Assembly: GCF_007641235.1 (NCBI RefSeq)
Contig: NZ_CP038157.1
Span: 682,001 to 746,000, forward strand
Length of the DNA: 64,000 nucleotides
Direction: 5' to 3'
DNA from: Corynebacterium sanguinis
Lineage (GTDB): Bacteria > Actinomycetota > Actinomycetes > Mycobacteriales > Mycobacteriaceae
How positions within the stretch are numbered: the first letter of the stretch is position 1; the number at the start of each line of letters is the position of its first letter. The translations under genes and the position numbers were made by a program. Shown piece by piece: positions 1 to 64,000 of this stretch. Under the pieces are notes generated by a model. The model saw only the letters and a list, made by a program, of their open reading frames with translations. It ran no database searches and had not been told where the DNA came from.

Positions 1-390
1 GATGCGCTGTAAAAGCGAGGCGATGGACAGGTCTTTCGGCCCGACGTTGGCCAAAGGGTCGAGCGCGCCGCCGAGCACGTGGTAGCGTCCGCGGAACTCG
101 CCGGTGCGCTCGATGACCTGGATATCCTTGGCGTCCTCGACCACGCACACCAGGCCCGCGTCCCGGGACGAGTCGGCGCAGATCCGGCAGACCTCCTCGC
201 GCGAGACGTTAGAGCAGATGCGGCAGAACGCCACCCCGTCGCGCACAGCGTTGAGCGCGCCGACCAGGCGGTCGACATCATCGGGGTCCTGCTTGAGCAG
301 GTAGAACGCGATGCGCTGCGCGCTTTTCGGGCCGACACCCGGCAGGCGGGACAGTTCGTCGATAAGGTCCTGCAACGGGCCTTCAAACAT
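1..390 (-). CDS. recR: Recombination mediator protein RecR (partial, C-terminus beyond window)
   Basis: RecR works with RecF/RecO to load RecA at single-stranded gaps during recombinational repair. The first 130 residues are visible. They show an N-terminal helix-hairpin-helix with [13 protein letters not shown], then a four-cysteine zinc finger (CRIC...CRIC), then the start of the Toprim domain ([12 protein letters not shown]). The ATG at 388-390 fits the usual family start ([11 protein letters not shown]). The gene lies downstream of ybaB on the same strand, the classical dnaX-ybaB-recR arrangement. The reading frame is intact up to the window edge. Confidence 0.96.
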
Positions 391-472
391 CAGCGCACCT
401 TTCTCAAACGCTTGAAAAAGCGCCCGGCAGTCATGCCAGGCGCCTTAATGTAAAAACCGTGTTCGCTTCAGC

Positions 473-841
473 TTAGATAAGGCCGCCGAACGGGATCTCC
501 CCGGGGCCCTGCTGGGCGCCACCCGGGTTGGCCAGCGGGCCGATCTTATCCTCGGCGAGGCGGCCGGCCTTGGTGTGCGCGTCGCGGTAGGCGGCGAGGA
601 TGAGGTCCTGCAGCGTTTCGACGTCCTCCGGGTCGACGGCCTCGGGCTTGATGGAGAGGTCGGTGATCTCCGCGCCGCCGGTCATGGTGACGGTGACCAG
701 CCCGCCGCCTGCGCTGCCTTCAACGGTGGTGCTGAGTAGTTCCTGCTGCGCGCGCTGCAGGTGAGCCTGCATCTCGGCGGCCTGGCGGATGAGTTCCTGC
801 ATGTCGTTGGGCATGTTGGGCTGGGTCACGGTGAGTTGCAC
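473..841 (-). CDS. ybaB: YbaB/EbfC family nucleoid-associated protein
   Basis: Small DNA-binding protein of the YbaB/EbfC family, a dimeric tweezer-like fold usually encoded between dnaX and recR. The 122 residues show the family pattern: a long N-terminal helix rich in Q and A (QAAEMQAHLQRAQQEL), a glycine-rich strand region (GSAGGGLVTVTMTGGAEI), then DPEDVETLQDLILAAYRDA. The GTG at 839-841 follows a TACATT box by 8 bases, which fits leaderless translation. A second GTG at 827-829 would give the N-terminus MTQPNMPND seen in relatives and is a real alternative. The acidic/glycine C-terminal tail is unremarkable. Confidence 0.93.
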   Translation of the reverse strand: MQLTVTQPNMPNDMQELIRQAAEMQAHLQRAQQELLSTTVEGSAGGGLVTVTMTGGAEITDLSIKPEAVDPEDVETLQDLILAAYRDAHTKAGRLAEDKIGPLANPGGAQQGPGEIPFGGLI

Positions 842-1438
842 CCTTTCGCAATGTAGGTTCGTTGGAAATTTGACCGCCAGTGTACGTTTCGTGCGCTTAA
901 GGCGCTACAGCGAGGCCGAGTGACAACGGGGGATCGTCACCTCATTCCCCGCATCACATGAACGTGCACCGACGACAACAGCGAGGCAATGACGCCGCAT
1001 GGCTTGCGCGAAGCCCCCACGTCCCGCCCTGGCTCATTTCGCCCCGGCGCTCAACATGGTGCGCGCACAACCGACCCTGCCCGCGCAGGTATCGGATCTG
1101 CGCCCCTTCCCCCAATGAAATCACCCATCCACTATTTTCTCAGGTGGGCAACTTTTCAAAGAGTGCTGACATTGCGGGGATCCCGAGCCCCATCGTCCGG
1201 CGGGATCTCCCGGGATTCACTTCCTGCCACTCACATGCGGTCACCACACGCGAACCGCAACTTTGACAGCTCGATTCGCGAAGCGTCTCCTGTGCAGGCG
1301 CTCTTTGAAAAGTAACCCAGTGCAGGTAGTGAGGTTGCGGGTGGCATCTCATGCCGACATGGCGAGAACGTGTGCCCGGTTGGGTAGGCCCCGGATAGTA
1401 CAGCCCAGGTCGGCGAGAGTGTTTGTGGTGTACCTGCC
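842..1438. other. 597-bp region without a convincing gene between dnaX and ybaB
   Basis: No frame here has a convincing protein. The right half contains an imperfect inverted repeat (arms 1151-1166 and 1298-1313). The minus-strand promoter of ybaB-recR probably lies around 848-890. The rest (about 900-1140 and 1320-1438) shows nothing I can identify. A gap this long is unusual for an otherwise tight dnaX-ybaB-recR block and may hold a decayed insertion. Confidence 0.6.
1151..1313. repeat. Widely spaced inverted repeat, ACTTTTCAAAGAG arms
   Basis: ACTTTTCAAAGAG at 1151-1163 has an exact reverse complement at 1301-1313. The match continues two more bases after one mismatch. A shorter related word, GCAACTTTGACAG, lies between the arms at about 1257-1269. 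The arms resemble the GCAACTTTTGTCA words near 37908. Confidence 0.6.
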
Positions 1439-3523
1439 CTACAGCGGTCGGGCCCCGAGCTCAGCAGCGAGAAGATCCATGGCCACGGCTGTCGCGTCTC
1501 GACGGTCCCTGGTCCCTTCCTCGCGCGCCTGGTCAGCCATGTCACGCTCCTCATCCTCGCGGCTGTATGGCTGCTCGGGGGTGTGCTCATCCTCCGGCGG
1601 GGCATCTTCGGGCTCCTCGGGTTCAGGGGGCAAGGGCACCTCGCTGCGCTGGGCGTTGCCGGCAACTGCGCCATTGGCGCGGTGGGCGCGCTTTGCCGCC
1701 TCCGCCGCGGCACGCCAATCGTTGTGCTGCTCCTGCACGGGCGCCGGTGGGGTCGACGGAGTGGTGGCAGCTGCCGGGGCAGGCTCCTCTGGCTCCGGCT
1801 CGCGCGGACCTTTGCCGGCGTTCGGGTTCCACACGCGCTGGGCCGGCGCGGTGGGCGCGCTGAAGCCGGCCTTCCCCGGATCGGTGCCCACCACGCAGCG
1901 CACCTCCACAGTGCTGCCCAGCTGCTCGGAAAACACTGCCGCGATGTCGGAGTTGTTCGACGCGGCATTGATCCGCTCCGCCAAGGCGCCGGTGTTGTGC
2001 CCCACCACCAGCGTGTTTCCGTCCATCCCGAGCGGGGTGGCCTCAGTGAGCATGATCTCTGCGACCTTGTTGCGCCCGCCCACGGCTTGCCGCATCCGCG
2101 TCCAGTCGGCACGAACCTTCTCAAAGATGCCCTCCGCCTGCTGTTCAGAGGGTTGATCGGAGGTCTGCGAATCAGGTCGCCTCGCCGGCTTCTCGGCCGG
2201 TTTTTCTTCCGAGCGCGGCTGTGGTTCGGGCTTGGGCTGTGGCGGGCGTTGCGGGCCCGGTGTCGACGAGGTCTTGGGCGCGCGTCTCTCCCCCGCCGCA
2301 GCCGCTGCGGCCGCCGCAGCGCTGGCACCGGAAGCGCCACCCTTGGTCACGGGTGCCGGCGAACCCGGTGCCAGCTGGGCCGGCTGCGAGGGCAGGTCCG
2401 GACCCGGCAACTGCGCGGGCGCGGAAACCGTGGGGGTGGTGATCAGGTGCGCCATCATCACTTCGAGCAGCAGGCGCGGGCTGGTCGCGCCACGCAGCGA
2501 CACCATCCGCTCATTGACCTCGGAGGCGAGGGTAGCCAGCTCGTTTCCGGAGAAGCGCTGCGCCTGCCCGCGCAGCACCTCCTCCCGCTCCGTCGGCGCG
2601 TTGACTAGGCCCTGGCCAAAGGCGTCGGGCACGGTGCGGATGATCATCAGGTCGCGCAGGCGATCGAGCAAGTCGGAAGCGAAGCGGCGCGGCTCGTGGC
2701 CGGCCTCGATGACGTCGTCGATCGTGGCGAACATCGCGGCCGCGTCGCGGGATGCCAGGGCGTCAACGGTGGCGTCGATAAGCGAAAGCTCCGTGACCCC
2801 CAGCAGCGGGATCGCGAGCTCGTACGTCAGGCCCTCGGGCCCGGAGCCGGCGAGCAGCTGGTCCAAAATGGACAGGGTGTCGCGCGGCGAGCCCCCGCCG
2901 GCCTGGATGACCAGCGGATACACGGCGTCTTCGACCGCCACACCTTCCTCGCGTACCACGTTTTCCAGCAGCTGGCGCATTGCCTGCGGAGTGAGCAGAC
3001 GGAACGGGTAGTTGTGGGTGCGCGAGCGGATCGTGCCCAGCATTTTCTCCGGCTCGGTGGTGGCGAAGACGAAGATGAGGTGCTCCGGCGGCTCTTCGAC
3101 CACCTTGAGCAGGGCGTTGTTGCCCTGCGTGGAGATCATGTGCGCCTCGTCGATGATGAAGACACGGTAGCGGAACTCGGCTGGGGCGAACAGTGCGCGC
3201 TCACGCAGCTCGCGCATGTCATCGACGCTGCCGTTCGACGCGGCGTCAAGTTCCATCACATCCAGGTTGCCCGGCCCGCCCGGCGCAAGCGAGACGCACG
3301 AAGGGCACTTGCCGCACGGCGTCGACGTCGGGCCCTCGACGCAGTTAAGCGAGCGCGCGAGGATGCGTGCCGACGACGTCTTGCCGCAGCCCCTCGGCCC
3401 GGAAAACAGGTACGCATGGTTGATCCGCCCGTTGTCCAGCGCCGTTGACAGCGGCCTGGTCACCTGCTCCTGGCCGATCACCTCGCCGAATGACGCGGGA
3501 CGGTATTTCCGGTACAAAGCCAC
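1439..3523 (-). CDS. dnaX: DNA polymerase III subunits gamma and tau
   Basis: AAA+ clamp-loader subunit that loads the sliding clamp and couples replisome parts. The 694 residues start with the invariant MALYRKYRP. They then show Walker A GPRGCGKT (42-49), zinc-binding cysteines at about 61, 70, 73 and 76, DEAH (125-128), the sensor 1 segment (ATTEPEK) and the arginine-finger region SRTHNYPF. After about residue 370 comes a long Pro/Ala-rich linker with a run of nine alanines. A tau-like domain (residues about 470-580, with VRADWTRMRQAVGGRN) and a Glu/Pro-rich tail follow. I saw no clear slippery site for programmed production of gamma. Confidence 0.97.
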   Translation of the reverse strand: MALYRKYRPASFGEVIGQEQVTRPLSTALDNGRINHAYLFSGPRGCGKTSSARILARSLNCVEGPTSTPCGKCPSCVSLAPGGPGNLDVMELDAASNGSVDDMRELRERALFAPAEFRYRVFIIDEAHMISTQGNNALLKVVEEPPEHLIFVFATTEPEKMLGTIRSRTHNYPFRLLTPQAMRQLLENVVREEGVAVEDAVYPLVIQAGGGSPRDTLSILDQLLAGSGPEGLTYELAIPLLGVTELSLIDATVDALASRDAAAMFATIDDVIEAGHEPRRFASDLLDRLRDLMIIRTVPDAFGQGLVNAPTEREEVLRGQAQRFSGNELATLASEVNERMVSLRGATSPRLLLEVMMAHLITTPTVSAPAQLPGPDLPSQPAQLAPGSPAPVTKGGASGASAAAAAAAAAGERRAPKTSSTPGPQRPPQPKPEPQPRSEEKPAEKPARRPDSQTSDQPSEQQAEGIFEKVRADWTRMRQAVGGRNKVAEIMLTEATPLGMDGNTLVVGHNTGALAERINAASNNSDIAAVFSEQLGSTVEVRCVVGTDPGKAGFSAPTAPAQRVWNPNAGKGPREPEPEEPAPAAATTPSTPPAPVQEQHNDWRAAAEAAKRAHRANGAVAGNAQRSEVPLPPEPEEPEDAPPEDEHTPEQPYSREDEERDMADQAREEGTRDRRDATAVAMDLLAAELGARPL

Positions 3524-3556
3524 GGCAGTCAGCTTAGCCGAGTGGGGTGACAGCTA

Positions 3557-4507
3557 TCAGGGCGACGGCGGGTAGACCACCGGCGGCGGGAGCTGCCCAT
3601 TGCCGAAGTTGCTCACGATGGCCAGGTCCGCCACGCCGTGGCCGAGAGCCCTGGGCTGGCACGGCAACGTCCCGATCTCGCCGTCGCGAAGCCACTGCAC
3701 AATCGCCTCGATAACGGTGGGGTTGTACGGGAGGAAGAAATGCCCGGAAAGATCTGCCGGGCAAACGTCTTGCAACACGATGTTCGTCGCCCCGGGCAAT
3801 CGCTGGTCAATGGCAACCAGCACACCGTCAAATCGGCTTCCGAAGGTGGCGTAGCGCACGCCCTCGATGATTGGCGTCTGCGCCAGCGAGCGCATGACCT
3901 CACTGCCGCCCACGTGGTCGACCAAGGACGGGGCGATGACGGATTGCTGCGCCGAACTCGTGTGCAGCTGCTGGTCAATCCCGGGCAGGTTCACACCATT
4001 GGTGGGCGAGCCGAGCCCGAACCAGGACGCGGCCCTGCCGTGAGACATCTCGTTGATCCAGTACCGTGTCACGGTTGCGCCCTGGGAATACCCCACCATG
4101 TGCACGCGCGTCGCACCCGAGGTGGCCATCGCGCTGCTCACCAACCTGTCGATCTGCGCGGCGGAGTCGACAAGCGGGGCCCACCCGTATGAGTTTTCGC
4201 CGTAGCCGTAGTCGATTCCGTAAACGCACCACCCGGACCTGACGAGCGTTTCGCCAATGAGCGCGTAGTCCGCGTAGAAGGTCGCGTCGGTACCGTGCAC
4301 GAGCACGAAGATCTCGTCGGCTGTGCACCGCGGGTCGTTGCTCCCCTCCGGTGCCATCATGGTGCTGCCCTGGCGCTGGACCGCACCCGCGTGGCCGTCG
4401 AACTGCGGCAGCGCGACCTGCGATGACGCCGCCTGCACCGGTGCGGAGCCGAACAGCAACGCAAGCACCACACAAACGGCGGTGCTGACCCGCGCGCGAA
4501 AACTCAT
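3557..4507 (-). CDS. Secreted triacylglycerol lipase/esterase (alpha/beta hydrolase)
   Basis: Exported lipase-like enzyme of 316 residues. A signal peptide is clear (MSFRARVSTAVCVVLALLFG, cleavage after VQA). The oxyanion-hole strand VLVHGTD and the nucleophile elbow GYSQG with the Ser intact identify an alpha/beta hydrolase. The catalytic His is probably in DLSGHFF near residue 265. The family (lipase class 2-like, common in corynebacteria) hydrolyses acylglycerols at or outside the envelope. It is placed between dnaX and the SUFU-like gene on the same strand. A divergent homologue at 18075 has lost the nucleophile. Confidence 0.85.
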   Translation of the reverse strand: MSFRARVSTAVCVVLALLFGSAPVQAASSQVALPQFDGHAGAVQRQGSTMMAPEGSNDPRCTADEIFVLVHGTDATFYADYALIGETLVRSGWCVYGIDYGYGENSYGWAPLVDSAAQIDRLVSSAMATSGATRVHMVGYSQGATVTRYWINEMSHGRAASWFGLGSPTNGVNLPGIDQQLHTSSAQQSVIAPSLVDHVGGSEVMRSLAQTPIIEGVRYATFGSRFDGVLVAIDQRLPGATNIVLQDVCPADLSGHFFLPYNPTVIEAIVQWLRDGEIGTLPCQPRALGHGVADLAIVSNFGNGQLPPPVVYPPSP

Positions 4508-4522
4508 CTGCCCACTTCCTTC

Positions 4523-5053
4523 TTAATCCACCTCGCGGCCCCAGTCCCCAACGCTCGTGCCGCGGCGGCGCAGGCGCGTCTGAAGAGCCGGGTAACCGCG
4601 CTCGCGCAGAATCGCGAGCTCCTCGTCGCTGAGCAGGATCAACTCGAGCAGCAGCGTCATAACACCCGGCTCATTATAAAGCGGGGTGCCCCGGGAGAAA
4701 ATCTCGGGTTCCCGCAGGTATCCGTGCTGCAGCGCGTGCTGCGGTTGCAGGTCGTCCAACAGCACACCGGGCTGCGCGGGGACGCCGAGCGTTTCCAGCA
4801 TTCGGGTCGCGGCCACCACGGCACCAGCTACCGCGTGCGGCTGCGCGTCGGCACGGCAGATCAGCTCGCAGCGCACGGACGTGGCCTGGTCATCCTGCAT
4901 CACAAGACCGGTGTCCACGGTGGAAAACCCGGCGGTCACAGCCGTGGGGAGGCCGTCGATGATGCCCAGGGCGACAGGGCGGGCGTCGGCAAGCGACAAG
5001 CTCATGCCCGGCAGAAACGTCGCAATCCAGGCGGCTGCCTCGTCGCCCGTCAC
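4523..5053 (-). CDS. Suppressor-of-fused-like domain protein (tentative)
   Basis: 176-residue soluble protein of unknown function. Its C-terminal half (residues about 125-165: TPLYNEPGVMTLLLELILLS, then DEELAILRERGYPALQTRLR) resembles the end of bacterial suppressor-of-fused domains, which finish with a leucine-rich strand followed by SDEE and an alternating helix. No catalytic motif is visible. Its start overlaps the stop of aspT by four bases, so it is probably translated with that gene. The family call rests on pattern memory only; otherwise it is a conserved hypothetical protein. Confidence 0.5.
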   Translation of the reverse strand: MTGDEAAAWIATFLPGMSLSLADARPVALGIIDGLPTAVTAGFSTVDTGLVMQDDQATSVRCELICRADAQPHAVAGAVVAATRMLETLGVPAQPGVLLDDLQPQHALQHGYLREPEIFSRGTPLYNEPGVMTLLLELILLSDEELAILRERGYPALQTRLRRRGTSVGDWGREVD

Positions 5054-6321
5054 GCGCCCAGCTTCTCGACGGCCGCGAGCAGCACGCAGGTGGCCACGCC
5101 GTCCATCGCCTCCCGGACCTCCTCGAGCGGAGGCAGAGAGGGCGCGAGGCGGATGTTGCGGTTACGTGGATCCTTGCCGTGCGGGAAGGAGGCACCTGCC
5201 TTGGTCAAGGTGATGCCTGCCTGCTTCGCCAGTTCCCACACCCGATCGGCGGTGCCGTCGATGACGTCGAGGGAAATGAAGTAGCCGCCTTCAGGCTTCG
5301 TCCACCTCGCAACGTCGTACTCGCCGAGGCGCTCGTCGAGAATCTCCAGCACCGCCGCAAACTTCGGCGCCAGGGAGCCGGCGTGCTTGCGCATCAGTGC
5401 GCGCACGCCCTCGGCGTCGCCGAAGTAGCGCGCGTGCGCGAGCTGGTTGACCTTGTTCGGGCCGATCCCGCGGGTCCCTGCGATCTGGGAGTACCAGTTC
5501 AGGTTCTCCTTCGACGACGCGAAGAAGGACACCCCGGCGCCCGCGAAGGTGATCTTGGATGTTGAGCTCATGTACCAGAACCGGTTGGGGTTTCCCTTTT
5601 CCGCGGCAATGGAAATAACGTCCGGGTTGTCCGGGAACTCATCCGTCAACGAGTGCACGGCGTAGGCGTTGTCCCACACGATGCGGAAGTCCGGGGCGGC
5701 TGTTTCCATCGCTGCGAGACGCTCGACCGCCTCGCGGGAGTAGGAGATGCCGGTGGGGTTTCCGAAGATGGGCACCGACCACATTCCCTTGACCTGCGGA
5801 TCCTGCACCAACTGCTCGATGGCGTCAATGTCCGGGCCGTTTTCCAGCATGGGCACCTGGACCATCTCGAAGCCGAACTGCTCGGTGATGGTGAAGTGGC
5901 GGTCGTATCCGGGCACCGGGCAGACCCACTTGACGTTGTCCTCGTCCTTCCACGGACGCTGCGAGTCGTTGTTGCCGAAAGCGTAGGAAAAGGAGATGAG
6001 GTCGAACATGATGTTGAGCGAGGATGAATCACCCGCGATGAGGTTCGCGTGGTCGATGCCGAGGACTTCGGCCCAGAGCTCGCGGATGTCCGCGATACCA
6101 GCGAGGTTGCCGTAGTTGCGCACGTCCGCGCCGGTGTTGTCCACGTAGTCCCCGGCACCCGGAAGCTCGAGCAGCGCGTTGGAGAAGTCGAGCTGCTCGC
6201 TCGAGGGCTTGCCGCGGGTCAGGTCCAGCTTCAGGTCTTTGGCCTTCAGGTCCTCGTAGCGTGCTCGGACGTCGGCGGCGAGCTGGTCAAGTTCGTTCTT
6301 CTCAAGATCCAGGAGAGACAT
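5050..6321 (-). CDS. aspT: Aspartate aminotransferase, class I fold (AspT type)
   Basis: PLP enzyme that interconverts aspartate/2-oxoglutarate and oxaloacetate/glutamate. The 423 residues show the actinobacterial subtype: an N-terminal MSLLDLEKNELDQLAADVRA helix, LDLTRGKPSSEQLDFS, FGNPTGISYS, WDNAYAVH, and the PLP lysine in SSTSKITFAG. The ATG at 6319-6321 is chosen over an upstream extension that would translate through the repeat array. In C. glutamicum the same enzyme lies near dnaX, ybaB and recR, which supports the call. Confidence 0.93.
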   Translation of the reverse strand: MSLLDLEKNELDQLAADVRARYEDLKAKDLKLDLTRGKPSSEQLDFSNALLELPGAGDYVDNTGADVRNYGNLAGIADIRELWAEVLGIDHANLIAGDSSSLNIMFDLISFSYAFGNNDSQRPWKDEDNVKWVCPVPGYDRHFTITEQFGFEMVQVPMLENGPDIDAIEQLVQDPQVKGMWSVPIFGNPTGISYSREAVERLAAMETAAPDFRIVWDNAYAVHSLTDEFPDNPDVISIAAEKGNPNRFWYMSSTSKITFAGAGVSFFASSKENLNWYSQIAGTRGIGPNKVNQLAHARYFGDAEGVRALMRKHAGSLAPKFAAVLEILDERLGEYDVARWTKPEGGYFISLDVIDGTADRVWELAKQAGITLTKAGASFPHGKDPRNRNIRLAPSLPPLEEVREAMDGVATCVLLAAVEKLGA

Positions 6322-6402
6322 CGGGTGCGTCACTTTCGTCGGCGGACAATCTGTGCCCATGGTACGTGGTCGGCGCGTGTCTCCAGGGGCTCGCGCACTG
6401 CG

Positions 6403-6549
6403 TGTTCGACCGGAACGGTTATTCCGGGGCTGCGAAGGCCTCATTCAGCGCTTCCGGTCGAACAGGTACTTCTGGGCCGGCAGGGCGAGTTCGACCGGAA
6501 CGGGCTGCAGGTGTGTTCAGGAGGGGTTCACGGCGCTTCCGGTCGAACA
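6403..6549. repeat. Four-copy alternating inverted repeat, TTCCGGTCGAACA
   Basis: A 13-base word occurs four times in alternating orientation: 6403-6416 (forward GTTCGACCGGAA), 6452-6464 (reverse), 6489-6501 (forward) and 6537-6549 (reverse). Each forward/reverse pair can form a 12-13 bp stem with a 35-36 base loop. The block lies between the SRP RNA gene and aspT. Confidence 0.8.
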
Positions 6550-6579
6550 GGGATTGCGCTTGGCCCCACGGCACAATAA

Positions 6580-6672
6580 AGGGACCCCACGCACCTGCCA
6601 GAGCTCGCTGACCCTTGCTGCGTTCCCGCCCTGGGGGAGTTCACAAGATAAGCACCGCGTGGGATCCTGCAC
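6580..6672 (-). ncRNA. ffs: Signal recognition particle RNA, small bacterial type
   Basis: The minus strand reads through a strong terminal stem (GATCCCACGC ... GCGTGGGGTCCC) to the conserved apical part GGGAACGCAGCAAGGGTCAG. This is the short (4.5S-type) SRP RNA that binds Ffh and targets membrane proteins. Ends are placed from the terminal pairing and may be off by several bases. It is transcribed toward aspT with the repeat block in between. Confidence 0.88.
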
Positions 6673-6795
6673 CTCACTCTAGCCGGTCGCCCCAGCAACC
6701 TCAAAAGTCCTCCCCGCCTGTGAAGTGACCTGGCGTTTTGGCCCACAATTCGGAATCGGCTAAAGTTATGCCCCGACGCCTCAGGCGTTTCTTTT

Positions 6796-6884
6796 GGAGG
6801 ATTCGACTAGCGGCCTATGTCACACGCCTGGAACGCGTGCGGGTAGCAATACCCTCGTGGGTTCAAATCCCACATCCTCCGCCA
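6796..6884 (+). tRNA. tRNA-Ser (anticodon GGA)
   Basis: 89 bases with a long variable arm as expected for serine. The acceptor stem GGAGGAT pairs with ATCCTCC, and the T arm contains GGTTCAAATCC. The anticodon loop CTGGAAC gives GGA. CCA is encoded at 6882-6884. One of four serine isoacceptors in this window. Confidence 0.96.
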
Positions 6885-6890
6885 ATGTCA

Positions 6891-6912
6891 ACCCCCGGCG
6901 CTTGCCGGGGGT
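6891..6912 (+). terminator. Intrinsic terminator after tRNA-Ser(GGA)
   Basis: ACCCCCGGC / GCCGGGGGT stem with a short loop followed by TTTCTTGTT, seven bases after the tRNA CCA end. Confidence 0.85.
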
Positions 6913-6933
6913 TTCTTGTTGCCAGGCGGCACC

Positions 6934-8205
6934 CTAGAGGCCCAGGGCGAGGAAGGGAAACGTGCAGATCTTGTCTTCGGTGGTGTAACTCATCCCAGTC
7001 GCGGTGATAACGGCTGCGAAGGATGGGGGCGTGCCGGCATCGATTTGGTCGAGTGCCTTGCGCAGGCGGCGGACCCCCTCATCGACCTGGCCGTAGCCAA
7101 GCTTGACTTCGACGGCACCCCAGCGGGCGTCGTCAAGCACGATGACAGCATCAATCTCATACCCGTTAGAGTCGCGGTAGTGGTACACGCGACCCCCGAG
7201 GGCTTCCGCCATGACCGAAAGGTCGTGAACCACGGCCGACTCGAACAAAAAGCCAAGCGTTTCAGGATCGCGGCGCAGGCTCTCCGCCGTCGCTCCTAGA
7301 GCGGCTGCAGCCAGGGATGCGTCGGCGAGGTGGTATTTCCTACTGGTCCTCAGTCGCGCCTTTGAGCGCAACCGGGGGGCCCACGCAGGGACCGATTCGA
7401 GGACAAATATCCTTTCTAAGGTATCGACGAGCATCGCGACCGACTCAACACTTATCGAGGGCGCCACCGACTTGAGGTCCTTGCGAATGGTGGCCTGGGT
7501 TACCTCTGAGGCGGTCACACGCGCGAGGGATGCCAGGAGCTGGTCGAGGACAATCGGATCGTGCCGGAAGTCGTGGAGACGGTAGACGTCCGTGCGCGCC
7601 GTCTCAGAAAGGTAAGCACGAAGTGGACCTCGCGATTGTTCGGGCGAAAGCGAAATGTGAGCGGGAAAACCGGAGGTTAAGAGTGCCTCGAGGTTGTCAT
7701 CAAGGCTGAACTGGGTTGGATCGGTTGGAACATCTGCCCCGCTAAAGAGCTCATTGAGCGCGACGCGCGGCTGCGATTTCCCCTTCTCCGCCCACGTGAG
7801 GGTGCGCTGCCGAATGCGGAGAAAACGAGCGGCACCGCTGTGCCGCGTAATGTCATCGCTCGGAATGGCAGAGCCTGTGAGGATGTAGTTGCCGAAGCCC
7901 TCCGCTCGGTCCACCTGCCGGCGCACCTGATTCCATACTTCGGGCCTCAGCTGCCATTCATCAATCAGGCGCGGCCTTTCCCCTATCAACGGGTAGTCGG
8001 CGTCAATATCGGCAAGCGTAACCGTCGCAGGATCGTCCATAAACACGGCCGAGGCCGCATGCGCGACACCAGTCATTGTCTTCCCACAACCGCGCGGCCC
8101 TTCAAGCACGACGGCTCCGTGTGCGGCGAGTGCTTCCTCCACCTGCTTATCGACGAACCGCGGACGGTACTCCCGCCCGAGAACTACTCCCGTATCCACG
8201 CCCAC
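6934..8205 (-). CDS. ATP-binding protein with DUF4143 domain
   Basis: AAA-type ATPase of 423 residues from a family that is common in accessory regions and whose physiological role is unclear. Walker A GPRGCGKT lies at 36-43, a Walker B-like LIDEWQ near 80, and a substrate/sensor segment NYILTGSAIPS near 110. The C-terminal DUF4143 part ends in a PD-(D/E)xK-like fold pattern: FESAVVHDL, then EIDAVIVLD and AVEVKLG. The coordinate uses a GTG at 8203-8205. A second GTG at 8199 lies 7 bases after a TAGGCT box and would fit leaderless translation. Upstream are three 23-bp-spaced repeats. It is oriented with the DUF499 operon but separated by about 100 bases, so it may be a neighbour rather than a component. 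Confidence 0.8.
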   Translation of the reverse strand: MGVDTGVVLGREYRPRFVDKQVEEALAAHGAVVLEGPRGCGKTMTGVAHAASAVFMDDPATVTLADIDADYPLIGERPRLIDEWQLRPEVWNQVRRQVDRAEGFGNYILTGSAIPSDDITRHSGAARFLRIRQRTLTWAEKGKSQPRVALNELFSGADVPTDPTQFSLDDNLEALLTSGFPAHISLSPEQSRGPLRAYLSETARTDVYRLHDFRHDPIVLDQLLASLARVTASEVTQATIRKDLKSVAPSISVESVAMLVDTLERIFVLESVPAWAPRLRSKARLRTSRKYHLADASLAAAALGATAESLRRDPETLGFLFESAVVHDLSVMAEALGGRVYHYRDSNGYEIDAVIVLDDARWGAVEVKLGYGQVDEGVRRLRKALDQIDAGTPPSFAAVITATGMSYTTEDKICTFPFLALGL

Positions 8206-8222
8206 CAGCCTATTCGGATTTC

Positions 8223-8291
8223 TGCAGACTTTCTAGGTCGAGGTATGCAGACTTTCTAGGTCGATTCGTGCAAACCTGACATCTGGCACCG
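8223..8291. repeat. Tandem repeat, 23-bp period, TGCAGACTTTCTAGGTCGA
   Basis: Two identical 19-base words start at 8223 and 8246. A third diverged copy (TGCAAACCTGACATCTGGC) starts at 8269, keeping the 23-bp period exactly. The array is 20-80 bases upstream of the DUF4143 ATPase start and downstream of the DUF499 stop. It could be an operator array or one of the genome's short intergenic repeats. Confidence 0.75.
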
Positions 8292-8305
8292 AAAGGCTAC
8301 AAGCC

Positions 8306-11300
8306 TCAGCTAAACTCCGAGAACTTAAACCCGAGCTGCGCCGCGTTTTCCTTGATCACCCGGATCGTGGAATCGGGAAAGCCTGCCGGAAGCTCCGCTT
8401 CAATCTCAACCGTCACGCGCATGCTGGCACCTGAAGCTCTGAGCATTTCCAAAATCTCGTTGCCGATGGTGTAGAAGCCCGATGCGTACGATTCACCGTC
8501 CACTGGTGCCGCACCACGGTATCGTGTTTTCACCAACACCTCAGGCGCCGAGGGCGCGGGGGTAATCGGAGTGTCCACATCCAGGTCAGGATCCGGCGAG
8601 GGCGTCGGCGCGACCGGCTCCGGTTCAACGACCTGCTGCTGCGCGAGCTCAATAGAGAGCAACACAGTCGAGTCCGTGACGTTGAAGGAGCCCGTCCCCG
8701 CCGGCGGAATCACCATATCGAGGTACCTGCCTGAGTCTGGGTCTTTGCGTGCCGCAATGGCAAACTTCTCAGAATCGACCATAATGCGTTGGGTCGCACC
8801 CGCGATGGCGGAATCGAGAACCTCCCTGCGTGCAAGCCGCATCATATAGGGGAAGCGCGTGAAGTATCCCCACAGCTCACCGACCGTGATTTCCCCCTGT
8901 TCATCCCAGATCGCGCCAAGCTGGTCGCGCATGGTCATCCCGAGGGTCTCCGCGCCGAGGTCCGCAACGAGCTGCCCACCGCGAATCAGCTGGGCAGCAG
9001 CGCGCTCCGGGATTGTCCCGGCGCCGGATCCCATTTTGTCGTGCTCCACCGTGAAGGGCTGCGTGGCGTCATCCATCTCGGGGTAGAGCAGGTGCGAGTA
9101 GGCCGAGATGATCTTATCGTCGACGGATTCGTTGAATCTCCGCCGGTTCTCAACGGCCTGGCGCGTCTGCTGCGCCGAGAGGTTGAGCGCGTCCGCGTCT
9201 TCGACAACAGAATCCCACGCGAGGAAGTTGCGCACTGCGGCATCCAGGCTCTCGAGCTCGGCGCTGTCGGCCGCGGCGAAGACCAAGGTATTGCGGAACA
9301 CTCGCGGAGTTGACCCCCGCTGCTCGATCGTGTCATGGACCCAAGCGCGCGCGGGGTTAACCTTCCCGCTGCGCGAATACGGGTACTTGGGGTGGACGAT
9401 GACGAGGGCGACGGTGTCTTGGTCTGGAACGTCACCGCTGGCCGTCGGAGCCGCGTGAATCCGCTGGAAGTGGTTGTCCGGCTTGGCGGTGCGCTGCAGC
9501 CTGGTGACCACTTCGTTCCACACGGTGTCGGGGTCTTCGCGCAACCTTTCGGCGTAGTCCGCGGCTGTCTTGGCCACCGAGGGCTGGGTATCGAACCAGT
9601 AGTGGCCGTTTTCCTCGTAGAAGAAGGTCGAGCGCTGGGAGAGCTGCTCGAGGGCGCTGCCGAAGTTGCCCAGCTGGTCCCCCGGAACTGCCACGCCCAA
9701 CCAGACGTACTGCTTATCCAGGCCCTTTCGGGAGGTGCGGGGGGCAGCCCCCATAAAGATTGTGCGCGCGATGCGCTGGGTCACCGATCGCGCGCCGAGC
9801 ACGGGCTTTTGTTTATCGACGACCGCCGCTGTCGATCCTTCCCCGTCAATGTCGGCGTCGATAATAGGCTTCCAGGAATCCTCCAAGTACTGCGTGAGTT
9901 CGGTGCCGACAGCGTTCGATCCCACGGGCACGGTCCCCGGCATGATCATCGGCGATGTGTCGTTCGTGGCCCACAGCGTGGAGACGATGGTGGAGACGAG
10001 CTTGAGCACGCCGCGGGTGCGCTGAAACCGCTCGAGAGCCGACCAATCCTCGTAGAGCCTGTCCAAAAGCTCCGGGTGGATCGGGTACGAGCGCTTGATG
10101 CGGGTCTCATAGTCGTTGCTTGCGGTGGCCGCCTCGCTGGGGAAGAGCGGGGAATCTTTCCGGTACATCTCCGCGAACAGGCGCGCCGTCGCGCTTATTT
10201 GGCGCAGCTGATCGGCATCGGGGTCCCGGAATACTCGGCGCCGGACGATTTCGAAGGACTCCTCCTTCGTCGAGGGGCGCCACTGGTCAGCCACACGCCC
10301 GATGACGTTCTGTAGGTTCTGCAGTGCCGCCTTGCCGCGGGCACCACCGACCTCGTTATCCCTGGCCTCACCGTCGGCGGCCTCCTCGGACGCCGGGATG
10401 GAGACCAACAGCATCGTACGCGGGGTCGTACGAACTGCCTCCGTGAGCGTTTGCGCAAAGGTAAATTGCGTTTCAAAGCTGCCCGCGTGCAGCCCCGTTG
10501 CATCGACGAGCTGGCGGGCGTAGGCCACCCATTCGTCGATAAGGATGAGCGACGGGGAATACTCGCGCAAAACCCTGTGCAGAGACTCGCCCGGGTTCGT
10601 GCCGGTGCGGTCGGCCTCCGCGACGATCTCGTACGCCTCAGGCCCGCCGAGCTGCCAGGCGAGTTCGCCCCAGAGCGTGTGCACCTGCGTGCCATCGGGC
10701 TTTGTATCAACACTCCCCGGGTGCAGGTACGTGCCAACGAGCACGACGCGGCGCAACCCGAGGCCTTCCAGGTCCACGTTGCCGTTGCTAGCCACGAGCT
10801 CCTGGACGTCCTGGGGGTAATCCTTCGCGGGGAGTCCGCTAAACAGGTGGTAGAGGGCCAGCATGGAGTGGGTTTTGCCGCCGCCGAAATTCGTCTGCAG
10901 GTTCACCACGGGGCTAGCGTTATCGTCTCCGCCGAAGCGCTTGAGCGCGCGGGACAGAAGATCGCTCAACCCTTCCGTGAGGTAAGTGCGAGTGAAGAAT
11001 TCGACCGGGTCGGCGTATTCGGCGGCGTGTGTCTCTCGCTTGTGCACTTTGTGCAGGTCGGCGGCGAACTCCGCGGCGGTAAAGTTGCCATTCAGCACGT
11101 CGTCGTGCGGCAGGATCACCTCACGCCAGGGTTTCATGCCCGCGCTAGGTTCCACGGAGACGGCCCTCGTGCGGGTATCGCTCCGCGTCTGCTCCTGGAA
11201 GACCTGACGCTGTAGCGTCTGGCGCTCTCTGGCTACGTCATCCGCAGAGTCCGATGCGTCGACGGCGCGAAGCAGGCGCTCAATTGTGTCGAGGGCGCGG

Positions 11301-11641
11301 ATTGTGTCGTCCGAGCTGAGGGTTTTGCCGTGCGCCCAATTGTCGCGCACTTCCCTCAGCTCGGAGGCGTAGGACTGCTGGGGACGGGACAGAACATCTT
11401 TGAAGTTGTAGCCGTACTCAGTGATGGCCTTCAGCAGCGTCTGCGGGTCGTCCAATTCCATTGAATAGGATGACCTGCCGGTCTTTTGCGCCATGCGCCG
11501 TGCCCACACCTCGTTCCAGGGGGTATTTGTCCCGTCCTGAAGCTCCGGAACTGTCTGCATCACCTCGTCGACGGGGTCCTGCAAGCCTTCGACAAGGTAC
11601 TCGAAGGCTGCGGTCAGCCGCTCCCTGTTGCTTTTCGCCAT
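8306..11641 (-). CDS. DUF499 ATPase with N-terminal Swt1/HEPN-like domain (putative anti-phage)
   Basis: Large AAA+ ATPase (1111 residues) of the DUF499 / COG1483 family, whose members are typically found beside DUF1156 methylases and helicases in defence islands. Residues 1-130 are helical and Swt1/HEPN-like, with EVRDNWAHG containing R99-x4-H104, the HEPN ribonuclease signature. Walker A NFGGGKTHS lies at about 251-259 and Walker B SLILIDEW at 364-371. The C-terminus has a Pro/Asp linker (about 1000-1030) before a last 75-residue alpha/beta segment (VTVEIEAELP). The ATG at 11639-11641 has a GGGAG site; an upstream TTG at 11662 is less likely. It is third in the operon. Role inferred; the family itself is poorly characterised. 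Confidence 0.85.
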   Translation of the reverse strand: MAKSNRERLTAAFEYLVEGLQDPVDEVMQTVPELQDGTNTPWNEVWARRMAQKTGRSSYSMELDDPQTLLKAITEYGYNFKDVLSRPQQSYASELREVRDNWAHGKTLSSDDTIRALDTIERLLRAVDASDSADDVARERQTLQRQVFQEQTRSDTRTRAVSVEPSAGMKPWREVILPHDDVLNGNFTAAEFAADLHKVHKRETHAAEYADPVEFFTRTYLTEGLSDLLSRALKRFGGDDNASPVVNLQTNFGGGKTHSMLALYHLFSGLPAKDYPQDVQELVASNGNVDLEGLGLRRVVLVGTYLHPGSVDTKPDGTQVHTLWGELAWQLGGPEAYEIVAEADRTGTNPGESLHRVLREYSPSLILIDEWVAYARQLVDATGLHAGSFETQFTFAQTLTEAVRTTPRTMLLVSIPASEEAADGEARDNEVGGARGKAALQNLQNVIGRVADQWRPSTKEESFEIVRRRVFRDPDADQLRQISATARLFAEMYRKDSPLFPSEAATASNDYETRIKRSYPIHPELLDRLYEDWSALERFQRTRGVLKLVSTIVSTLWATNDTSPMIMPGTVPVGSNAVGTELTQYLEDSWKPIIDADIDGEGSTAAVVDKQKPVLGARSVTQRIARTIFMGAAPRTSRKGLDKQYVWLGVAVPGDQLGNFGSALEQLSQRSTFFYEENGHYWFDTQPSVAKTAADYAERLREDPDTVWNEVVTRLQRTAKPDNHFQRIHAAPTASGDVPDQDTVALVIVHPKYPYSRSGKVNPARAWVHDTIEQRGSTPRVFRNTLVFAAADSAELESLDAAVRNFLAWDSVVEDADALNLSAQQTRQAVENRRRFNESVDDKIISAYSHLLYPEMDDATQPFTVEHDKMGSGAGTIPERAAAQLIRGGQLVADLGAETLGMTMRDQLGAIWDEQGEITVGELWGYFTRFPYMMRLARREVLDSAIAGATQRIMVDSEKFAIAARKDPDSGRYLDMVIPPAGTGSFNVTDSTVLLSIELAQQQVVEPEPVAPTPSPDPDLDVDTPITPAPSAPEVLVKTRYRGAAPVDGESYASGFYTIGNEILEMLRASGASMRVTVEIEAELPAGFPDSTIRVIKENAAQLGFKFSEFS

Positions 11642-11753
11642 GACATCTCCCAGGCAAGCCAATAAGCCCCGTTTGGCGGGGTAGTTTTCATTCCTTATGG
11701 AATCAATCTACGCAACGCCGCGCTCTTGCGGTGGGATTCCGTCACAAAAGCTT

Positions 11754-14522
11754 TTAAAACTCCAGGTGGCCCTGGGCACCTACAGGAAGCTCCGCGGCGA
11801 GCTGGCGTGCCTTTTCTGTGAGGTCGTTCCACGAGGTCACCAGCGCGTTGAACATGACACCGTGGGAGGTATCACCGTTCTTTTCTGCCTCGTGGTAGAG
11901 CAGGAACCCGAGCTCCTTGACGGCGTCTTCATCGACGTGGCCTTCGATGTCGTTGAGCATGCCGGCGACCCTGTCGATGCCGTCGACGCTGAGCGCACCC
12001 GTTAGCCGCACGGTGGCTTCCCAGATGCTCACGGATTCGTCGCTGGCCACGTCCCATGCCTCGGCGAGTTCCTCCGGCGGGATGAGGCGCGCCTTGCCGC
12101 CGCTGGCCTCGAGGATGCCGCCGCGCACCAGCCCGCCGAGCGATGTGTCGGAGGAGCGGGCAAGCTGGTCGGCGATGCCTGAGCTCTCCTTGCCCCACGC
12201 GTAGGTGCGGTACCAGCGCAGCGCGAACCTCGAGTCCGGGTCGAGGTCTGCCTCCTGCTCCCCGAGGACCTCGTCGAGCACCTGGTTGATAAGGATGAGC
12301 GCATCACGCACGCCCATGTTGGACCCGTCGGGCTCGCGCACGAGCGAGTAGCGGGAATACACCGCGATGCCCGGGCCGATCGCGGCCTGAGCAAGGTCCA
12401 CCGGCGCGATGGTCGCCTGCATGAGTGCGCGCAGCGACTCCGGCAGCTCGCGCTTGAGTTCGCGGACGAACGCCCGGCGCGTGGTTGTCGGCGCGTCTTC
12501 GTGGCGCGGACGGCAGGCGAGCACGATTGAGGACGCCAACGCGTTCGTGCCGGATGCAATCATGCGAACCGAACCCTCCGTTCTCATTGGCCAGGTCGCG
12601 GTGATCTCCCAACCGGCATTCATCAGCCCATCGAGCAACGTGTGCCAGCCCGTCGAAGACGTGCCGGCATCGCGAACGTCCTGCTGCTTGTACGCGTAAT
12701 AGACGGTCAGCGGAACATCGCTCCTAGCGCCGTCGCGCATCCGCTTGAAGACCTTGTTGAAGCCTTCAACGAAGAACTGCTCCGCACCCTCCCTCCCGCC
12801 GTGGCGATACGGGTTGGCGACCAACTCCTCAGTTTTAGGCGTAAGCATGGTGTCAAAGACGCTAGGGAGGATCACCCTCAGTGAGCGCCGCAACCACACG
12901 TAGAAGAAGTCCGACAGGTCGGAGTACCCGATGTTGTCGTAATAAGGGGGATCGGTAGAAACAACTAGCCCCGAGTACTCCCCCTCCGCCGCGTCTGCCT
13001 GACAAGCTTCTGCTATTGACCGAGCTGGCGAGGTGGATATCACCTTGGTGATCCAAGTGAGCTGGCCGATGAAATTCCCGCTAGAAGCCGAAAAAGGATT
13101 AACCTCAGCGTAATCCCACACCATCGGGATAGCTTGCCTCCCGAACACATTTCGCATCTTCTCGCCGGTGTTGTGCCAGCTGCAGAGACTTGACGAATAG
13201 TCCGCCATACGCCCAATACTGAGACCGAGGTACGTCGCCACCGCATCCGCGTAAGCCTCCGCACCGCTGCCGCCGGCGTCGAGTCGGGCACCGCGCTCCA
13301 TACCCGACGTGAGGGCATCGCTAAGCACCTTCTCACGCGCCTCGGAGACCAGGTCACTCAGCGTGGTCAGCGCGACGAGCTGGCGGTTGGTGAAGAGGTC
13401 TGCCCAAAGCTTGAAGCCATATGCTTGTACCCGGAACGACGGAGCGACAGGGGGCAGTTTAGCAGTTGGAATTGTTCCAGGGCGCTCTGTCTCAGACGCC
13501 AAAACATGCTTGCTAGAAGGAGAAATATAGATCCTGCCGCGAGAATCCTCTCCGACTACTGCAATCAAGTGCGCCCCCATCCGTCCGGCCTTCCCCTCTG
13601 ACCGGATGTACTTGAGGTCGATCGGCGTGCCGTCGGCAATCGATACCGCCCCCTTGCGCGACACCGTCCCATCCGCATCGCCCTTCGGCCCCTCGGCGTC
13701 GTGGCGGACCTCGTAGCGCACCTCGCCGTCGACGACCTTGGCCTCGACCCAGGCTTCCTTGCCCTTCTTCTTGCTCAACCACCACGAACGCACCAGCGGC
13801 ACCTCGATGGGGTTGGCGGGGTTCGGGTTTTTCACCGTGCGCGCCCAGATCCACGCGATTACCGTGTGCTCGGTGCCGCCTGGCGCCGTGACCTTCGGGT
13901 AGAGGTGGCCGATGCGCTTTTCCGCCTCGTCGCGCATCCACTCGCCGTAGAAGCGGACGTCCTCTGCGAGCCCCTCCGCGCGCGACCAGCCGTTCGTAGG
14001 CGCGGGAGCGTCCGGGTTCACAGGGGCTTGGCCGGCAAACTTCGGCGGGATCTCAATCATGGCCTTGTTGATAAGCACCGCCAGCGGGTTAAGGTCACTG
14101 GCATGTGCCTCGAGCCCGAGGCGCTGCGCCTCGAGCGGGATCGCACCACCACCGGCGAAGGGATCCACCACGGCGGGAAGTTCACCGCCGTTGGATTTTC
14201 TAATCTCCTTGCGCGCCTGTGCAAGGAGCTTCTCGTCGTTGGAGTTCTCCCACACCACGAGCTTTTCCAGCAGCCCGTGCAGGCGGGCGCGCTCGGCGTC
14301 TTGTTCCTCCTCCGTGGGGAAGAGCTCGGGGTGGGAGGAGGGGTCGTCGACAAGCTGCGCGAAGAGCACCGCGCGTGCGGCCGCGAGCGGGCGGCGCGCC
14401 CAGTAGAGGTGCAGCGTCGAGGGGTGGCCATGGCGAATGGATTTCTCGCGGGCGGACTCGGCGTTGATAACCTCGAGCGGCAGGGCGACCTCGATGAGCT
14501 TCTTGCGCGGGGTGTCAGTCAC
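11754..14522 (-). CDS. DUF1156 adenine-specific DNA methylase (putative anti-phage)
   Basis: 922-residue DNA methyltransferase of the DUF1156 / COG1743 family. The N-terminal DUF1156 signature is clear (EVALPLEVINAESAREKSIR, then GHPSTLHLYWARRPLAAARA). The SAM site DPFAGGG lies at 120-126 and the N6-adenine catalytic motif DPPYYDN at about 524-530. The expected zinc-ribbon loop after WIWARTV reads KNPNPANPIEV, with no cysteines. The gene starts 25 bases after the helicase stop. In such systems the methylase is thought to mark self DNA, although the target site cannot be read from sequence. Confidence 0.9.
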   Translation of the reverse strand: MTDTPRKKLIEVALPLEVINAESAREKSIRHGHPSTLHLYWARRPLAAARAVLFAQLVDDPSSHPELFPTEEEQDAERARLHGLLEKLVVWENSNDEKLLAQARKEIRKSNGGELPAVVDPFAGGGAIPLEAQRLGLEAHASDLNPLAVLINKAMIEIPPKFAGQAPVNPDAPAPTNGWSRAEGLAEDVRFYGEWMRDEAEKRIGHLYPKVTAPGGTEHTVIAWIWARTVKNPNPANPIEVPLVRSWWLSKKKGKEAWVEAKVVDGEVRYEVRHDAEGPKGDADGTVSRKGAVSIADGTPIDLKYIRSEGKAGRMGAHLIAVVGEDSRGRIYISPSSKHVLASETERPGTIPTAKLPPVAPSFRVQAYGFKLWADLFTNRQLVALTTLSDLVSEAREKVLSDALTSGMERGARLDAGGSGAEAYADAVATYLGLSIGRMADYSSSLCSWHNTGEKMRNVFGRQAIPMVWDYAEVNPFSASSGNFIGQLTWITKVISTSPARSIAEACQADAAEGEYSGLVVSTDPPYYDNIGYSDLSDFFYVWLRRSLRVILPSVFDTMLTPKTEELVANPYRHGGREGAEQFFVEGFNKVFKRMRDGARSDVPLTVYYAYKQQDVRDAGTSSTGWHTLLDGLMNAGWEITATWPMRTEGSVRMIASGTNALASSIVLACRPRHEDAPTTTRRAFVRELKRELPESLRALMQATIAPVDLAQAAIGPGIAVYSRYSLVREPDGSNMGVRDALILINQVLDEVLGEQEADLDPDSRFALRWYRTYAWGKESSGIADQLARSSDTSLGGLVRGGILEASGGKARLIPPEELAEAWDVASDESVSIWEATVRLTGALSVDGIDRVAGMLNDIEGHVDEDAVKELGFLLYHEAEKNGDTSHGVMFNALVTSWNDLTEKARQLAAELPVGAQGHLEF

Positions 14523-14547
14523 TGCATCAGGGTATCAACGCTGCTCA

Positions 14548-17500
14548 CTAGGCCCGCGGATCGATCCCCCTGTTCCAGTGGTAGGCCCACTTTTCGTTAG
14601 AGGAGTCCGTCCCCAGGCCGGGGCGGTAGGTGTCGAAGGCGCGGTACACATAGCGGATGTCATCATGTGCAGCCCCGTCGGGAGACAGGCTCACCAGCGA
14701 CAAAATATGGCGGTTGTCCTCACTCTGGTTTTGCGCAAACTGAATCTCGCTCACCGTCACTGTGAACAAATCGGCGCCGCGAGTACGAGCCTTAACCTCG
14801 ATGAAGTAAACATCCCCGTTCGCATCGGTGGAGCGAATATCAAAACCCTTGTTGTTGTGCGGCATCTCCTCGGGTGCGCGCCCGAGCGCGCGTTCCGCCG
14901 CCATCGTCAGGTCAACTCCGCGGCGCTCCGATTCCTCGGTGCTAATTGCAAAGGTATCCGGATCTTTGTCTTCTTTTCTAGGGCCGACGATACCGGGCGG
15001 GAGGACGAGCGCTACCCCGCGGATTACCCCAGGAGCCGCCACGAGGCGGCGCTGCCGCTCGATGTCGGCGAGGCGTCTACCCAGCCGCTCCCGTAACTCC
15101 TCGCCCTTGCGCCGGGCTGCCGCCTCCGAGATCTCCTCATCGTGTTTGTCGCCGTCACCGGCAAGGCGCATGGCCTGGCTGTACCAGCGATTGGATTCCG
15201 CGGTGAGCCGCTCACGCACCTGCTGGGCAGTGCGATCGAGCTCCGCGTTCCTGCGCCGCACCAGCTCGCCCAGGCGCGGGAGCGCACCGTCCTCGTAGGC
15301 CTCGCGAAGCGCCGTAACCGTCACCTCGGCAGCAGGCTTCTTCGTCAGGCCATGCGCGAGCGCATAGGCGTACTCCTCCTCCGACGCGGCATCAAACGAC
15401 AGGTGGGCTGGGCTCGATCCCGTCTCCACCGCGATGTCGGTCTCCTGCGGGTCAGCCGGGATGACCACGTAGTCGAAGTGGTGCGAGACCACGTCATTCT
15501 CCGCCTCAGCCGTGTGAATGGTCTGCTCAACGATGTAGAGCAGGTGCGGGACGGTCACAGGGGTATCCCTGCGATCCACCAGCACTGTACCGGTGGTAAG
15601 CGTCTCGGAGAGCTGGTCGATGGTGTGGTTAACCAAGGCGTCGAGAAGCGGGTGCCCTGGCGCGAGCAGCACCGCCTCGGGCGCGCCCTCCACCGAGACC
15701 CGCTGAGGCGAAAACGTCACGCGCTCGTAGCTGCGGGCCACCGCACCCCCTGCAGCCCGCGCCCTGGCACAAACCGCGGCGGGCACATGCGTCACCTCGT
15801 AGCGGCCCTGCTCCCGCTCGAAAATTCCACCCCCAAAGCGCTCTAGCGCGGACCTGACGAAGGCATCGATGGCGCCAGGCTGTAGTTTGCGCTCGCGTGC
15901 GACCTCCATCGCTCGCTTAATCTCAGCGACGTCTGCCTCACCGAGCGTGTCGTGGTCCAAGGCGGTTTCCTCCACGAGCTCGCGCAGGCCCAGCGTGATA
16001 CCTGCATCGATAACCTCGTTCATGCGGCGCCTTGTGGCGGGATCATCACCGTACCGGATTGCCTTGACAAGCAGGTCTTTGAGCGACTCGTTTTCGAAGG
16101 CGTCGCCGTTTCCCAACACGTTGAATAGGCTGCCGTTGTAGGCCTGTCCCATGACCTCAATCTTGCCCAAAAGCGCCGCAAACACGTCACCCTCCCGAGT
16201 ACCGCCGGCGACCAAGTTCCACAGGTGGCACACTTCCCTCTGACCGATGCGGTGGATGCGCCCGAACCGCTGCTCAATACGGTTCGGGTTCCAGGGAAGG
16301 TCATAGTTGACCATGAGGTGCGCGCGCTGGAGGTTAAGACCCTCCCCTGCCGCATCGGTGGCCACGAGGACGACCACGTTGGGGTTGCGCGTGAACTCTT
16401 CCTGGATCCGCGTGCGCTCCTTACGGGCTACCCCGCCGTGTATCGCCACCACGGCATCTTGGCTCCCAAGCAGCGCGGTGATTCGCCGATTCAGGTAGTC
16501 GAGAGTGTCCCTGTGCTCCGTAAAGACGATGAGCTTGCGCGGTGCACCGTCGGCCGTCGGCGTGCCGAGCACGCGGGTGTTCAAGATCGAGCGCAGTTGC
16601 ACCCACTTGGAGTCCTCCTCCGCATTGCGCACACTCTGGGCCTGGGCAACAAGCGCGTCAAGCGCGGCGATCTCCGCGCGGAGCTCCTCTACAGTCTGCG
16701 AGGCCGTCGCAGCGTCGAGAACTTCCTGCTCGACATCCTCCACCTCGGCGGCGGAATATTCCTCGTCGTAGGAGCTCAACCGCTCCACATCGTCTTCGCT
16801 TAACCTGGGATCTACGACCGGGTCCAGGTAACCCTGCTCGAGCAGCCTCGCGCGCTCATCAAGCCGATCGCGCCGCCGCTTGAGAGAGAGCACAATCGCC
16901 TCCGGGCTCGAGGCTAAGCGCCGCTGCAGGACCATGAGCGCGAACCCAACCGCGTTACCGCGCTTCCTATCCTTAATGCGTTCCGCGCGACCCATCTGCG
17001 TGCGCACATAGTCCGTAACGTCGTCGTACAAGGCACGTTCTGCATCAGTGAGGTCGTAGACCACCGTGTACGCTCGCCTCTCCGGGAAGAGCGGCTTGCC
17101 CTCGAAGGTGAGAAGGTCTTCCTTGACCATCCGGCGCATCAGCCCTTCGGTGTCCGTGGTGTGGACGCCGCTGCGGAACTCACCTTCGAACCGATCAGGG
17201 TCTAGCAACGACATGAACAGCTGGAAGTCCTCCTCCTTGCCAGCATGCGGGGTTGCCGTCATCAGCAGGGCGTTGCTCGCCGAGCTCACCAAGGCGCGCC
17301 CCAATTCGAATCTCCTCGTTGCCTTCACCCCGCCCGCCCACGAGCTATAGTGCGCGGACATGCGGTGCGCCTCGTCGACTACAACGACATCCCAGTCCAC
17401 CTGCGCCACCGCACCGACGAGGTCCTCCCGCCGCGCCACCTGGTCCATTTTGGCCACGAGAAAAGGGTGCGTGTCCGGCCATCCGTGCTGATGGACCATC

Positions 17501-17946
17501 GCCGGATCGAACACATCGAAGCGGAGCCCGAACTTCTCCTCCAGTTCGGCGCACCACTGATCCACCAGCCCACCCGGCGCGATGATGAGCGCGCGCTTGA
17601 GAGCCGAGCGCAGAAGCAGCTCCTTGAGATAGAGGCCCGCCATGATGGTTTTGCCCGCGCCGGGGTCGTCCGCGAGGAGGAACCTCAGCGGGATACGCGG
17701 CAGCAGCTCGCCATAGACTGCACGAATCTGGTGGGGCAAGGGATCCACCGCGGAGGAGTGGACGGCGGCCATGGGGTCGTAGAGCCCCGCATAGTTAATA
17801 CGCAGCGCCTCCGCCGCCAAACGGAAATCCGCGGCATCGGCGGTGAAAGTGGGAATGAACCCTTTCACCACAAGCTCAAGCGCTTTAGCTGAGAAAACAT
17901 CAACGCCTTGGGTGGCAATTCCTATGGCCCGGTTTTCTGTGTGCAT
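14548..17946 (-). CDS. SNF2-family helicase with C-terminal DUF3883 domain (putative anti-phage)
   Basis: 1132-residue superfamily 2 DNA translocase. Walker A is DDPGAGKTIMAGLY (93 onward) and motif II is VVVVDEAHRMS (DEAH at 191-194). The helicase C domain carries ATDAAGEGLNLQ and the SNF2-type NRIEQRFGRIHRIGQ. The last 110 residues form a DUF3883 module (NKGFDIRSTDANGDVYFIEV, then KARTRG), a nuclease-like fold also seen on DISARM DrmD helicases. The ATG at 17944-17946 has a GAAGGG site; a TTG start 78 bases upstream is possible. It is the first gene of the three-gene operon. Confidence 0.9.
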   Translation of the reverse strand: MHTENRAIGIATQGVDVFSAKALELVVKGFIPTFTADAADFRLAAEALRINYAGLYDPMAAVHSSAVDPLPHQIRAVYGELLPRIPLRFLLADDPGAGKTIMAGLYLKELLLRSALKRALIIAPGGLVDQWCAELEEKFGLRFDVFDPAMVHQHGWPDTHPFLVAKMDQVARREDLVGAVAQVDWDVVVVDEAHRMSAHYSSWAGGVKATRRFELGRALVSSASNALLMTATPHAGKEEDFQLFMSLLDPDRFEGEFRSGVHTTDTEGLMRRMVKEDLLTFEGKPLFPERRAYTVVYDLTDAERALYDDVTDYVRTQMGRAERIKDRKRGNAVGFALMVLQRRLASSPEAIVLSLKRRRDRLDERARLLEQGYLDPVVDPRLSEDDVERLSSYDEEYSAAEVEDVEQEVLDAATASQTVEELRAEIAALDALVAQAQSVRNAEEDSKWVQLRSILNTRVLGTPTADGAPRKLIVFTEHRDTLDYLNRRITALLGSQDAVVAIHGGVARKERTRIQEEFTRNPNVVVLVATDAAGEGLNLQRAHLMVNYDLPWNPNRIEQRFGRIHRIGQREVCHLWNLVAGGTREGDVFAALLGKIEVMGQAYNGSLFNVLGNGDAFENESLKDLLVKAIRYGDDPATRRRMNEVIDAGITLGLRELVEETALDHDTLGEADVAEIKRAMEVARERKLQPGAIDAFVRSALERFGGGIFEREQGRYEVTHVPAAVCARARAAGGAVARSYERVTFSPQRVSVEGAPEAVLLAPGHPLLDALVNHTIDQLSETLTTGTVLVDRRDTPVTVPHLLYIVEQTIHTAEAENDVVSHHFDYVVIPADPQETDIAVETGSSPAHLSFDAASEEEYAYALAHGLTKKPAAEVTVTALREAYEDGALPRLGELVRRRNAELDRTAQQVRERLTAESNRWYSQAMRLAGDGDKHDEEISEAAARRKGEELRERLGRRLADIERQRRLVAAPGVIRGVALVLPPGIVGPRKEDKDPDTFAISTEESERRGVDLTMAAERALGRAPEEMPHNNKGFDIRSTDANGDVYFIEVKARTRGADLFTVTVSEIQFAQNQSEDNRHILSLVSLSPDGAAHDDIRYVYRAFDTYRPGLGTDSSNEKWAYHWNRGIDPRA

Positions 17947-18074
17947 TGTTCGCCCTTCTTCCGCTGAGGACGATTCTAATGACTCCCCGGTATAACCCCC
18001 GCCAAAAGTCTGTTTTCGTACCAACTTTCAATTGCACTACCGGTGCATAATATGCGCCCATACGATGAGCGATT

Positions 18075-19001
18075 ATGAGGACCACTCCCCCACACCCCAC
18101 ATTTGTGGCAACGCTTGCCGCGGTCACCCTACTGGCCGGTGGCGCAGTCGCCGGCGCGTCATCGAGTTCACCCTCTCTCGGTTCGGCCATCTCGAGCTTG
18201 GCAAGTGGGAGCGTGATTAACGATCCCTCGTGTCTCCCCTCGTCCGCACACCCCCACCCGGTCGTGATCCTCCACGGGACCTCGGCGAACATGTGGGAAT
18301 TCAACAAGCTCGCGCGCTACCTCAAGGATGAGGGGTACTGCTCGTATGGCATCAACTACGGCAAGGAACTGCTCACCGCCCAGGCTATCGTGCCTTCGCT
18401 CTACGGTACGGCGGACCTCAACTCCAGTTCGGAGGAAGTCGCTGGATTTATCGACAACGTGCTGGAACAGACGGGCGCGGAAAAGGTCGACATCGTCGCC
18501 CACCCCCAGGGCGCGCTGCAGGCCAAGAACTACATCTCACGTTTCGGCAACGCCGACAAGGTCGACCGCGTTGTCACCATGTGCGCCAGCCTGCACGGCA
18601 CGACGCTCAACGGCAGCGGTGACTTCCTGTTAAAACTGGTCACCGCGATGCCGTCACTTACCGCGTTCTTCGCGTCGACCGCCGCGATCCAGCAACTCGC
18701 CGGCTCCGCCACGATGGCCGAGGCAAACTCGTTCCCCGACACGGCCGCGGGCGTGACGTACACGTCCCTCTTCTCCCCCAACGACACCACCGTCACCCCG
18801 AACTCGGCATCCTATTTCTCCCCGGTGCCCGGCGCGAACGTCGTTAACCTCGACGCCGAGGCAGCGTGTTCGCCGGACACCCCCATCACGCATCCCGACA
18901 TGCCGGCGCATCCGACCATCGTGGCGTTGACGAAGTGGGGATTAGAGCGCCCCACGGATGAGGTTCTGCCCAGCGCCGAGGATTGCGCGCCCCTCGCCTA
19001 A
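18075..19001 (+). CDS. Secreted lipase-like protein with Pro at the nucleophile position
   Basis: 308-residue exported alpha/beta-hydrolase homologue. The signal peptide is at residues 1-28 ([18 protein letters not shown]). The oxyanion strand [15 protein letters not shown] matches the actinobacterial triacylglycerol lipase family. The nucleophile elbow, normally GHSQG, reads AHPQG: the codon at about 18502-18504 is CCC instead of TCC. The rest of the fold ([13 protein letters not shown]-terminal [13 protein letters not shown] with candidate catalytic His) is kept. It is either a pseudoenzyme, a recently inactivated enzyme or a sequencing error. The stop overlaps the convergent gluQRS stop by four bases. 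Confidence 0.8.
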
Positions 19002-19891
19002 GCCCACACCCACGGCTCGCGCGGCAAACGCTCCGGATCAAAGGCGGCGAGCAGTTCGCTGATCGATGCCACACCCGCGCACCCGAGCGAGTCCGCAATG
19101 CGGACAACCACATCCTGCGCGGGTCCCATCTCGCGCAGCGTCACCGCCCCATCGCGCTTGGCCAGGCGCCGCCCCTCCCGGTTGACCACCAACGGAACGT
19201 GGACGTACTCCGGTTCCACGTAGCCCAGCAGCGAGGACAGGTAGGCCTGGGCCGGAGCGGAGTCTAGAAGGTCGTCGCCGCGCACGACCTGGTCGACGCC
19301 CTGCGCGCCATCGTCGACAACGACCGCGAGGTTGTAAGCCCAGTCGCCCGCCTGCGCCTGGTAGACGTTGCCTCCACGTTTGAGCACGACGTCATCGACC
19401 ACACCCTTTACCTCGCCGCGGTAGAAATCCCGCACCGTCCACTCGACCACCCCGGCGCGCAGGCGCAGGGCCGGCAGTCGTCCCTGCTTCGCCAGCTGTA
19501 AGCGTCGATAAGCGCGCTGCTCATCCGACAGGTCCCGGCAGGTCCCCAGGTACATCCCGGGCTGGGCGTGGGGCGCACCGGCCGCCTCACGGATGTCTCG
19601 GCGCGTGCAATAGCATTCGTACACAGGTAACTTGTTCAAAGCAGCCTCGTACAGCGCCGTGCGCTGCGATTGGTACACCACGGGCGGGTCGAAATCCAAG
19701 CCGATCGCCTGCAGATCCTCGATTTGGCGGCGGGCGGACTCCGGGGAAGACCGCTCCGAGTCAATATCCTCGACACGCAGGTAGAAGGCGCGGCCGCTGT
19801 GCCGCGCGAAGAGCCACGCCAAGACAGCAGTGCGCAGGTTGCCAAAGTGGAGGTCCCCGCTCGGGGAGGGTGCATAGCGTCCGGCCGTCAT
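18998..19891 (-). CDS. gluQ: Glutamyl-queuosine tRNA(Asp) synthetase
   Basis: Truncated glutamyl-tRNA synthetase paralogue (297 residues) that attaches glutamate to the queuosine base at position 34 of tRNA-Asp. It has the class I start [18 protein letters not shown] (HIGH motif as HFGN) and ends in a degenerate KMSKS (LAKRDGA). A zinc-type cluster is seen at [10 protein letters not shown] and GTCRDL. It lacks the anticodon-binding domain, as expected. It is divergent from yhhQ across only 18 bp and one gene away from tgt, so three queuosine-related genes lie together. The ATG at 19889-19891 is 6 bases from a TATCTT box, consistent with a leaderless mRNA. Confidence 0.92.
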
Positions 19892-19909
19892 GGCCTTAAG
19901 ATATTACGC
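19892..19909. promoter_or_regulatory. Shared divergent promoter of gluQRS and yhhQ
   Basis: The two start codons are 18 bases apart. Plus strand: TAAGAT (19897-19902), 7 bases, then GTG. Minus strand: TATCTT (complement of 19898-19903), 6 bases, then ATG. The two -10 boxes overlap almost completely and each -35 region must lie inside the opposite gene. Confidence 0.6.
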
Positions 19910-20569
19910 GTGAATCATCCCACTACCCGCTCCCCGTACCCCATTCTTGTCGCCGTGTTTTGCGCGGTGTTCATCATCTCGAATATCACCGCGCAAAAGG
20001 GCGTGCAGCTCGGGCCCCTGATCACCGATGGAGCCTTCTTCCTCTTTCCGATCTCCTACATCATCGGCGACGTCATCGCAGAAGTCTACGGCTTCAAGGC
20101 GGCGCGTCGCACCGTCTTCATCGGGTTTGGTGTCACCCTGCTAGCGGTGGCATCATTCAGCATCGCCATCGCCCTTCCTCCCGCGCCCTTCTACGAGGCG
20201 CAGGAGACCTTCGCCTCGATTTTGGGCACGCTGCCCCGGATCCTCATCGCCGGGCTGGCGGGCTACGTTGTCGGCCAGCTGCTCAACGCGTGGGTGCTGC
20301 AGAAGATGAAAGACCGCTACGGCCCGAGCCACCTGTGGGCGCGCCTGATCGGTTCCACCATCGTCGGTCAGTTCTTTGACACGCTGATTTTCTGCGCCAT
20401 CGCCGCCGGCGTTATCGGCATTGAGACACCGGGGCAGTTCATCAACTACGTCGTCGTCGGCTTCGCGTGGAAGACGCTCATGGAGGCTGTGCTCGTGCCC
20501 GTCACTTACCAGGTCATTGCGTGGGTGAAGCGGCTGGAGCGTAATACCGTCCCAGAAACTCGGCCTTGA
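19910..20569 (+). CDS. yhhQ: Queuosine precursor transporter (YhhQ/QPTR family)
   Basis: 219-residue integral membrane protein with about six helices. Family-typical features are FCAVFIISNITAQKGVQLG near the N-terminus, FFLFPISYIIGDVIAEVYGF (a strongly conserved acidic-aromatic stretch) and a VGQFFDTLIF helix. The family imports queuosine precursors (preQ0/preQ1 in E. coli). The GTG at 19910 is chosen because the membrane protein begins there and a -10 box lies 7 bases upstream. The frame extends upstream only through the opposite-strand gluQRS. It overlaps tgt by 56 bases tail to tail. Confidence 0.92.
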   Translation: MNHPTTRSPYPILVAVFCAVFIISNITAQKGVQLGPLITDGAFFLFPISYIIGDVIAEVYGFKAARRTVFIGFGVTLLAVASFSIAIALPPAPFYEAQETFASILGTLPRILIAGLAGYVVGQLLNAWVLQKMKDRYGPSHLWARLIGSTIVGQFFDTLIFCAIAAGVIGIETPGQFINYVVVGFAWKTLMEAVLVPVTYQVIAWVKRLERNTVPETRP

Positions 20570-21773
20570 ACTCCGGGTAGGTCCCGTCCTGGATGGCGGC
20601 GCGGATGTTATCCACGAGCCGGATCATGAACTCCAGGTTGTGCATCGTGCACAGCGTGCCGGCGAGGAACTCTTTCGCCTTGAGCAGGTGGTGGATGTAC
20701 GCACGCGAGTAGTTCTCGGAGACGTAGCCGCCGAACTCCTCATCGACGCCCGCAAAGTCGCGTTTGAAACGCGCCCCGGTCAAATTGAGGCGCCCGTCGA
20801 GGGTGTACACACCACCGCGGCGGCCCAGGCGCGTCGGCGCGACGCAGTCGAAGGTGTCCGCGCCGGCTTCAACCGCGGCAAAGATGTCGTCCGGCTCTGA
20901 AATGCCCAGCAGGTGGCGCGGTTTGTCGGTGGGAAGTTCGTCGGTGACCCAGCCGACGATGGTGCCCAGGTTCTCCTTTTCCAACGCGCCGCCAATGCCG
21001 AAGCCGCCGAAGCCGCGCTTGCCCTCGCCGCGCGCCTGCCGGTCCAGTTCCAGAAGGCCGCGCGTGGCCTGGCGGCGCAGGTCCTCGTACTGCGCGCCCT
21101 GCACCACGCCCCACAGGGATTGCGGCGGCTTGCCCACACGCTGACGGGTCAACCGGTCGTGCTCATCCAGGCAGCGCTTTGCCCACCGGTGGGTGCGCTC
21201 GACAGACTTTTCCTGGTAAATCCGGGTATCCGCCAGGGTGGTCAGCTCGTCGAACGCGAAGATAATGTCGGCGCCCAACTGATGTTGAATCTGCATGGAC
21301 ACTTCCGGTGTGAAGCGGTGCAGGGAGCCGTCGATGAAGCTCTTGAAGTCCACGCCGTCCTCGTCCACCTTGGCGAGGCGCTCCTTCTCACCCGCGCGGA
21401 TGTCGTTGCGGTTGTGGTGGACGGTGTCCATCGCCAGTACTTTCTTGTACCCCACGCCCAGGCTCATCACCTGGAACCCGCCCGAGTCGGTGTAGGTGGG
21501 CCCGTGCCAGTTCTCAAACGCGGCCACTCCCCCTGCTTCGTCCACAATCTCGGGGCCGGGCTGCAGGTAGAGGTGGTAGGCGTTGGACAAAATAGCCTGC
21601 GCGCCAACCTGGCGGATCTGCTCCGGCGTCAGCGTCTTCACCGTCGCCTTGGTGGCCACCGGGATGAACGCAGGCGTGGCGATGTCGCCGTGGGGTGTAT
21701 GGATCACACCAGTGCGGGCTGTGCCCACCTCAGTGCCCACCTCAGTGCCTACCTCAAAGCTCAAATCATCCAC
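20514..21773 (-). CDS. tgt: tRNA-guanine transglycosylase lacking the zinc cysteines
   Basis: TIM-barrel enzyme of 419 residues that exchanges guanine-34 for a queuosine precursor in GUN-anticodon tRNAs. Conserved parts include DSGGFQVMSLG, VVQGAQYEDLR and FDCVAPTR. The structural zinc site, CxCxxC in E. coli Tgt, reads FGGYVS in DEEFGGYVSENYSRAY. The ligand His is kept (TMHNLEF). The base-pocket FDEC is FDEL. The N-terminus carries a GTEV x3 repeat encoded by a 12-bp tandem repeat. It starts at GTG within the last codons of mmpL (8-base overlap), implying coupling. Neighbouring yhhQ and gluQRS support a queuosine salvage role. Confidence 0.9.
   Translation of the reverse strand: MDDLSFEVGTEVGTEVGTARTGVIHTPHGDIATPAFIPVATKATVKTLTPEQIRQVGAQAILSNAYHLYLQPGPEIVDEAGGVAAFENWHGPTYTDSGGFQVMSLGVGYKKVLAMDTVHHNRNDIRAGEKERLAKVDEDGVDFKSFIDGSLHRFTPEVSMQIQHQLGADIIFAFDELTTLADTRIYQEKSVERTHRWAKRCLDEHDRLTRQRVGKPPQSLWGVVQGAQYEDLRRQATRGLLELDRQARGEGKRGFGGFGIGGALEKENLGTIVGWVTDELPTDKPRHLLGISEPDDIFAAVEAGADTFDCVAPTRLGRRGGVYTLDGRLNLTGARFKRDFAGVDEEFGGYVSENYSRAYIHHLLKAKEFLAGTLCTMHNLEFMIRLVDNIRAAIQDGTYPEFKAEFLGRYYAPAASPTQ
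21721..21756. repeat. 12-bp tandem repeat (x3) in the tgt N-terminus
   Basis: GTGCCCACCTCA occurs about three times in a row (21721-21756, last copy with one change). It encodes the repeated tetrapeptide GTEV in frame. Copy-number change would alter the Tgt N-terminus without a frameshift. Confidence 0.85.
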
Positions 21774-24150
21774 GCTCGAACTCCTTCTCCAGCTCCGTGC
21801 CCTCGACGTCGACCTCGGGCAGGATGCGGTCCAGCCACCGCGGCATCCACCAGGTTGCGCGGCCGAGGATGAACATGGTGGCGGGGACGAGCGTCATGCG
21901 GATGAAGAAGGCGTCGAAGAACACCGCCGCCGCCAGCGCGAACCCGAAAATCTGGATGAATGGCAGAGGTTGGTCCACGAAAGCAACGAACACGGCGATC
22001 ATGATCACGGCCGCAGCGGTGACCACGCGTGCGCCCTGCGCAAAACCCTCCACCGTGGCGCTCTCGACCGCGCGCAGTTCCGCACCGGGGCCCTTGTCAC
22101 GCTCCTTGAGGTAGCGCTCACGAATGCGGGTGACCAAGAACACCTGGTAGTCCATCGCCAGCCCGAAGGTGACGCCAATGAGGAAGATCGGCATGAACGA
22201 AATAATCGGGGCGGCAGTGTTGACCAAATCCAAGAATCCCATCTGGAATACCGCGATGGTCACACCGAACGCGGCGCCCACCGACAACAAGAACCCCAGG
22301 CCCGCGACCAGTGGAACCATGATGGAGCGGAAGACCAGGATGAGCAGGATAATGGCCAACCCCACCACGATGCCGAGGTAGAGCGGCATCGTGGTGGCCA
22401 ACTCCTCCGTGATGTCCATCTGCACCGCGGTCAGCCCCGTCAACCCGATAGTCACCCCAGTAGCGTCTTCGACTCGGTTGTTGGTCTCGCGCAGGCCGTG
22501 GGCGACGTCAAGAGTGAACTCCTGCTCCGGACCGGCTGTCGGGGTCGCCGCGATCTGCGCCGCGGTGAGATCATCGTTCACCGCGACGAGCTGGGCGTGG
22601 CGGATGCCGTTGACGCTCTTCGCCTCGCTGACGGTGTACAAGAAGGACGCCAGCGCCGCCTTCTCCGCGTCCCCGCCCACCTCATCCGGCATCGAATCCA
22701 TGAAGGGTTGAAGAATGGCGGCGTCCGGATTGACGTTGTGCGCATCCACAACGACAAGGAACTGCCCGTTGACTCCCGGCCCGAAACCCTCCGCGATCAA
22801 TTCAGCCGACTTGCGCTGCGTGGTGTCGAGATTTGAAGTGGTATCAGAAGGCAGGGCCATCTGCAGGCTGAGCACCGGGATTGACAGCGCACCCAAGCCG
22901 AGGACGACGACTGCCATGACCAACGCCGGGAACCGCTGGACCAGTGACACCCAGCTGCGGCCCATGGAGCGCTCAGTCAAGTCCTTTGCCGGGCGCTTCC
23001 CCGGACCGGGGTTGCCCGCCACACCTGGGAGCTTGACGCCGAAGGACCGGTCCCCCCACGCGCCGAGAAGCGCCGGGATAAGGGTGAGGGCGATGAGAAC
23101 GGAAATGGCGACGGTGACCGCAGCGGCCAAACCCATCCACGTGAGAAATTCAATCTGCGCCAGCGCCAGCGCGATCAGCGCAGTAAAGACGGTCAACCCG
23201 GCAAACACCACGGAAGATCCCGCGGTGCCGGTGGCCAAACCCGCGGCGTCTGCGGCCGGCAGGTGTTTTCGCTCCTGCCGGTAGCGCGACAGGATGAATA
23301 GCGCGTAATCGATCCCCACCGCCAGGCCGATCATGACGGCGAGCACCGGGGTGATTTCATTGAGTTCGGCAAATCGGGTGGCCACGAGGATGAGAAGCGC
23401 GCCAATGCCAACGCCGATCACGGCCGTAACCACGGGCATCGATGCCGCCACCAAAGATCCAAAAGTGAGCAGCAGGACGATGAACGCCACGCCCAATCCG
23501 ATCAACTCGCTGGTCGTCTTGATCTCAATCGGTTCGCCGAAACCTGGCCCGCCGGCCTCCACCTGCAAGCCGGCGTCGCGGCCAATGTCCATGGCCGCGT
23601 TGACCACATCGCGTTCCTCCTGCGTCACCGTCATCGCGGATTCGGCACCGAAATTGAAGGTGGTGAACCCGATTCTTGCGTCGTCGGACAACGTGCGCAC
23701 GTTGTAGGCGTCGGCCTTCGCGGCCTCGGCGGGCAACCCCATCTCGGTCATCTGCCCCACGATGGTGCGCGTCAGTTCCTCGTTGACCTCAACCGGGTTT
23801 CCGAACCGCTCCGTTGCGGTGATGCCCTCGAGGTTGTCGGCGATGTAGCCCACTGTGGCATCGATCGCCTCCATGTTCTCCGGCGAGTCCAGCCGCTCGC
23901 CCTCGGGTGCGGCGAAGACCAGGTTCACCGTTGGGGCGTTCGCGATATCACCAGTGCCGGGAAAGTTCGCGTCCAGCGTGTTCAGAGCCTCAATCGCCGG
24001 GGTACCGGAAATCGCGAACTCTGAAGTGAAGGGTTTCGACAGGGTGAACGCGGCCCCGGCGGTGCCGGCCAAGATGAGCAGCCAAGCGATGATGACCTGC
24101 CACTTGTGCAGGTACGACCAGCGCCCCACTTGAAAGAGAAACTTCGCCAC
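21766..24150 (-). CDS. MmpL/RND-family transporter
   Basis: 794-residue membrane protein of the RND superfamily, MmpL type, which exports lipids or other envelope molecules using the proton gradient. The topology is a first helix (WQVIIAWLLILAGTAGAAF), a large extracytoplasmic loop, five helices, a second loop, and five or six more helices. The helix-4 region has GIDYALFILSRYRQE and the second half has AMDYQVFLVTRIRERY, the paired GxDYxxF motifs with the proton-relay Asp/Tyr. The GTG start at 24150 has an AAGGA site. Substrate cannot be read. It is translationally coupled to tgt. Confidence 0.9.
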   Translation of the reverse strand: MAKFLFQVGRWSYLHKWQVIIAWLLILAGTAGAAFTLSKPFTSEFAISGTPAIEALNTLDANFPGTGDIANAPTVNLVFAAPEGERLDSPENMEAIDATVGYIADNLEGITATERFGNPVEVNEELTRTIVGQMTEMGLPAEAAKADAYNVRTLSDDARIGFTTFNFGAESAMTVTQEERDVVNAAMDIGRDAGLQVEAGGPGFGEPIEIKTTSELIGLGVAFIVLLLTFGSLVAASMPVVTAVIGVGIGALLILVATRFAELNEITPVLAVMIGLAVGIDYALFILSRYRQERKHLPAADAAGLATGTAGSSVVFAGLTVFTALIALALAQIEFLTWMGLAAAVTVAISVLIALTLIPALLGAWGDRSFGVKLPGVAGNPGPGKRPAKDLTERSMGRSWVSLVQRFPALVMAVVVLGLGALSIPVLSLQMALPSDTTSNLDTTQRKSAELIAEGFGPGVNGQFLVVVDAHNVNPDAAILQPFMDSMPDEVGGDAEKAALASFLYTVSEAKSVNGIRHAQLVAVNDDLTAAQIAATPTAGPEQEFTLDVAHGLRETNNRVEDATGVTIGLTGLTAVQMDITEELATTMPLYLGIVVGLAIILLILVFRSIMVPLVAGLGFLLSVGAAFGVTIAVFQMGFLDLVNTAAPIISFMPIFLIGVTFGLAMDYQVFLVTRIRERYLKERDKGPGAELRAVESATVEGFAQGARVVTAAAVIMIAVFVAFVDQPLPFIQIFGFALAAAVFFDAFFIRMTLVPATMFILGRATWWMPRWLDRILPEVDVEGTELEKEFERG

Positions 24151-24211
24151 TATCAGCGTCCTTACGCATTGAGATCTCGGTTTCGCCCATCATATAGGCA
24201 TGACAACAAAG

Positions 24212-24237
24212 AGCCCCCGACCCGCAGGTCGGAGGCT
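24212..24237 (-). terminator. Intrinsic terminator after tRNA-Ser(CGA)
   Basis: AGCCTCCGACC / GGTCGGGGGCT stem on the minus strand followed by CTTTGTTGT. The reverse side also has a T-rich tail (CTTTT), so it may act both ways. Confidence 0.75.
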
Positions 24238-24250
24238 TCTTTTAACGATG

Positions 24251-24338
24251 TGGCGGTAGCGGCGGGATTTGAACCCGCGGTGGTTTTACCCACACTCGCT
24301 TTCGAGGCGAGCACCTTCGGCCGCTCGGACACGCTACC
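24251..24338 (-). tRNA. tRNA-Ser (anticodon CGA)
   Basis: Acceptor GGTAGCG pairs with CGCTACC. There is a long variable arm, a GGGTTCAAATCCC T arm and an anticodon loop CTCGAAA giving CGA. CCA is encoded (complement of 24251-24253). Confidence 0.95.
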
Positions 24339-24376
24339 GAGGAACAGATTAACGGGTGCGTGTCCGCGACACCAAA

Positions 24377-24586
24377 TTACTTATTCTCGCGCGCATCCTG
24401 GATCTTGGCGGCGGCGTCGTTGAACTTGTCCTTGATCGCGTTGCCCGCCTCGGAAGCCTTCTCGCGGATGTCGCCGCCGAGCTGATCTGCCTTGCCCTCG
24501 TTCTCCAAGGACTTGTTATCGGTGACCTCGCCGAGGCCTTCCTTGATGTTTCCCTTGAGCTGGTCGCCCTTGCCTTCAAGTGCCAT
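24377..24586 (-). CDS. CsbD family stress protein
   Basis: 69-residue hydrophilic, charged, helical protein. The start MALEGKGDQLKGNIKEGLGE and the following glycine/lysine-rich repeats (GKADQLGGDIREKASEAGNA) match the CsbD family, small abundant proteins induced by general stress. The molecular function is unknown. A GGAGT ribosome site precedes the ATG. It lies between tRNA-Ser(CGA) and tadA on the same strand. Confidence 0.92.
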   Translation of the reverse strand: MALEGKGDQLKGNIKEGLGEVTDNKSLENEGKADQLGGDIREKASEAGNAIKDKFNDAAAKIQDARENK

Positions 24587-24597
24587 GGTTGACTCCT

Positions 24598-25134
24598 TTA
24601 AATTATTCGGTCGGTGAACTTTGTAGTGCCCAAACTACCACCGCCTGCCTCGGGCGGGGATAACAATTGCGTCTCGGGAGACCGCAAATCCGCAAAGAAT
24701 TCGGTGAGAAGCGCCGCGCACTCCGCTTCCCGCACCCCGGCGCGCACCTCGACAATATGGAGGTGGCGCGGGTCGCGCAGGGCGTCGAAAAGCGAGCCCA
24801 CCGCCCCGGTCTTCGGCTCGAACGCGCCGAAGACGAGGCTTCTGACCCGGGCGCCGAGAATCGCTCCCGCGCACATGGTGCACGGCTCGAGCGTGACCAC
24901 CAGCTCGCAGCCGTCGAGACGCCAGGCGCCCAGTGTGCGGGCAGCGGCCCGCAGCGCCTCCACCTCGGCGTGGGCGGTGGGATCGCCGCTCGCTTCTCGA
25001 CGGTTCACCCCATGCCCCACTTCACGGCCCAGCGCGTCGTAGATAACGGCGCCTACCGGGACATCACCGGGCGGAGTCGTGCGCGCGACCTCGAGTGCAC
25101 GCGCCATGCGCCGATCAGCCAAGGGCATCATCAA
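24598..25134 (-). CDS. tadA: tRNA adenosine-34 deaminase
   Basis: Zinc-dependent deaminase that converts A34 to inosine in tRNA-Arg(ACG). The 178 residues include the zinc-binding HAE (THAEVEAL, about residue 54) and PCTMC (PCTMCAGAILGARV), with the family core VGAVIYD and VFGAFEPKTGAVGSLFD. The C-terminal tail is longer than in E. coli. Its start overlaps the upstream partner gene by 20 bases. Its substrate tRNA-Arg(ACG) is encoded 1.6 kb away at 26735. Confidence 0.94.
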   Translation of the reverse strand: MMMPLADRRMARALEVARTTPPGDVPVGAVIYDALGREVGHGVNRREASGDPTAHAEVEALRAAARTLGAWRLDGCELVVTLEPCTMCAGAILGARVRSLVFGAFEPKTGAVGSLFDALRDPRHLHIVEVRAGVREAECAALLTEFFADLRSPETQLLSPPEAGGGSLGTTKFTDRII

Positions 25135-25612
25135 GCTCGTCCGCGAATCCGAGGTGCGCCGCGATGCTCTCGATCACGGCGTGCGGGTCGTCGTCCGGGT
25201 CGACGAGAACGCTCAGCGACTCTTCGCCGAGGCCGAGGTCGGCCAAGATCGCGAAATCCCCATCCGCGTAACCGTCGACGTCGTCAAGCTCAGCGGGGTC
25301 GATGTCGGGGATCTCGATGCCCGCCTCCTCGGCGATCTCCGCCGCGAAGTCGTCGTCGACGGCCATCGTGGCGTCGGAAAGCAAAAGCCTGATGCGCGAG
25401 GGGCCCGGGCGCACGATGACGAAAAAGTCCTCCTCCACGTTGAGCAACGCGAACGCGGCGCCCTCTGCGCGCAGGGCACGCACCGCGCCGACGGAGGTGG
25501 CCAGGCGACGGAAGGAATCGTCGAATTCTCGGACCAGCCAACCTCCGTTGTGCTGCGCGATGGTGACCGCGTACCCCTCCGCGAAACCGTCCTTACTTCT
25601 GCCTTGGCTCAT
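25115..25612 (-). CDS. tRNA adenosine deaminase-associated protein
   Basis: 165-residue acidic protein found next to tadA in actinobacteria. It has a first alpha/beta part (YAVTIAQHNGGWLVREFDD) and a strongly acidic stretch around residues 85-120 (DDDFAAEIAEEAGIEIPDID). No catalytic motif is visible. The 20-base overlap with tadA suggests coupled translation and a physical or functional partnership, which is inferred only from the conserved pairing. Confidence 0.8.
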   Translation of the reverse strand: MSQGRSKDGFAEGYAVTIAQHNGGWLVREFDDSFRRLATSVGAVRALRAEGAAFALLNVEEDFFVIVRPGPSRIRLLLSDATMAVDDDFAAEIAEEAGIEIPDIDPAELDDVDGYADGDFAILADLGLGEESLSVLVDPDDDPHAVIESIAAHLGFADELDDALG

Positions 25613-25661
25613 GGGTAGTCAGCGTAGTCGGAGGGGGGCGAATTGTGTAAGACTTGTCAGC

Positions 25662-26693
25662 GTGACCATCCCACATAACCAGCTGCCACCCGTCTGCATC
25701 CTTGGCCTCGGACTTATCGGGGGCTCCCTCATGCGCGACCTCGCCGGTCACGGCGAGCAGGTCTTCGGATACACGCGTTCACGCTCGGCGACACGCGCCG
25801 CGCAAAAGGACGGCTTCGACGTCTCCTCCGATCTGGCGCAGACCCTGACGCGGGCTGCAGAAAGCGATGCCCTGCTCGTCGTCGCCGTCCCGATGGACGC
25901 CGTGTCCGGCGTGTTCGACGCCATTGCCGAACACGCCGGACACTGCGGAATCACTGACGTTGTCAGCGTGAAGAAGCCCGTTTACGACCTCGTGCGCGCT
26001 CACGGGTTCCAGGCGCGCTACGTCGGAGGCCATCCGATGGCGGGCACCGAGAACTCCGGGTGGGGCGCCTCCCACGAGGGACTGTTCCACCGCGCCGCGT
26101 GGGCCGTCACCTACGACTTCGCCTACGAGCTCGACGCTGCCGGCGAGGCTGTGCCCGAGTCGTGGTCGAGGCTGTTCACAAACGTGTGCGCCCTCGCGGC
26201 GCTGACCGGTGCGGAGGCGGTGCCGGTCTCTGTCGCGCGGCACGACGAGGCCGTCGCGCGTGTCTCGCACCTGCCCCACGTGATTGCGGAGGCACTGGCC
26301 ATAGTCGGGGACCACGGCGGAACGCTCGCCCAGTCACTCGCCGCCGGCTCCTTCAAGGGAGCCACCCGTGTCGCCGGAACCGATCCATCGCTGGTGCGCA
26401 ACATGTGCGAAACCAACGCGGATGCGCTCGTTCCGGTTCTTGACGAGTACATCGCCTTGCTCTCCTCGGCCCGCGACGGGCTCTCCGGAGAAAACCCCTC
26501 CATGCAGGAACTCGCCGAGGCCGGCAACCGTTCCTATGTGCGCATCGGGGCGCGTTCGGGCGCCCGGCGCGAGTCCGTCTCGCCGGTGAAGATCTCCTCG
26601 CGGCCCGTCATGCGCGTCCACCCCGGAGGACCGGGCTGGGTGGCCCAGCTCAAGCAGATTGAGGCGTTGGGCGGGCGCGTCGAGGTGTTTTAA
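25662..26693 (+). CDS. tyrA: Prephenate dehydrogenase
   Basis: NAD(P)-dependent oxidative decarboxylation of prephenate (or arogenate in corynebacteria) for tyrosine synthesis. The 343 residues have the Rossmann motif LGLGLIGGSLMRDL at about 11-24, the catalytic region GGHPMAGTENSGW with the conserved His, and SVARHDEAVARVSHLPHV. The GTG at 25662 gives a start close to the Rossmann fold. A longer upstream frame is an extension through the opposite-strand gene. No ACT domain is evident. It is divergent from the TadA-partner gene. Confidence 0.92.
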   Translation: MTIPHNQLPPVCILGLGLIGGSLMRDLAGHGEQVFGYTRSRSATRAAQKDGFDVSSDLAQTLTRAAESDALLVVAVPMDAVSGVFDAIAEHAGHCGITDVVSVKKPVYDLVRAHGFQARYVGGHPMAGTENSGWGASHEGLFHRAAWAVTYDFAYELDAAGEAVPESWSRLFTNVCALAALTGAEAVPVSVARHDEAVARVSHLPHVIAEALAIVGDHGGTLAQSLAAGSFKGATRVAGTDPSLVRNMCETNADALVPVLDEYIALLSSARDGLSGENPSMQELAEAGNRSYVRIGARSGARRESVSPVKISSRPVMRVHPGGPGWVAQLKQIEALGGRVEVF

Positions 26694-26701
26694 AAAAACA
26701 A

Positions 26702-26729
26702 AGACCCCCGGGGGGGTTCCCGAGGGTCT
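26702..26729 (-). terminator. Intrinsic terminator after tRNA-Arg(ACG)
   Basis: On the minus strand AGACCCTCGGG pairs with CCCGGGGGTCT across a short loop and is followed by TTGTTTTTTT. It lies 5 bases past the tRNA CCA end. Confidence 0.85.
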
Positions 26730-26734
26730 GACAG

Positions 26735-26810
26735 TGGTGCGCCCGGAGGGATTCGAACCCCCAACCTTCTGATCCGTAGTCAGATGCTCTATCCGTTGAG
26801 CTACGGGCGC
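26735..26810 (-). tRNA. tRNA-Arg (anticodon ACG)
   Basis: 76 bases. Acceptor GCGCCCG pairs with CGGGCGC. The anticodon loop CTACGGA gives ACG, the tRNA whose A34 is edited to inosine by TadA. CCA is encoded. The T arm is GGTTCGAATCC-like. Confidence 0.96.
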
Positions 26811-26869
26811 TGGCAACGAAGACAAACATTACACCGCACGCGCAGAGGCGCCAAAACGCCTGCTCACGG

Positions 26870-28210
26870 CTAAATTCCGAGCACGGACTTCGCGATGAGG
26901 AAGTACACCACCAGCCCGGTCGCGTCGCAGAAGGTGGAGATGAAGGGGTTGGAAAACACCGCCGGGTCCGCCCCCACCGCCTTGGCGGTGATCGGCATCA
27001 TCCCGCCAACCGTGGCGGAGATGGTGCAGATGATTAACAGCGTCGAACCAATCACCGTTCCGATCCCCAGCCCGAAAAATGCTGTGGCCAGAAGGAAGCC
27101 CAGTGAGCCGAGGACGGCGCCGAGCAGCATGCCCACCCGCAGCTCCCGCCACAAGACGCTGAGGATGTCGCTCTTGCGGACGTCGTTAAGCGCAAGCGCC
27201 CTCGTCACCGTCGTTGCCGCCTGGTTGCCGGTGTTTCCGCCGGTGCCGGTGAGAAGCGGGATGAACAGAGAAAGCACGACGACCTGCTCCAGCGTCGCCT
27301 GGAAGATGTCGAGCACCTGGACGGTGAGGATCGCCGACAGCGCGAGCACCAGCAGCCAGACGATTCGGCTGCGCACCAGGCGCAGCACAGGCGTGGACAG
27401 GTAGGGCGTGCGAAGCGCCTCGGAGGCCCCCATGCGGGCGGAGTCTTCGCTGTTGGCACCTTCGGCGACGTCGTGAGCTTCGTCGTAGGTGAAGATGCCG
27501 ATCAGCCGGTTGTCGTCGTCGACCACGGGCACGGCGAGCCGGCCGGAGGAAAGCAGCCATCGCGCGGAGTCCTCCAGGTCGTCGCCGGCGTGGAACACGC
27601 TGGCGTCTTCCATCATCTCCGCGACGCGATCGTCATCGGCGGCCCGAAACAGCGAGCGCAGGCGCAGCACCCCACAGACTGAGCGGTCGGCGTCGACGAC
27701 CGGGATGGTGTAGATCGTCTCCAGCTCGTCAACGTGATCGTGCAGCAGCCCCACGACCTCGCGCACCGTCATCTCGGGGGTGACGTTCGGCACCTTCGGC
27801 GACATGCGCCGGCCCACAGTGCCCTTGCGGTAGCCGAGCACGACGCTGGTGACGCGCTGGTCGTCCTCGTCGAGTTGGCGCACGAGCCGCTCCGCGATCT
27901 CCACCGGCAAGTGATCGAGCAGCGCCACGCGGTCCTCTGCGCCGATTGCGCCGAAGTAGTTGACCACTTTGTCGTCGCCGAGCGCGCGGATGAGGTCGGC
28001 CTGGTGCGCCGCGGTGAGGGCGTCGAAAAGCGCGGCCGATCGCTCCGGCGGCAGCAACCGCAAAATCTTCGCCCCGCGCGAGGCGCTGGTGCGCCCGAGC
28101 AGGCTTGTCAGTTCCCGCAGGCTCAGGGTGGCGAGCTCGCTCTGCACCTCTTCGAGCTCTTCGAGGCTTGCTTCTCGACGCCCACTCAAACGCCGCTCCA
28201 GAGCCTTCAC
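26870..28210 (-). CDS. mgtE: Magnesium transporter MgtE
   Basis: 446-residue Mg2+ channel. The N-terminal superhelical domain (residues 1-130, LLPPERSAALFDAL) is followed by two CBS domains (about 135-260, IPVVDADRSVCGVLRLR and VPVVDDDNRLIGIFTYD) that gate by intracellular Mg2+. Five transmembrane helices follow. The pore/selectivity signature PLLTGTGGNTGNQAATTVTR is intact. The GTG start overlaps the ktrA stop (GTGA), giving an operon ktrB-ktrA-mgtE that links K+ and Mg2+ uptake. Confidence 0.96.
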   Translation of the reverse strand: MKALERRLSGRREASLEELEEVQSELATLSLRELTSLLGRTSASRGAKILRLLPPERSAALFDALTAAHQADLIRALGDDKVVNYFGAIGAEDRVALLDHLPVEIAERLVRQLDEDDQRVTSVVLGYRKGTVGRRMSPKVPNVTPEMTVREVVGLLHDHVDELETIYTIPVVDADRSVCGVLRLRSLFRAADDDRVAEMMEDASVFHAGDDLEDSARWLLSSGRLAVPVVDDDNRLIGIFTYDEAHDVAEGANSEDSARMGASEALRTPYLSTPVLRLVRSRIVWLLVLALSAILTVQVLDIFQATLEQVVVLSLFIPLLTGTGGNTGNQAATTVTRALALNDVRKSDILSVLWRELRVGMLLGAVLGSLGFLLATAFFGLGIGTVIGSTLLIICTISATVGGMMPITAKAVGADPAVFSNPFISTFCDATGLVVYFLIAKSVLGI

Positions 28211-28887
28211 TTTGAAAACCTCTCGAGGTCGCCGGGGCTGCCAGCGGCGACGATGTAGTCAGTTGAAGCGAGGCTGATGCCGTCTTCGAGGGGAATCCAG
28301 CGGCCGTCGCTGACGCGCACCGATATGAGCTGGACGTTGTGCGTGCGCCAGACGTCGCCAAGCACGAGTGGGCGACCCACCAACGCGGCGGGCGGGGCCA
28401 ACCGGGTAATGCCATAGTCGGGCGCAATCTCGGCGAAGTCGCGGAACCGGCCGCCGAGCAGGTGGGCGACACGGCGGCCGGTGTCGCGCTCGGGGCGAAT
28501 CACGTGGTGCACGCCGATCTGGCGCAGGATGCGCTCGTGGGCCTCGGACGTTGCCTTCGCCCAGATGTCCTTGGTGCCCATCTCCATAAGGTTCGAGGCG
28601 GTGAGGATGGATGCCTCGAGGTGGCTGCCGATAGCCAACACGACGCGGTCGACGTCATCGACGCCCAGCTGGCGCAGCGCCTCGGGGTCGGTCGTGTCGG
28701 CGCACACCGCCTCAGTCAGATACGGGGCTTGTTCGCGAACCAACTTTTCGCTGGTGTCGATGCCGAGAACCTCGACGCCGTGGACCATCAATTCACGCGC
28801 GAGTGCCTCGCCGAAACGGCCCAACCCAATGACTACGACCGGGGGAATGTCAATCGTGGGTTTCGATCCGCCGAACGCCTTGAACAT
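28207..28887 (-). CDS. ktrA: Potassium uptake regulatory subunit (KtrA/TrkA-N, RCK)
   Basis: 226-residue cytoplasmic gating protein with an N-terminal RCK Rossmann domain (VVVIGLGRFGEALARELM, binds NAD(H)/ATP) and a C-terminal TrkA-C-like part (residues about 150-226). DTTDPEALRQLGVDDVDRVV is family typical. The ATG at 28885-28887 begins one base after the ktrB stop and is preferred over an upstream extension that would run into ktrB. It forms the Ktr K+ transporter with the next gene upstream. Confidence 0.92.
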   Translation of the reverse strand: MFKAFGGSKPTIDIPPVVVIGLGRFGEALARELMVHGVEVLGIDTSEKLVREQAPYLTEAVCADTTDPEALRQLGVDDVDRVVLAIGSHLEASILTASNLMEMGTKDIWAKATSEAHERILRQIGVHHVIRPERDTGRRVAHLLGGRFRDFAEIAPDYGITRLAPPAALVGRPLVLGDVWRTHNVQLISVRVSDGRWIPLEDGISLASTDYIVAAGSPGDLERFSK

Positions 28888-28888
28888 G

Positions 28889-30241
28889 TTAGCCAATGAA
28901 GGGCCTTTCCTCTGGGTACCGGAAGCGGCGACTGACGGCCGTGGCAGCCAGCGCCGCAATCAGTGTTGTGGGGCCGACGCGGCCCAGGTACATGATGAGA
29001 CACAGGATAACCTGCGACGGGGCTGACAGCTCGGGGGTGATACCCGTCGACAGACCCACCGTGGCAAAGGCGGACATCACCTCAAACGACACCTCGTCGC
29101 CGCTGAACTGCGGATCGAAGATGCGCAGCGCGCCAATACCGGCGGTGACCACCGCGACTCCTGCAAACGCCAGCGCCAGCGATTGACGCGTCACCGAACG
29201 CGGCAGCGTGCGGTGACCGATCGACGTGTCCTCGCGCCCGAGGAACTCCGCGGCCATCGCCGCAATGAGCACGCACGCGGTGGTCACCTTGACGCCGCCG
29301 GCGGTACCCGCAGAGCCGCCACCGATGAACATCAGGATGTCGGTGCCCATCAAGGTGATCGGGTGTGCTTCGCCGTAGTCAAAGGTGTTGAACCCCGCCG
29401 TGCGCGACGTCGCCGAGGCGAAAAAGGCGTTGAGCACCCTCTGCCAGACGGGCATGTCGCCGAACACCCCGTTCCACTCGGCAAACGCCATGAAGATCGT
29501 ACCGGTAAGAAGGAGGAACGCGGTGGCTGTCAGAGTCATGCGGGCTGTGATCGAGATTCGATGAACGCGCACCCGCGAACGCCGCGTCAGACGCACCAAC
29601 TCCGCCCACACGGGGAAGCCCAACCCGCCGCCGATGAGAGCCGCGGCCAGCGGCATGAGCACCCATGCGTCGGCGGTGAACGGGACGAGGTTATCGGTGT
29701 TCGTACTAAACCCCGCGTTGTTAAACGCCGACACGGAGTGGAAGACGCCCTCCCACACCGCGCGGCTAAACGAGTGGTCGTAGGAAACCATGAAGCGCAG
29801 CGTCAGAATTACCGCAACGAGCAGCTCGACGAGCAGTGTGAACGCCACGGTGAAGATCAACGTGCGACGGATCCCGCCCTGGGTGACAGGACGGCCCTCG
29901 GCAGCACCCGTCTGGCGCGCGCGAAAGCTCACGCGGCCGGTAATCAACAGGCCGGACAGCGAGGCGAGCGACATGATGCCCAAGCCACCGAGCTGTATCA
30001 GCGCGAGGATGATCCCTTGACCCAGTGGTGTCCAGTAGGTACCGGTGTCCACCACAGTCAGCCCTGTCAGGGAGACTGCAGAAGTCGCGGTGAACAGAGA
30101 CGGCAGAAACGGCGCCCACTGCGGACCCGCGGTGGAAAACGGCATCATGAGTAGAACGGTCCCGGTCAGAATGAGCGCGAGGAAGACCACGGCGGTGAGC
30201 CGCGCAGGCTCGAAGAGGCCGACAGGGCGGGATTTATCCAC
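28889..30241 (-). CDS. ktrB: Potassium uptake transmembrane subunit (KtrB/TrkH family)
   Basis: 450-residue K+ translocating subunit with four M1-P-M2 repeats. Pore-loop glycine motifs are visible: TSAVSLTGLTVVD, FNNAGFSTNTDNL, TSRTAGFNTFDYG, and the last with VGLSTGITPE. The frame stays open upstream through tRNA-Ser(GCT), so the first residues of the longest frame are tRNA-derived. The GTG at 30239-30241 is the realistic start, 8 bases after a TAAGAT box, consistent with leaderless translation. First gene of the ktrB-ktrA-mgtE operon. Confidence 0.93.
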   Translation of the reverse strand: MDKSRPVGLFEPARLTAVVFLALILTGTVLLMMPFSTAGPQWAPFLPSLFTATSAVSLTGLTVVDTGTYWTPLGQGIILALIQLGGLGIMSLASLSGLLITGRVSFRARQTGAAEGRPVTQGGIRRTLIFTVAFTLLVELLVAVILTLRFMVSYDHSFSRAVWEGVFHSVSAFNNAGFSTNTDNLVPFTADAWVLMPLAAALIGGGLGFPVWAELVRLTRRSRVRVHRISITARMTLTATAFLLLTGTIFMAFAEWNGVFGDMPVWQRVLNAFFASATSRTAGFNTFDYGEAHPITLMGTDILMFIGGGSAGTAGGVKVTTACVLIAAMAAEFLGREDTSIGHRTLPRSVTRQSLALAFAGVAVVTAGIGALRIFDPQFSGDEVSFEVMSAFATVGLSTGITPELSAPSQVILCLIMYLGRVGPTTLIAALAATAVSRRFRYPEERPFIG

Positions 30242-30283
30242 GAGCGAATATCTTAGACCCGGTTTCGCGCGGAAAATGAAGAA

Positions 30284-30314
30284 ACCCCCACCTGAGGTTT
30301 CCTCAGATGGGGGT
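30284..30314 (-). terminator. Intrinsic terminator after tRNA-Ser(GCT)
   Basis: ACCCCCATCTGAGG / CCTCAGGTGGGGGT stem with an AAA loop on the minus strand, followed by TTCTTCATTTT. Confidence 0.88.
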
Positions 30315-30323
30315 AACGCTTTT

Positions 30324-30414
30324 TGGCGGAGACGACAGGATTTGAACCTGCGGCCCTCGTCAAGAGGGCAACTCCTTAGCAGGGAGCCCCATTCGGCCAC
30401 TCTGGCACGTCTCC
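30324..30414 (-). tRNA. tRNA-Ser (anticodon GCT)
   Basis: 91 bases with the long serine variable arm. Acceptor GGAGACG pairs with CGTCTCC. The anticodon loop CTGCTAA gives GCT. CCA is encoded. It reads the AGC/AGT serine codons. Confidence 0.95.
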
Positions 30415-30470
30415 AGACCTTTTCGCATACTACCGAACCATCGCTCTAACGACCAAATAGACTAAGCGCC

Positions 30471-31493
30471 ATGATTCGCCCCGACCTCGAAGCCATCCCG
30501 CCCTACGTTCCCGGCACCCGAAACGACAACGCACTGAAGCTGTCGTCCAACGAGTCGAGCGAGAAGCCGCTGCCGGCCGCCGCGGAGGCGATGGAGCTCG
30601 CGGCGCGCGGTGCCAACCGCTACCCCGACATGTTCGCCGTCGAGCTGCGCGAGACCTTGGCGGAGCACCTGGGCGTGAGTGTCGATCAGGTTGCGGTGGG
30701 AAACGGCTCCTCGGCGCTTCTGCAGCAGCTCGTGCAGGCCACATGCACGACCGAAAACAACGTCATCTACGCGTGGCGCAGCTTCGAGGCCTACCCCATC
30801 TTCCTGCAGGTCGTCGGCGCGCAGGCCCGCGCCGTGCCCGTGACCCGCGACGGCAAGCACGACCTTGATCGCATGGCTTCGCTTATCGACGCCTCCACGT
30901 CCCTGGTGTTCCTCTGCACCCCGAACAACCCCTCCGGGCAGGTCATCACCAACGCGGAATTCGACGAGTTCATGGCGAAAGTGCCCGCCCACGTGACCGT
31001 TGCGCTCGACGAGGCGTACTTCGAGTACAACCGCGACGAGGATGCCGTGGAGGGCACCGACGCGATTGCCCGCTACCCCAACGTGGTGGCGCTGCGCACG
31101 TTTTCCAAGGCCTACGGCCTGGCCGGGGTTCGCGTCGGCTACGCCTTCGGCCCGCGCGAGATCATCGCCGCGCTCAACGCGGTGGCGATTCCCTTCCAAG
31201 TCAGCGCGGTCGCCCAGGCCGGAGCGATCGCCTCGCTCGAGGCCACCGACGCGATGCGGGCCCGCACCGACGAGACGGTGGCGGTGCGCGACGAGGTGGC
31301 CGACCACGTTCAGGCGGCGCGCACCCAGTCCAACTTCGTCTGGCTGCCAGGCGTCGACGCGCAGCGCATCAGCGCCGCGCTCGCCGCCCACGGTGTCTTA
31401 ACCCGCGCCTTCCCCGAGGGCCTGCGCGTGACCGTGACCAACCGCGAGGAGGCCGAGCAGTTCATGCGCGCCTGGGACGCGGTGCAGGGCTAA
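30471..31493 (+). CDS. pat: HisC-like aromatic amino acid aminotransferase
   Basis: PLP fold-type I aminotransferase of 340 residues, the corynebacterial Pat/AroT type related to histidinol-phosphate aminotransferase. It transfers amino groups to phenylpyruvate-like keto acids. Motifs are LKLSSNESSEKPLP, VAVGNGSSALLQQLVQA, CTPNNPSG, DEAYFEY, and the PLP lysine in RTFSKAYGLAGVRVGY. The ATG is 7 bases after a TAGACT box (leaderless pattern). The true histidine-pathway HisC is normally in the his operon, which is not here, so the aromatic assignment is preferred. Confidence 0.85.
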   Translation: MIRPDLEAIPPYVPGTRNDNALKLSSNESSEKPLPAAAEAMELAARGANRYPDMFAVELRETLAEHLGVSVDQVAVGNGSSALLQQLVQATCTTENNVIYAWRSFEAYPIFLQVVGAQARAVPVTRDGKHDLDRMASLIDASTSLVFLCTPNNPSGQVITNAEFDEFMAKVPAHVTVALDEAYFEYNRDEDAVEGTDAIARYPNVVALRTFSKAYGLAGVRVGYAFGPREIIAALNAVAIPFQVSAVAQAGAIASLEATDAMRARTDETVAVRDEVADHVQAARTQSNFVWLPGVDAQRISAALAAHGVLTRAFPEGLRVTVTNREEAEQFMRAWDAVQG

Positions 31494-31503
31494 TCTTGAG
31501 GGC

Positions 31504-32637
31504 ATGACTCAACTGCCCCGCACTGACATCGACCCCAACGGCCTGCTCGAGTACTCGGTGGTGTTCACCGACCGCTCCTTGAACCACATGTCGCAGAAGT
31601 TCATTACCTCGACGCAGGAGCTGCTCGGCATTCTCACCGACACCTACAACGCCGATACCGCCGCGCTTGTCCCCGGGGGCGGCACCGCGGCGATGGAGGC
31701 TGTGGCACGCCAGCTCGCGACCGGCAAGAAAGTGCTGATTATCCGGCAGGGCAACTTCACGTTTAGGTGGACGCAGATCATTGAGAAAGGCGCCATCACC
31801 GACCAGGTCAAGGTCCTCAACGCGGTTGCCACCGATGACTCCGACACCCCCTCGTACGCGCCGCCGGCTTTGGATAGCGTGCGCGAGGCCATCGCCGAGT
31901 TCGGCCCCGACCTCGTGGTCACCGCCCACACCGAAACCGCCTCCGGCACCTCACTCGGCGCGGACTACATCGCCGAGCTCGGCGCGGCCGCTCGCGAGGC
32001 CGACGCCCTGTTCGTCCTCGACTGCATCGCCGCCGGCGCCGACTTCACTGACATGGGCGCCTCGAAGGTCGACGTGCTCATCTCCGCGCCTCAAAAGTCC
32101 TGGTCCGGCTCGCCGGCGACCGGCTACGTGATGCTCAACTCGCGCGCCCGTGAGGCCGTCGTCACGAGCGAATCCACCTCCTTCACCCTCGACCTGGCGC
32201 GGTGGCTCGAGATCTTCGAGGGCTACCGCGAGGGCAAGGCCGCCTACCACGCCACGCTGCCGACCGACACGATCGTGCACAACCTCGAGGTGATGAAGGA
32301 GTCCCTGGCAGTCGGGCTCGACGTTCTGGCCGCGCGCCAGGTCGAACTCGGCCGCGCCGTACGCGAGGCCGCACGCGACCGCGGCTACGTCTCCGTCGCC
32401 GCCGAGGGCTACGAGTCCAACGGCGTTGTCGTGCTCTACTCCGACACCCCCGAGCTGCAGTCCGGCGCGGCGCTGAAGCCCTTCGGCGTGCAGATCGCCG
32501 CGGGCGTGCCGCTCAAGATCGGCGAGGGCGACGGCTTCTCCACCTTCCGCATCGGCCTGTTCGGCCTGGACAAGTGGGAGGATCCGCAGGCCGCGGCGCA
32601 GAAGCTTATCGACGCCCTCGATGCGGCGCGCGGGTAG
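31504..32637 (+). CDS. Class V aminotransferase (alanine-glyoxylate / serine-pyruvate type)
   Basis: 377-residue PLP enzyme of the class V group. Visible motifs are ALVPGGGTAAMEAVARQLATG, a conserved TAHTETASGTSLGADYI, the cofactor Asp region FVLDCIAAGADFTDM, and the PLP lysine in SAPQKSWSGSPATGYVML. The family converts alanine or serine and glyoxylate/pyruvate, and some members act as phosphoserine transaminases; the exact substrate is not readable. The ATG lies 7 bases after TAATCT, a -10 box that contains the stop codon of the preceding aminotransferase gene. Confidence 0.85.
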   Translation: MTQLPRTDIDPNGLLEYSVVFTDRSLNHMSQKFITSTQELLGILTDTYNADTAALVPGGGTAAMEAVARQLATGKKVLIIRQGNFTFRWTQIIEKGAITDQVKVLNAVATDDSDTPSYAPPALDSVREAIAEFGPDLVVTAHTETASGTSLGADYIAELGAAAREADALFVLDCIAAGADFTDMGASKVDVLISAPQKSWSGSPATGYVMLNSRAREAVVTSESTSFTLDLARWLEIFEGYREGKAAYHATLPTDTIVHNLEVMKESLAVGLDVLAARQVELGRAVREAARDRGYVSVAAEGYESNGVVVLYSDTPELQSGAALKPFGVQIAAGVPLKIGEGDGFSTFRIGLFGLDKWEDPQAAAQKLIDALDAARG

Positions 32638-32650
32638 AAATTTCCCCCCA

Positions 32651-32679
32651 GTGACAGCAAAGTTCGCATGATATATAGT
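32651..32679 (+). promoter_or_regulatory. Sigma70-type promoter of the small RNA / DUF3800 leader
   Basis: GTGACA (32651-32656), a 17-base spacer and TATAGT (32674-32679) form a near-consensus housekeeping promoter, stronger than most in this window. Predicted transcription start is about 32686. Confidence 0.65.
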
Positions 32680-32685
32680 CACAGG

Positions 32686-32764
32686 TGTAAGCCAAGGTTG
32701 AGCCGTTAGGCAAGAAGATCTCGGGCAGCAATTCCGAAGACCCGTGTCCTGTGCACGGGTTTTC
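32686..32764 (+). ncRNA. Candidate structured small RNA upstream of the DUF3800 gene
   Basis: Between the promoter and the DUF3800 ribosome site lie three hairpins: a short GCC/GGC stem (32702-32711), TCGG/CCGA around GCAGCAATT (32721-32737), and ACCCGTG/CACGGGT (32740-32760) ending in TTTT, which resembles a weak intrinsic terminator. DUF3800 genes are known to be preceded by several classes of conserved RNA motif; this leader may be one of them. Ends are estimates. Confidence 0.5.
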
Positions 32765-32791
32765 GCGTTCCTGGTAGCGGAAGGGAAGGTC

Positions 32792-33700
32792 GTGCTTCTC
32801 GCATACATCGATGAGATCAGTCAGCCGGGGGCTTTCGTAAGTACCGACGACAACAGATTCCATGATGGCCCCGCGTTCGGGTACGGCGGATTCGTTATCC
32901 CAGAGGGAAATGCGCGCAAATTCGGGGCGAGCTTTACACGCGAAAGAAGAAATTTGTTTCCAACCGAGACGAGCAATGCCGAGCATGAAGGGCGTTGGGA
33001 GCGAAAGGGCTCGGATCTTCTTTTTGCGAGGGCACCACTGGATCGCCCACAGAATCTCAGGGTCTTGGGCTACCTCATTAATCAACTTCGTACGCTTGGC
33101 GGGAACCTCTTTTACTATGCGGAAGAAAAGCCCATCGGCACGCCTAAGCAAACAAACTGTGGTCCCAGGGAATTTAAGCTTCGCGAGGAGACTGCGATGC
33201 GAGAAACGCTAAACCGGATCGCCCGATTCGCAGACAGCAATGATCAAAATGTTCTCGTCATGATGGACCAGATCAATGAGAAGTCGAGGAAACAACGACT
33301 CCCCGTGATGTACTCCCATATCCTTGGCCGCGCTGCGGAGCACGGTGAGATGAGGCGCATCGTAGAGCCGCCTATGCACATCGATAGCCAGCTTTCGTCC
33401 AATATCCAGTTTGCTGATTGGATTGCTGCTCTGGTGAAGCGAGCGATCGAGTACCAACTGGTCGAGAATTCTCGTTACGCATGGGTGGCTGAACAACGGG
33501 CTCTAACTTCAGCGAGAGGCGCATTCACGCGCGAGTCAAAGTTGCGTCTGTACAAGAGGGACCTCAGAGACTTACACCACTCGCAGATTATGCACACCAA
33601 CCGTCCGCTTTTCGATACTCTGTCGCCGCAGACCATGTCTGATCTCAACAGAAAAAGGCTCGAGCAGGTAAGAAAAGCCACGTTCAGGGATCAATCTTGA
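32792..33700 (+). CDS. DUF3800 domain-containing protein
   Basis: 302-residue protein of the DUF3800 family (RNase H-like fold suspected), frequent in mobile and defence-rich regions. An N-terminal LLAYIDEISQPG gives the family YxDExG-like acidic motif. A central VMMDQINEKSRK and a C-terminal SSNIQFADWIAAL supply the other conserved acidic positions. The GTG at 32792 is preferred for its GGAAGGGAAGG ribosome site. A longer ATG frame from 32744 would run through the terminator-like hairpin. Base composition is noticeably more AT-rich than the flanking aminotransferase genes, suggesting acquisition. It stops 14 bases before tRNA-Ser(TGA). Confidence 0.8.
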   Translation: MLLAYIDEISQPGAFVSTDDNRFHDGPAFGYGGFVIPEGNARKFGASFTRERRNLFPTETSNAEHEGRWERKGSDLLFARAPLDRPQNLRVLGYLINQLRTLGGNLFYYAEEKPIGTPKQTNCGPREFKLREETAMRETLNRIARFADSNDQNVLVMMDQINEKSRKQRLPVMYSHILGRAAEHGEMRRIVEPPMHIDSQLSSNIQFADWIAALVKRAIEYQLVENSRYAWVAEQRALTSARGAFTRESKLRLYKRDLRDLHHSQIMHTNRPLFDTLSPQTMSDLNRKRLEQVRKATFRDQS

Positions 33701-33714
33701 CTCGTAGAAAATCC

Positions 33715-33802
<88 letters not shown>

Positions 33803-33854
33803 AGTGCCGCGATTGTAACCTACGGCCCGGGTAGTTCCGTTAATCTGGGGTGGC

Positions 33855-34793
33855 ATGAAAGCGATCCAGCTCACTGACCCCGACAACCCCCGCTCCCTCG
33901 AACTCGTCGACGTCGCTGATCCCAGCCCGGGTGACGGCGAGGTCTTGGTCAAGGTTGCCGCCGCCGGCGTGAACCGCGGCGACCTGATGCAGGCCAAGGG
34001 CATGTATCCGCCGCCGAAGGGCGAGTCCGACATCATCGGCTTGGAGTGCGCGGGTGTGCGCACCGACACCGGCGAGGAGGTCGGCTGCCTTCTCGCCGGC
34101 GGCGGCTACGCCGAGTACGTCGCCGTCCCGGAGGGCCAGCTCACCCCGATCCCGAAGGGTTTCGACCTGGTCGACACCGCCGGCGTTGTGGAGGTCGCTG
34201 CCACCGTCTGGTCGAACTTGGGCATGATTGCCGACGTCTCCCGCGGCGACCGCGTCCTCATCCACGGCGGCGCCGGCGGAATCGGCTCGTTTGCCATCCA
34301 GCTGTGCAAGGCGCTCGGCTGCGAGGTCGCCGTGACCGCGGGCAGCGCGGAGAAGCTCGAGTACTGCCGCGACCTCGGCGCGGACATCACGATCAACTAC
34401 AACGAGCAGGACTTTTCCGAGGAGCTCAAGGGCAGCTGCGACGCCATCCTCGACATCATGGGCGGGTCCTACCTCGAGCCCAACGTTGCCAGCCTGGCCG
34501 TCGACGGCCGCCTCGTCGTCATCGCGCTGCAGGGCGGGCCCAAGGGCACCCTCAACCTGGGCCGCATGCTCACCCGCCGCCAGTCCGTGCACGCCACCAC
34601 GCTGCGCGCCCGCCCGCGCCCGATGAAGGCGGAGATCGTCGACAGCATGGTGAAAAACATCTGGCCGCTGCTGGAAAGCGGCGCCATCAAGGCGAACGTG
34701 TCCAAGACTTTCCCGCTTGCCGACGCCTCCGCCGCCCACGACTACCTCGACTCCGGCGATCACACCGGCAAGGTTGTTCTAACGCTCGACTAA
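33855..34793 (+). CDS. NAD(P)H-quinone oxidoreductase (zinc-independent MDR family)
   Basis: 312-residue medium-chain dehydrogenase/reductase of the quinone oxidoreductase type. It starts MKAIQLTDPDNPRSLELVDV, with VNRGDLMQAKGMYPPP in the catalytic domain and the nucleotide motif IHGGAGGIGSFAIQLCKALG. No catalytic-zinc cysteine ligand pattern is seen. It probably reduces quinones or enones with NADPH; the natural substrate is unknown. The ATG lies 8 bases after TAATCT. The stop is 6 bases from the stop of the convergent class V aminotransferase-like gene. Confidence 0.9.
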   Translation: MKAIQLTDPDNPRSLELVDVADPSPGDGEVLVKVAAAGVNRGDLMQAKGMYPPPKGESDIIGLECAGVRTDTGEEVGCLLAGGGYAEYVAVPEGQLTPIPKGFDLVDTAGVVEVAATVWSNLGMIADVSRGDRVLIHGGAGGIGSFAIQLCKALGCEVAVTAGSAEKLEYCRDLGADITINYNEQDFSEELKGSCDAILDIMGGSYLEPNVASLAVDGRLVVIALQGGPKGTLNLGRMLTRRQSVHATTLRARPRPMKAEIVDSMVKNIWPLLESGAIKANVSKTFPLADASAAHDYLDSGDHTGKVVLTLD

Positions 34794-34799
34794 GCCGAA

Positions 34800-36044
34800 C
34801 TACGCCAGCGACGCCACGGTGCGGATGAGGTGCTCGATGTCGGCCGTGGTGTTAAACGGACTCAGCGACACGGTCACGGCGCCGCCGAGCTCGCCGACGC
34901 CCATCTCGTCGGTCAGCGGCCCCTCTGGCATCAGCGACGCCACGATGCCGTGAGCAAAGAGGCGCTGCTGTACCGTCAGCGCGGGCACGCCCTTGACACC
35001 GAACGACAGCCGCGGGATGCGGTCAACTTCCGCGTCGGACTCCGCAGCGGCCTCGCCCGAAACGCCCACGATGTGCACCGCTGGCAGGGTGCCTAGGAAG
35101 GTGTGCAGCTCGTCGCGCAGCCGTTCCAGGTAGCCGGAGGTCTCCGACATGGAGGCGACGAGGCGTGAGCGGCGGGTGGAGCGGCCGGTGGGGGCGTCGA
35201 CAAGCGAGGCGTAGTGGCCGATCGTCGGTGCGACCGCTCCGGCCAGGCCCGGGGACACCCCCAGATCCAGGCGCGCGGCGCCGTTGGCCGCGGGGTCGCC
35301 CACGGCGGCCAGGCGGCCGAACATGCTCTCGTCGCGGAACACCAGCGCGGCGATTTCCGGACCACCCATTTCCTTCAGGTCCACCGCCACAATGTCTGCG
35401 CCCCAGTCGTCGAAAGTGATGGGGCGGTACGGGGCGTAGGCGGAGGCGTCGACAAGCACCCAGGCTCGCGAGGCGGCGCGGACCGTCTCTGCGATCTCCG
35501 CGACCGGCGCGACAGAGCCCAGGTAGGGGTGCGCCGCGGGCACGGAAACGAGGCGGGTGGCGCCGTCGACAAGGTCCATGTACTGCCAGCCCGGCAGCGA
35601 CCCGGTCGCCAGGTCAGCGGCAGCCCACCGCACGTCCGCTTCGGTGCGCCCGAGCGCCGCGGTCAGCTCCACGCGGTCGACGTTGTTGAGCACCACCGAG
35701 GAATTCTTGCCCAGCAGCGGGCGCATCGACGCGACCAGAGAGGCGTAAAGGTACACCAGGCCGGGGCCGAGCACGACGCGTTCGGGGGTGGCTCCGACGA
35801 GGTCCGCGACGGCCACGGAGGCGTCGTGAAGCAAGATGGCTGCCTCGGGCGAGCCTGAGGTCGGCTTGGAGTGCGAACCGGCGGCGGGCTCGGGCCGCGA
35901 AACCGACGTAGCCACGCGAAATGAGCGTGCAACCGCGGACGACACCCGCTCCGGAACCTGCGGGCAGTCGTGCGCGTTGAGGTAAATCCAGCCGTCGGAC
36001 AGTGAGGTGTAGAGGCCACGAACGCTGGCAATGTCGTAGGCCAC
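34800..36044 (-). CDS. Class V aminotransferase / cysteine desulfurase-like protein
   Basis: 414-residue PLP fold-type I protein. It has LNAHDCPQVPERVSSAVARSF at the N-terminus, VVLGPGLVYLYASLVASM near the phosphate cup, LVDASAYAPYRPITFDDWGA, and the PLP-lysine candidate in VDLKEMGGPEIAALVF. No obvious desulfurase Cys loop is seen, so desulfurase activity is uncertain. The GTG at 36042-36044 has an AGGAGGT site 6-7 bases upstream and is preferred over a longer frame. Divergent from wzm. Confidence 0.75.
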   Translation of the reverse strand: MAYDIASVRGLYTSLSDGWIYLNAHDCPQVPERVSSAVARSFRVATSVSRPEPAAGSHSKPTSGSPEAAILLHDASVAVADLVGATPERVVLGPGLVYLYASLVASMRPLLGKNSSVVLNNVDRVELTAALGRTEADVRWAAADLATGSLPGWQYMDLVDGATRLVSVPAAHPYLGSVAPVAEIAETVRAASRAWVLVDASAYAPYRPITFDDWGADIVAVDLKEMGGPEIAALVFRDESMFGRLAAVGDPAANGAARLDLGVSPGLAGAVAPTIGHYASLVDAPTGRSTRRSRLVASMSETSGYLERLRDELHTFLGTLPAVHIVGVSGEAAAESDAEVDRIPRLSFGVKGVPALTVQQRLFAHGIVASLMPEGPLTDEMGVGELGGAVTVSLSPFNTTADIEHLIRTVASLA

Positions 36045-36139
36045 GCACACACCTCCTCGACCCTGATCGATGCCTATTAACCAAACCAATTATGCACACC
36101 ATGACCTTGCAACGCACACTCGCAGCTAGGGTGTTTGAT

Positions 36140-37039
36140 GTGCAGGAGAACCAGAAGTTGCGGGACCGCTTGCGAAGCGACGTCTCGCGCATGACCACCA
36201 ACGCATCGAGCGAACCGCCCGCGTCAAAGTCCACGACGCTGTCCATGGCGTTTCGCGACCTCGTCAGCGGCTGGCGCCAAAACGAACTGTGGCTCCAGCT
36301 CGGTTGGCAGGACATCAAGCAGCGCTACCGCCGCAGCACACTCGGCCCGCTGTGGATCACCGTCGCCACCGGCGTGATGGCCCTGGCGCTGGGGCTTTTG
36401 TACTCCATGCTGTTCCAGATCTCGGTGCGCGAGTTTCTGCCCCACGTCACCGTCGGCTTCATCATCTGGGGGTTCATCGCCGGCTGCATCAAAGACGGCT
36501 CGGACATTTTCATTGAAAACGAGGGCCTGATCAAGCAGCTGCCCTCGGCGCTGTCGGTGCACGTCTACCGCTTGGTGTGGCGCCAGGTGCTGTTTTTGGC
36601 CCACAACATGGTGATTTGGGTGCTGCTTGTCATCGTGTTCCGCATCCCGCTGTCGCTTAATACCCTGCTCGCGATTCCTGCGCTCGCGCTGCTGGTGATC
36701 AACGGCGTGTGGGTGACCATGCTGTTCGGCATCATCGCCACGCGCTTCCGCGACGTCGCGCCGCTTCTCGAGTCCCTGGTGCAGCTGTTGTTCTACGTCA
36801 CCCCCATCGTCTGGACGACCCAGACGCTGCGTGACCAGGGCGGCGAGGTTGCTCAGCGCGCCCGGATCGCTGAGCTCAACCCGCTCTACCACTACCTCGA
36901 GATCGTGCGCGCTCCGCTCGTCGGCAGGGAGGTTGCCCTCTACCACTGGGGCATCGTCGGCGCTTGCACCGTCGTGGGGCTGTTGCTCGCGCTCCTCGTC
37001 ATGCGGCAGTGGCGCTTCCGCGTCCCCTACTGGGTATAA
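36140..37039 (+). CDS. wzm: Polysaccharide (galactan) export ABC transporter permease
   Basis: Permease of about 299 residues with six membrane helices, ABC-2 type. WLQLGWQDIKQRYRRSTLGP is the hallmark amphipathic entry segment of polysaccharide-export permeases. Together with Wzt it flips the lipid-linked galactan precursor across the membrane, as the homologous pair near glfT1 does in mycobacteria. The start is set at GTG 36140, 7 bases after TAGGGT. Upstream in-frame starts would give an unusual extension. The stop is followed by AAGGAG and wzt after 11 bases. Confidence 0.9.
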   Translation: MQENQKLRDRLRSDVSRMTTNASSEPPASKSTTLSMAFRDLVSGWRQNELWLQLGWQDIKQRYRRSTLGPLWITVATGVMALALGLLYSMLFQISVREFLPHVTVGFIIWGFIAGCIKDGSDIFIENEGLIKQLPSALSVHVYRLVWRQVLFLAHNMVIWVLLVIVFRIPLSLNTLLAIPALALLVINGVWVTMLFGIIATRFRDVAPLLESLVQLLFYVTPIVWTTQTLRDQGGEVAQRARIAELNPLYHYLEIVRAPLVGREVALYHWGIVGACTVVGLLLALLVMRQWRFRVPYWV

Positions 37040-37050
37040 GGAGAAAACAC

Positions 37051-37845
37051 GTGGTTTCCATCGACACCTATGATGCCTGCGTCGACTTCCCCATCTTCGA
37101 CGCCAAGTCGCGCTCCCTGAAGAAGGCGGTCGTGTCCTCCGCGGGCGGCGCGATCGGCAAAAACGCCTCCAACACCGTCGTCGTCGAGGCGCTTCGCGAC
37201 ATCAACCTCCACCTGCGCGAAGGCGACCGCGTCGGCCTCGTCGGACACAACGGTGCCGGCAAATCCACCCTGCTGCGGTTGCTCTCCGGCATCTACGAGC
37301 CGACCCGCGGTGTCGCCGACGTGCGCGGCCGCGTCGCCCCCGTCTTCGACCTCGGCGTGGGCATGGACCCCGAAATCTCGGGGTACGAAAACATCATCAT
37401 CAGGGGGTTGTTCCTCGGGCAGTCGCGCAAACAAATGCGCGCCAAAATCGACGAAATCGCCGAATTCTCCGAGCTCGGCGACTACCTCAACATGCCCCTG
37501 CGCACCTATTCCACAGGCATGCGCGTCCGCCTCGCTCTCGGCGTGGTCACCTCCATTGAGCCAGAGATTTTGCTTCTCGACGAGGGCATCGGCGCTGTCG
37601 ACGCTGCCTTCATGGCCAAGGCACGGGTGCGTCTGGCGGAACTCGTCGCCAGGTCAGGAATCCTCGTCTTCGCCTCCCACTCCAACGACTTCCTCGCGCA
37701 GCTGTGCACCACCGCTTTGTGGGTGGACAAGGGCGAAATTCGGCAGGCCGGGCTGGTCTCCGACGTCGTCGAAGCCTACGAAGGGCCCGAGGCGGGCAAG
37801 TACGTCGCCGATTTGGTCGAACGGTTTCATCCTGGGGCGGTGTAG
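37051..37845 (+). CDS. wzt: Polysaccharide (galactan) export ABC transporter ATPase
   Basis: 264-residue ABC ATPase. Walker A GHNGAGKST, signature YSTGMRVRLALG and Walker B ILLLDEGIGAVD are intact. An N-terminal extension (about 50 residues, IFDAKSRSLKKAVV) is typical of O-antigen/teichoic/galactan exporters. There is no C-terminal carbohydrate-binding domain, so export is probably not chain-cap dependent. The GTG at 37051 has an AAGGAG site and follows wzm directly. The stop lies at the start of a hairpin repeat block that may serve as terminator. Confidence 0.93.
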   Translation: MVSIDTYDACVDFPIFDAKSRSLKKAVVSSAGGAIGKNASNTVVVEALRDINLHLREGDRVGLVGHNGAGKSTLLRLLSGIYEPTRGVADVRGRVAPVFDLGVGMDPEISGYENIIIRGLFLGQSRKQMRAKIDEIAEFSELGDYLNMPLRTYSTGMRVRLALGVVTSIEPEILLLDEGIGAVDAAFMAKARVRLAELVARSGILVFASHSNDFLAQLCTTALWVDKGEIRQAGLVSDVVEAYEGPEAGKYVADLVERFHPGAV

Positions 37846-38013
37846 TGACAAATGTTGCGAGATCGGTGCAACATTTGTCATTTTCGCAGGTCGCTGAGCG
37901 AGGGCGTGCAACTTTTGTCACTGGCCAAGAATCATGAGTGACAAATCTTGCAAAGCAGGTGCAACATTTGTCATTTCCCCAGGTGGCAAACCCGCCCTCT
38001 GCAACATTTGGCA
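37846..38013. repeat. Six-copy hairpin repeat array, TGCAACATTTGTCA
   Basis: A 13-base word GCAACATTTGTCA and its complement occur at 37846-37858 (reverse), 37868-37880, 37908-37920 (one change), 37939-37951 (reverse, one change), 37961-37973 and 38001-38013 (one change). The first and second form a perfect 13-bp stem with a 9-base loop. The fourth and fifth form a near-perfect stem with the same loop size. The array fills the gap between wzt and the convergent endonuclease-like pseudogene. Confidence 0.9.
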
Positions 38014-38036
38014 CTCACCACCCCAAACCCCACAAC

Positions 38037-38956
38037 CTAACCCCTAAAACCATTCGCGCGAAGCAGCGCGCTCAGCCTCTCGGGCAGTTGAGGCAACGTC
38101 CCCGAGGAGAATCGCAGCGGCGTCCACCCGAGCGCGGTGGCATCGAGGTTGATTAGAGAGTCCTTTTGCCGCTGGTCGTACTCCCAGTGGTGTGAGCCGT
38201 CGTACATGAGGCCGATCTTCGGCTCCACAAGCGCGAGGTCGAAGATCGTGACCAGGCGCGAACCACTGTAGAGGGGCATTTGCTGCTGCAAACTAAGGCC
38301 GAAACGCTGAGCAATCTGCACGGTGAGCAGCCGCATCTCTGTCTCCTTCGGCGAGTCTGCGAGAGGGCTGGACTGGGAAAGGATCTTTTCCAGCCACCGG
38401 CCGTTGACGCGGTAGCGCGCAGCGTCGCGGAGTTCGACTGCGGTCACCGAGAGGTGGCGCATGGCGGCGTCGACAAGCTGAATGCTCTCCAGCTCATCGC
38501 CACCGATAGCTTTGAGCGCGCCGCAGGTGGCGACGGCTGGGTTTGCGACGCGGAAGGGGTAGCCGTTAATGATCAGCGCCCACGCCTCGCTGTCGCGGCA
38601 GCCGCGCCGTGTGATGGTCGCGCTCAGCGCGTCGCCCGTCGCGTTCGCCGCCCGGGGAAGCAGAGCGTGGTGTCCCAGCCCTTCACGAGGTGCGGCAGGC
38701 CGTAGACGGCGAGCGCGCTGTGGCCCACGATGATGGACTCCGGGTGCTCCACCGCCAGCGCCAAGGCGCGGGCGGCGGCGGGCGCGCCGTACTCGATCGA
38801 GCGCGGGTGGGTGCGGGCGTCGGCAAGCACTGTCCACGTCGGGCGAAGCGCGCTGGTAGGCAGGAAGTGGCGCGCCGAGATCTGCTCGCAGCCCGAGCCC
38901 GGCGTGCTCTTGATGGGCCAGGGGGTGGCGTTGGTCATGCCGTCGAAAAGCGTCAT
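38037..38956 (-). pseudogene. Frameshifted endonuclease-like (DUF559-type) protein
   Basis: The N-terminal part reads in one frame from the ATG at 38956 (MTLFDGMTNATPWPIKS to KGWDTTLCFPGR). The rest continues in another frame from about 38640 (NATGDALSATITRR to the C-terminus). A single missing base in the GGGCGGCG stretch near 38640-38655 explains the break. Joined, it would be about 306 residues: a winged-helix-like N-terminal part, then a very-short-patch/DUF559-like nuclease end (VTIFDLALVEPKIGLMYDGS, then HHWEYDQRQKDS). Real inactivation or a sequencing error are both possible. It interrupts the cell-wall cluster between wzt and glfT1. Confidence 0.75.
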
Positions 38957-39011
38957 GCCCTATTAGAGTCCGACGGGCCCGGCGCGGGTTCCCTGGTGCA
39001 CAATAGAATCT

Positions 39012-39917
39012 ATGACTTCGAGCTTGAGCGCGGATGGAACGACTGCGGCTGTGATCGTGACGCATAAGCGCGTCGACCTGCTGCGCCATTCGCTGCGCCA
39101 GGTCGCCGCGCAGACCCATCCGGTGGAGTGGATCATCGTGGTCGACAACGGGGCCGAGCCCGCCGTGGAGGAGTTATTGCACGAGGTCAGCCCCGACAAG
39201 GGCGTATACCTGCCGTCGCGCACCAACCTCGGCGGCGCCGGCGGGTTCGCCTACGGCTTCCTGCATGCCCTGGCGCTGGGCGCGGACGCCGTGTGGTGCG
39301 CGGACGACGACGGCCGCCCAGCCGACGAAAACGTCCTCGCCGAGCTCTACCGCGTCGCGGCCACCCACGACCTACACCAGGTCAGCCCGATCGTCGCCAA
39401 CCTGGACGACCCCGAAAAACTAGCGTTCCCGCTGCGCCAGGGCCTGAGCTGGAAGCGACACACAAGCGAGCTGGAGGGCGATTTCCTCCCCCAGTACGCC
39501 TCGCTGTTCAACGGCGCGCTGATCAGCTCGCAAGCAATGGAGCGCATCGGCGTGCCCGACTACCGCCTATTCATCCGCGGCGACGAGGTGGAGTACCACC
39601 GCAGGCTGGCCCAGTCGGGGCTGCGCTACGGCACCGCGCTGACCGCGTCCTACCTGCACCCGGACGGCTCGGGCGAGTTCCACCCGATCATGGGCGGCAG
39701 GGCCCACGCGCAGTGGCCGGACAACCCGACGAAGCGCTACTTCACGTTCCGCAACCGCGGATACATCATCAACCAGCGCGGGATGCGGAAGATGAAGCTG
39801 CAGGAAGTGGTGCGTTTCGGCTGGTTCTTCCTGCTGCAGCGCAAAAACCCGCGCGAGTTTGCCCAGTGGCTTAGGTTACTGCGGATGGGGGCACGGGAGG
39901 ATTTCCGTCGTCCGTAA
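39012..39917 (+). CDS. glfT1: Galactofuranosyltransferase GlfT1
   Basis: GT2 glycosyltransferase (301 residues) that adds the first galactofuranose residues to the rhamnose-GlcNAc-PP-decaprenol linker of arabinogalactan. Motifs are VIVTHKRVDLLRHSL, a VVDNGAEP donor-binding strand, the metal-binding ADDDGRP (DDD) at about 97-103, and RGDEVEYHRRLAQSGLRYG. Neighbours wzm, wzt and the GtrA-like gene are the same as around Rv3782 in M. tuberculosis. The 3' end overlaps the convergent gtrA-like gene by 47 bases. Confidence 0.92.
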   Translation: MTSSLSADGTTAAVIVTHKRVDLLRHSLRQVAAQTHPVEWIIVVDNGAEPAVEELLHEVSPDKGVYLPSRTNLGGAGGFAYGFLHALALGADAVWCADDDGRPADENVLAELYRVAATHDLHQVSPIVANLDDPEKLAFPLRQGLSWKRHTSELEGDFLPQYASLFNGALISSQAMERIGVPDYRLFIRGDEVEYHRRLAQSGLRYGTALTASYLHPDGSGEFHPIMGGRAHAQWPDNPTKRYFTFRNRGYIINQRGMRKMKLQEVVRFGWFFLLQRKNPREFAQWLRLLRMGAREDFRRP

Positions 39918-40374
39918 ACCGGCGCGGCTCGGCGGAGGCGACGATCTTCGTCTCCTCCTTGAAAATCACCCGGCGCTGGAGCACGAAGTTGGTCACCGTC
40001 GCTACGCCCTGGGCAATGACAAACGAGGTCGCGTCCTTCCACGGGTTGACAAAACCGAGCGCGATCAGCGGGCCCTCAGTGATGTTGTAGAGCAGCACCT
40101 GCACCGCGAACGTGGAGGCGTAGAGAAGCAGAACAGCCCCCGCCTTCTTCACCGTCACCGCGGCCTGGAAGGCGAAGCGCGAGTTGAGCACGTACGCGAT
40201 CAGCGTGCCAAAACACCAGCCCACCACCTTGGACAAGTCGCGCGACAGCGGCGAGAGCTCGGTCAGCCCGTAGGTAATGCCGAAGTCGACCACGGCGCAA
40301 CCGACGCCAATGATGAGAAACGGCACGAGCTGCCTTCTCACTGAAGTCAGGTAACTGGCCGGGGCTTCTTCCAT
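39871..40374 (-). CDS. GtrA-like membrane protein (Rv3789 type)
   Basis: 167-residue protein with four membrane helices (LVPFLIIGVGCAVVDFGITY; VVGWCFGTLIAYVLNSRFAF; AVLLLYASTFAVQVLLY; ATSFVIAQGVATVTNFVL). The conserved GtrA features NSRFAF and NFVLQRRVIF are clear. In mycobacteria the homologue Rv3789 sits beside dprE1 and has been proposed to act in arabinan assembly, either as a decaprenyl-phosphoarabinose flippase or as an anchor for AftA. The ATG at 40372-40374 is preferred over a long upstream frame. Confidence 0.88.
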   Translation of the reverse strand: MEEAPASYLTSVRRQLVPFLIIGVGCAVVDFGITYGLTELSPLSRDLSKVVGWCFGTLIAYVLNSRFAFQAAVTVKKAGAVLLLYASTFAVQVLLYNITEGPLIALGFVNPWKDATSFVIAQGVATVTNFVLQRRVIFKEETKIVASAEPRRFTDDGNPPVPPSAVT

Positions 40375-40391
40375 AGACACGGGCAACAATC

Positions 40392-41276
40392 CTACCCACG
40401 AAGCAGCGCGCGGAAGGTATCCAGCCGTTCCACCGGCGCCACTTCGGACGCCCCATAGGCCCCGATCGCGGCGAGACGCACGAGCGATCCGGCGCATTTG
40501 TGGCGCACCTTCCGCGCGGGCAGCTTGGGGTGGCCGAGCGAGGCATATGTGCTGGTGATGATGCTATCGGTCGTCTCGGCATCGGCGAAGCAAGCCAGCG
40601 CCAGCACCACGGCCCAAAACGCGTCTCGCCCCGCCGCGGTCCGCTCGCGCGGGAGCTTGCTTGTCGACGCCCTCACCGACGCCGGCAGGTCCGTCTCGCG
40701 CCCCAAGTCAAGAGCTTTGAGCAGGAGCACGAAGTCGTACATCGAGGTCCGGGCGACGACATCGCGCACCTCGGCGCGGGTGAGCTTGAGCACGTCGGCG
40801 GCGATGTCCTCGCCGATCAGGTCGCGGTTGATTTCGGAGATGTTCAGCCCCTCCGTCCCGAAGGCGCCGGAGCCGGCGATGCACACGGCGGGCGGGGTAG
40901 CGTCGTCACGCGGGTAGGCCTCGACGAGCTCGAGGTCGAAGCGCCACAGGCCCCAGTGGTAGTAGATGGTGGTGCGGGCGCCGGTGAGGGCGTCGCTAAG
41001 CGTGGTGGCGGGGTCGATGACTGTATCCGGCCGCGGCTCGGCTGGCTCGGTGGTAAAACCCGCGGGTTGCGCGCTGAGGCCGAAGGCGGTGGCGACGGCG
41101 CGGGAGACGTCGTGAAGCGAGCTCGCCTCGTCGATGCCAAGGTAGCGGTAGGCCTCCTCGTCGCCGACGTGCACGGAGACGCGCAGCATGAACGTCGAGC
41201 GGCTGCCCGAGCGCGGGCGCAGCAGAGCGAGGTCGAACACGGGCGCTCTGTACTCGCTGTGCTCGCTGCCTCTCAT
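40392..41276 (-). CDS. PRiA4_ORF3 / IS1096 TnpR-like protein (tentative)
   Basis: About 294 residues. The N-terminal half (VSVHVGDEEAYRYLGIDEAS, TTIYYHWGLWRFDLELVEAY) resembles plasmid pRiA4b ORF-3-like domains, small beta-rich modules often annotated as IS1096 passenger proteins. The second half (about 130-290) is helical and unrecognised. No transposase chemistry is present and no inverted repeats flank it, so it is a resident gene. The ATG at 41274-41276 is one of several possible starts; a later ATG (LRVSVH) is possible. Divergent from the 78-residue gene. Confidence 0.55.
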   Translation of the reverse strand: MRGSEHSEYRAPVFDLALLRPRSGSRSTFMLRVSVHVGDEEAYRYLGIDEASSLHDVSRAVATAFGLSAQPAGFTTEPAEPRPDTVIDPATTLSDALTGARTTIYYHWGLWRFDLELVEAYPRDDATPPAVCIAGSGAFGTEGLNISEINRDLIGEDIAADVLKLTRAEVRDVVARTSMYDFVLLLKALDLGRETDLPASVRASTSKLPRERTAAGRDAFWAVVLALACFADAETTDSIITSTYASLGHPKLPARKVRHKCAGSLVRLAAIGAYGASEVAPVERLDTFRALLRG

Positions 41277-41313
41277 GTCGCCCCAGCTTAGCGCTGGCGT
41301 AGACTTGGCCACC

Positions 41314-41550
41314 ATGAGGAAGCACTACAAGGGCGATGATCCGCACGCAATCCACGAGGCCGCGCAGCGGGTCGAGGCGCCCCTGTCCGACTTCATGATC
41401 CGCCTCTTCGCCGAAGAGCTGCCGTTTCTCGACAGCGCTTCGCGCACCCGCGTCTACGACATCCTGCGCGAGCACAAGGCGGCGGGCCGCGGTGTGATCT
41501 CGTCCCAGGAGGAGCTTCCCGCGGAGATTCGTGAACTCATGGACCTCTAG
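41314..41550 (+). CDS. Small conserved hypothetical protein upstream of dprE1
   Basis: 78-residue soluble helical protein (MRKHYKGDDPHAIHEAAQRV ... EEELPAEIRELMDL-type ending), rich in charged residues, with no known domain that I recognise. The ATG lies 8 bases after TAGACT, suggesting a leaderless message. It ends 21 bases before dprE1. Position suggests a tie to the arabinan locus, but that is inference only. Confidence 0.65.
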   Translation: MRKHYKGDDPHAIHEAAQRVEAPLSDFMIRLFAEELPFLDSASRTRVYDILREHKAAGRGVISSQEELPAEIRELMDL

Positions 41551-41571
41551 CGGGCGACTAGGCTTGAGCGC

Positions 41572-42975
41572 ATGCAACTACACACAGACGTTGAATCGCT
41601 CTACGGGTGGGGGCGCACCGCACCGTCGACCGCCCATGTGCTGTCCACCCCGGACGTCGAGGTGATCAAGCGCGCCGTTGCGCAGGTCGCTGACGACAAG
41701 GCCGCCGCGAGCCGCGGCATCATCGCGCGCGGCATGGGCCGCTCCTACGGCGACCCCGCCCAAAACGGCGGCGGCCTCGTGATTGACATGCAGCCGCTGA
41801 ACCGCATCCACTCCATCGACCCGTCGACCGCGATTGTCGACGTCGACGCGGGCGTGACCCTCGACCAGCTGATGAAGGCCGCCCTGCCGTACGGCCTGTG
41901 GGTCCCCGTTTTGCCGGGCACCCGTCAGGTCACCATCGGCGGTGCGATCGGGCCGGACATCCACGGCAAGAACCACCACTCCGCGGGCTCCTTCGGCAAC
42001 CACGTCGTCTCCATGGAGCTGCTCGTCGCCGACGGGCGCGTGCTGCACCTCGAGCCGCACGGCAGCACCGACGACCCGGACGGCACCCTATTTTGGGCCA
42101 CCGTCGGCGGGATGGGCCTGACCGGCATCATCCTGCGCGCGCGGATCCTGATGACGCGCACGGAGACGGCCTACTTCATCGCCGACACCGCGCGAACCGA
42201 CACCCTGGACGAGACGATCGCGGCGCACTCCGACGGCTCCGAGGTCAACTACACCTACTCCTCCGCGTGGTTCGACGCGATCTCCGCGCCGCCGAAGACG
42301 GGCCGCTCTACTATTTCCCGCGGCTCGCTGGCCACCCTGGCGCAGCTCGAGGAGTACGCCCCGAAGCTGGCGAAGGACCCGTTGAAGTTCAACGCGCCGC
42401 AGCTAATGACGGTGCCGGACATCTTCCCCTCGTGGACGATGAACAAGCTGTCCCTGATGGCCATCGGCGAGGCCTACTACCGCATGGGCGCGCCGGCGAA
42501 GAACCAGGTGAAGAACCTGACGCAGTTCTACCAGCCGCTGGATCTGATCGGCGAGTGGAACCGCGGCTACGGCTCCAAGGGCTTCCTGCAGTACCAGTTC
42601 GTGGTGCCCACCGACGCCGTCGAGCCGTTCAAGGACATCATCTACCAGATCCAATCCTCCGGCCATTACACCGCGCTGAATGTGTTCAAGCTGTTCGGCG
42701 AGGGCAACCGCGCCCCTCTGTCGTACCCGATGAAGGGCTGGAATGTGTGCGTGGACTTCCCCATCCGTTCCGGCCTGGGCGACTTCCTCGACCGCTTGGA
42801 TGAGCAGGTCATGGAGTTCGGCGGCCGCCTTTACCTGGCCAAGGAGTCGCGCACCTCGGCTGAGAAGTTCCACGCGATGTACCCGGGGATCGCCGGCTGG
42901 CTTGAGACCCGCCGCAACATCGACCCGAATGGCGTCTTCGCGTCCGACATGTCGCGCCGCCTCGAGCTCAACTAA
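41572..42975 (+). CDS. dprE1: Decaprenylphosphoryl-beta-D-ribose 2-oxidase
   Basis: FAD enzyme that oxidises decaprenyl-phosphoribose at C2', the first half of the epimerisation that makes decaprenyl-phosphoarabinose. The 467 residues carry the VAO-type FAD signature [16 protein letters not shown] (53-68) and the active-site segment [10 protein letters not shown] with H132. WNVCVDFPI contains C393, equivalent to Cys387 of M. tuberculosis DprE1 that benzothiazinones modify. The start codon is 7 bases after TAGGCT. dprE2 follows after 13 bases. Confidence 0.97.
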
Positions 42976-42988
42976 AGGAGTCACTTTC

Positions 42989-43753
42989 ATGCTCAACGCA
43001 GTAGGACAAGCACAGCACATTCTTCTTCTCGGCGGCACCTCGGAGATCGGGCTAGCGATCGTGGGCGAGCTCGCCTCCCGCGGCGGCAGCCCCACCGTCA
43101 CCCTCGCCGCGCGCCAAGATTCGCCGCGTATCGACGCCGCCGTGGCCGACGTCACGGCCGCCGGCGCGGGCCAGGTGCGCCTGGTCGACTTCGACGCGCT
43201 TGATGTCTCCTCGCACCCGGACGTCATCGACGCCGCCTTCCAGGACGGAGACGTGGATGTGGCCGTCGTCGCCTTCGGCACCCTCGGCGACCAGGAGCAA
43301 CTGTGGCAGGACCACGCCGCAGCCGTGGAGTCCGCCCAGATCAATTACACCGCGGCCCTGTCCGTCGGCGTGCTGCTCGGCCAGCACCTCAAGGCTCAGG
43401 GCCATGGCACGATCATCGCGCTGAGCTCGGTGGCGGGACAGAAGGTGCGCCGCTCGAACTTCGTCTACGGCGCCTCCAAGGCCGGGATGGACAACTTCTA
43501 CCTCCAGCTCGGCGAGGCACTACGCGACTCCGGAGTGCGCGTCACTGTCGTGCGCCCGGGCCAAGTGCGCACCAAGATGACCGAGGGCTTAGGCGAGGCC
43601 CCGCTAACCGTGAACAAGGAGGACGTCGCCCAAGCGGCGGTGTCCGCCGCGCTCGAAGGGCAGCGGAGCGTCTTCGTGCACAAGGCCTTCGGTCCGATCT
43701 CGTTCGTGCTGCAGCACATCCCCGCCCCGATAATGCGTAGGCTTAGCTTCTAA
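42989..43753 (+). CDS. dprE2: Decaprenylphosphoryl-2-keto-beta-D-erythro-pentose reductase
   Basis: NADH-dependent short-chain reductase (254 residues) completing decaprenyl-phosphoarabinose synthesis. The Rossmann motif ILLLGGTSEIGLAI, the catalytic Ser in LSSVAGQKVRRSN, and YGASKAGMD with the YxxxK pair are present. AAGGAG lies 9 bases before the ATG. It pairs with DprE1 as a heteromeric system at the inner membrane. Confidence 0.96.
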   Translation: MLNAVGQAQHILLLGGTSEIGLAIVGELASRGGSPTVTLAARQDSPRIDAAVADVTAAGAGQVRLVDFDALDVSSHPDVIDAAFQDGDVDVAVVAFGTLGDQEQLWQDHAAAVESAQINYTAALSVGVLLGQHLKAQGHGTIIALSSVAGQKVRRSNFVYGASKAGMDNFYLQLGEALRDSGVRVTVVRPGQVRTKMTEGLGEAPLTVNKEDVAQAAVSAALEGQRSVFVHKAFGPISFVLQHIPAPIMRRLSF

Positions 43754-43778
43754 CCCAATTGTTTTCGAGTGCGAAAGG

Positions 43779-45047
43779 ATGGCATTTCCCTTGTCTGCAG
43801 CAAACACACCCGGATCCGTTGCCTACCTCGAGGGACTATCCCGCACCTCGGATTCTTTTCTCGGGCGAGTGGACGTGACCAACCTTCACAGCTCATTTAG
43901 CGAGGAAGAAAAACAGACCGCCCTGAAGGTGCGTGCGTTCGTTGACTCCGAGATCCGGCCGAACATTGCCGAATGGTTCGACAGCGCGCACTTCCCGCGC
44001 GAGATCATTGACGAGCTCGGCAAACTCGGTGTGCTGGGGATGTACATCAAGGGCCATGGCTGCCCGGGGCGCTCGCGGGTCGAGTACGGCCTGGCCGCTC
44101 AGGAGCTCGAGGCCGGTGACTCCGGGCTGCGCACCTTTGTTTCGGTTCAGGGCTCTCTCGCCATGAGCGCGATTGACAAGCACGGTTCCGAGGAACAAAA
44201 GAGCGAGTGGCTGCCGCGCCTCGCCTCCGGTGAAGCAGTCGGTTGCTTCGGACTGACTGAGCCGACCGCCGGTTCTGACCCGGCGCGCATGACCACCCGC
44301 GCCATCCAGGAACCCGGCGGGGACTGGGTGCTCAACGGCATGAAGCGGTGGATTGGCCTAGCCAACCTCGCCGACGTGGCCATCATCTGGGCGCAGACGG
44401 GCGAAGTGGGCGACGCACGCGGAGTGCGCGGTTTTGTCGTTCCCACCGATACCCCGGGTTTTGTCGCGACCCCGATCACGCAAAAGCTTGCCATGCGCGC
44501 GTCCGTCCAGTGTGACATTGACCTTAACAACGTCCGCCTTCCGGAGTCCGCGCTCCTTCCGGCCGACTCCGCGGTGGGACTGAAGGGCCCGCTGAAGTGC
44601 CTTAACGAGGCACGCTATGGAATCGCCTGGGGTGTGCTGGGCGCCGCACGCGACAGCTTCAACGCAGCCCTCGACTACACCTCCGAGCGCACCCAGTTCG
44701 GCGCGCCCCTGACCCACTCTCAGATCACCCAGGTCAAGCTCGCCGACATGGCCGTGGGCATCAACAAGGGATTTCACACGGCCATCCACATCGGCCGTCT
44801 CGCGGATCAGGGCAAGCTCACCCCGGAAATCATCTCCGCGGGCAAGCTCGACAACACTCGCATGGCCATCGACGTCGCCCGCGGCGCCCGCGCCATGCTC
44901 GGCGGCAACGGCGCGACCCTGGACTATTCCCCCTTCCGCCACGCCGCCAACCTCGAGGCTGTGCGCACTTACGAGGGCACTGACGAAGTGCACCAGCTGA
45001 CGCTGGGCCGGTCGCTCACAGGAGTGGGAGTGTTCGCCCTGAGCTAA
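43779..45047 (+). CDS. Acyl-CoA dehydrogenase (glutaryl-CoA dehydrogenase-like)
   Basis: 422-residue flavoprotein. FAD-binding CFGLTEPTAGSDPARM and a C-terminal VRTYEGTDEVHQLTLGR with the catalytic Glu are clear. CLNEARYGIAWGVLGAARD matches glutaryl-CoA dehydrogenases more than short-chain enzymes. The substrate is unknown. Its position between dprE2 and aftA is unexpected for arabinan synthesis and could indicate a fatty-acyl link to envelope lipid metabolism or simple insertion. RBS GAAAGGA precedes the ATG. Confidence 0.88.
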   Translation: MAFPLSAANTPGSVAYLEGLSRTSDSFLGRVDVTNLHSSFSEEEKQTALKVRAFVDSEIRPNIAEWFDSAHFPREIIDELGKLGVLGMYIKGHGCPGRSRVEYGLAAQELEAGDSGLRTFVSVQGSLAMSAIDKHGSEEQKSEWLPRLASGEAVGCFGLTEPTAGSDPARMTTRAIQEPGGDWVLNGMKRWIGLANLADVAIIWAQTGEVGDARGVRGFVVPTDTPGFVATPITQKLAMRASVQCDIDLNNVRLPESALLPADSAVGLKGPLKCLNEARYGIAWGVLGAARDSFNAALDYTSERTQFGAPLTHSQITQVKLADMAVGINKGFHTAIHIGRLADQGKLTPEIISAGKLDNTRMAIDVARGARAMLGGNGATLDYSPFRHAANLEAVRTYEGTDEVHQLTLGRSLTGVGVFALS

Positions 45048-45078
45048 AGCGTCGCGTGGGTATGACACACTGTTACCC

Positions 45079-46986
45079 ATGACAGACACTCGCAGTGTAG
45101 GTGCAGGCCACCGGCCCGACGCACTGCCAGCACCCGCGGTGACGTGGCGGGTGGCGGCAGCGGTGGTCGCCGGGGCACTGGCCACCTTTCTCGCGTGGGT
45201 AGCGCTCCACAGGATGTCGCTGCCCGCGTTTAACACCTCCATGGTCACCCGGGCTCTGGCCACCGCATCTTCAATGGTGCTCCTCGCCATCACGGCGGTG
45301 TTGCTGTGGGCCTGGTGGCGGGACGGAGCGTCGTCACGCGTGCGCCCCCGTTGGCGGACGGTGCTGACAGAAGCCGTCGCCACGCTCGCACCGGCAGGCC
45401 TCGTGGTCACCTCCCTCGGTATCCCGCTCGCGGCCACGCGTCTCTATCTCGACGGCATCCAGGTTGACCAGGGATTTCGCACACAGTTCTTGTCGCGGAT
45501 GACCGAAACCATGTCCAACCAGGACATGAACTACTTCGGATTGCCCACCTTCTACCCCATCGGGTGGTTTTGGCTGGGTGGACGAATGGCGAACGCGGTG
45601 GGCATGGATGGCTGGGCGGTGTACCAGCCGTGGGCGTTGGTGTCGCTGGCCGCGGCTGCGGCGGCGCTAACCCCTGTGTGGCGCGCGCTGACTGGCTCGC
45701 TTCCCGTCGCTGCCGCGATCGCGCTGGCCACCACGGCGATCGTTCTGACCGAAACACCAGATGAGCCGTACGCGGCGATCGTCGCCATGTTTGTGCCGGC
45801 AGCCGCGGTCGCCGCGGGCACGGCGCTGAACGGTTCGTGGGCAACCACGGCGGCGCTTTCCGTGTACCTCGGCCTGTCGGCAACGTTCTACACGCTGTTC
45901 ACCGCGATTACCGCGTTGTCCGTCGTGGTGCTGGCGGTGGTGTACTACGTGGTAAACAAGCGCTCGTGGGAGCCGATCAAGCACCTGGTGGTGATGGGCG
46001 TTGGCTCGATCCTCATCGCGCTGATCGCGTGGGGCCCGTACTTGTACGCCCTCGTTTTCGGCGACTACCAGGCCCGTTCCACGGCGAACCACTTTTTGCC
46101 CGTCTGGGGCACTGCGTTCCCACTGCCGTTTTTCACTTTCTCCCTCATCGGGCTGCTCAGCCTGCTGGGCCTTTTCTACCTGTGCATCAAGATCCGCACT
46201 TTCTTCGCCACCGGCCTCACAGTGACCATCGCCGTGTGCTACGCGTGGGCGCTGGCCTCGATGGTGACGCCCCTGGTGGGAACGACGCTGCTGGGGTTCC
46301 GCCTCGAGGTGCTTATTGTGCTGTTGTTCGCTACCGCCGGCATTCTCGCGTTGCACTTGCTTGAGATGCCGTCGCCGGGCGCGGCGGCAGCCGCGACCAT
46401 CTTGGCTGTGGCTGCTGGGCTGGCCTATGTCCAGCAGATCCCGGGGCAGAACCAGGCCCACATCGACCAAGCGTACGCCGACACCGACGGCAACGGCGAG
46501 CGCGCCGACCGCTTCCCGCCGGATGCGGGCCGCTACTACGCCGACATCAGTGCCTACATCTCCGAGCACGGCTACGAGCCTGAGGACGCGGTGGTGCAAA
46601 CCGACGAGATTAACTTCATGGCCATTCACCCCTACTACGGGTTCAACGCTTTCACCAGCCACTACGCCAACCCACTCGGCGAGTACGACCTGCGCGTCGA
46701 CGAGCTGACGCGCTGGGCGGAGGGATCCTACGACGACCTCGAAGACCCGGACGCCATGCTCGAGGCCCTCGATTCCGCCCGGTGGCGCGCCCCCGACGTG
46801 TTCGTCTTCCGCGGCAACCTCGACGACCCGGAAGAACCACTCAAGACCCACGTCGGGCACGACATTTTCCCCAACGAACCGAACATGGTTTACGAGCGAC
46901 TGTACTTCAACCCGGCGTCATTTGATTCCCCCGCGTGGGACTCGGAACAGATCGGCCCCTTTGTGGTGGTGGTCCGCAACCGATGA
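45079..46986 (+). CDS. aftA: Galactan 5-O-arabinofuranosyltransferase AftA
   Basis: GT-C membrane glycosyltransferase (635 residues) that adds the first arabinofuranose to galactan from decaprenyl-phosphoarabinose. About eleven membrane helices fill residues 20-460, followed by a periplasmic C-terminal domain (DTDGNGERADRFPPDAGRYY ...). The conserved acidic loop after helix 1 (LYLDGIQVDQGFRTQFLSRM) matches the catalytic loop of the family. The stop overlaps the emb start (ATGA), as in related actinobacteria. Confidence 0.94.
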   Translation: MTDTRSVGAGHRPDALPAPAVTWRVAAAVVAGALATFLAWVALHRMSLPAFNTSMVTRALATASSMVLLAITAVLLWAWWRDGASSRVRPRWRTVLTEAVATLAPAGLVVTSLGIPLAATRLYLDGIQVDQGFRTQFLSRMTETMSNQDMNYFGLPTFYPIGWFWLGGRMANAVGMDGWAVYQPWALVSLAAAAAALTPVWRALTGSLPVAAAIALATTAIVLTETPDEPYAAIVAMFVPAAAVAAGTALNGSWATTAALSVYLGLSATFYTLFTAITALSVVVLAVVYYVVNKRSWEPIKHLVVMGVGSILIALIAWGPYLYALVFGDYQARSTANHFLPVWGTAFPLPFFTFSLIGLLSLLGLFYLCIKIRTFFATGLTVTIAVCYAWALASMVTPLVGTTLLGFRLEVLIVLLFATAGILALHLLEMPSPGAAAAATILAVAAGLAYVQQIPGQNQAHIDQAYADTDGNGERADRFPPDAGRYYADISAYISEHGYEPEDAVVQTDEINFMAIHPYYGFNAFTSHYANPLGEYDLRVDELTRWAEGSYDDLEDPDAMLEALDSARWRAPDVFVFRGNLDDPEEPLKTHVGHDIFPNEPNMVYERLYFNPASFDSPAWDSEQIGPFVVVVRNR

Positions 46987-49900
46987 CTAGCACAGTAAGG
47001 TCCAACGACGTGAAAACCTCTGCCCTCGTTTACTCCCGCATTACCATCGTGTCCGGCCTGCTCGCGTTCGTGAGCTTCCTGCTCACGCCGTTCCTGCCGG
47101 TCAACCAGGTGCAGTCGCAGTTGAACTGGCCGCAGAACGCCTCGTTGTCCTCGGTCAACGCCCCGCTGATTTCGCTGGCGCCGGATCAGCTAGAGGTGAC
47201 CGTCCCGGTCGCCGAGTCCATCGATGCCCTGCGCGAGGGCGAGTCACTGATCGTGGGCACGCTGCCGACCTCCTCGACGAAGGCGACGGACAGGGGCCTG
47301 TTTGTCACCTCGCCGGAGGGCGGGATTGTGGTCACCTCGGTCAACGAGGTGATCTTAGAGCTCACGCCGGAGCAGGTCGCAGACCTGCCGGCGGGCGCGC
47401 AACTCGTGGTGCGCGCAACACCCGACGGCACGGCCGCGGAGATCCCCGGCACAAAGTTCGCGGAAGACACCGAGGACGACCTGCGCCCCCAGGTCACCGG
47501 GCTCTACACCGAGCTCGAGGGCGATACGCAGGCGCTTGTCGACGCCGGCCTGGGCGCCCAGGTAGACATCAACTCGCGCTTCACCTCCACGCCGTCGGTA
47601 GCAAAGCTCGCGGCGATGCTGATCGGCCTGGCCTCGACCGCGGTCGCGCTGTGGGCGCTGTGGCGCCTCGACGGCCTCGACGGCAAGCGCTTCCCCTTCT
47701 TTAGCCGCGAGTGGCGCACGTTCAAGCCGCTCGACGCCTTGGTGCTGACCATCCTTGGTTTCTGGCACGTCTTCGGCGCGAACACCTCCGACGACGGTTA
47801 CCTGCTCACGATGGCGCGGGTGGCCAACGAGTCGGACTACATGGCCAACTACTACCGCTGGTACGGCGTGCCGGAATCACCGTTCGGCTCGCCTTTCTAC
47901 GACATCTTGTCGTGGCTTTCCCTGGTCTCGACCGCGTCGATGTGGATGCGCCTGCCGACGCTGATCGCCGGAGTGCTGACGTGGTGGATCCTCTCGCGCG
48001 AGATCCTGCCTCGCCTGGGCCAGTCCCGGCGCGCGAGCTTCTGGACAGCGGCGTTTGTCTTCCTCGCGTTCTGGCTGCCCTACAACAACGGCACCCGCCC
48101 CGAGCCGATCATCGCCCTTGGACTGATCGCCACGTGGGCATCGTTCGAGCGCGCGATTGCCACGAATCGCCTGTTCCCCGCGGCGATCGGCACGATTTTC
48201 GCCGCGTTTACGCTGGCCTGCGGCCCGACGGGCCTCTCGGCGGTGGGCGTGTTTCTGGTCTCGCTGCCGTCGATGCTGCGCATCATGCACAGCCGCCTCG
48301 ATGCCGCGCCGCGCCTGGCGTACATCGCCCCCTTCCTGGGCGCGGGCTTCGCCGTGATGGTGCCGGTGTTTCATGACCAGACCCTGGCAACCGTGCTCGA
48401 GGCCACCTCGGTGCGCTCGGCGGTGGGCCCGGCGCTAGAGTGGTATTCGGAGTGGGTGCGCTACGGCACCTTGTTCGAGCAGACTGTCGACGGCTCGATG
48501 ACGCGCCGCTTCCCCACCTTCATCTTCCTGTTCAGCATCGGCCTGATCCTGTGGGCGCTGTTCCGCTTCAACAAGATCCCCGGCGCGGCACCCGGCCCGA
48601 CCCAGCGCCTGCTGCTCATCGTCGGCTTGTCGACGTTCTTCCTCATGTTCACCCCGACGAAGTGGACCCACCACTTCGGTATCTACGCGGGCCTGGGCGG
48701 CGCCGCGGCGGCGCTCGGGGCGGTCGTGCTGTCGCAGGTTGCGCTGCGCTCGGCGCGCAACCGCACGCTGGCGCTCGCGGCGGTGGCGTTCATCATGTCG
48801 CTCACGCTCGCCGGCTGGAACGCCTGGTGGTACGTGTCCTCCTTCGGCGTGCCGTGGTGGGACAAGACGGTGCAGCTCAAGGGCGTCGAGGCGAATACGA
48901 TCATGCTGCTGATCACCCTGCTGCTGTTCGTGATCGGCATCTTCCAGTCCTTTACCCGCAACCAGCAACGTGTCGACGGCGGGCGCTTCGCCGGGGTGGT
49001 GTCCGCACCGATCGCTGTCTTCGCGGTGCTGATGGTTGCGTTTTCTTGCCTGACGTTTATCAAGGCCTTCGTGGACCAGGCGCCCGCCTACTCGGTGGGG
49101 ATGGGCAACGTGCGCACGTTCGGCGGCAACCACTGCGCGCTCGGCGCGGATGTGTTGCTGGAGACCGACACGAACGACTCCTTCCTCACCCCGCTGGGAG
49201 TGCCGCTTGCTGAATCGCTCGATTCCGACGACAACCGTGGTTTTTACCCCGACGGCGTGCCGTCGTCGATCGTGCCCGAGAACTCGATCGCGGCGAATAC
49301 GGACGCGCGCACGGACGCCAACGACAACGCCACGGCGGCTTCCATCGACACGCAGACCGGAAACCAGAACACGCAGAATGACCAAACGGACAGGGAGCAG
49401 TCGACCAGCCGCACAAACACGCAGGGCAACCGCGCCGATTCCCTGCGCGGCGTGAACGATTCGACTGTGCGCCTGCCGTTCAACCTGGATTACAACAGGG
49501 TCCCCGTGATGGGTTCCTACGCCGATGATGCCACTGGCTCGGCGTACCTCGAATCCGCCTGGTTCGAGCTGCCCGAGGCAACCGAGGACGCCCCGCTTCT
49601 GGTCACCTCGGTGGCGGGGCGTATCGCGCACAAGGACATCAACGGGGTCGAGCAGGACGGCACCGACCTGGTTCTCGAGTACGGAAAGAGGCGCGCTGAT
49701 GGGGGCGTCGAGAAGCTCGGCGATGTGGTCATGCTCGACCAGGGCCCGAAGCTCGCGTGGCGCAACCTGCGCTACCCCATTGAGGACCTGCCGGAGGACG
49801 CCGACGTGGTCCGTCTCGTCGGCGAGGACGACTCGCTGGCCGAGCGCGACTGGATGGCGGTCACCCCGCTGCGCGTGCCGACTCTCGCCCCGCTCGGTGA

Positions 49901-50300
49901 CGTGTTCGACGCCGATACCCCGGGCCTGTTGGACTGGTCGGTGGCCCTGCAGTACCCCTGCCAGCGCACGTTCAACCACTACGCGGGCGTGACCGAGATC
50001 CCCGAGTTCCGCGTCATGCCGGACGCGCCGGGCAAGCAGCAGCTCTCCGGGTTCATGGACTTCCTCGGCGGCGGTGCCCTGGCCACCGCGGAGGCGGTGA
50101 ACTACTCCTACGAGATCCCCGGCTACCTGGCCAACGATTGGGCCCGCGACTGGGGTTCCATTGCCAAGTACGAGCTGCGGACGAATTCGCAGGGTGATGC
50201 GCCGGAAGAAGCCGATATCGACTACAGCGTGCACTCGCGGTGGGGCTGGTGGAGCCCGGGAGAGATGAAGATCCGTGATCCCGAGGAGGAGAAGGAATAG
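46983..50300 (+). CDS. emb: Arabinosyltransferase Emb (EmbC/EmbA/EmbB type)
   Basis: GT-C enzyme of 1105 residues that extends arabinan in the wall. About thirteen membrane helices are expected. The GT-C acidic motif lies in NTSDDGYLLTMARVAN (D270-D271). The C-terminal carbohydrate-binding part includes LPFNLDYNRVPVMGSY and RWGWWSPGEMK. Residues about 763-822 form an Asn/Gln/Thr/Asp-rich stretch without fold signals that looks like a disordered insert. Only one emb gene is seen, as in corynebacteria. The ATG start overlaps the aftA stop. Ethambutol-target family. Confidence 0.96.
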   Translation: MTSTVRSNDVKTSALVYSRITIVSGLLAFVSFLLTPFLPVNQVQSQLNWPQNASLSSVNAPLISLAPDQLEVTVPVAESIDALREGESLIVGTLPTSSTKATDRGLFVTSPEGGIVVTSVNEVILELTPEQVADLPAGAQLVVRATPDGTAAEIPGTKFAEDTEDDLRPQVTGLYTELEGDTQALVDAGLGAQVDINSRFTSTPSVAKLAAMLIGLASTAVALWALWRLDGLDGKRFPFFSREWRTFKPLDALVLTILGFWHVFGANTSDDGYLLTMARVANESDYMANYYRWYGVPESPFGSPFYDILSWLSLVSTASMWMRLPTLIAGVLTWWILSREILPRLGQSRRASFWTAAFVFLAFWLPYNNGTRPEPIIALGLIATWASFERAIATNRLFPAAIGTIFAAFTLACGPTGLSAVGVFLVSLPSMLRIMHSRLDAAPRLAYIAPFLGAGFAVMVPVFHDQTLATVLEATSVRSAVGPALEWYSEWVRYGTLFEQTVDGSMTRRFPTFIFLFSIGLILWALFRFNKIPGAAPGPTQRLLLIVGLSTFFLMFTPTKWTHHFGIYAGLGGAAAALGAVVLSQVALRSARNRTLALAAVAFIMSLTLAGWNAWWYVSSFGVPWWDKTVQLKGVEANTIMLLITLLLFVIGIFQSFTRNQQRVDGGRFAGVVSAPIAVFAVLMVAFSCLTFIKAFVDQAPAYSVGMGNVRTFGGNHCALGADVLLETDTNDSFLTPLGVPLAESLDSDDNRGFYPDGVPSSIVPENSIAANTDARTDANDNATAASIDTQTGNQNTQNDQTDREQSTSRTNTQGNRADSLRGVNDSTVRLPFNLDYNRVPVMGSYADDATGSAYLESAWFELPEATEDAPLLVTSVAGRIAHKDINGVEQDGTDLVLEYGKRRADGGVEKLGDVVMLDQGPKLAWRNLRYPIEDLPEDADVVRLVGEDDSLAERDWMAVTPLRVPTLAPLGDVFDADTPGLLDWSVALQYPCQRTFNHYAGVTEIPEFRVMPDAPGKQQLSGFMDFLGGGALATAEAVNYSYEIPGYLANDWARDWGSIAKYELRTNSQGDAPEEADIDYSVHSRWGWWSPGEMKIRDPEEEKE

Positions 50301-50309
50301 AGTGGTGGT

Positions 50310-52217
50310 ATGAACGACCTCTTTGAGCTAGTCAACGGCCAGTGGGTGAAAGACCACGAGATCCCTGCGGACCGCGGCATCGACGGCGCCTTCTACGCCC
50401 TGCGCGACAAGGCCGAAGAAGACGTGCGTGCGTTGCTGAGCGACGGCGCCGGCCGCGGCGGCGACATCTTCCAGTCCTTCATGGACACCGCCGCGGTCAA
50501 TGCGGCCGGCATCGAACCGCTGAACCGGGATCTCGAGCGCCTCGAGGTCGCCGACATCGCGGAACTGGCGCGCAATTTCGGCGTGCTTGAGCGCGAGGGC
50601 ACCGGAGGCCCGATCTCGTTCTGGGTGGAGAAGGACTCCCGCAGCGAAGAGTCAGTGGCTTACCTGGTGCAAAGCGGTCTCGGGCTTCCGGATGAGGCGT
50701 ACTACCGCGAGCCCCAGCACGCGAAGCTGCTCACGCAGTACCGCAAGCACGTGGCCACCATGCTCGAGTTTCTCGGCCCCGCCCACCTGCTCGGGTTGCC
50801 GGCTGTGGTGGCGGCGGAGCGGATCGTCAACATGGAGATCCAGATCGCGGCGAGCCACTGGGATGTGGTGCGCTCGCGCGACGCAATCGCCACCTACAAC
50901 CCGGTCGATTTCGCGGACTTGCCGCCGCTGATCCAGGAGATTCTGCGCGGCGCGCGTGTCGATGGCGGAACCATCATCAACATGATGCCCTCCTACACCG
51001 AGGCGTTGGCCGGAATGCTGCGCCCGGAGACGCTGGCGGATTGGCAGTTGTGGGGCGCGTGGACTATCTTGCGCTCCCGCGCTGGTGTGCTCACGGAAGA
51101 GATCGGGGAGACGAACTTCGCTTTCTACGGCACGAAGCTCTCCGGCGCGCCGGAGCAGCGCGACCGCTGGAAGCGCGGAGTCAGCCTTGCAGAGTCGCTC
51201 GTGGGTGAGGAGATCGGTCAAAAGTACGTCGCCAAGCATTTCCCGCCCGAGTCGAAGGAGATGATGCTGGAGCTGGTTAACTACCTGATTCAGGCGTACC
51301 GCGATCGGATTAGCCAGCTCGAGTGGATGAGCGAGGAGACGCGCACGCGCGCGCTGGAGAAGCTCGCGCAGTTTTCCTCCAAGATCGGCTACCCGGACAA
51401 GTGGCGCAGCTTTGAGGAGCTCGAGTTTGACCCCTCGGGCGCTGCCCTCGTGGACAACGTGCGCACGGGCGCGGCTTTCGAGCACGATTTCCACGTGGCC
51501 AAGCTGGGCAAGCCCGCCAACCGCGACCAGTGGGTGACCACTCCGCAAACGGTCAACGCGTTCTACAACCCGGTTGTCAACGACATCACCTTCCCTGCGG
51601 CGATCCTGCAACCCCCGTTCTTCGACCCGAAGGCCGACGCGGCGGAGAACTTCGGCGCGATTGGTGCGGTGATCGGCCACGAGATCGGCCACGGCTTCGA
51701 CGACCAGGGCTCGCGCTACGACGGCCTGGGCAACCTCAACTCCTGGTGGACCGACGCCGACCGCGAGCGCTTCGAGGAGCTCACGTCGAAGCTGGTCAAA
51801 CAGTTCGACGGGCTCGTGCCCTCCGTTCTGCAGGGCCGCGAGGGCGTCTCGGGGGTCAAGGGCGACTTCACCCTCGGCGAGAACATCGGCGACCTCGGCG
51901 GTCTCGGCATCGCGGTGGTGGCCTACAAGATGTACCTCGCCGAGCACGGGCTTGACGACGGCCCCGCGCTCGCCTTCGACGACCTCGACGGCGAGTTCAC
52001 CGGCTTCCAGCGCCTTTTCTTGGCGTGGGCGCGCGTGTGGCGCTCGAAGGTGCGCCCGGAAATGGCGGCCCAGCTGCTCGCCATCGACCCGCACTCGCCC
52101 AACGAGTTCCGCTGCAACGTCATTGCCGGCAACATCGCCGAGTTCTACGAGGCCTTCGACGTGCCGCAGGATTCCGCGGTGTGGGTGGCGCCGAATGATC
52201 GGGTGCAGATTTGGTGA
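50310..52217 (+). CDS. M13 family zinc metallopeptidase (neprilysin-like)
   Basis: 635-residue metalloprotease. Zinc motif HEIGH lies in AVIGHEIGHGFDDQGSRYD, the third ligand in GENIGDLGG, and the substrate-binding NAFYNPVVNDITFPAAILQ is present. There is no signal peptide or membrane anchor, so it acts in the cytoplasm or is exported by another path, as argued for mycobacterial Zmp1. The ATG is 6 bases after TAGAGT, whose first three bases are the emb stop. Downstream gene overlaps by four bases (GTGA). Confidence 0.94.
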   Translation: MNDLFELVNGQWVKDHEIPADRGIDGAFYALRDKAEEDVRALLSDGAGRGGDIFQSFMDTAAVNAAGIEPLNRDLERLEVADIAELARNFGVLEREGTGGPISFWVEKDSRSEESVAYLVQSGLGLPDEAYYREPQHAKLLTQYRKHVATMLEFLGPAHLLGLPAVVAAERIVNMEIQIAASHWDVVRSRDAIATYNPVDFADLPPLIQEILRGARVDGGTIINMMPSYTEALAGMLRPETLADWQLWGAWTILRSRAGVLTEEIGETNFAFYGTKLSGAPEQRDRWKRGVSLAESLVGEEIGQKYVAKHFPPESKEMMLELVNYLIQAYRDRISQLEWMSEETRTRALEKLAQFSSKIGYPDKWRSFEELEFDPSGAALVDNVRTGAAFEHDFHVAKLGKPANRDQWVTTPQTVNAFYNPVVNDITFPAAILQPPFFDPKADAAENFGAIGAVIGHEIGHGFDDQGSRYDGLGNLNSWWTDADRERFEELTSKLVKQFDGLVPSVLQGREGVSGVKGDFTLGENIGDLGGLGIAVVAYKMYLAEHGLDDGPALAFDDLDGEFTGFQRLFLAWARVWRSKVRPEMAAQLLAIDPHSPNEFRCNVIAGNIAEFYEAFDVPQDSAVWVAPNDRVQIW

Positions 52218-52948
52218 CATCGAAGCTTGAGCAGGGCTCGCTTGACGACGACTACCCCATCAACGACCAGTCCAACCCCGACTTCAACGTCGGCGGCGTC
52301 AAGCGCACCCTTCCAGATGAGCTGCAGCTCGAGCAGATCGTCTCCTACATGGACGCGACGTACCCGCGCCCCTCGGATGCGGGAGAGCTGGACCGCTACC
52401 TCGCGCTCCTTCCCGACCGGTTGACCCACGCGGCGATGCTGATGCTGGGCTCCGCCGTCGACCATGCGATGCCGGGCGTCGCCTTTGCCGGCGAGGTCGG
52501 CCTCGAGAGCACCGAATTCGGGCCGCTGCTGCGCCCGAGCCACTCGTCGGGCGTGTGGGTTGTCGCGCGCACCCCGCTCGGGCCGCGCGCCCGCGAGTTT
52601 GCGTGGCAGCCGGAGGTCGCGGGCGCGGCGGAGCTGTCCGGGGCGGTAATCGTCGATGTCGACAGCCGCGAGCTCGTCGAGCCGGCCATCGAGTTCGCGC
52701 GGAGCCAGGGTGCGACCGAAGTGGTGGCGTGGCTGCACCTCGACGTGTTCGCCACCAGCGCGGGTCGCACGATTGTCAGCTTCCCGCGAGATTCGTCGGA
52801 CGCGCCCGAGGGCGCACTGGTGCAGGTGCCCAAAGGAACTGGGCCGGGCCGCGAGTACTTTTCCACCGGCGAGATCTCCACACCTGCCGAGGCACGGCGC
52901 AGGATCAGCGACGTCGCCGACTTCCTTACGTCAGGTCCAGCTTCGTAA
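52214..52948 (+). CDS. Hypothetical protein coupled to the M13 peptidase
   Basis: 244-residue soluble protein without a domain I recognise. Residues 1-100 are acidic and helical (ELQLEQIVSYMDATYPRPSD). Residues about 100-235 look alpha/beta (GVWVVARTPLGPRAREFAWQ, EVVAWLHLDVFATSAGRTIV). The GTG at 52214 overlaps the peptidase stop, suggesting co-translation. Its 3' end overlaps the convergent serine-hydrolase-like gene by 23 bases. Confidence 0.7.
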   Translation: MTSKLEQGSLDDDYPINDQSNPDFNVGGVKRTLPDELQLEQIVSYMDATYPRPSDAGELDRYLALLPDRLTHAAMLMLGSAVDHAMPGVAFAGEVGLESTEFGPLLRPSHSSGVWVVARTPLGPRAREFAWQPEVAGAAELSGAVIVDVDSRELVEPAIEFARSQGATEVVAWLHLDVFATSAGRTIVSFPRDSSDAPEGALVQVPKGTGPGREYFSTGEISTPAEARRRISDVADFLTSGPAS

Positions 52949-53699
52949 TTTCCACCGGTGCCGGCTCGCCGGGAGTCCAGCTCTCCCGTGTGAGCTGGAA
53001 CTGCGACTCCGGATCTTCGCGCTCGATTATTCCTGCGCGGACGTCCTCGGTGTTGTCGCTGGCGTCGCCCCAGGTCAAGGCGGCGACCACCCAGACATCA
53101 CCGTCGGTTTCACCGAAGCCGACGCTGCCGGTTTGCGATACCCTGTCGTCGGACCACCCCGACTTAATCCCCCCCACGTTATCCAGATCGGCCACGCCGA
53201 AGAGCTGCTCGAAACCGTCGCGGGCTGTCTCCGGTTTGTCGATCATGCCGTCGAGAAGCGGCTTGGCGCGCGGGTCCCAGAGGATGTCGGTGACGAACTT
53301 TGCCACGTCGTAGGCCGAAGTCACCGTCCGGCCCCACGACCCGTAGCGGGCGGTTTCGGTCAGATCGAAATCTTCCGCGATCTCATCGATCGCCTCTGGG
53401 TACTTCCGGTCCAGGCGCTGGGCGTAGCCGTCGTGGGAGACAGCAATCATGTCCTGGACCAGCTCCTTGTCCTCCTCCGTGCCGTTGTAGAGCACCCAAT
53501 ACCCCAGGTAGAGCTTCGACAGCGACAGTGCCGGGCGCTCCTCGAGCGCGTTGTCGGAGCCCGACCAGCTCCCGGCCGGGCGCACCACCGCCAGGGCGGT
53601 GCGGTCGCTGGAGTAGCTCGGGTCGACCTGATAGGCGTGGGCCGGCGCCGCGGCGAGGCACATCACGACCAGCGCCGCCACAAGCTTTTTCACGTGCAT
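52926..53699 (-). CDS. Secreted serine hydrolase-like protein (beta-lactamase/PBP fold)
   Basis: 257 residues with a clear signal peptide (LVAALVVMCLAAAPAHA). The motif order matches penicillin-recognising enzymes: S-x-x-K in ALSLSKLYLGYW (near residue 60), a second motif possibly SHDG in IAVSHDGYAQR, and K-S-G in GGIKSGWSDD (near 185). The SxN triad is imperfect (SHD), so activity is uncertain. It could be a D,D-peptidase relative or a non-enzymatic homologue. Confidence 0.65.
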   Translation of the reverse strand: MHVKKLVAALVVMCLAAAPAHAYQVDPSYSSDRTALAVVRPAGSWSGSDNALEERPALSLSKLYLGYWVLYNGTEEDKELVQDMIAVSHDGYAQRLDRKYPEAIDEIAEDFDLTETARYGSWGRTVTSAYDVAKFVTDILWDPRAKPLLDGMIDKPETARDGFEQLFGVADLDNVGGIKSGWSDDRVSQTGSVGFGETDGDVWVVAALTWGDASDNTEDVRAGIIEREDPESQFQLTRESWTPGEPAPVEITKLDLT

Positions 53700-53709
53700 T
53701 TTTCCTTGA

Positions 53710-54459
53710 CTAGAGGTCCAGAACGGAGTCGGCCTCGCCCACCTCGTCGTCGGCGACCGGCGGATCGATCTCGCACAGGGTCACGGTGGCGCCGGTGGAG
53801 TCGGCGATCACCGTCAGCGGGCCAAACGGGGACATGTGTGGCGCGATGAGTACCTCGCCGCCGAGCTCGGCAACGCCGCGGCTGGCGCGGGCAACGTTGT
53901 CCACCCCGAGGTAGACACCCCAGAAGCCCTGCTCGATGTCGTCGACGCGCATGCCGAGCACGGCGGCGCCCTCTACCGTGGCCGTGTAGTAGCCCTCGGA
54001 GCGGTTGACCTGCCAATCAAACAGGTCCGCGTAGAAGTCGATGAGGCTTTCCTCCGCGCCGATGTACTCGTACCAGACCGGGGTGCCGGGCTCGCCGGCG
54101 GCGACGAACTGGTCCTCGCCGGCCGGGTGGATCACGCCGAACACCGCGCCCGCGGGGTCCGCGCACAGCGCCATCCGGCCCAAGGAAACCTCAGCGGTGG
54201 CGAGCACGGTCCCGCCGCGTTGCTGCACCGCGCGAGTGATCCCGTCGACGTCTCGGGTGAGGAAGTACACCACCCAGCCGTTTTCCTCCTGGGGCACGAA
54301 ACCCGCGATGGGCAGGCCCTGCATGCGTGCTACGGCGTAGGAGTCTTGCGAGACCTCCCAGTCGAGCAGCTTTGAGTAAAAGTAGCTGGATTTGCGCAGA
54401 TCAGAGGTGAGCAGGTCCTGCCAGTACGGCATTCCCTCGAGCGCCTGGAAAGCGGGCAT
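53710..54459 (-). CDS. VOC family protein with two glyoxalase-like domains
   Basis: 249 residues made of two tandem vicinal-oxygen-chelate modules (about 8-115 and 125-235). Each has the strand pattern WQDLLTSDLRKSSYFYSKLL / WYEYIGAEESLIDFYADLFD and GVDNVARASRGVAELGGEVL. Metal ligands are not obvious. The family covers glyoxalases, dioxygenases and binding proteins, so function is open. The ATG directly abuts the S4-gene stop (TAGATG). Confidence 0.85.
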   Translation of the reverse strand: MPAFQALEGMPYWQDLLTSDLRKSSYFYSKLLDWEVSQDSYAVARMQGLPIAGFVPQEENGWVVYFLTRDVDGITRAVQQRGGTVLATAEVSLGRMALCADPAGAVFGVIHPAGEDQFVAAGEPGTPVWYEYIGAEESLIDFYADLFDWQVNRSEGYYTATVEGAAVLGMRVDDIEQGFWGVYLGVDNVARASRGVAELGGEVLIAPHMSPFGPLTVIADSTGATVTLCEIDPPVADDEVGEADSVLDL

Positions 54460-54744
54460 CTACAGGTTCCTCCACTTCTCCGGGTCGAAATCGTCGTTGG
54501 CGGTGCGCTCGTCGAAGTAGTCGTCGTCGCCACCGCCGCCGGCGATGACTGTGGCGGTGGTACCGGCGACGGAGACCACGTCGGCGTCGCCAAGCGAATG
54601 CCCCCGCGATGTGACAACCTCACCGTTGACGGAGACCTCGCCGGAGGCGATGAGCTCCTTGGCGTGGCCGCCTGATTCGGCGAGGTTGGCCAGCTTGAGG
54701 AATTGCCCGAGCTTGATCGAGTCCGAACTGATGTCGACGTCCAT
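54460..54744 (-). CDS. S4 domain RNA-binding protein
   Basis: 94-residue protein (YbcJ/RlbA-like). The S4 fold is plain: IKLGQFLKLANLAESGGHAK, then ASGEVSVNGEVVTSRG. The acidic tail DDDYFDERTANDDFDPEKW is typical of actinobacterial versions. It binds structured RNA; partners are unknown. Two ATGs are available (54748-54750 and 54742-54744). The second is 8 bases after TAAGCT, so leaderless start at 54744 is chosen. Confidence 0.88.
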   Translation of the reverse strand: MDVDISSDSIKLGQFLKLANLAESGGHAKELIASGEVSVNGEVVTSRGHSLGDADVVSVAGTTATVIAGGGGDDDYFDERTANDDFDPEKWRNL

Positions 54745-54755
54745 GAGCATGTAGC

Positions 54756-55337
54756 TTAGCTGCTCAATCCGACAAATCCCTCCCACAGCATCCATACGCC
54801 CAGCGCGACGAAGATGATGCCGCTGACGATGTCGATGATGTGGCCGTACTTTTCAATGGGCCGCACCAGCCATCGCACGGCGAGCGCGAAGAACACGAAC
54901 CACGCGAGTCCGATGAGGATCAGCGTGAGCGCGATGGCCACCATCGCCCCAGCCCCCATGCCGGGGCGCACGAACTGGGCGAAGACCGCACCGAAGAACA
55001 GCACGGCCTTGGGGTTGGACAGATTGGTGAGTATCCCCGTGCGCAGCGCCCCGGAGGTGTTGACCACCCGGTGCGGTAGCGTCGCGCCCCCGAGGCCCAT
55101 CCACACGAGGTAGGCGCCGCCGACGATCTGCAACACGGCCAGGATGTCCGGCACCGCCTGCAGCAGCGCACTCAGGCCGACCAGCGAGGCGATGATCCAG
55201 ATTGCGTTGCCGATCATGATGCCGATCGCGCACGCCACGCCCGCAGCGCGCGACTTCGAGCCCAGCCGGATGATCTGGAACAGGTCGGGCCCCGGGCTGG
55301 CGATCGCCGCCAGCCATACTCCAACCAGTGCGAGCAA
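54756..55337 (-). CDS. LysE/RhtB family amino-acid exporter
   Basis: 193 residues, about six membrane helices. The family start ASPGPDLFQIIRLGSKSRAA and the NLSNPKAVLFFGAVFAQFV motif are diagnostic. Exports amino acids or derivatives; substrate unknown. It begins with TTG immediately after the SDR stop (55338), so it is probably translated by read-on ribosomes. Confidence 0.9.
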   Translation of the reverse strand: MLALVGVWLAAIASPGPDLFQIIRLGSKSRAAGVACAIGIMIGNAIWIIASLVGLSALLQAVPDILAVLQIVGGAYLVWMGLGGATLPHRVVNTSGALRTGILTNLSNPKAVLFFGAVFAQFVRPGMGAGAMVAIALTLILIGLAWFVFFALAVRWLVRPIEKYGHIIDIVSGIIFVALGVWMLWEGFVGLSS

Positions 55338-56042
55338 CTAGCGTTCCGCCTGGTCCAGCGGCATGATGCTGAGCGTGTCAATGTTGACGTGCGTCGGCAT
55401 ACTGGCGACCCAGCGCACCGTCTCCGCGATGTCCTCGGCCGTGAGGTTGAGCTTGCCCTCGTAGACGGCGGCGGCGCCCTCTTCATCCTCGAGCCGGTTG
55501 AGCGCGAAGTCCGTCTCCACCCGGCCGGGGTCTATTTCGGTGACGCGGATCAGGTTGTCCGCCTCCTCGCGGCGCAGGGCACGGGTGAGGCCGCGCAGCC
55601 CGAACTTGGCGGCGTTGTAGCCGGAGCCTCCCTTGTAGGCGTCGGTGCCGGCAACCGAGCCGATGTTGATGATCAGTCCGCTGGCCTCAAGCAGCGCCGG
55701 GTAGAGCGCCTTGATCACCCGCACGGTGCCGTAGACGTTGGTTTCGTACATCCAGCGCCAGCGCTCTTCGTCGGCGTCGCGCAGGTAGTCGACCCCCTTC
55801 GCACCGCCCGCGTTGTTGACCAGCAGGTCAACGCGCTCCAGCTTCGCCGCCAGCTTGTCGACGCTGCCCTGATCAGTCACGTCCAACTCAACCGCCACAC
55901 CCCCGATCTCCTCGGCGATGCGTTGGCAGCGCTCATAGCGCCGCGCCGCGACGTAGACCTTCCACCCGTCCGCCGCCAGCGCGCGTGCGCTCGCCTCGCC
56001 GATTCCCGCCGATCCGCCCGTGACTACCGCAATGCGTTCCAT
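55338..56042 (-). CDS. Short-chain dehydrogenase/reductase
   Basis: 234-residue SDR. Cofactor motif VVTGGSAGIGEASARALA, DVTDQGSVDKLA, NNAGG, and the catalytic YNAAKFG (YxxxK) with Ser in IGSVAGT are present. PGRVETDF is the standard segment after the active site. NADP preference is suggested by the Arg pair after strand 2 (AARRYERC). Substrate not readable. Upstream of the LysE exporter on the same strand. Confidence 0.9.
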   Translation of the reverse strand: MERIAVVTGGSAGIGEASARALAADGWKVYVAARRYERCQRIAEEIGGVAVELDVTDQGSVDKLAAKLERVDLLVNNAGGAKGVDYLRDADEERWRWMYETNVYGTVRVIKALYPALLEASGLIINIGSVAGTDAYKGGSGYNAAKFGLRGLTRALRREEADNLIRVTEIDPGRVETDFALNRLEDEEGAAAVYEGKLNLTAEDIAETVRWVASMPTHVNIDTLSIMPLDQAER

Positions 56043-56053
56043 ACTCTCTCACC

Positions 56054-56701
56054 TTATCTGTGCACCTGGCGCATCGTGATGTTGATCCTGCCCTCCTTCA
56101 GGCCCGTTTCGTTCGGACCGGTGCCTGCTCGCGCCCCGGCAACGCCGTGGCGGGCCCGGCGCGCGGGTCCGCCGAAGACCAGGGCGTCGCCCGACATGAG
56201 CAACACCTCGCGGCCCTCGATCCGAAACAGGGTGTCGTCGCCGATGGACAGGCTCACCACCGCGTTTTCGGCCTCTTCCTCGGCGTCGACGTGCTCGCCC
56301 ATGCCGGCGCCCGGCGGGTAGAAGTTCACCAGAGCCGTCTCTACGCGGATCGTCTCCCCCACCGCCTCATCGACCTCGCGGGCGGCGGCGAGAACTTGAT
56401 CGGCGATGTCCTGGAAGTTGTCCGGGACCGGCGGCACGGCGTAGCCATCCACCTGTCGGACCAACCGGTAGGGGTTCGTCGCCCAGAACCACCCCAAGGA
56501 GAGCAGGTGCGCCTTCATCTGGCCCTTTCCAACCATCGGGCGTCGCATCGCCACCGGGGTTCCGGCGACGCTGCGCGCGATCTCGCGCGTCTGCACAACC
56601 AACTCCGCCTGCTGCTCGAGCTGCAGGAAGTTCGGCAGGTGCACCACCCCCGGCATGAGACGCTTAGGGGGCCGGGGCAGGGCGGAGGCGTCGATAAGCA
56701 T
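56054..56701 (-). CDS. alkB: Alpha-ketoglutarate-dependent dioxygenase AlkB
   Basis: Fe(II)/2-oxoglutarate dioxygenase (215 residues) that repairs N1-methyladenine and N3-methylcytosine in DNA/RNA. Iron ligands: HVD in GMGEHVDAEEE and the distal His in RRARHGVAG. 2-oxoglutarate is bound by the Arg in INITMRQVH. FYPPGAGMGEHVD is family typical. Complete length for the family. 12 bases upstream of the SDR start. Confidence 0.93.
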   Translation of the reverse strand: MLIDASALPRPPKRLMPGVVHLPNFLQLEQQAELVVQTREIARSVAGTPVAMRRPMVGKGQMKAHLLSLGWFWATNPYRLVRQVDGYAVPPVPDNFQDIADQVLAAAREVDEAVGETIRVETALVNFYPPGAGMGEHVDAEEEAENAVVSLSIGDDTLFRIEGREVLLMSGDALVFGGPARRARHGVAGARAGTGPNETGLKEGRINITMRQVHR

Positions 56702-56736
56702 GCCCTCAACCTACCGCTACTGGTAGCGTGAGCCGC

Positions 56737-56880
56737 ATGACCAGAGATTTCAACGTGGCCGTCGTCGCCGCTGTCGTGGTCGCCGTGGTGGTTGCGGCGT
56801 ACATCCTCTCCGAGGGCACGTGGGCTGCCCCGCTGGTGGTGCTTGCGGCATCGATGCTCGCAATCTTCACCCGGCGCTGA
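56737..56880 (+). CDS. Small membrane protein (47 aa)
   Basis: Short reading frame of 47 residues, divergent from alkB. Two hydrophobic segments (residues about 7-22, rich in Val/Ala; about 30-43, APLVVLAASMLAIF) end in basic TRR. The ATG is 7 bases after TAGCGT, a leaderless-type promoter, and the stop is 2 bases before the acetyltransferase start. Function unknown. Confidence 0.6.
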   Translation: MTRDFNVAVVAAVVVAVVVAAYILSEGTWAAPLVVLAASMLAIFTRR

Positions 56881-56882
56881 GC

Positions 56883-57416
56883 ATGTACCCCACCGGTAGC
56901 TGGTACCTGCCCGACGACTCAGAGGCGAGCGCCCAGCACCAGGCCATGCGGGAGCTTCTCCGCGAGTTCAATGCGCAGGCCAACACTTCCCCCGCCAACG
57001 ACCTGCTGCGCCGCATCTTTCCCAATAGCGAGCATGTCCCCGAGGTGTGGGCAGCGCTGCACCTCGAGTTCGGGGTAAACACGAGGTTCGGGAAGGACTG
57101 CTTTCTCAACTTCAACTGCGTCATCCTCGACATCGCGCCGGTGACCATCGGGGCTGGAACGCTTTTCGGACCCGGGTGTCAACTGATCACCGTGGGCCAC
57201 CCCGTGGACGACCACGCCAAGCGCGCCGCAGGATGGGAGATCGCCCACCCGATCACGATCGGCGATAACTGCTGGTTCGGCGCCGGTGCGATGGTGATGC
57301 CGAGGGTGACTATCGGCGACAATTGCGTGATCGCGGCGGGGGCCGTGGTCACTGCCGATGTGCCCGCGAACTCCCTCGTGGCGGGCGTACCGGCCGTGGT
57401 GAAGCGTTCGCTATGA
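56883..57416 (+). CDS. Sugar O-acetyltransferase (maltose/galactoside type)
   Basis: 177-residue left-handed beta-helix acetyltransferase. The hexapeptide repeats are plain in the C-terminal half (APVTIGAGTLFGPGCQL; PITIGDNCWFGAGAMV; VTIGDNCVIAAGAVVTADVP). The active-site His lies in TVGHPVDD and the N-terminal Mac domain is EASAQHQAMRELLREFNAQA. Acetylates sugars from acetyl-CoA; substrate unclear. Co-directional with the small membrane protein. Confidence 0.9.
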   Translation: MYPTGSWYLPDDSEASAQHQAMRELLREFNAQANTSPANDLLRRIFPNSEHVPEVWAALHLEFGVNTRFGKDCFLNFNCVILDIAPVTIGAGTLFGPGCQLITVGHPVDDHAKRAAGWEIAHPITIGDNCWFGAGAMVMPRVTIGDNCVIAAGAVVTADVPANSLVAGVPAVVKRSL

Positions 57417-57641
57417 ACTTAAACCCCCTCACATGCAAGAGAAAGTTCGCTCGAGTAGGCGGCGTCAGGGGGGCATTAATGCTTGTCGACGTCCACGCGC
57501 AGCGCACCACAACCTGTTGTGCCGCCGCGTTTCCGATACCAGAGACGCCACGATCGACAGCGCCGTAGCTTCAAGCTGATAGCTCCAAGGAGCCCACCTG
57601 CGGGGAAAACGATTAGCGCGCTTACTTCGATTTGATCAACC
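57417..57641. other. Intergenic region left of the IS3 remnant
   Basis: No convincing gene. Some AT-rich stretches. Sequence from about 57642 onward belongs to the insertion element. Confidence 0.5.
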
Positions 57642-57715
57642 TGTCGGACCTGACCCCCTGGTGGTGGACACGCTGAAACCAGCATTCTGCTGGGGAAGTG
57701 AGGTAGTTTCCTACC

Positions 57716-58120
57716 ATGCCACGCAAGACTTATTCTGAGGCGTTCAAGCGTGACGCGGTCTCGTTGTACGAGTCGACTCCTGGAGCCACGATCAACGCGA
57801 TCGCTTCCGATCTCGGGGTTAACCGCAATTCGTTGCGCACCTGGCTTGACACTTTCGGTACCGGTACCAAGACCGATGCCAACGGTGAGAAAGTCGCCAG
57901 TCCCGTCGCTGCGGCCAACAGTGAACGCACTTGTGCTGAAGGGCTGTCCGATGCTGAGCGTATCCGTATGCTGGAATGCGACAACACCACGCTTAGGCAG
58001 GAACGAGAGATCCTACGTAAGGCGGCTAAATATTTCGCGGAAGAGAAGAATTGGTCAACCGCTTCCGATTTGTCGATGACAACCGGCACCTCTACGAGGT
58101 CAAGCGGTTATGTGAGGTAA
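57716..58120 (+). CDS. IS3-family transposase OrfA
   Basis: 134-residue helix-turn-helix protein (MPRKTYSEAFKRDAVSLYES, then SDLGVNRNSLRTWLDTFG) followed by a leucine-zipper region (RIRMLECDNTTLRQEREIL). In IS3 elements OrfA is normally fused to OrfB by a -1 frameshift, here near AAKYFAEEKNW. Intact, but OrfB is truncated so no functional transposase is expected. Confidence 0.88.
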   Translation: MPRKTYSEAFKRDAVSLYESTPGATINAIASDLGVNRNSLRTWLDTFGTGTKTDANGEKVASPVAAANSERTCAEGLSDAERIRMLECDNTTLRQEREILRKAAKYFAEEKNWSTASDLSMTTGTSTRSSGYVR

Positions 58121-58285
58121 TCAAGATCAACCGGTCTTCCTACTACAAGTGGAAATCGGCGGCCCCTGCTCGCCAGAAACGCCTTGTCGCCGATGCGGTG
58201 CTGGCAGCGCAGATCAAAACCACCTTCACCGCCGAGAACGGTTGCTACGGGCCGAAACGTGTGACTGCGGCCATCAACTTCAACG
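58051..58285 (+). pseudogene. Truncated IS3 transposase OrfB
   Basis: About 80 residues of the OrfB N-terminus (VNRFRFVDDNRHLYEVKRLC, SYYKWKSAAPARQKRLVADA, ENGCYGPKRVTAAIN). The DDE catalytic domain is absent. Sequence after about 58285 no longer matches a transposase. It overlaps orfA in the -1 frame as usual. Confidence 0.8.
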
Positions 58286-58590
58286 GCACTTCCCATGGTG
58301 ATCATGCACCTTCCCTTCGCCGTCCTGCTCCACGCCCGGGTGGGCGCCGTGTAGTCGATGTACGCACTACCCGACGGGGCGAGATCAATCGGCTGCTTAT
58401 TCGTGCAAGCGGACATGCTCGGGTTTCAGTTCGGGGTTGCAGTGGCGGTGATCTTATTCAGCGCGCGCACGATCCTCGACGAACACAATCCGGCATTTCG
58501 GAGCATCGTCAGCAAGACAGTTCCCGGGCCATCTCCGTCCGCTACTGCCCCATCGGGGCACTTCACCCTAAAACTGTTCACACGAACCTC
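58286..58590. other. Degraded region between the IS remnant and thpR
   Basis: One plus-strand frame reads MVIMHLPFAVLLHARVGAV then a TAG stop, then continues MYALPDGARSIGCLFVQADM and a hydrophobic VAVAVILFSART. It looks like a decayed membrane-protein gene, but I cannot name it. No intact gene is present. Confidence 0.45.
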
Positions 58591-59124
58591 CTAGCGCAAG
58601 TAGAAGGTGTCCACGATGTCGTAGCGCGGTCCACCACCGCGCCCCTTACCCAGGTGCGACTCCATGAGGTGGACCTCGTCGACGGTGAAGTCCGGCCCGC
58701 AGTAGACGGAGAGGGCGTGGGAGTGGTCGTCGATAAGCCAGGCGTCGCGAGTGCGGTGGCACTTCTTGGCCACCGTCAGGTGCGCGCGCTGGCGGCGGTC
58801 CTCCTCGAGCGAACACTCGCTCATGAGCTCGCGCAGCTGCGGCTTGTCCCCGCCGACCCCGATCCAGAGGGTACGACGATCAAACGCCCCCGCTCCTCTC
58901 AGGTGGAGGCGCAAGGGGCGTCGAAAAGCTGTGGCTTGGGCGAGGTGGTCGGACACCGCGGCGGCGTCATTTGGTTGGTTGCCGTAGAACGCCGTTGTGA
59001 GGTGCCACGTGTCCGGGTCCGTCCACCTCAGTTCTGAGGACAGGTCCCTGATTGGGCGGAGCGCGCGGACAAGGTGCTCCCGGACCTCGTCCGGAGGCAG
59101 CACGGCGGCGAATAGACGTCTCAT
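58591..59124 (-). CDS. thpR: RNA 2',3'-cyclic phosphodiesterase
   Basis: 2H phosphoesterase (177 residues) that opens 2',3'-cyclic phosphates and can ligate tRNA halves in vitro. The two HxT motifs are HLTTAF (about residue 41) and AHLTVAKK (about 114). It starts MRRLFAAVLPPDEV as in the family. Upstream of the IS-derived debris and downstream of cstR on the same strand. Confidence 0.93.
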   Translation of the reverse strand: MRRLFAAVLPPDEVREHLVRALRPIRDLSSELRWTDPDTWHLTTAFYGNQPNDAAAVSDHLAQATAFRRPLRLHLRGAGAFDRRTLWIGVGGDKPQLRELMSECSLEEDRRQRAHLTVAKKCHRTRDAWLIDDHSHALSVYCGPDFTVDEVHLMESHLGKGRGGGPRYDIVDTFYLR

Positions 59125-59148
59125 GACGACGCCTATCCTAACCCGCCG

Positions 59149-59409
59149 CTAGGCGAAAGAGAGGAACATTTTCTCCATGTCGGCGACGTTCGGCGCGTCC
59201 GGATCGTCGCTCGCCAGGCAGCGCTTCATCATCGTCACCAGCACCTGGTAGCTCGCGCGGCTCACCGCCTTGTCCGCCGCGGAGAGCTGGGTGACAATTT
59301 CCTCGCAGTCGCGCCCCTCCTCCATCATGCGGATGACGGCGTCGAGCTGGCCGCGGGCGCGCTTGAGCCTGCTTATCGACGGCTTAATCTCCCCCTCGGT
59401 CAATTTCAT
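59149..59409 (-). CDS. cstR: CstR-type persulfide-sensing repressor (CsoR family)
   Basis: 86-residue all-helical DUF156/CsoR-family repressor. Cysteines sit at C35 (GRDCEEIV) and C64 (MKRCLAS). The position of the copper-ligand His of CsoR (four before the second Cys) is Met60, so copper sensing is unlikely. The two-Cys pattern is that of CstR, which forms di/trisulfide bridges with persulfides. The ATG begins one base after the reductase stop, with an AGGAGG site. A matching palindromic operator lies at 61200-61215. Confidence 0.85.
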   Translation of the reverse strand: MKLTEGEIKPSISRLKRARGQLDAVIRMMEEGRDCEEIVTQLSAADKAVSRASYQVLVTMMKRCLASDDPDAPNVADMEKMFLSFA

Positions 59410-59410
59410 T

Positions 59411-61015
59411 CTAAGCCTCCTGAGCGAACTTCCAGGTGAGGTACCCGCCACCCACGTTAGCGACCTCGATGCCGCGGTTGGCAAACAGGGAGGCGGCCGT
59501 GTGGCCGCGCTGGCCAACCTGGCAGAACACGAGCGCCTTCTCGTCGGCGAGCTCGTCGATGCGGTCGCGCAGGGAGTCGAGCTCGATGTTGATAGCGCCG
59601 GTGATGGTGCCGTTGGCGTGCTCGCCGGGGGTGCGGACGTCGATAAGCGTCCAGCCCTCGTCGACGTAGCGCTCGATCTCGTGGTAGGCCACGGTGCGCT
59701 CGCCGCCAGCGATGTTGTCGTTGATGAAGCCGGCCATGTTGACCGGGTCCTTCGCGGAACCGAACTGCGGCGCGTAAGCGAGCTCGAGGTCCGCCAGGTC
59801 GGAGGCGGTCAGACGGGCGCGCATCGCGGTGGCGATGACGTCGATGCGCTTGTCGGCGCCGTCCTCACCGATTGCCTGGGCGCCGAGGATGGCATCCGTG
59901 TCCGCGTCGACGACGAGCTTGAGGTGGATCTGGCTCGCTCCCGGGTAGTAGCCGGCGTGGTTGGAGGGGTGCAGGTAGACGGTGCGCACGTTGCGGCCAG
60001 CGGCGCGGGCGCGCTTCTCGTTCCAGCCGACGGATGCGGCGGCCAGGCCGAACAGGCCGACAACGGCCGTGCCGAGCACGGGGCGGGCGGCGGTGTCACG
60101 GCCGGTGATCACGTCTGCGACCAAGCGGCCGTGGCGGTTGGCGGTCTGCGCGAGCGGCACCAAGGTCGGCTCATCGCTGACAGCGTCGCGTTTCTGGGTG
60201 GCGTCACCGACGGCGAAGATGCGCGGATCGGAGGTGCGCATGGCGTCGTCGACGACGATTCCGCCGCGCTCGCCGACCTCGAGGCCGGCGTCGGAGGCGA
60301 GCGTGCTGGCGGGTTTCACGCCAATCGCGGCGATGACGACGTCGGCGTCGATGGTGGTTCCGTCATTTAACGTCACACCCTGCTCGGTGATCTCGGACGC
60401 CGCCGAATCGGTCAGGACGGTCACGCCGTTGTCTTCGAGGTGCTTTTTCACGATCGCGGCCATCTCGGGATCCAACGGGCCCATGATCTGGGGGCTGGCC
60501 TCGATGATGGTGGTGGCGATTCCGCGGTGGGCCAGGTTTTCGGCGACCTCGAGTCCGATGAAGCCGCCCCCGATGATGGCGGCCTTCTTCGCGCCCTCGA
60601 CGGCGGACTTGATGGCGTCGAGGTCCTCGACGGTGCGCAGGCTGAGTGCTCGCTCGATGCCGGGCAGCGGCGGGCGCACGGGGGTGGCACCCGGGGAGAG
60701 AACGAGGTAGTCGTAGGCGATGGTGTCGCCCGCCTCGGTGGTGACGGTCTGGGCCTCGCGGTCGATCTTCGTCGCCCGGGTGTTGACGCGGACGTCGAGG
60801 TTGAAGCGGGAGTTGAGGGATTCGGGGGTCTGCAGGAGCAGGGACTGCCGCTGCTCGATGGTGCCGGAGAGGTGGTAGGGCAGGCCGCAGTTGGCGAACG
60901 AAACGTAGCCGGAGGCCTCGAGGACGATGATCTCCATGTCCTCGTCGCGGCGGCGGAGGCGGGTGGCGGCGGACATGCCGCCGGCGACGCCGCCGATGAT
61001 GACTGTGATTGTCAT
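59411..61015 (-). CDS. CoA-disulfide reductase with C-terminal rhodanese domain
   Basis: FAD-dependent pyridine nucleotide-disulfide oxidoreductase (534 residues) of the CoADR-RHD type. It handles CoA-persulfide or CoA-disulfide. FAD motif GGVAGGMSAATRLRRR; single active-site C43 in FANCGLPYH; NAD(P) motif IIGGGFIGLEVAENLA; ATP/FAD-binding IFAVGDATQ. A C-terminal rhodanese domain (about 440-534) has its active Cys498 in VFCQVGQRGH. Together with CstR and the Cys-rich small protein it makes a sulfide/persulfide stress operon. Confidence 0.92.
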   Translation of the reverse strand: MTITVIIGGVAGGMSAATRLRRRDEDMEIIVLEASGYVSFANCGLPYHLSGTIEQRQSLLLQTPESLNSRFNLDVRVNTRATKIDREAQTVTTEAGDTIAYDYLVLSPGATPVRPPLPGIERALSLRTVEDLDAIKSAVEGAKKAAIIGGGFIGLEVAENLAHRGIATTIIEASPQIMGPLDPEMAAIVKKHLEDNGVTVLTDSAASEITEQGVTLNDGTTIDADVVIAAIGVKPASTLASDAGLEVGERGGIVVDDAMRTSDPRIFAVGDATQKRDAVSDEPTLVPLAQTANRHGRLVADVITGRDTAARPVLGTAVVGLFGLAAASVGWNEKRARAAGRNVRTVYLHPSNHAGYYPGASQIHLKLVVDADTDAILGAQAIGEDGADKRIDVIATAMRARLTASDLADLELAYAPQFGSAKDPVNMAGFINDNIAGGERTVAYHEIERYVDEGWTLIDVRTPGEHANGTITGAINIELDSLRDRIDELADEKALVFCQVGQRGHTAASLFANRGIEVANVGGGYLTWKFAQEA

Positions 61016-61027
61016 GGGACTTTTCTC

Positions 61028-61189
61028 CTATCCGAAGAGGCGGGAGAAGATTCCGCCCTGGCTCTGCTGGTCGCGGGGGCAGGTGCACCATTGTCTGGCG
61101 GGGACGTTGGCCTTAACGCTGTCGATGTGCTGGCCGCAGCCGGCCCAGGTGGTCTTGTGGCACTTGTTGCCTGTCGTTGGGTAACACAT
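61028..61189 (-). CDS. Cys-rich small protein, first gene of the sulfide operon
   Basis: 53 residues: cysteines at 2, 10, 18, 35 and 37 (MCYPTTGNKCHKTTWAGCG and WCTCPRD). The KCHKTTWAGCG core looks like a conserved small thiol- or metal-binding domain. No membrane segment. The ATG at 61187-61189 is 7 bases after TATCTT, a -10 box inside the repressor palindrome, so it should be the first gene of the leaderless transcript. Function unknown; binding of persulfide or a metal is a guess. Confidence 0.7.
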   Translation of the reverse strand: MCYPTTGNKCHKTTWAGCGQHIDSVKANVPARQWCTCPRDQQSQGGIFSRLFG

Positions 61190-61199
61190 GAACCGCAAG

Positions 61200-61215
61200 A
61201 TACCCCGGGGGGTAT
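61200..61215. promoter_or_regulatory. CsoR/CstR-type operator between the sulfide operon and hrpB
   Basis: ATACCCCGGGGGGTAT, a 16-bp near-perfect palindrome of the ATACCCC...GGGGTAT kind bound by CsoR/CstR repressors. On the minus strand its TAT overlaps the TATCTT -10 box of the Cys-rich gene. On the plus side it lies just 5' of the TAGTCT box that serves hrpB. Confidence 0.75.
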
Positions 61216-61235
61216 ATCTTGTCTAGTCTGGGTTC

Positions 61236-63464
61236 ATGTTCAACCTGCCCGAGATCGGAAAAGGCCTGCCCATTGCGGGTGTGATCGACCAGCTGCCCGC
61301 CACCGGGCCGCTTGTCGTGGAGGCCCCACCCGGCACCGGCAAGACCACGCTGATCCCGCCGGCTCTCTCCAAGGTCGCGGGCAAAGCGCTGGTCACCGCG
61401 CCGAGGAGGGTGGCGGTGCGGGCGGCGGCGCGTCGATTAGCACAGCTCGACGGAAGTGAACTCGGCGACCGCGTCGGGTTTTCCGTCCGCGGCGAGCACC
61501 ACCCCGGCGAACGGGTCGAGTTTGTCACCCCCGGTGTCCTGCTCAACCGGTTGCTCAAGGACCCCGGCCTCGAAGGCGTCGGCGCCGTCATCATCGACGA
61601 GGTCCACGAACGCCAGCTGGACACCGATCTCGTGCTGGCAATGTGCGCGGAGGTGGCCGTGCTGCGCGACGACTTCTACCTCGCCGCGATGTCCGCCACC
61701 CTCGACGCGGAAAGGTTCGCCTCTCATCTGGGCGCGCGGATTGTAAGCACCGAGGCGTTCACGCACCCGCTGCGCATCGAATACGCCCCGCACCCCGAGC
61801 GCGCCCAGGGCAGCCGCGACTTCTACCGCCACGTCGCATCGCTGTGCGATTCTCCCGAGCGCACCCTCGTCTTCGTGCCCGGGGTCCGCGAGGTGGAGCT
61901 CGTTTGCTCGCACCTCAACGACTGCGCCCCGCTGCACGGCCGGCTCAGTTCCGCCGAGCAGGACCGGGCGCTTTACGGCGATGCCCGCGTGGTCGTGGCC
62001 ACGAGCATCGCGGAATCCTCCATCACGGTCCCGCGCGTGCGCCGCGTCGTCGACTCCGGCCTGTCACGGGTGCCGCGTCGCGACGCCGCGCGCGGCATGA
62101 CGGGGCTGGTCACGGTCTCGGCGGCAAAAACCAGCGCCGACCAGCGCGCGGGCCGCGCCGGCCGCCTCGGCCCCGGCACCGTCGTGCGCGCCTACTCTCA
62201 GTCCGACTACCAGCACTTCGCGCCCGACATCGCCCCGGAGATCACCACCAGCGACCTCACCTCGGCCGCGCTGGCGATGGCGGCGTGGGGCTCGCCCGAC
62301 CTACCTCTGCTCGATGCCCCACCGGCGCAGGCGATGGAGGATGCGAAGGCCACCCTCACAGAGCTCGGTGCGCTGGATGGTTCGGGCATCACCGAGTTCG
62401 GGCGGAAGCTCGCGTCGCTGCCGCTGGATCCCCGGCTCGGTGCGGCGCTTTTGCGCCACGGAAGCGGAGCGGCGGAGACCGTCGCGGGGCTCGCGGAGGG
62501 GATGGGCGGCGACCTATCGCGGGCGCGTGCCCCGCGCAACCAGGTGCGGCGCCTCGAGCGGCTTGTCCACAAGTCGGCCCCGGTCGACCCCGGTGAGGTC
62601 GTCGCCACGGCCTACCCGGGCTGGGTGGCCAAGAACGTGGGGGGTGCCTACCTGCTGGCCAGCGGCACCCGCGCGACTCTGGACGCCCAGATGGGACAAC
62701 CTGAATGGATCGCCGCCGCCGAGGTCCAGCTGACAAAGGGCGGCGCCGTGATCCGCTCCGCGGCACCCTACGCCCTGCCCACCGAGCGCATAGCGGAGGA
62801 AACCAGGGCATCGCTTATCGACGGCGCGGTGCGCGGCCGGAAAGTCACCGCCATCGGCGCAATCGAGCTGAGCTCCACACCGGTGAAGCTGAGCCCGGAG
62901 GAGGCAATGGAGGCTCTCTCCGGCGTCAACTTTGAGGCATTCCGGTTGGACGAGGGCGCGCAGCGTCTCAAGGACCGCCTCGATTTCCTTAACGCCACCG
63001 TCGGAAAGCCGTGGCCTGACGTCGCGTGCGGGGATTACGCCCCGGAGATCGCGGAGCTCGCCAGGGGGGCGTCGATAAGCAGGCTCGACATGCGCGCAGC
63101 GCTGATGCGGCAGCTGCCCTGGCCGGAGGCCGCGAAGCTGGACGAGCTCGCCCCGGAGCGCCTCGAGGTGCCCAGCGGCTCGCACCCGCGGGTGGACTAC
63201 GCTACGGGGCGGCCAGTTGTGCGCGTCAAGCTGCAGGAATGCTTCGGGCTGGCGCAGTCTCCGACGTGCGCCGGGGTGAAGGTGCTGTTCCATTTGTTGT
63301 CCCCAGCCGGGCGCGAGCTGGCCGTGACGGATGACCTGGTGAGTTTCTGGGATGGGCCCTACCAAGAAGTGCGCAAGGAGATGCGCGGGCGCTACCCCAA
63401 ACACCCCTGGCCGGAGGACCCGTGGACGGCGACGGCGACGGCGCGGACGAAGAGGAAGATGTGA
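61236..63464 (+). CDS. hrpB: ATP-dependent helicase HrpB
   Basis: DEAH-box helicase of 742 residues. Walker A APPGTGKTT (30-38), DEVHERQLDTDLVL, SAT in AAMSATLDAERF, and the C-domain ATSIAESSITVPRVRRVVDS with QRAGRAGRLGPG. The C-terminal HrpB domain ends in FHLLSPAGRELAVTDDL. Biological role is unclear in bacteria. The ATG is 6 bases after TAGTCT, so leaderless translation is likely. Divergent from the sulfide operon, sharing the operator region. Confidence 0.93.
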   Translation: MFNLPEIGKGLPIAGVIDQLPATGPLVVEAPPGTGKTTLIPPALSKVAGKALVTAPRRVAVRAAARRLAQLDGSELGDRVGFSVRGEHHPGERVEFVTPGVLLNRLLKDPGLEGVGAVIIDEVHERQLDTDLVLAMCAEVAVLRDDFYLAAMSATLDAERFASHLGARIVSTEAFTHPLRIEYAPHPERAQGSRDFYRHVASLCDSPERTLVFVPGVREVELVCSHLNDCAPLHGRLSSAEQDRALYGDARVVVATSIAESSITVPRVRRVVDSGLSRVPRRDAARGMTGLVTVSAAKTSADQRAGRAGRLGPGTVVRAYSQSDYQHFAPDIAPEITTSDLTSAALAMAAWGSPDLPLLDAPPAQAMEDAKATLTELGALDGSGITEFGRKLASLPLDPRLGAALLRHGSGAAETVAGLAEGMGGDLSRARAPRNQVRRLERLVHKSAPVDPGEVVATAYPGWVAKNVGGAYLLASGTRATLDAQMGQPEWIAAAEVQLTKGGAVIRSAAPYALPTERIAEETRASLIDGAVRGRKVTAIGAIELSSTPVKLSPEEAMEALSGVNFEAFRLDEGAQRLKDRLDFLNATVGKPWPDVACGDYAPEIAELARGASISRLDMRAALMRQLPWPEAAKLDELAPERLEVPSGSHPRVDYATGRPVVRVKLQECFGLAQSPTCAGVKVLFHLLSPAGRELAVTDDLVSFWDGPYQEVRKEMRGRYPKHPWPEDPWTATATARTKRKM

Positions 63465-63488
63465 GGGACTAGACCCTTCCTGGAACCC

Positions 63489-63617
63489 TTACCCAAACCG
63501 CGGATCGCACACCGGTGACTCGCTGTCCGGCTTCGCGCACGTCACGCCACCGAAATCAATCCACTGCCCTTCCTTCAGTTCGTGTTGAGCAGGCGGGCAA
63601 CACCATAGAGTCGACAA
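63489..63617 (-). pseudogene. Short orphan C-terminal fragment, possible gene remnant
   Basis: A minus-strand frame reads about 42 residues (ELKEGQWIDFGGVTC, AKPDSESPVCDPRFG, stop), with codon use like a real gene and paired cysteines. An upstream stop prevents a normal start except a weak TTG. It looks like the tail of a small secreted protein whose front is lost. Family not recognised. Confidence 0.3.
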
Positions 63618-63695
63618 GGGGAGTTACCCGACGCAACTGAATCCTAAGCTTTTCTCTTTACGCAGACACGAAACTATGAGCCAGTAAAATTGTGC

Positions 63696-63715
63696 GTTTT
63701 CGCTTCTGCGAAAAC
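63696..63715. promoter_or_regulatory. Palindromic operator upstream of the Fic gene
   Basis: GTTTTCGC (63696-63703), four-base spacer, GCGAAAAC (63708-63715). It lies just upstream of the TATGAT -10 box (63725-63730), covering the expected -35 position, so a repressor binding here would block transcription. Confidence 0.55.
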
Positions 63716-63736
63716 ATCGACTGATATGATCGCCGT

Positions 63737-64000
63737 ATGGTGTGGCCGTCTGTCGAGTACGAGGAACTGCCGTGGCATTCATCGTCGCGGGGGATGTCTC
63801 GCCGCACTGCGCGCAACGCTCCGTTGACGTACAAAAGCGCAGTAGTGCCCCGCATCGCAGATGCGCAGGTCAATCTCGATGCGGAGACCACAACGCTGCT
63901 AGAAACAGCGACTCTCGCGGTCAAGGAATTCGACCTCAGTCACGCTCACTGCATCGTCCCGTTCACCCCCCTTTTGCTGCGCAGCGAGTCGTTTGCATCC
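63737..64000 (+). CDS. Fic family protein (partial, N-terminus only)
   Basis: The first 88 residues of a Fic-type protein. The N-terminal helix pattern (TYKSAVVPRIADAQVNLDAE, then TAT to LAVKEFD) and PFTPLLLRSESFAS match the inhibitory/linker part before the Fic AMP-transferase domain. The HPFx(D/E)GN catalytic motif is beyond the window. The ATG is 6 bases after TATGAT, a leaderless-type start. It may be a toxin-like regulator or an AMPylator; the full sequence is needed. Confidence 0.7.
   Translation, partial: MVWPSVEYEELPWHSSSRGMSRRTARNAPLTYKSAVVPRIADAQVNLDAETTTLLETATLAVKEFDLSHAHCIVPFTPLLLRSESFAS

Follow-up and report, generated by a model that had tools for sequence, protein, structure and literature searches.

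The window, a stretch of 64,000 nucleotides of Corynebacterium sanguinis DNA, contains three adjacent genes, hmaA, hmaB and hmaC, in a variable chromosomal slot between tRNA-Ser and gluQRS (Table 1). They lie in three minus-strand open reading frames (8306–11662, 11754–14522 and 14548–18024), with ATG start codons at 11641 and 17946 in frame inside the first and last of these, and are spaced by 25 nt (hmaA–hmaB) and 112 nt (hmaB–hmaC), in agreement with the original prediction of three intact, co-directional genes. Core catalytic motifs were likewise found, namely Walker A NFGGGKTHS, Walker B LILIDEW, the methylase motifs DPFAGGG and DPPYYD and the helicase motifs PGAGKT and DEAH, all of which are kept in relatives. 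A tRNA had also been thought to adjoin the operon, which proved wrong, as a DUF4143/AAA_14 gene stands between them; this gene is common to the window and its nearest relative (G117), and is found in a further relative, G020, too. Scans for promoters and terminators gave results near chance level, and the 3′ region of the tRNA, considered as an attachment site, was not repeated in 17701–19200 beyond 9-mers.

Table 1. Features of the hma operon and its borders in the window.
Feature	Position	Strand	Basis or remark
tRNA-Ser(gga)	6796..6884	+	left border of variable slot
DUF4143/AAA_14 ATPase gene, PADLOC candidate family PDC-S01	6934..8205	-	adjoins hmaC; candidate system member only
hmaC, HEPN-DUF499 AAA+ ATPase	8306..11641	-	PADLOC HmaC; Pfam DUF499
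Walker A NFGGGKTHS of HmaC	10865..10891	-	GGGKTH in 80/80 rows
HEPN_Swt1 RNase domain of HmaC, residues 1–150	11192..11641	-	Pfam HEPN_Swt1 E 1.1e-25; RDNWAH at residues 99–104
hmaB, DUF1156 DNA methyltransferase, GTG start	11754..14522	-	PADLOC HmaB
HmaB residues 301–545, variable region for target recognition, lying between motif I and DPPY	12888..13622	-	identity comparison and model
Catalytic motif DPPY of HmaB	12942..12953	-	motif in translation
SAM-binding motif I DPFAGGG of HmaB	14145..14165	-	GGT GGT GGT in window
hmaA, SNF2/RapA-like helicase with C-terminal DUF3883/NOV_C PD-(D/E)xK nuclease	14548..17946	-	PADLOC HmaA; Pfam SNF2-rel_dom, Helicase_C, NOV_C
NOV_C (DUF3883) nuclease domain of HmaA, D/E/K pattern GFDI...FIEVK	14716..14928	-	Pfam NOV_C E 2.2e-14
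gluQRS	18998..19891	-	NCBIfam GluQRS; conserved gene right of slot

The PADLOC profile search that the original prediction had proposed matched all three genes to the Hma system (HmaA 1167.8, HmaB 1120.9 and HmaC 816.8 bits). These matches support its reading of a defence-type operon and overturn its status as an undescribed candidate, since PADLOC already includes Hma as a named system. An operon of HEPN-DUF499 with restriction-modification (RM) components and SNF2-DUF3883 was first noted in 2013 (PMC3710099); the Hma system was named in 2021 and reported from 26 phyla (PMC8565338), and in 2026 it was renamed and classed as the Type-1 DUF499-centred BREX-related (BR) system, present in 2446 taxa, in a paper that also cites an experimental study as confirming that the HmaA helicase acts in phage defence (PMC12839542). 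Judged by its profile matches, the window operon is a new case of this described system, not a new system: it has the same helicase-methylase-ATPase trio, each protein giving a long profile match, and nothing systematically different from Hma as outlined by PADLOC and PMC8565338. HmaB is called an m5C methylase in that paper, whereas the motif of the window HmaB is DPPY. The operon also has the composition described for the HEPN-fused variant of Type-1 BR (PMC12839542), with a HEPN-DUF499 ATPase, a DUF1156 methylase and an SNF2 helicase with a C-terminal PD-(D/E)xK nuclease; the DUF499 AAA+ ATPase, the DUF1156 methylase of predicted N6 type and the SNF2 helicase are its only core genes.

The best solved-structure sequence match of HmaA was RapA. 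The original prediction rightly placed a DUF3883 domain in this helicase, but did not recognise it as a nuclease. This family (Pfam NOV_C) has been described as a PD-(D/E)xK, 'novel REase domain' (PMC3710099), the D, E and K residues are each conserved in 62/62 aligned HmaA sequences, and on this pattern the DUF3883 domain of HmaA is a predicted PD-(D/E)xK nuclease. A C-terminal nuclease of this kind is reported on the helicase in 79% of Type-1 BR taxa, and the description of the class also gives the helicase an N-terminal TUDOR domain (PMC12839542).

HmaB has the predicted fold of a class I methyltransferase with a large insertion: the model showed a strand at 139–143, the insertion up to about residue 500 and then the motif IV strand at 520–523, with about 176 core residues aligning across 16–674. 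Residues 301–545 overlap this insertion, and the model shows the target-recognition insert after core strand 2 that is typical of the Type-1 BR methylase. DPPY was invariant in 40 aligned HmaB sequences, and the predicted adenine specificity of HmaB follows from this motif and family precedent. Neither HmaB nor HmaC had solved relatives by sequence at E 0.01.

For HmaC, the giant ATPase of the original prediction, the ATPase motifs are indeed intact; the N-terminal HEPN_Swt1 domain had been missed. The PADLOC HmaC profile begins after this domain, its match starting at residue 176, and the structural model showed a helical N-terminal domain followed by a low-confidence linker (156–166). At the C-terminus, a low-confidence linker (1009–1036) was followed by two helices with no strands assigned; the C-terminal RRM described for the Type-1 BR ATPase (PMC12839542) is not evident in this model. 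The HEPN motif (Rx4H) is kept in nearly all aligned relatives (R in 75/80 rows, H in 79/80), and no other part of the protein has diverged as far from G117 as the HEPN domain (71% amino acid identity over residues 1–150, 97% over 151–700). Both observations would fit a system acting mainly by abortive infection, in which the HEPN RNase is the principal effector and the nuclease-helicase serves largely for sensing. We consider this improbable, because HEPN is present in only 1370 of the 2446 Type-1 BR taxa and 44% are without it (PMC12839542), because the nuclease residues of HmaA are invariant, and because the divergence is confined to 1 of 28 pairs. Exchange of HEPN as a general rule was rejected on the same comparison, residues 1–150 being 89–100% identical in the other 27 pairs.

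We compared the operon with other systems that share its components. The ATPase, methylase and helicase of Type-3 BREX (BrxC, BrxXI and BrxHII) are described as homologous to those of Hma (PMC12839542), and the window HmaA matches the PADLOC profiles of BrxHI and BrxHII (305 and 303 bits); the BREX partners PglZ, BrxA and BrxB were not named among the five neighbours scanned with the operon. The Pgl system of Streptomyces has G tracts in pglX (PMC4365076), as do some relatives of the window in hmaB; Pgl differs in having PglW and PglZ, and runs in the window hmaB do not exceed 5. The resemblance of the helicase to DrmD, as originally predicted, is real but secondary (362.9 bits in PADLOC, 365.9 in NCBIfam), with a shared SNF2 helicase core, and we regard a DISARM-like or other known system built on a DrmD-type helicase as having a negligible chance of being the better description: the match falls well below that to HmaA and does not reach the NCBIfam DrmD cut-off of 610, and no DISARM partners such as DrmA (DUF1998), DrmB or DrmC were found among the scanned neighbours, in line with the earlier verdict that this is not canonical DISARM. 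Profile scores and cut-offs likewise ruled out other SNF2-helicase systems. Among the eight proteins scanned in or beside the operon, none was assigned to a DUF1998 or PLD family; the HmaA helicase core matches PLD-helicase profiles weakly. Seven distant relatives were found on viral contigs.

Presence of the operon in all strains had been named as evidence against a defence system; hmaB was found in 9 of 242 Corynebacterium genomes, the window included, and in three of those nine it is frame-broken. What lies between tRNA-Ser and gluQRS differs among related genomes: the slot is near-empty in three (G058, G095 and G120) and has other content in three more (G041, G066 and G048). Elsewhere the same slot holds other mobile or defence-type genes. 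In G020, whose flanks are about 98% identical to those of the window, the operon is absent but for a remnant of hmaC, 94% identical over window positions 8048–8437, where the final 132 nt belong to hmaC (48 HmaC residues at 85%). Of the two ends of the operon, that formed by the 3′ end of hmaC alone can be made out clearly in this locus; the DNA right of the remnant matches window 17995–18875 at 74% only, so that replacement is as possible as internal deletion. The tRNA-DUF4143-hma block is 91–96% identical to its G117 counterpart where the two align, as against 80% for the neighbouring core. Together, the patchy presence, the variable slot and the identity of this block suggest that the Hma operon is horizontally mobile.

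In 21 of 22 close Hma pairs, HmaB 301–545 is 46–84% identical while HmaA 50–1132 and HmaC 151–700 are 97–100% identical; between the window and G117 the same HmaB region is 68% identical at the amino acid level, and the rest of HmaB 97%. The constancy of HmaA 50–1132 and HmaC 151–700 beside a changing target region suggests that they need no change when the target changes. HmaB thus probably supplies most or all of the sequence specificity, for modification as well as for restriction, in the manner of Type I/III RM or BREX, a reading to which G tracts in hmaB also contribute. HmaC 701–1111 varies as well (88–99% in the 22 pairs, 82–99% in all 28), and HmaA or HmaC could therefore add to recognition.

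In several relatives hmaB contains tracts of G8–G11, some in frame and others out of frame; four relatives have a G9/G10 tract at the motif I site. The window has no such tract, its longest runs being 5 in hmaB, 6 in hmaC and 5 in hmaA. For motif I, the expected number of loci with three GGG codons was 0.78; such codons occur in frame in two loci, and a run of at least eight G in four. G/C tracts of at least eight were found in 8/85 hmaB, 2/70 hmaA and 0/81 hmaC genes (hmaB versus hmaC, p 0.0067; hmaB versus hmaA, p 0.11), and eight tracts in 896 kb of flanks. Synonymous codon shuffles gave mean tract numbers of 9.2 for hmaB, 5.5 for hmaA and 9.8 for hmaC, indicating that such runs could arise from codon composition by itself; against these shuffles hmaA and hmaC have fewer tracts than expected and hmaB not fewer. 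As simple statistics, the excess in hmaB is ambiguous. In a class-wide set of 29 fetched loci, several of them partial or distant, one (L135) has an hmaB G/C tract of at least eight, and one has T8. Other runs include an in-frame C9 near the hmaB start (L064), A7–A8 runs (L045, L051, L080 and L018), a C9 in a broken hmaA (L056) and a C8 (L052). Phase-variable methylases can alter gene expression according to the literature, and the tracts in relatives would suit a regulatory, epigenetic methylation module in place of defence; the conserved nuclease and RNase residues, the patchy presence and the use of the slot elsewhere for mobile or defence-type genes make this very unlikely.

In 5 of 63 complete loci, and in five plasmids, hmaB is broken beside whole hmaA and hmaC, and hmaA is broken in 2 of the 63; breaks thus favour hmaB only modestly (Fisher p 0.042). 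The loci with broken hmaB suggest that cells lacking the methylase survive the nuclease, and could also reflect early decay, sequencing error or leaky expression. Two Rhodococcus opacus PD630 records (L150 and L151) were rejected as an on/off pair: no long run marks the site where hmaB is broken in L150, and the older record, L151, differs by extra DNA and has hmaC in two pieces. The broken loci bear on a classic RM arrangement, in which HmaA and HmaC would cut unmethylated DNA by their own specificity and HmaB would serve only as an antidote protecting the host. A published account likens the family to RM systems; there the methylase likely keeps host DNA from being degraded, and the ATPase has a part in recognising the invader (PMC12839542). 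Yet loss of hmaB should then be lethal, and the target region or the whole of hmaB changes with no matching change in HmaA or the HmaC core; this arrangement is accordingly unlikely.

The likely reading of the operon is a mobile Hma (Type-1 BR) anti-phage system working like BREX or a Type I/III RM complex. HmaB would provide the main or only sequence specificity through its target-recognition region and N6-methylate the host's own sites as a self-mark, while HmaC, an AAA+ ATPase of the BrxC type, would assemble or license a scanning complex. At an unmethylated site HmaA, as a RapA-like translocase with a PD-(D/E)xK tail, would be engaged and guided through HmaB, and the invading DNA would be cut; the HEPN domain may act as a conditional RNase, a fallback (abortive) suicide effector if DNA restriction fails. 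Beyond this, we give roughly even chances to Hma being both modular and switchable, with HmaB an exchangeable sole specificity subunit (by region or whole gene), with G tracts acting as its on/off switch in one actinobacterial clade, as for pglX in Pgl, and with the window copy fixed in the on state, its target region and probably its HEPN domain exchanged relative to the nearest relative. In a literature search that covered few subscription papers, we found no account of phase variation or target exchange in hmaB, nor of the contrast between a variable HmaB target region and a constant HmaA and HmaC core.

Hma, or Type-1 BR, is widespread, yet the division of work among its three proteins is inferred in the sources consulted. 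If HmaA and the HmaC core stay fixed while HmaB changes freely, one subunit is predicted to determine the target, and natural loci with broken hmaB predict that the nuclease would be harmless without its methylase. The window strain, with its complete chromosome, and the relative with near-identical flanks and an hmaC remnant offer a ready natural comparison.

The original prediction described a helicase, a methylase and an ATPase in a row, and the three open reading frames were found where it had placed them, on the minus strand and separated by 25 and 112 nt; the profile searches it had called for name all three proteins, as HmaA, HmaB and HmaC. Pfam places a Swt1-like HEPN domain at the HmaC N-terminus (E 1.1e-25) and NOV_C (DUF3883) at the C-terminal end of HmaA, both absent from the original description. 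DUF3883 is termed an REase domain in a 2013 paper that also reported this architecture, HEPN fused to DUF499 in an operon with RM components and SNF2-DUF3883 (PMC3710099). The name Hma dates from 2021, with 1,638 instances in 26 phyla (PMC8565338), and the operon fits the HEPN-fused subtype of the Type-1 DUF499-centred BREX-related class described in 2026 (2446 taxa, 1370 with the HEPN fusion; PMC12839542). The genome, a single 2.36-Mb contig, has one DUF499 copy. The locus is a real Hma system that probably works, and its kind is ordinary.

Coordinates of the features compared
Feature	Record	Positions	Strand	Remark
Helicase HmaA	window	14548-17946	-	PADLOC profile 1167.8 bits
Methylase HmaB	window	11754-14522	-	PADLOC profile 1120.9 bits
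ATPase HmaC	window	8306-11641	-	PADLOC profile 816.8 bits
DUF4143/AAA_14 gene	window	6934-8205		PADLOC candidate PDC-S01; between tRNA-Ser and hmaC
HmaC HEPN	window	11192-11641		
HmaC HEPN	L015	8356-8805		
hmaB, G8-G11 run	L017	12589-15350		out of frame
hmaB, G8-G11 run	L018	10695-13451		out of frame
hmaB, G8-G11 run	L112	10001-12750		out of frame
hmaB, G8-G11 run	L066	1509-4269		out of frame
hmaB, G8-G11 run	L135	1178-3948		out of frame
hmaB, G8-G11 run	L040, L043, L061			in frame
Slot of G041	L035	8382-16342		
Slot of G066	L037	2841-4493		

Comparison across strains showed the operon to be patchy, with real hmaB matches in 9 of 242 Corynebacterium genomes, the window's included (three frame-broken), and two weak matches below 25 bits (11 in all). 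HmaC matches occur in 10 of 151 genomes: seven substantive (the window's among them), two weak and one remnant of 48 residues, in G020. In six operon-less relatives, the slot flanked by tRNA-Ser(gga) and gluQRS is nearly empty (G058, G095, G120) or occupied: in G041 by a Type IIG (Type ISP) RM gene, an integrase, an FtsK-like gene and a weak Rep-like match under the Pfam cut-off, in G066 by a Schlafen/AlbA_2-HATPase-type ORF, and in G048 by a transposase and PhoD. G020, whose flanks are 98.9% and 97.5% identical to the window's, retains the DUF4143 gene and a remnant of the hmaC 3' end; the rest of the operon is missing, and since identity drops to 74% on the right side of the gap, deletion and replacement are both possible. 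In G117, the aligned parts of the tRNA-DUF4143-hma block are 91–96% identical to the window's, versus 80% for the core to its left, and the roughly 2 kb fetched of its right flank has no match to the window. Such patterns point to transfer and loss of the kind known from other defence systems.

The DUF4143/AAA_14 protein is 98% identical to that of G117 over residues 98–423, the G117 ORF being shorter, and distant relatives (about 30%) also adjoin hmaC in L020 and L021. Thermus thermophilus plasmids (L186-L190) have hmaA in the opposite orientation, and between hmaB and hmaC they carry HTH genes together with toxin-antitoxin genes of HicAB or RelE type. Within window 1-6500 and 20000-64000, the subset of ORFs scanned and named is housekeeping-type (dnaX, Rv3722c-type aminotransferase, tgt, MMPL, and PepO-, HrpB-, CoA-disulfide reductase- and acyl-CoA dehydrogenase-like genes).

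Between the window and G117, HmaA (50–1132) and HmaB without residues 301–545 are each 97% identical; the target-recognition region, HmaB 301–545, is 68% identical, with 57% of codons identical there versus 89%. We added close pairs from Rhodococcus and Thermus plasmids (12 and L152, chosen among 60 matches listed of 190 matching records), together with G135 and G025, giving 28 pairs, 22 with hmaB usable on both sides. In 21 of the 22, HmaB 301–545 was 46–84% identical beside 97–100% for HmaA (50–1132) and HmaC 151–700; in the remaining pair the region was identical. The part that sets specificity thus varies freely next to partners that stay constant. HmaC 701–1111 also varied, but less (88–99% in the 22 pairs). 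Five R. rhodochrous/pyridinivorans plasmids make up ten pairs, and in nine of these the entire hmaB has been replaced (49–52% identical codons, versus 84–88% in hmaA). The HEPN domain is at least 89% identical in 27 of the 28 pairs; between the window and G117 it is 71% identical (codons 48%), with 97% and 91% for residues 151–700. The domain (window 11192-11641, L015 8356-8805) has diverged or been exchanged, the proteins elsewhere being about 97% identical.

Across the 63 loci in which each of the three genes reached at least 80%, hmaB was broken in five, hmaA in two and hmaC in none (hmaB versus the other two, p 0.042). More than one piece was needed for HmaB in 8 of the 60 plasmid matches listed, and for HmaA and HmaC in one each. 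Seven of these eight hmaB records were opened (all but H55): three have a transposase gene within hmaB (L152, L153, L154; families ISL3, IS3 and IS4, with hmaA and hmaC each unbroken), two are R. opacus PD630 (L150, a frame break in hmaB; L151, differing by extra DNA), M. paraoxydans L156 has an hmaB frame break, and Rhizobium L155 has decayed altogether. In five hmaB-broken plasmids, from Microbacterium No. 7, R. pyridinivorans 5Ap, R. opacus PD630 (L150), T. oshimai and M. paraoxydans, neither hmaA nor hmaC is split. A free-standing nuclease having its own specificity is less likely because such cells keep hmaA and hmaC whole, and the comparative data favour HmaB as a common specificity subunit for modification and restriction.

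Long G runs mark several hmaB frame breaks: C. mustelae (G025) and the MAG G135 carry G9 in motif I, B. colobi has G8, G151 has G9 and a Bifidobacteriaceae MAG has G11. C. mustelae shifts frame once more, at a run of A7. In relatives, G10 is in frame in A. glycerinitolerans, a Corynebacterium MAG and B. simiarum. Except in L066, the G8-G11 runs fall within SAM motif I or just ahead of it. In a tree built on the C-terminal part, eight of nine tract loci fall in the window's own 32-row clade, and in-frame loci join out-of-frame ones (L043 with L017 and L018, 100/100; L061 with L112, 100/99). One metagenomic protein shares the tail of C. mustelae (100% in blocks, residues 550 to 918), is intact and carries a different target region, and the start of metagenomic P0011 resembles the out-of-frame reading, with entry at GGG. 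The tracts look like the slipped-strand switching described for pglX of Pgl (PMC4365076), suggesting possible phase variation of the Hma methylase, though each genome is one assembly and codon composition alone permits such runs. The window's hmaB is without such a long tract. The L020 break is at G6 and that of L058 is a stop; neither these two nor the breaks of L150, L155 and L156 coincide with a run of 7 or more.

Family knowledge (PMC12839542) suggests that HmaA would carry out restriction, that HmaC would license it and that its HEPN domain may act as a fallback. The comparative data give a testable division of labour among Hma proteins.
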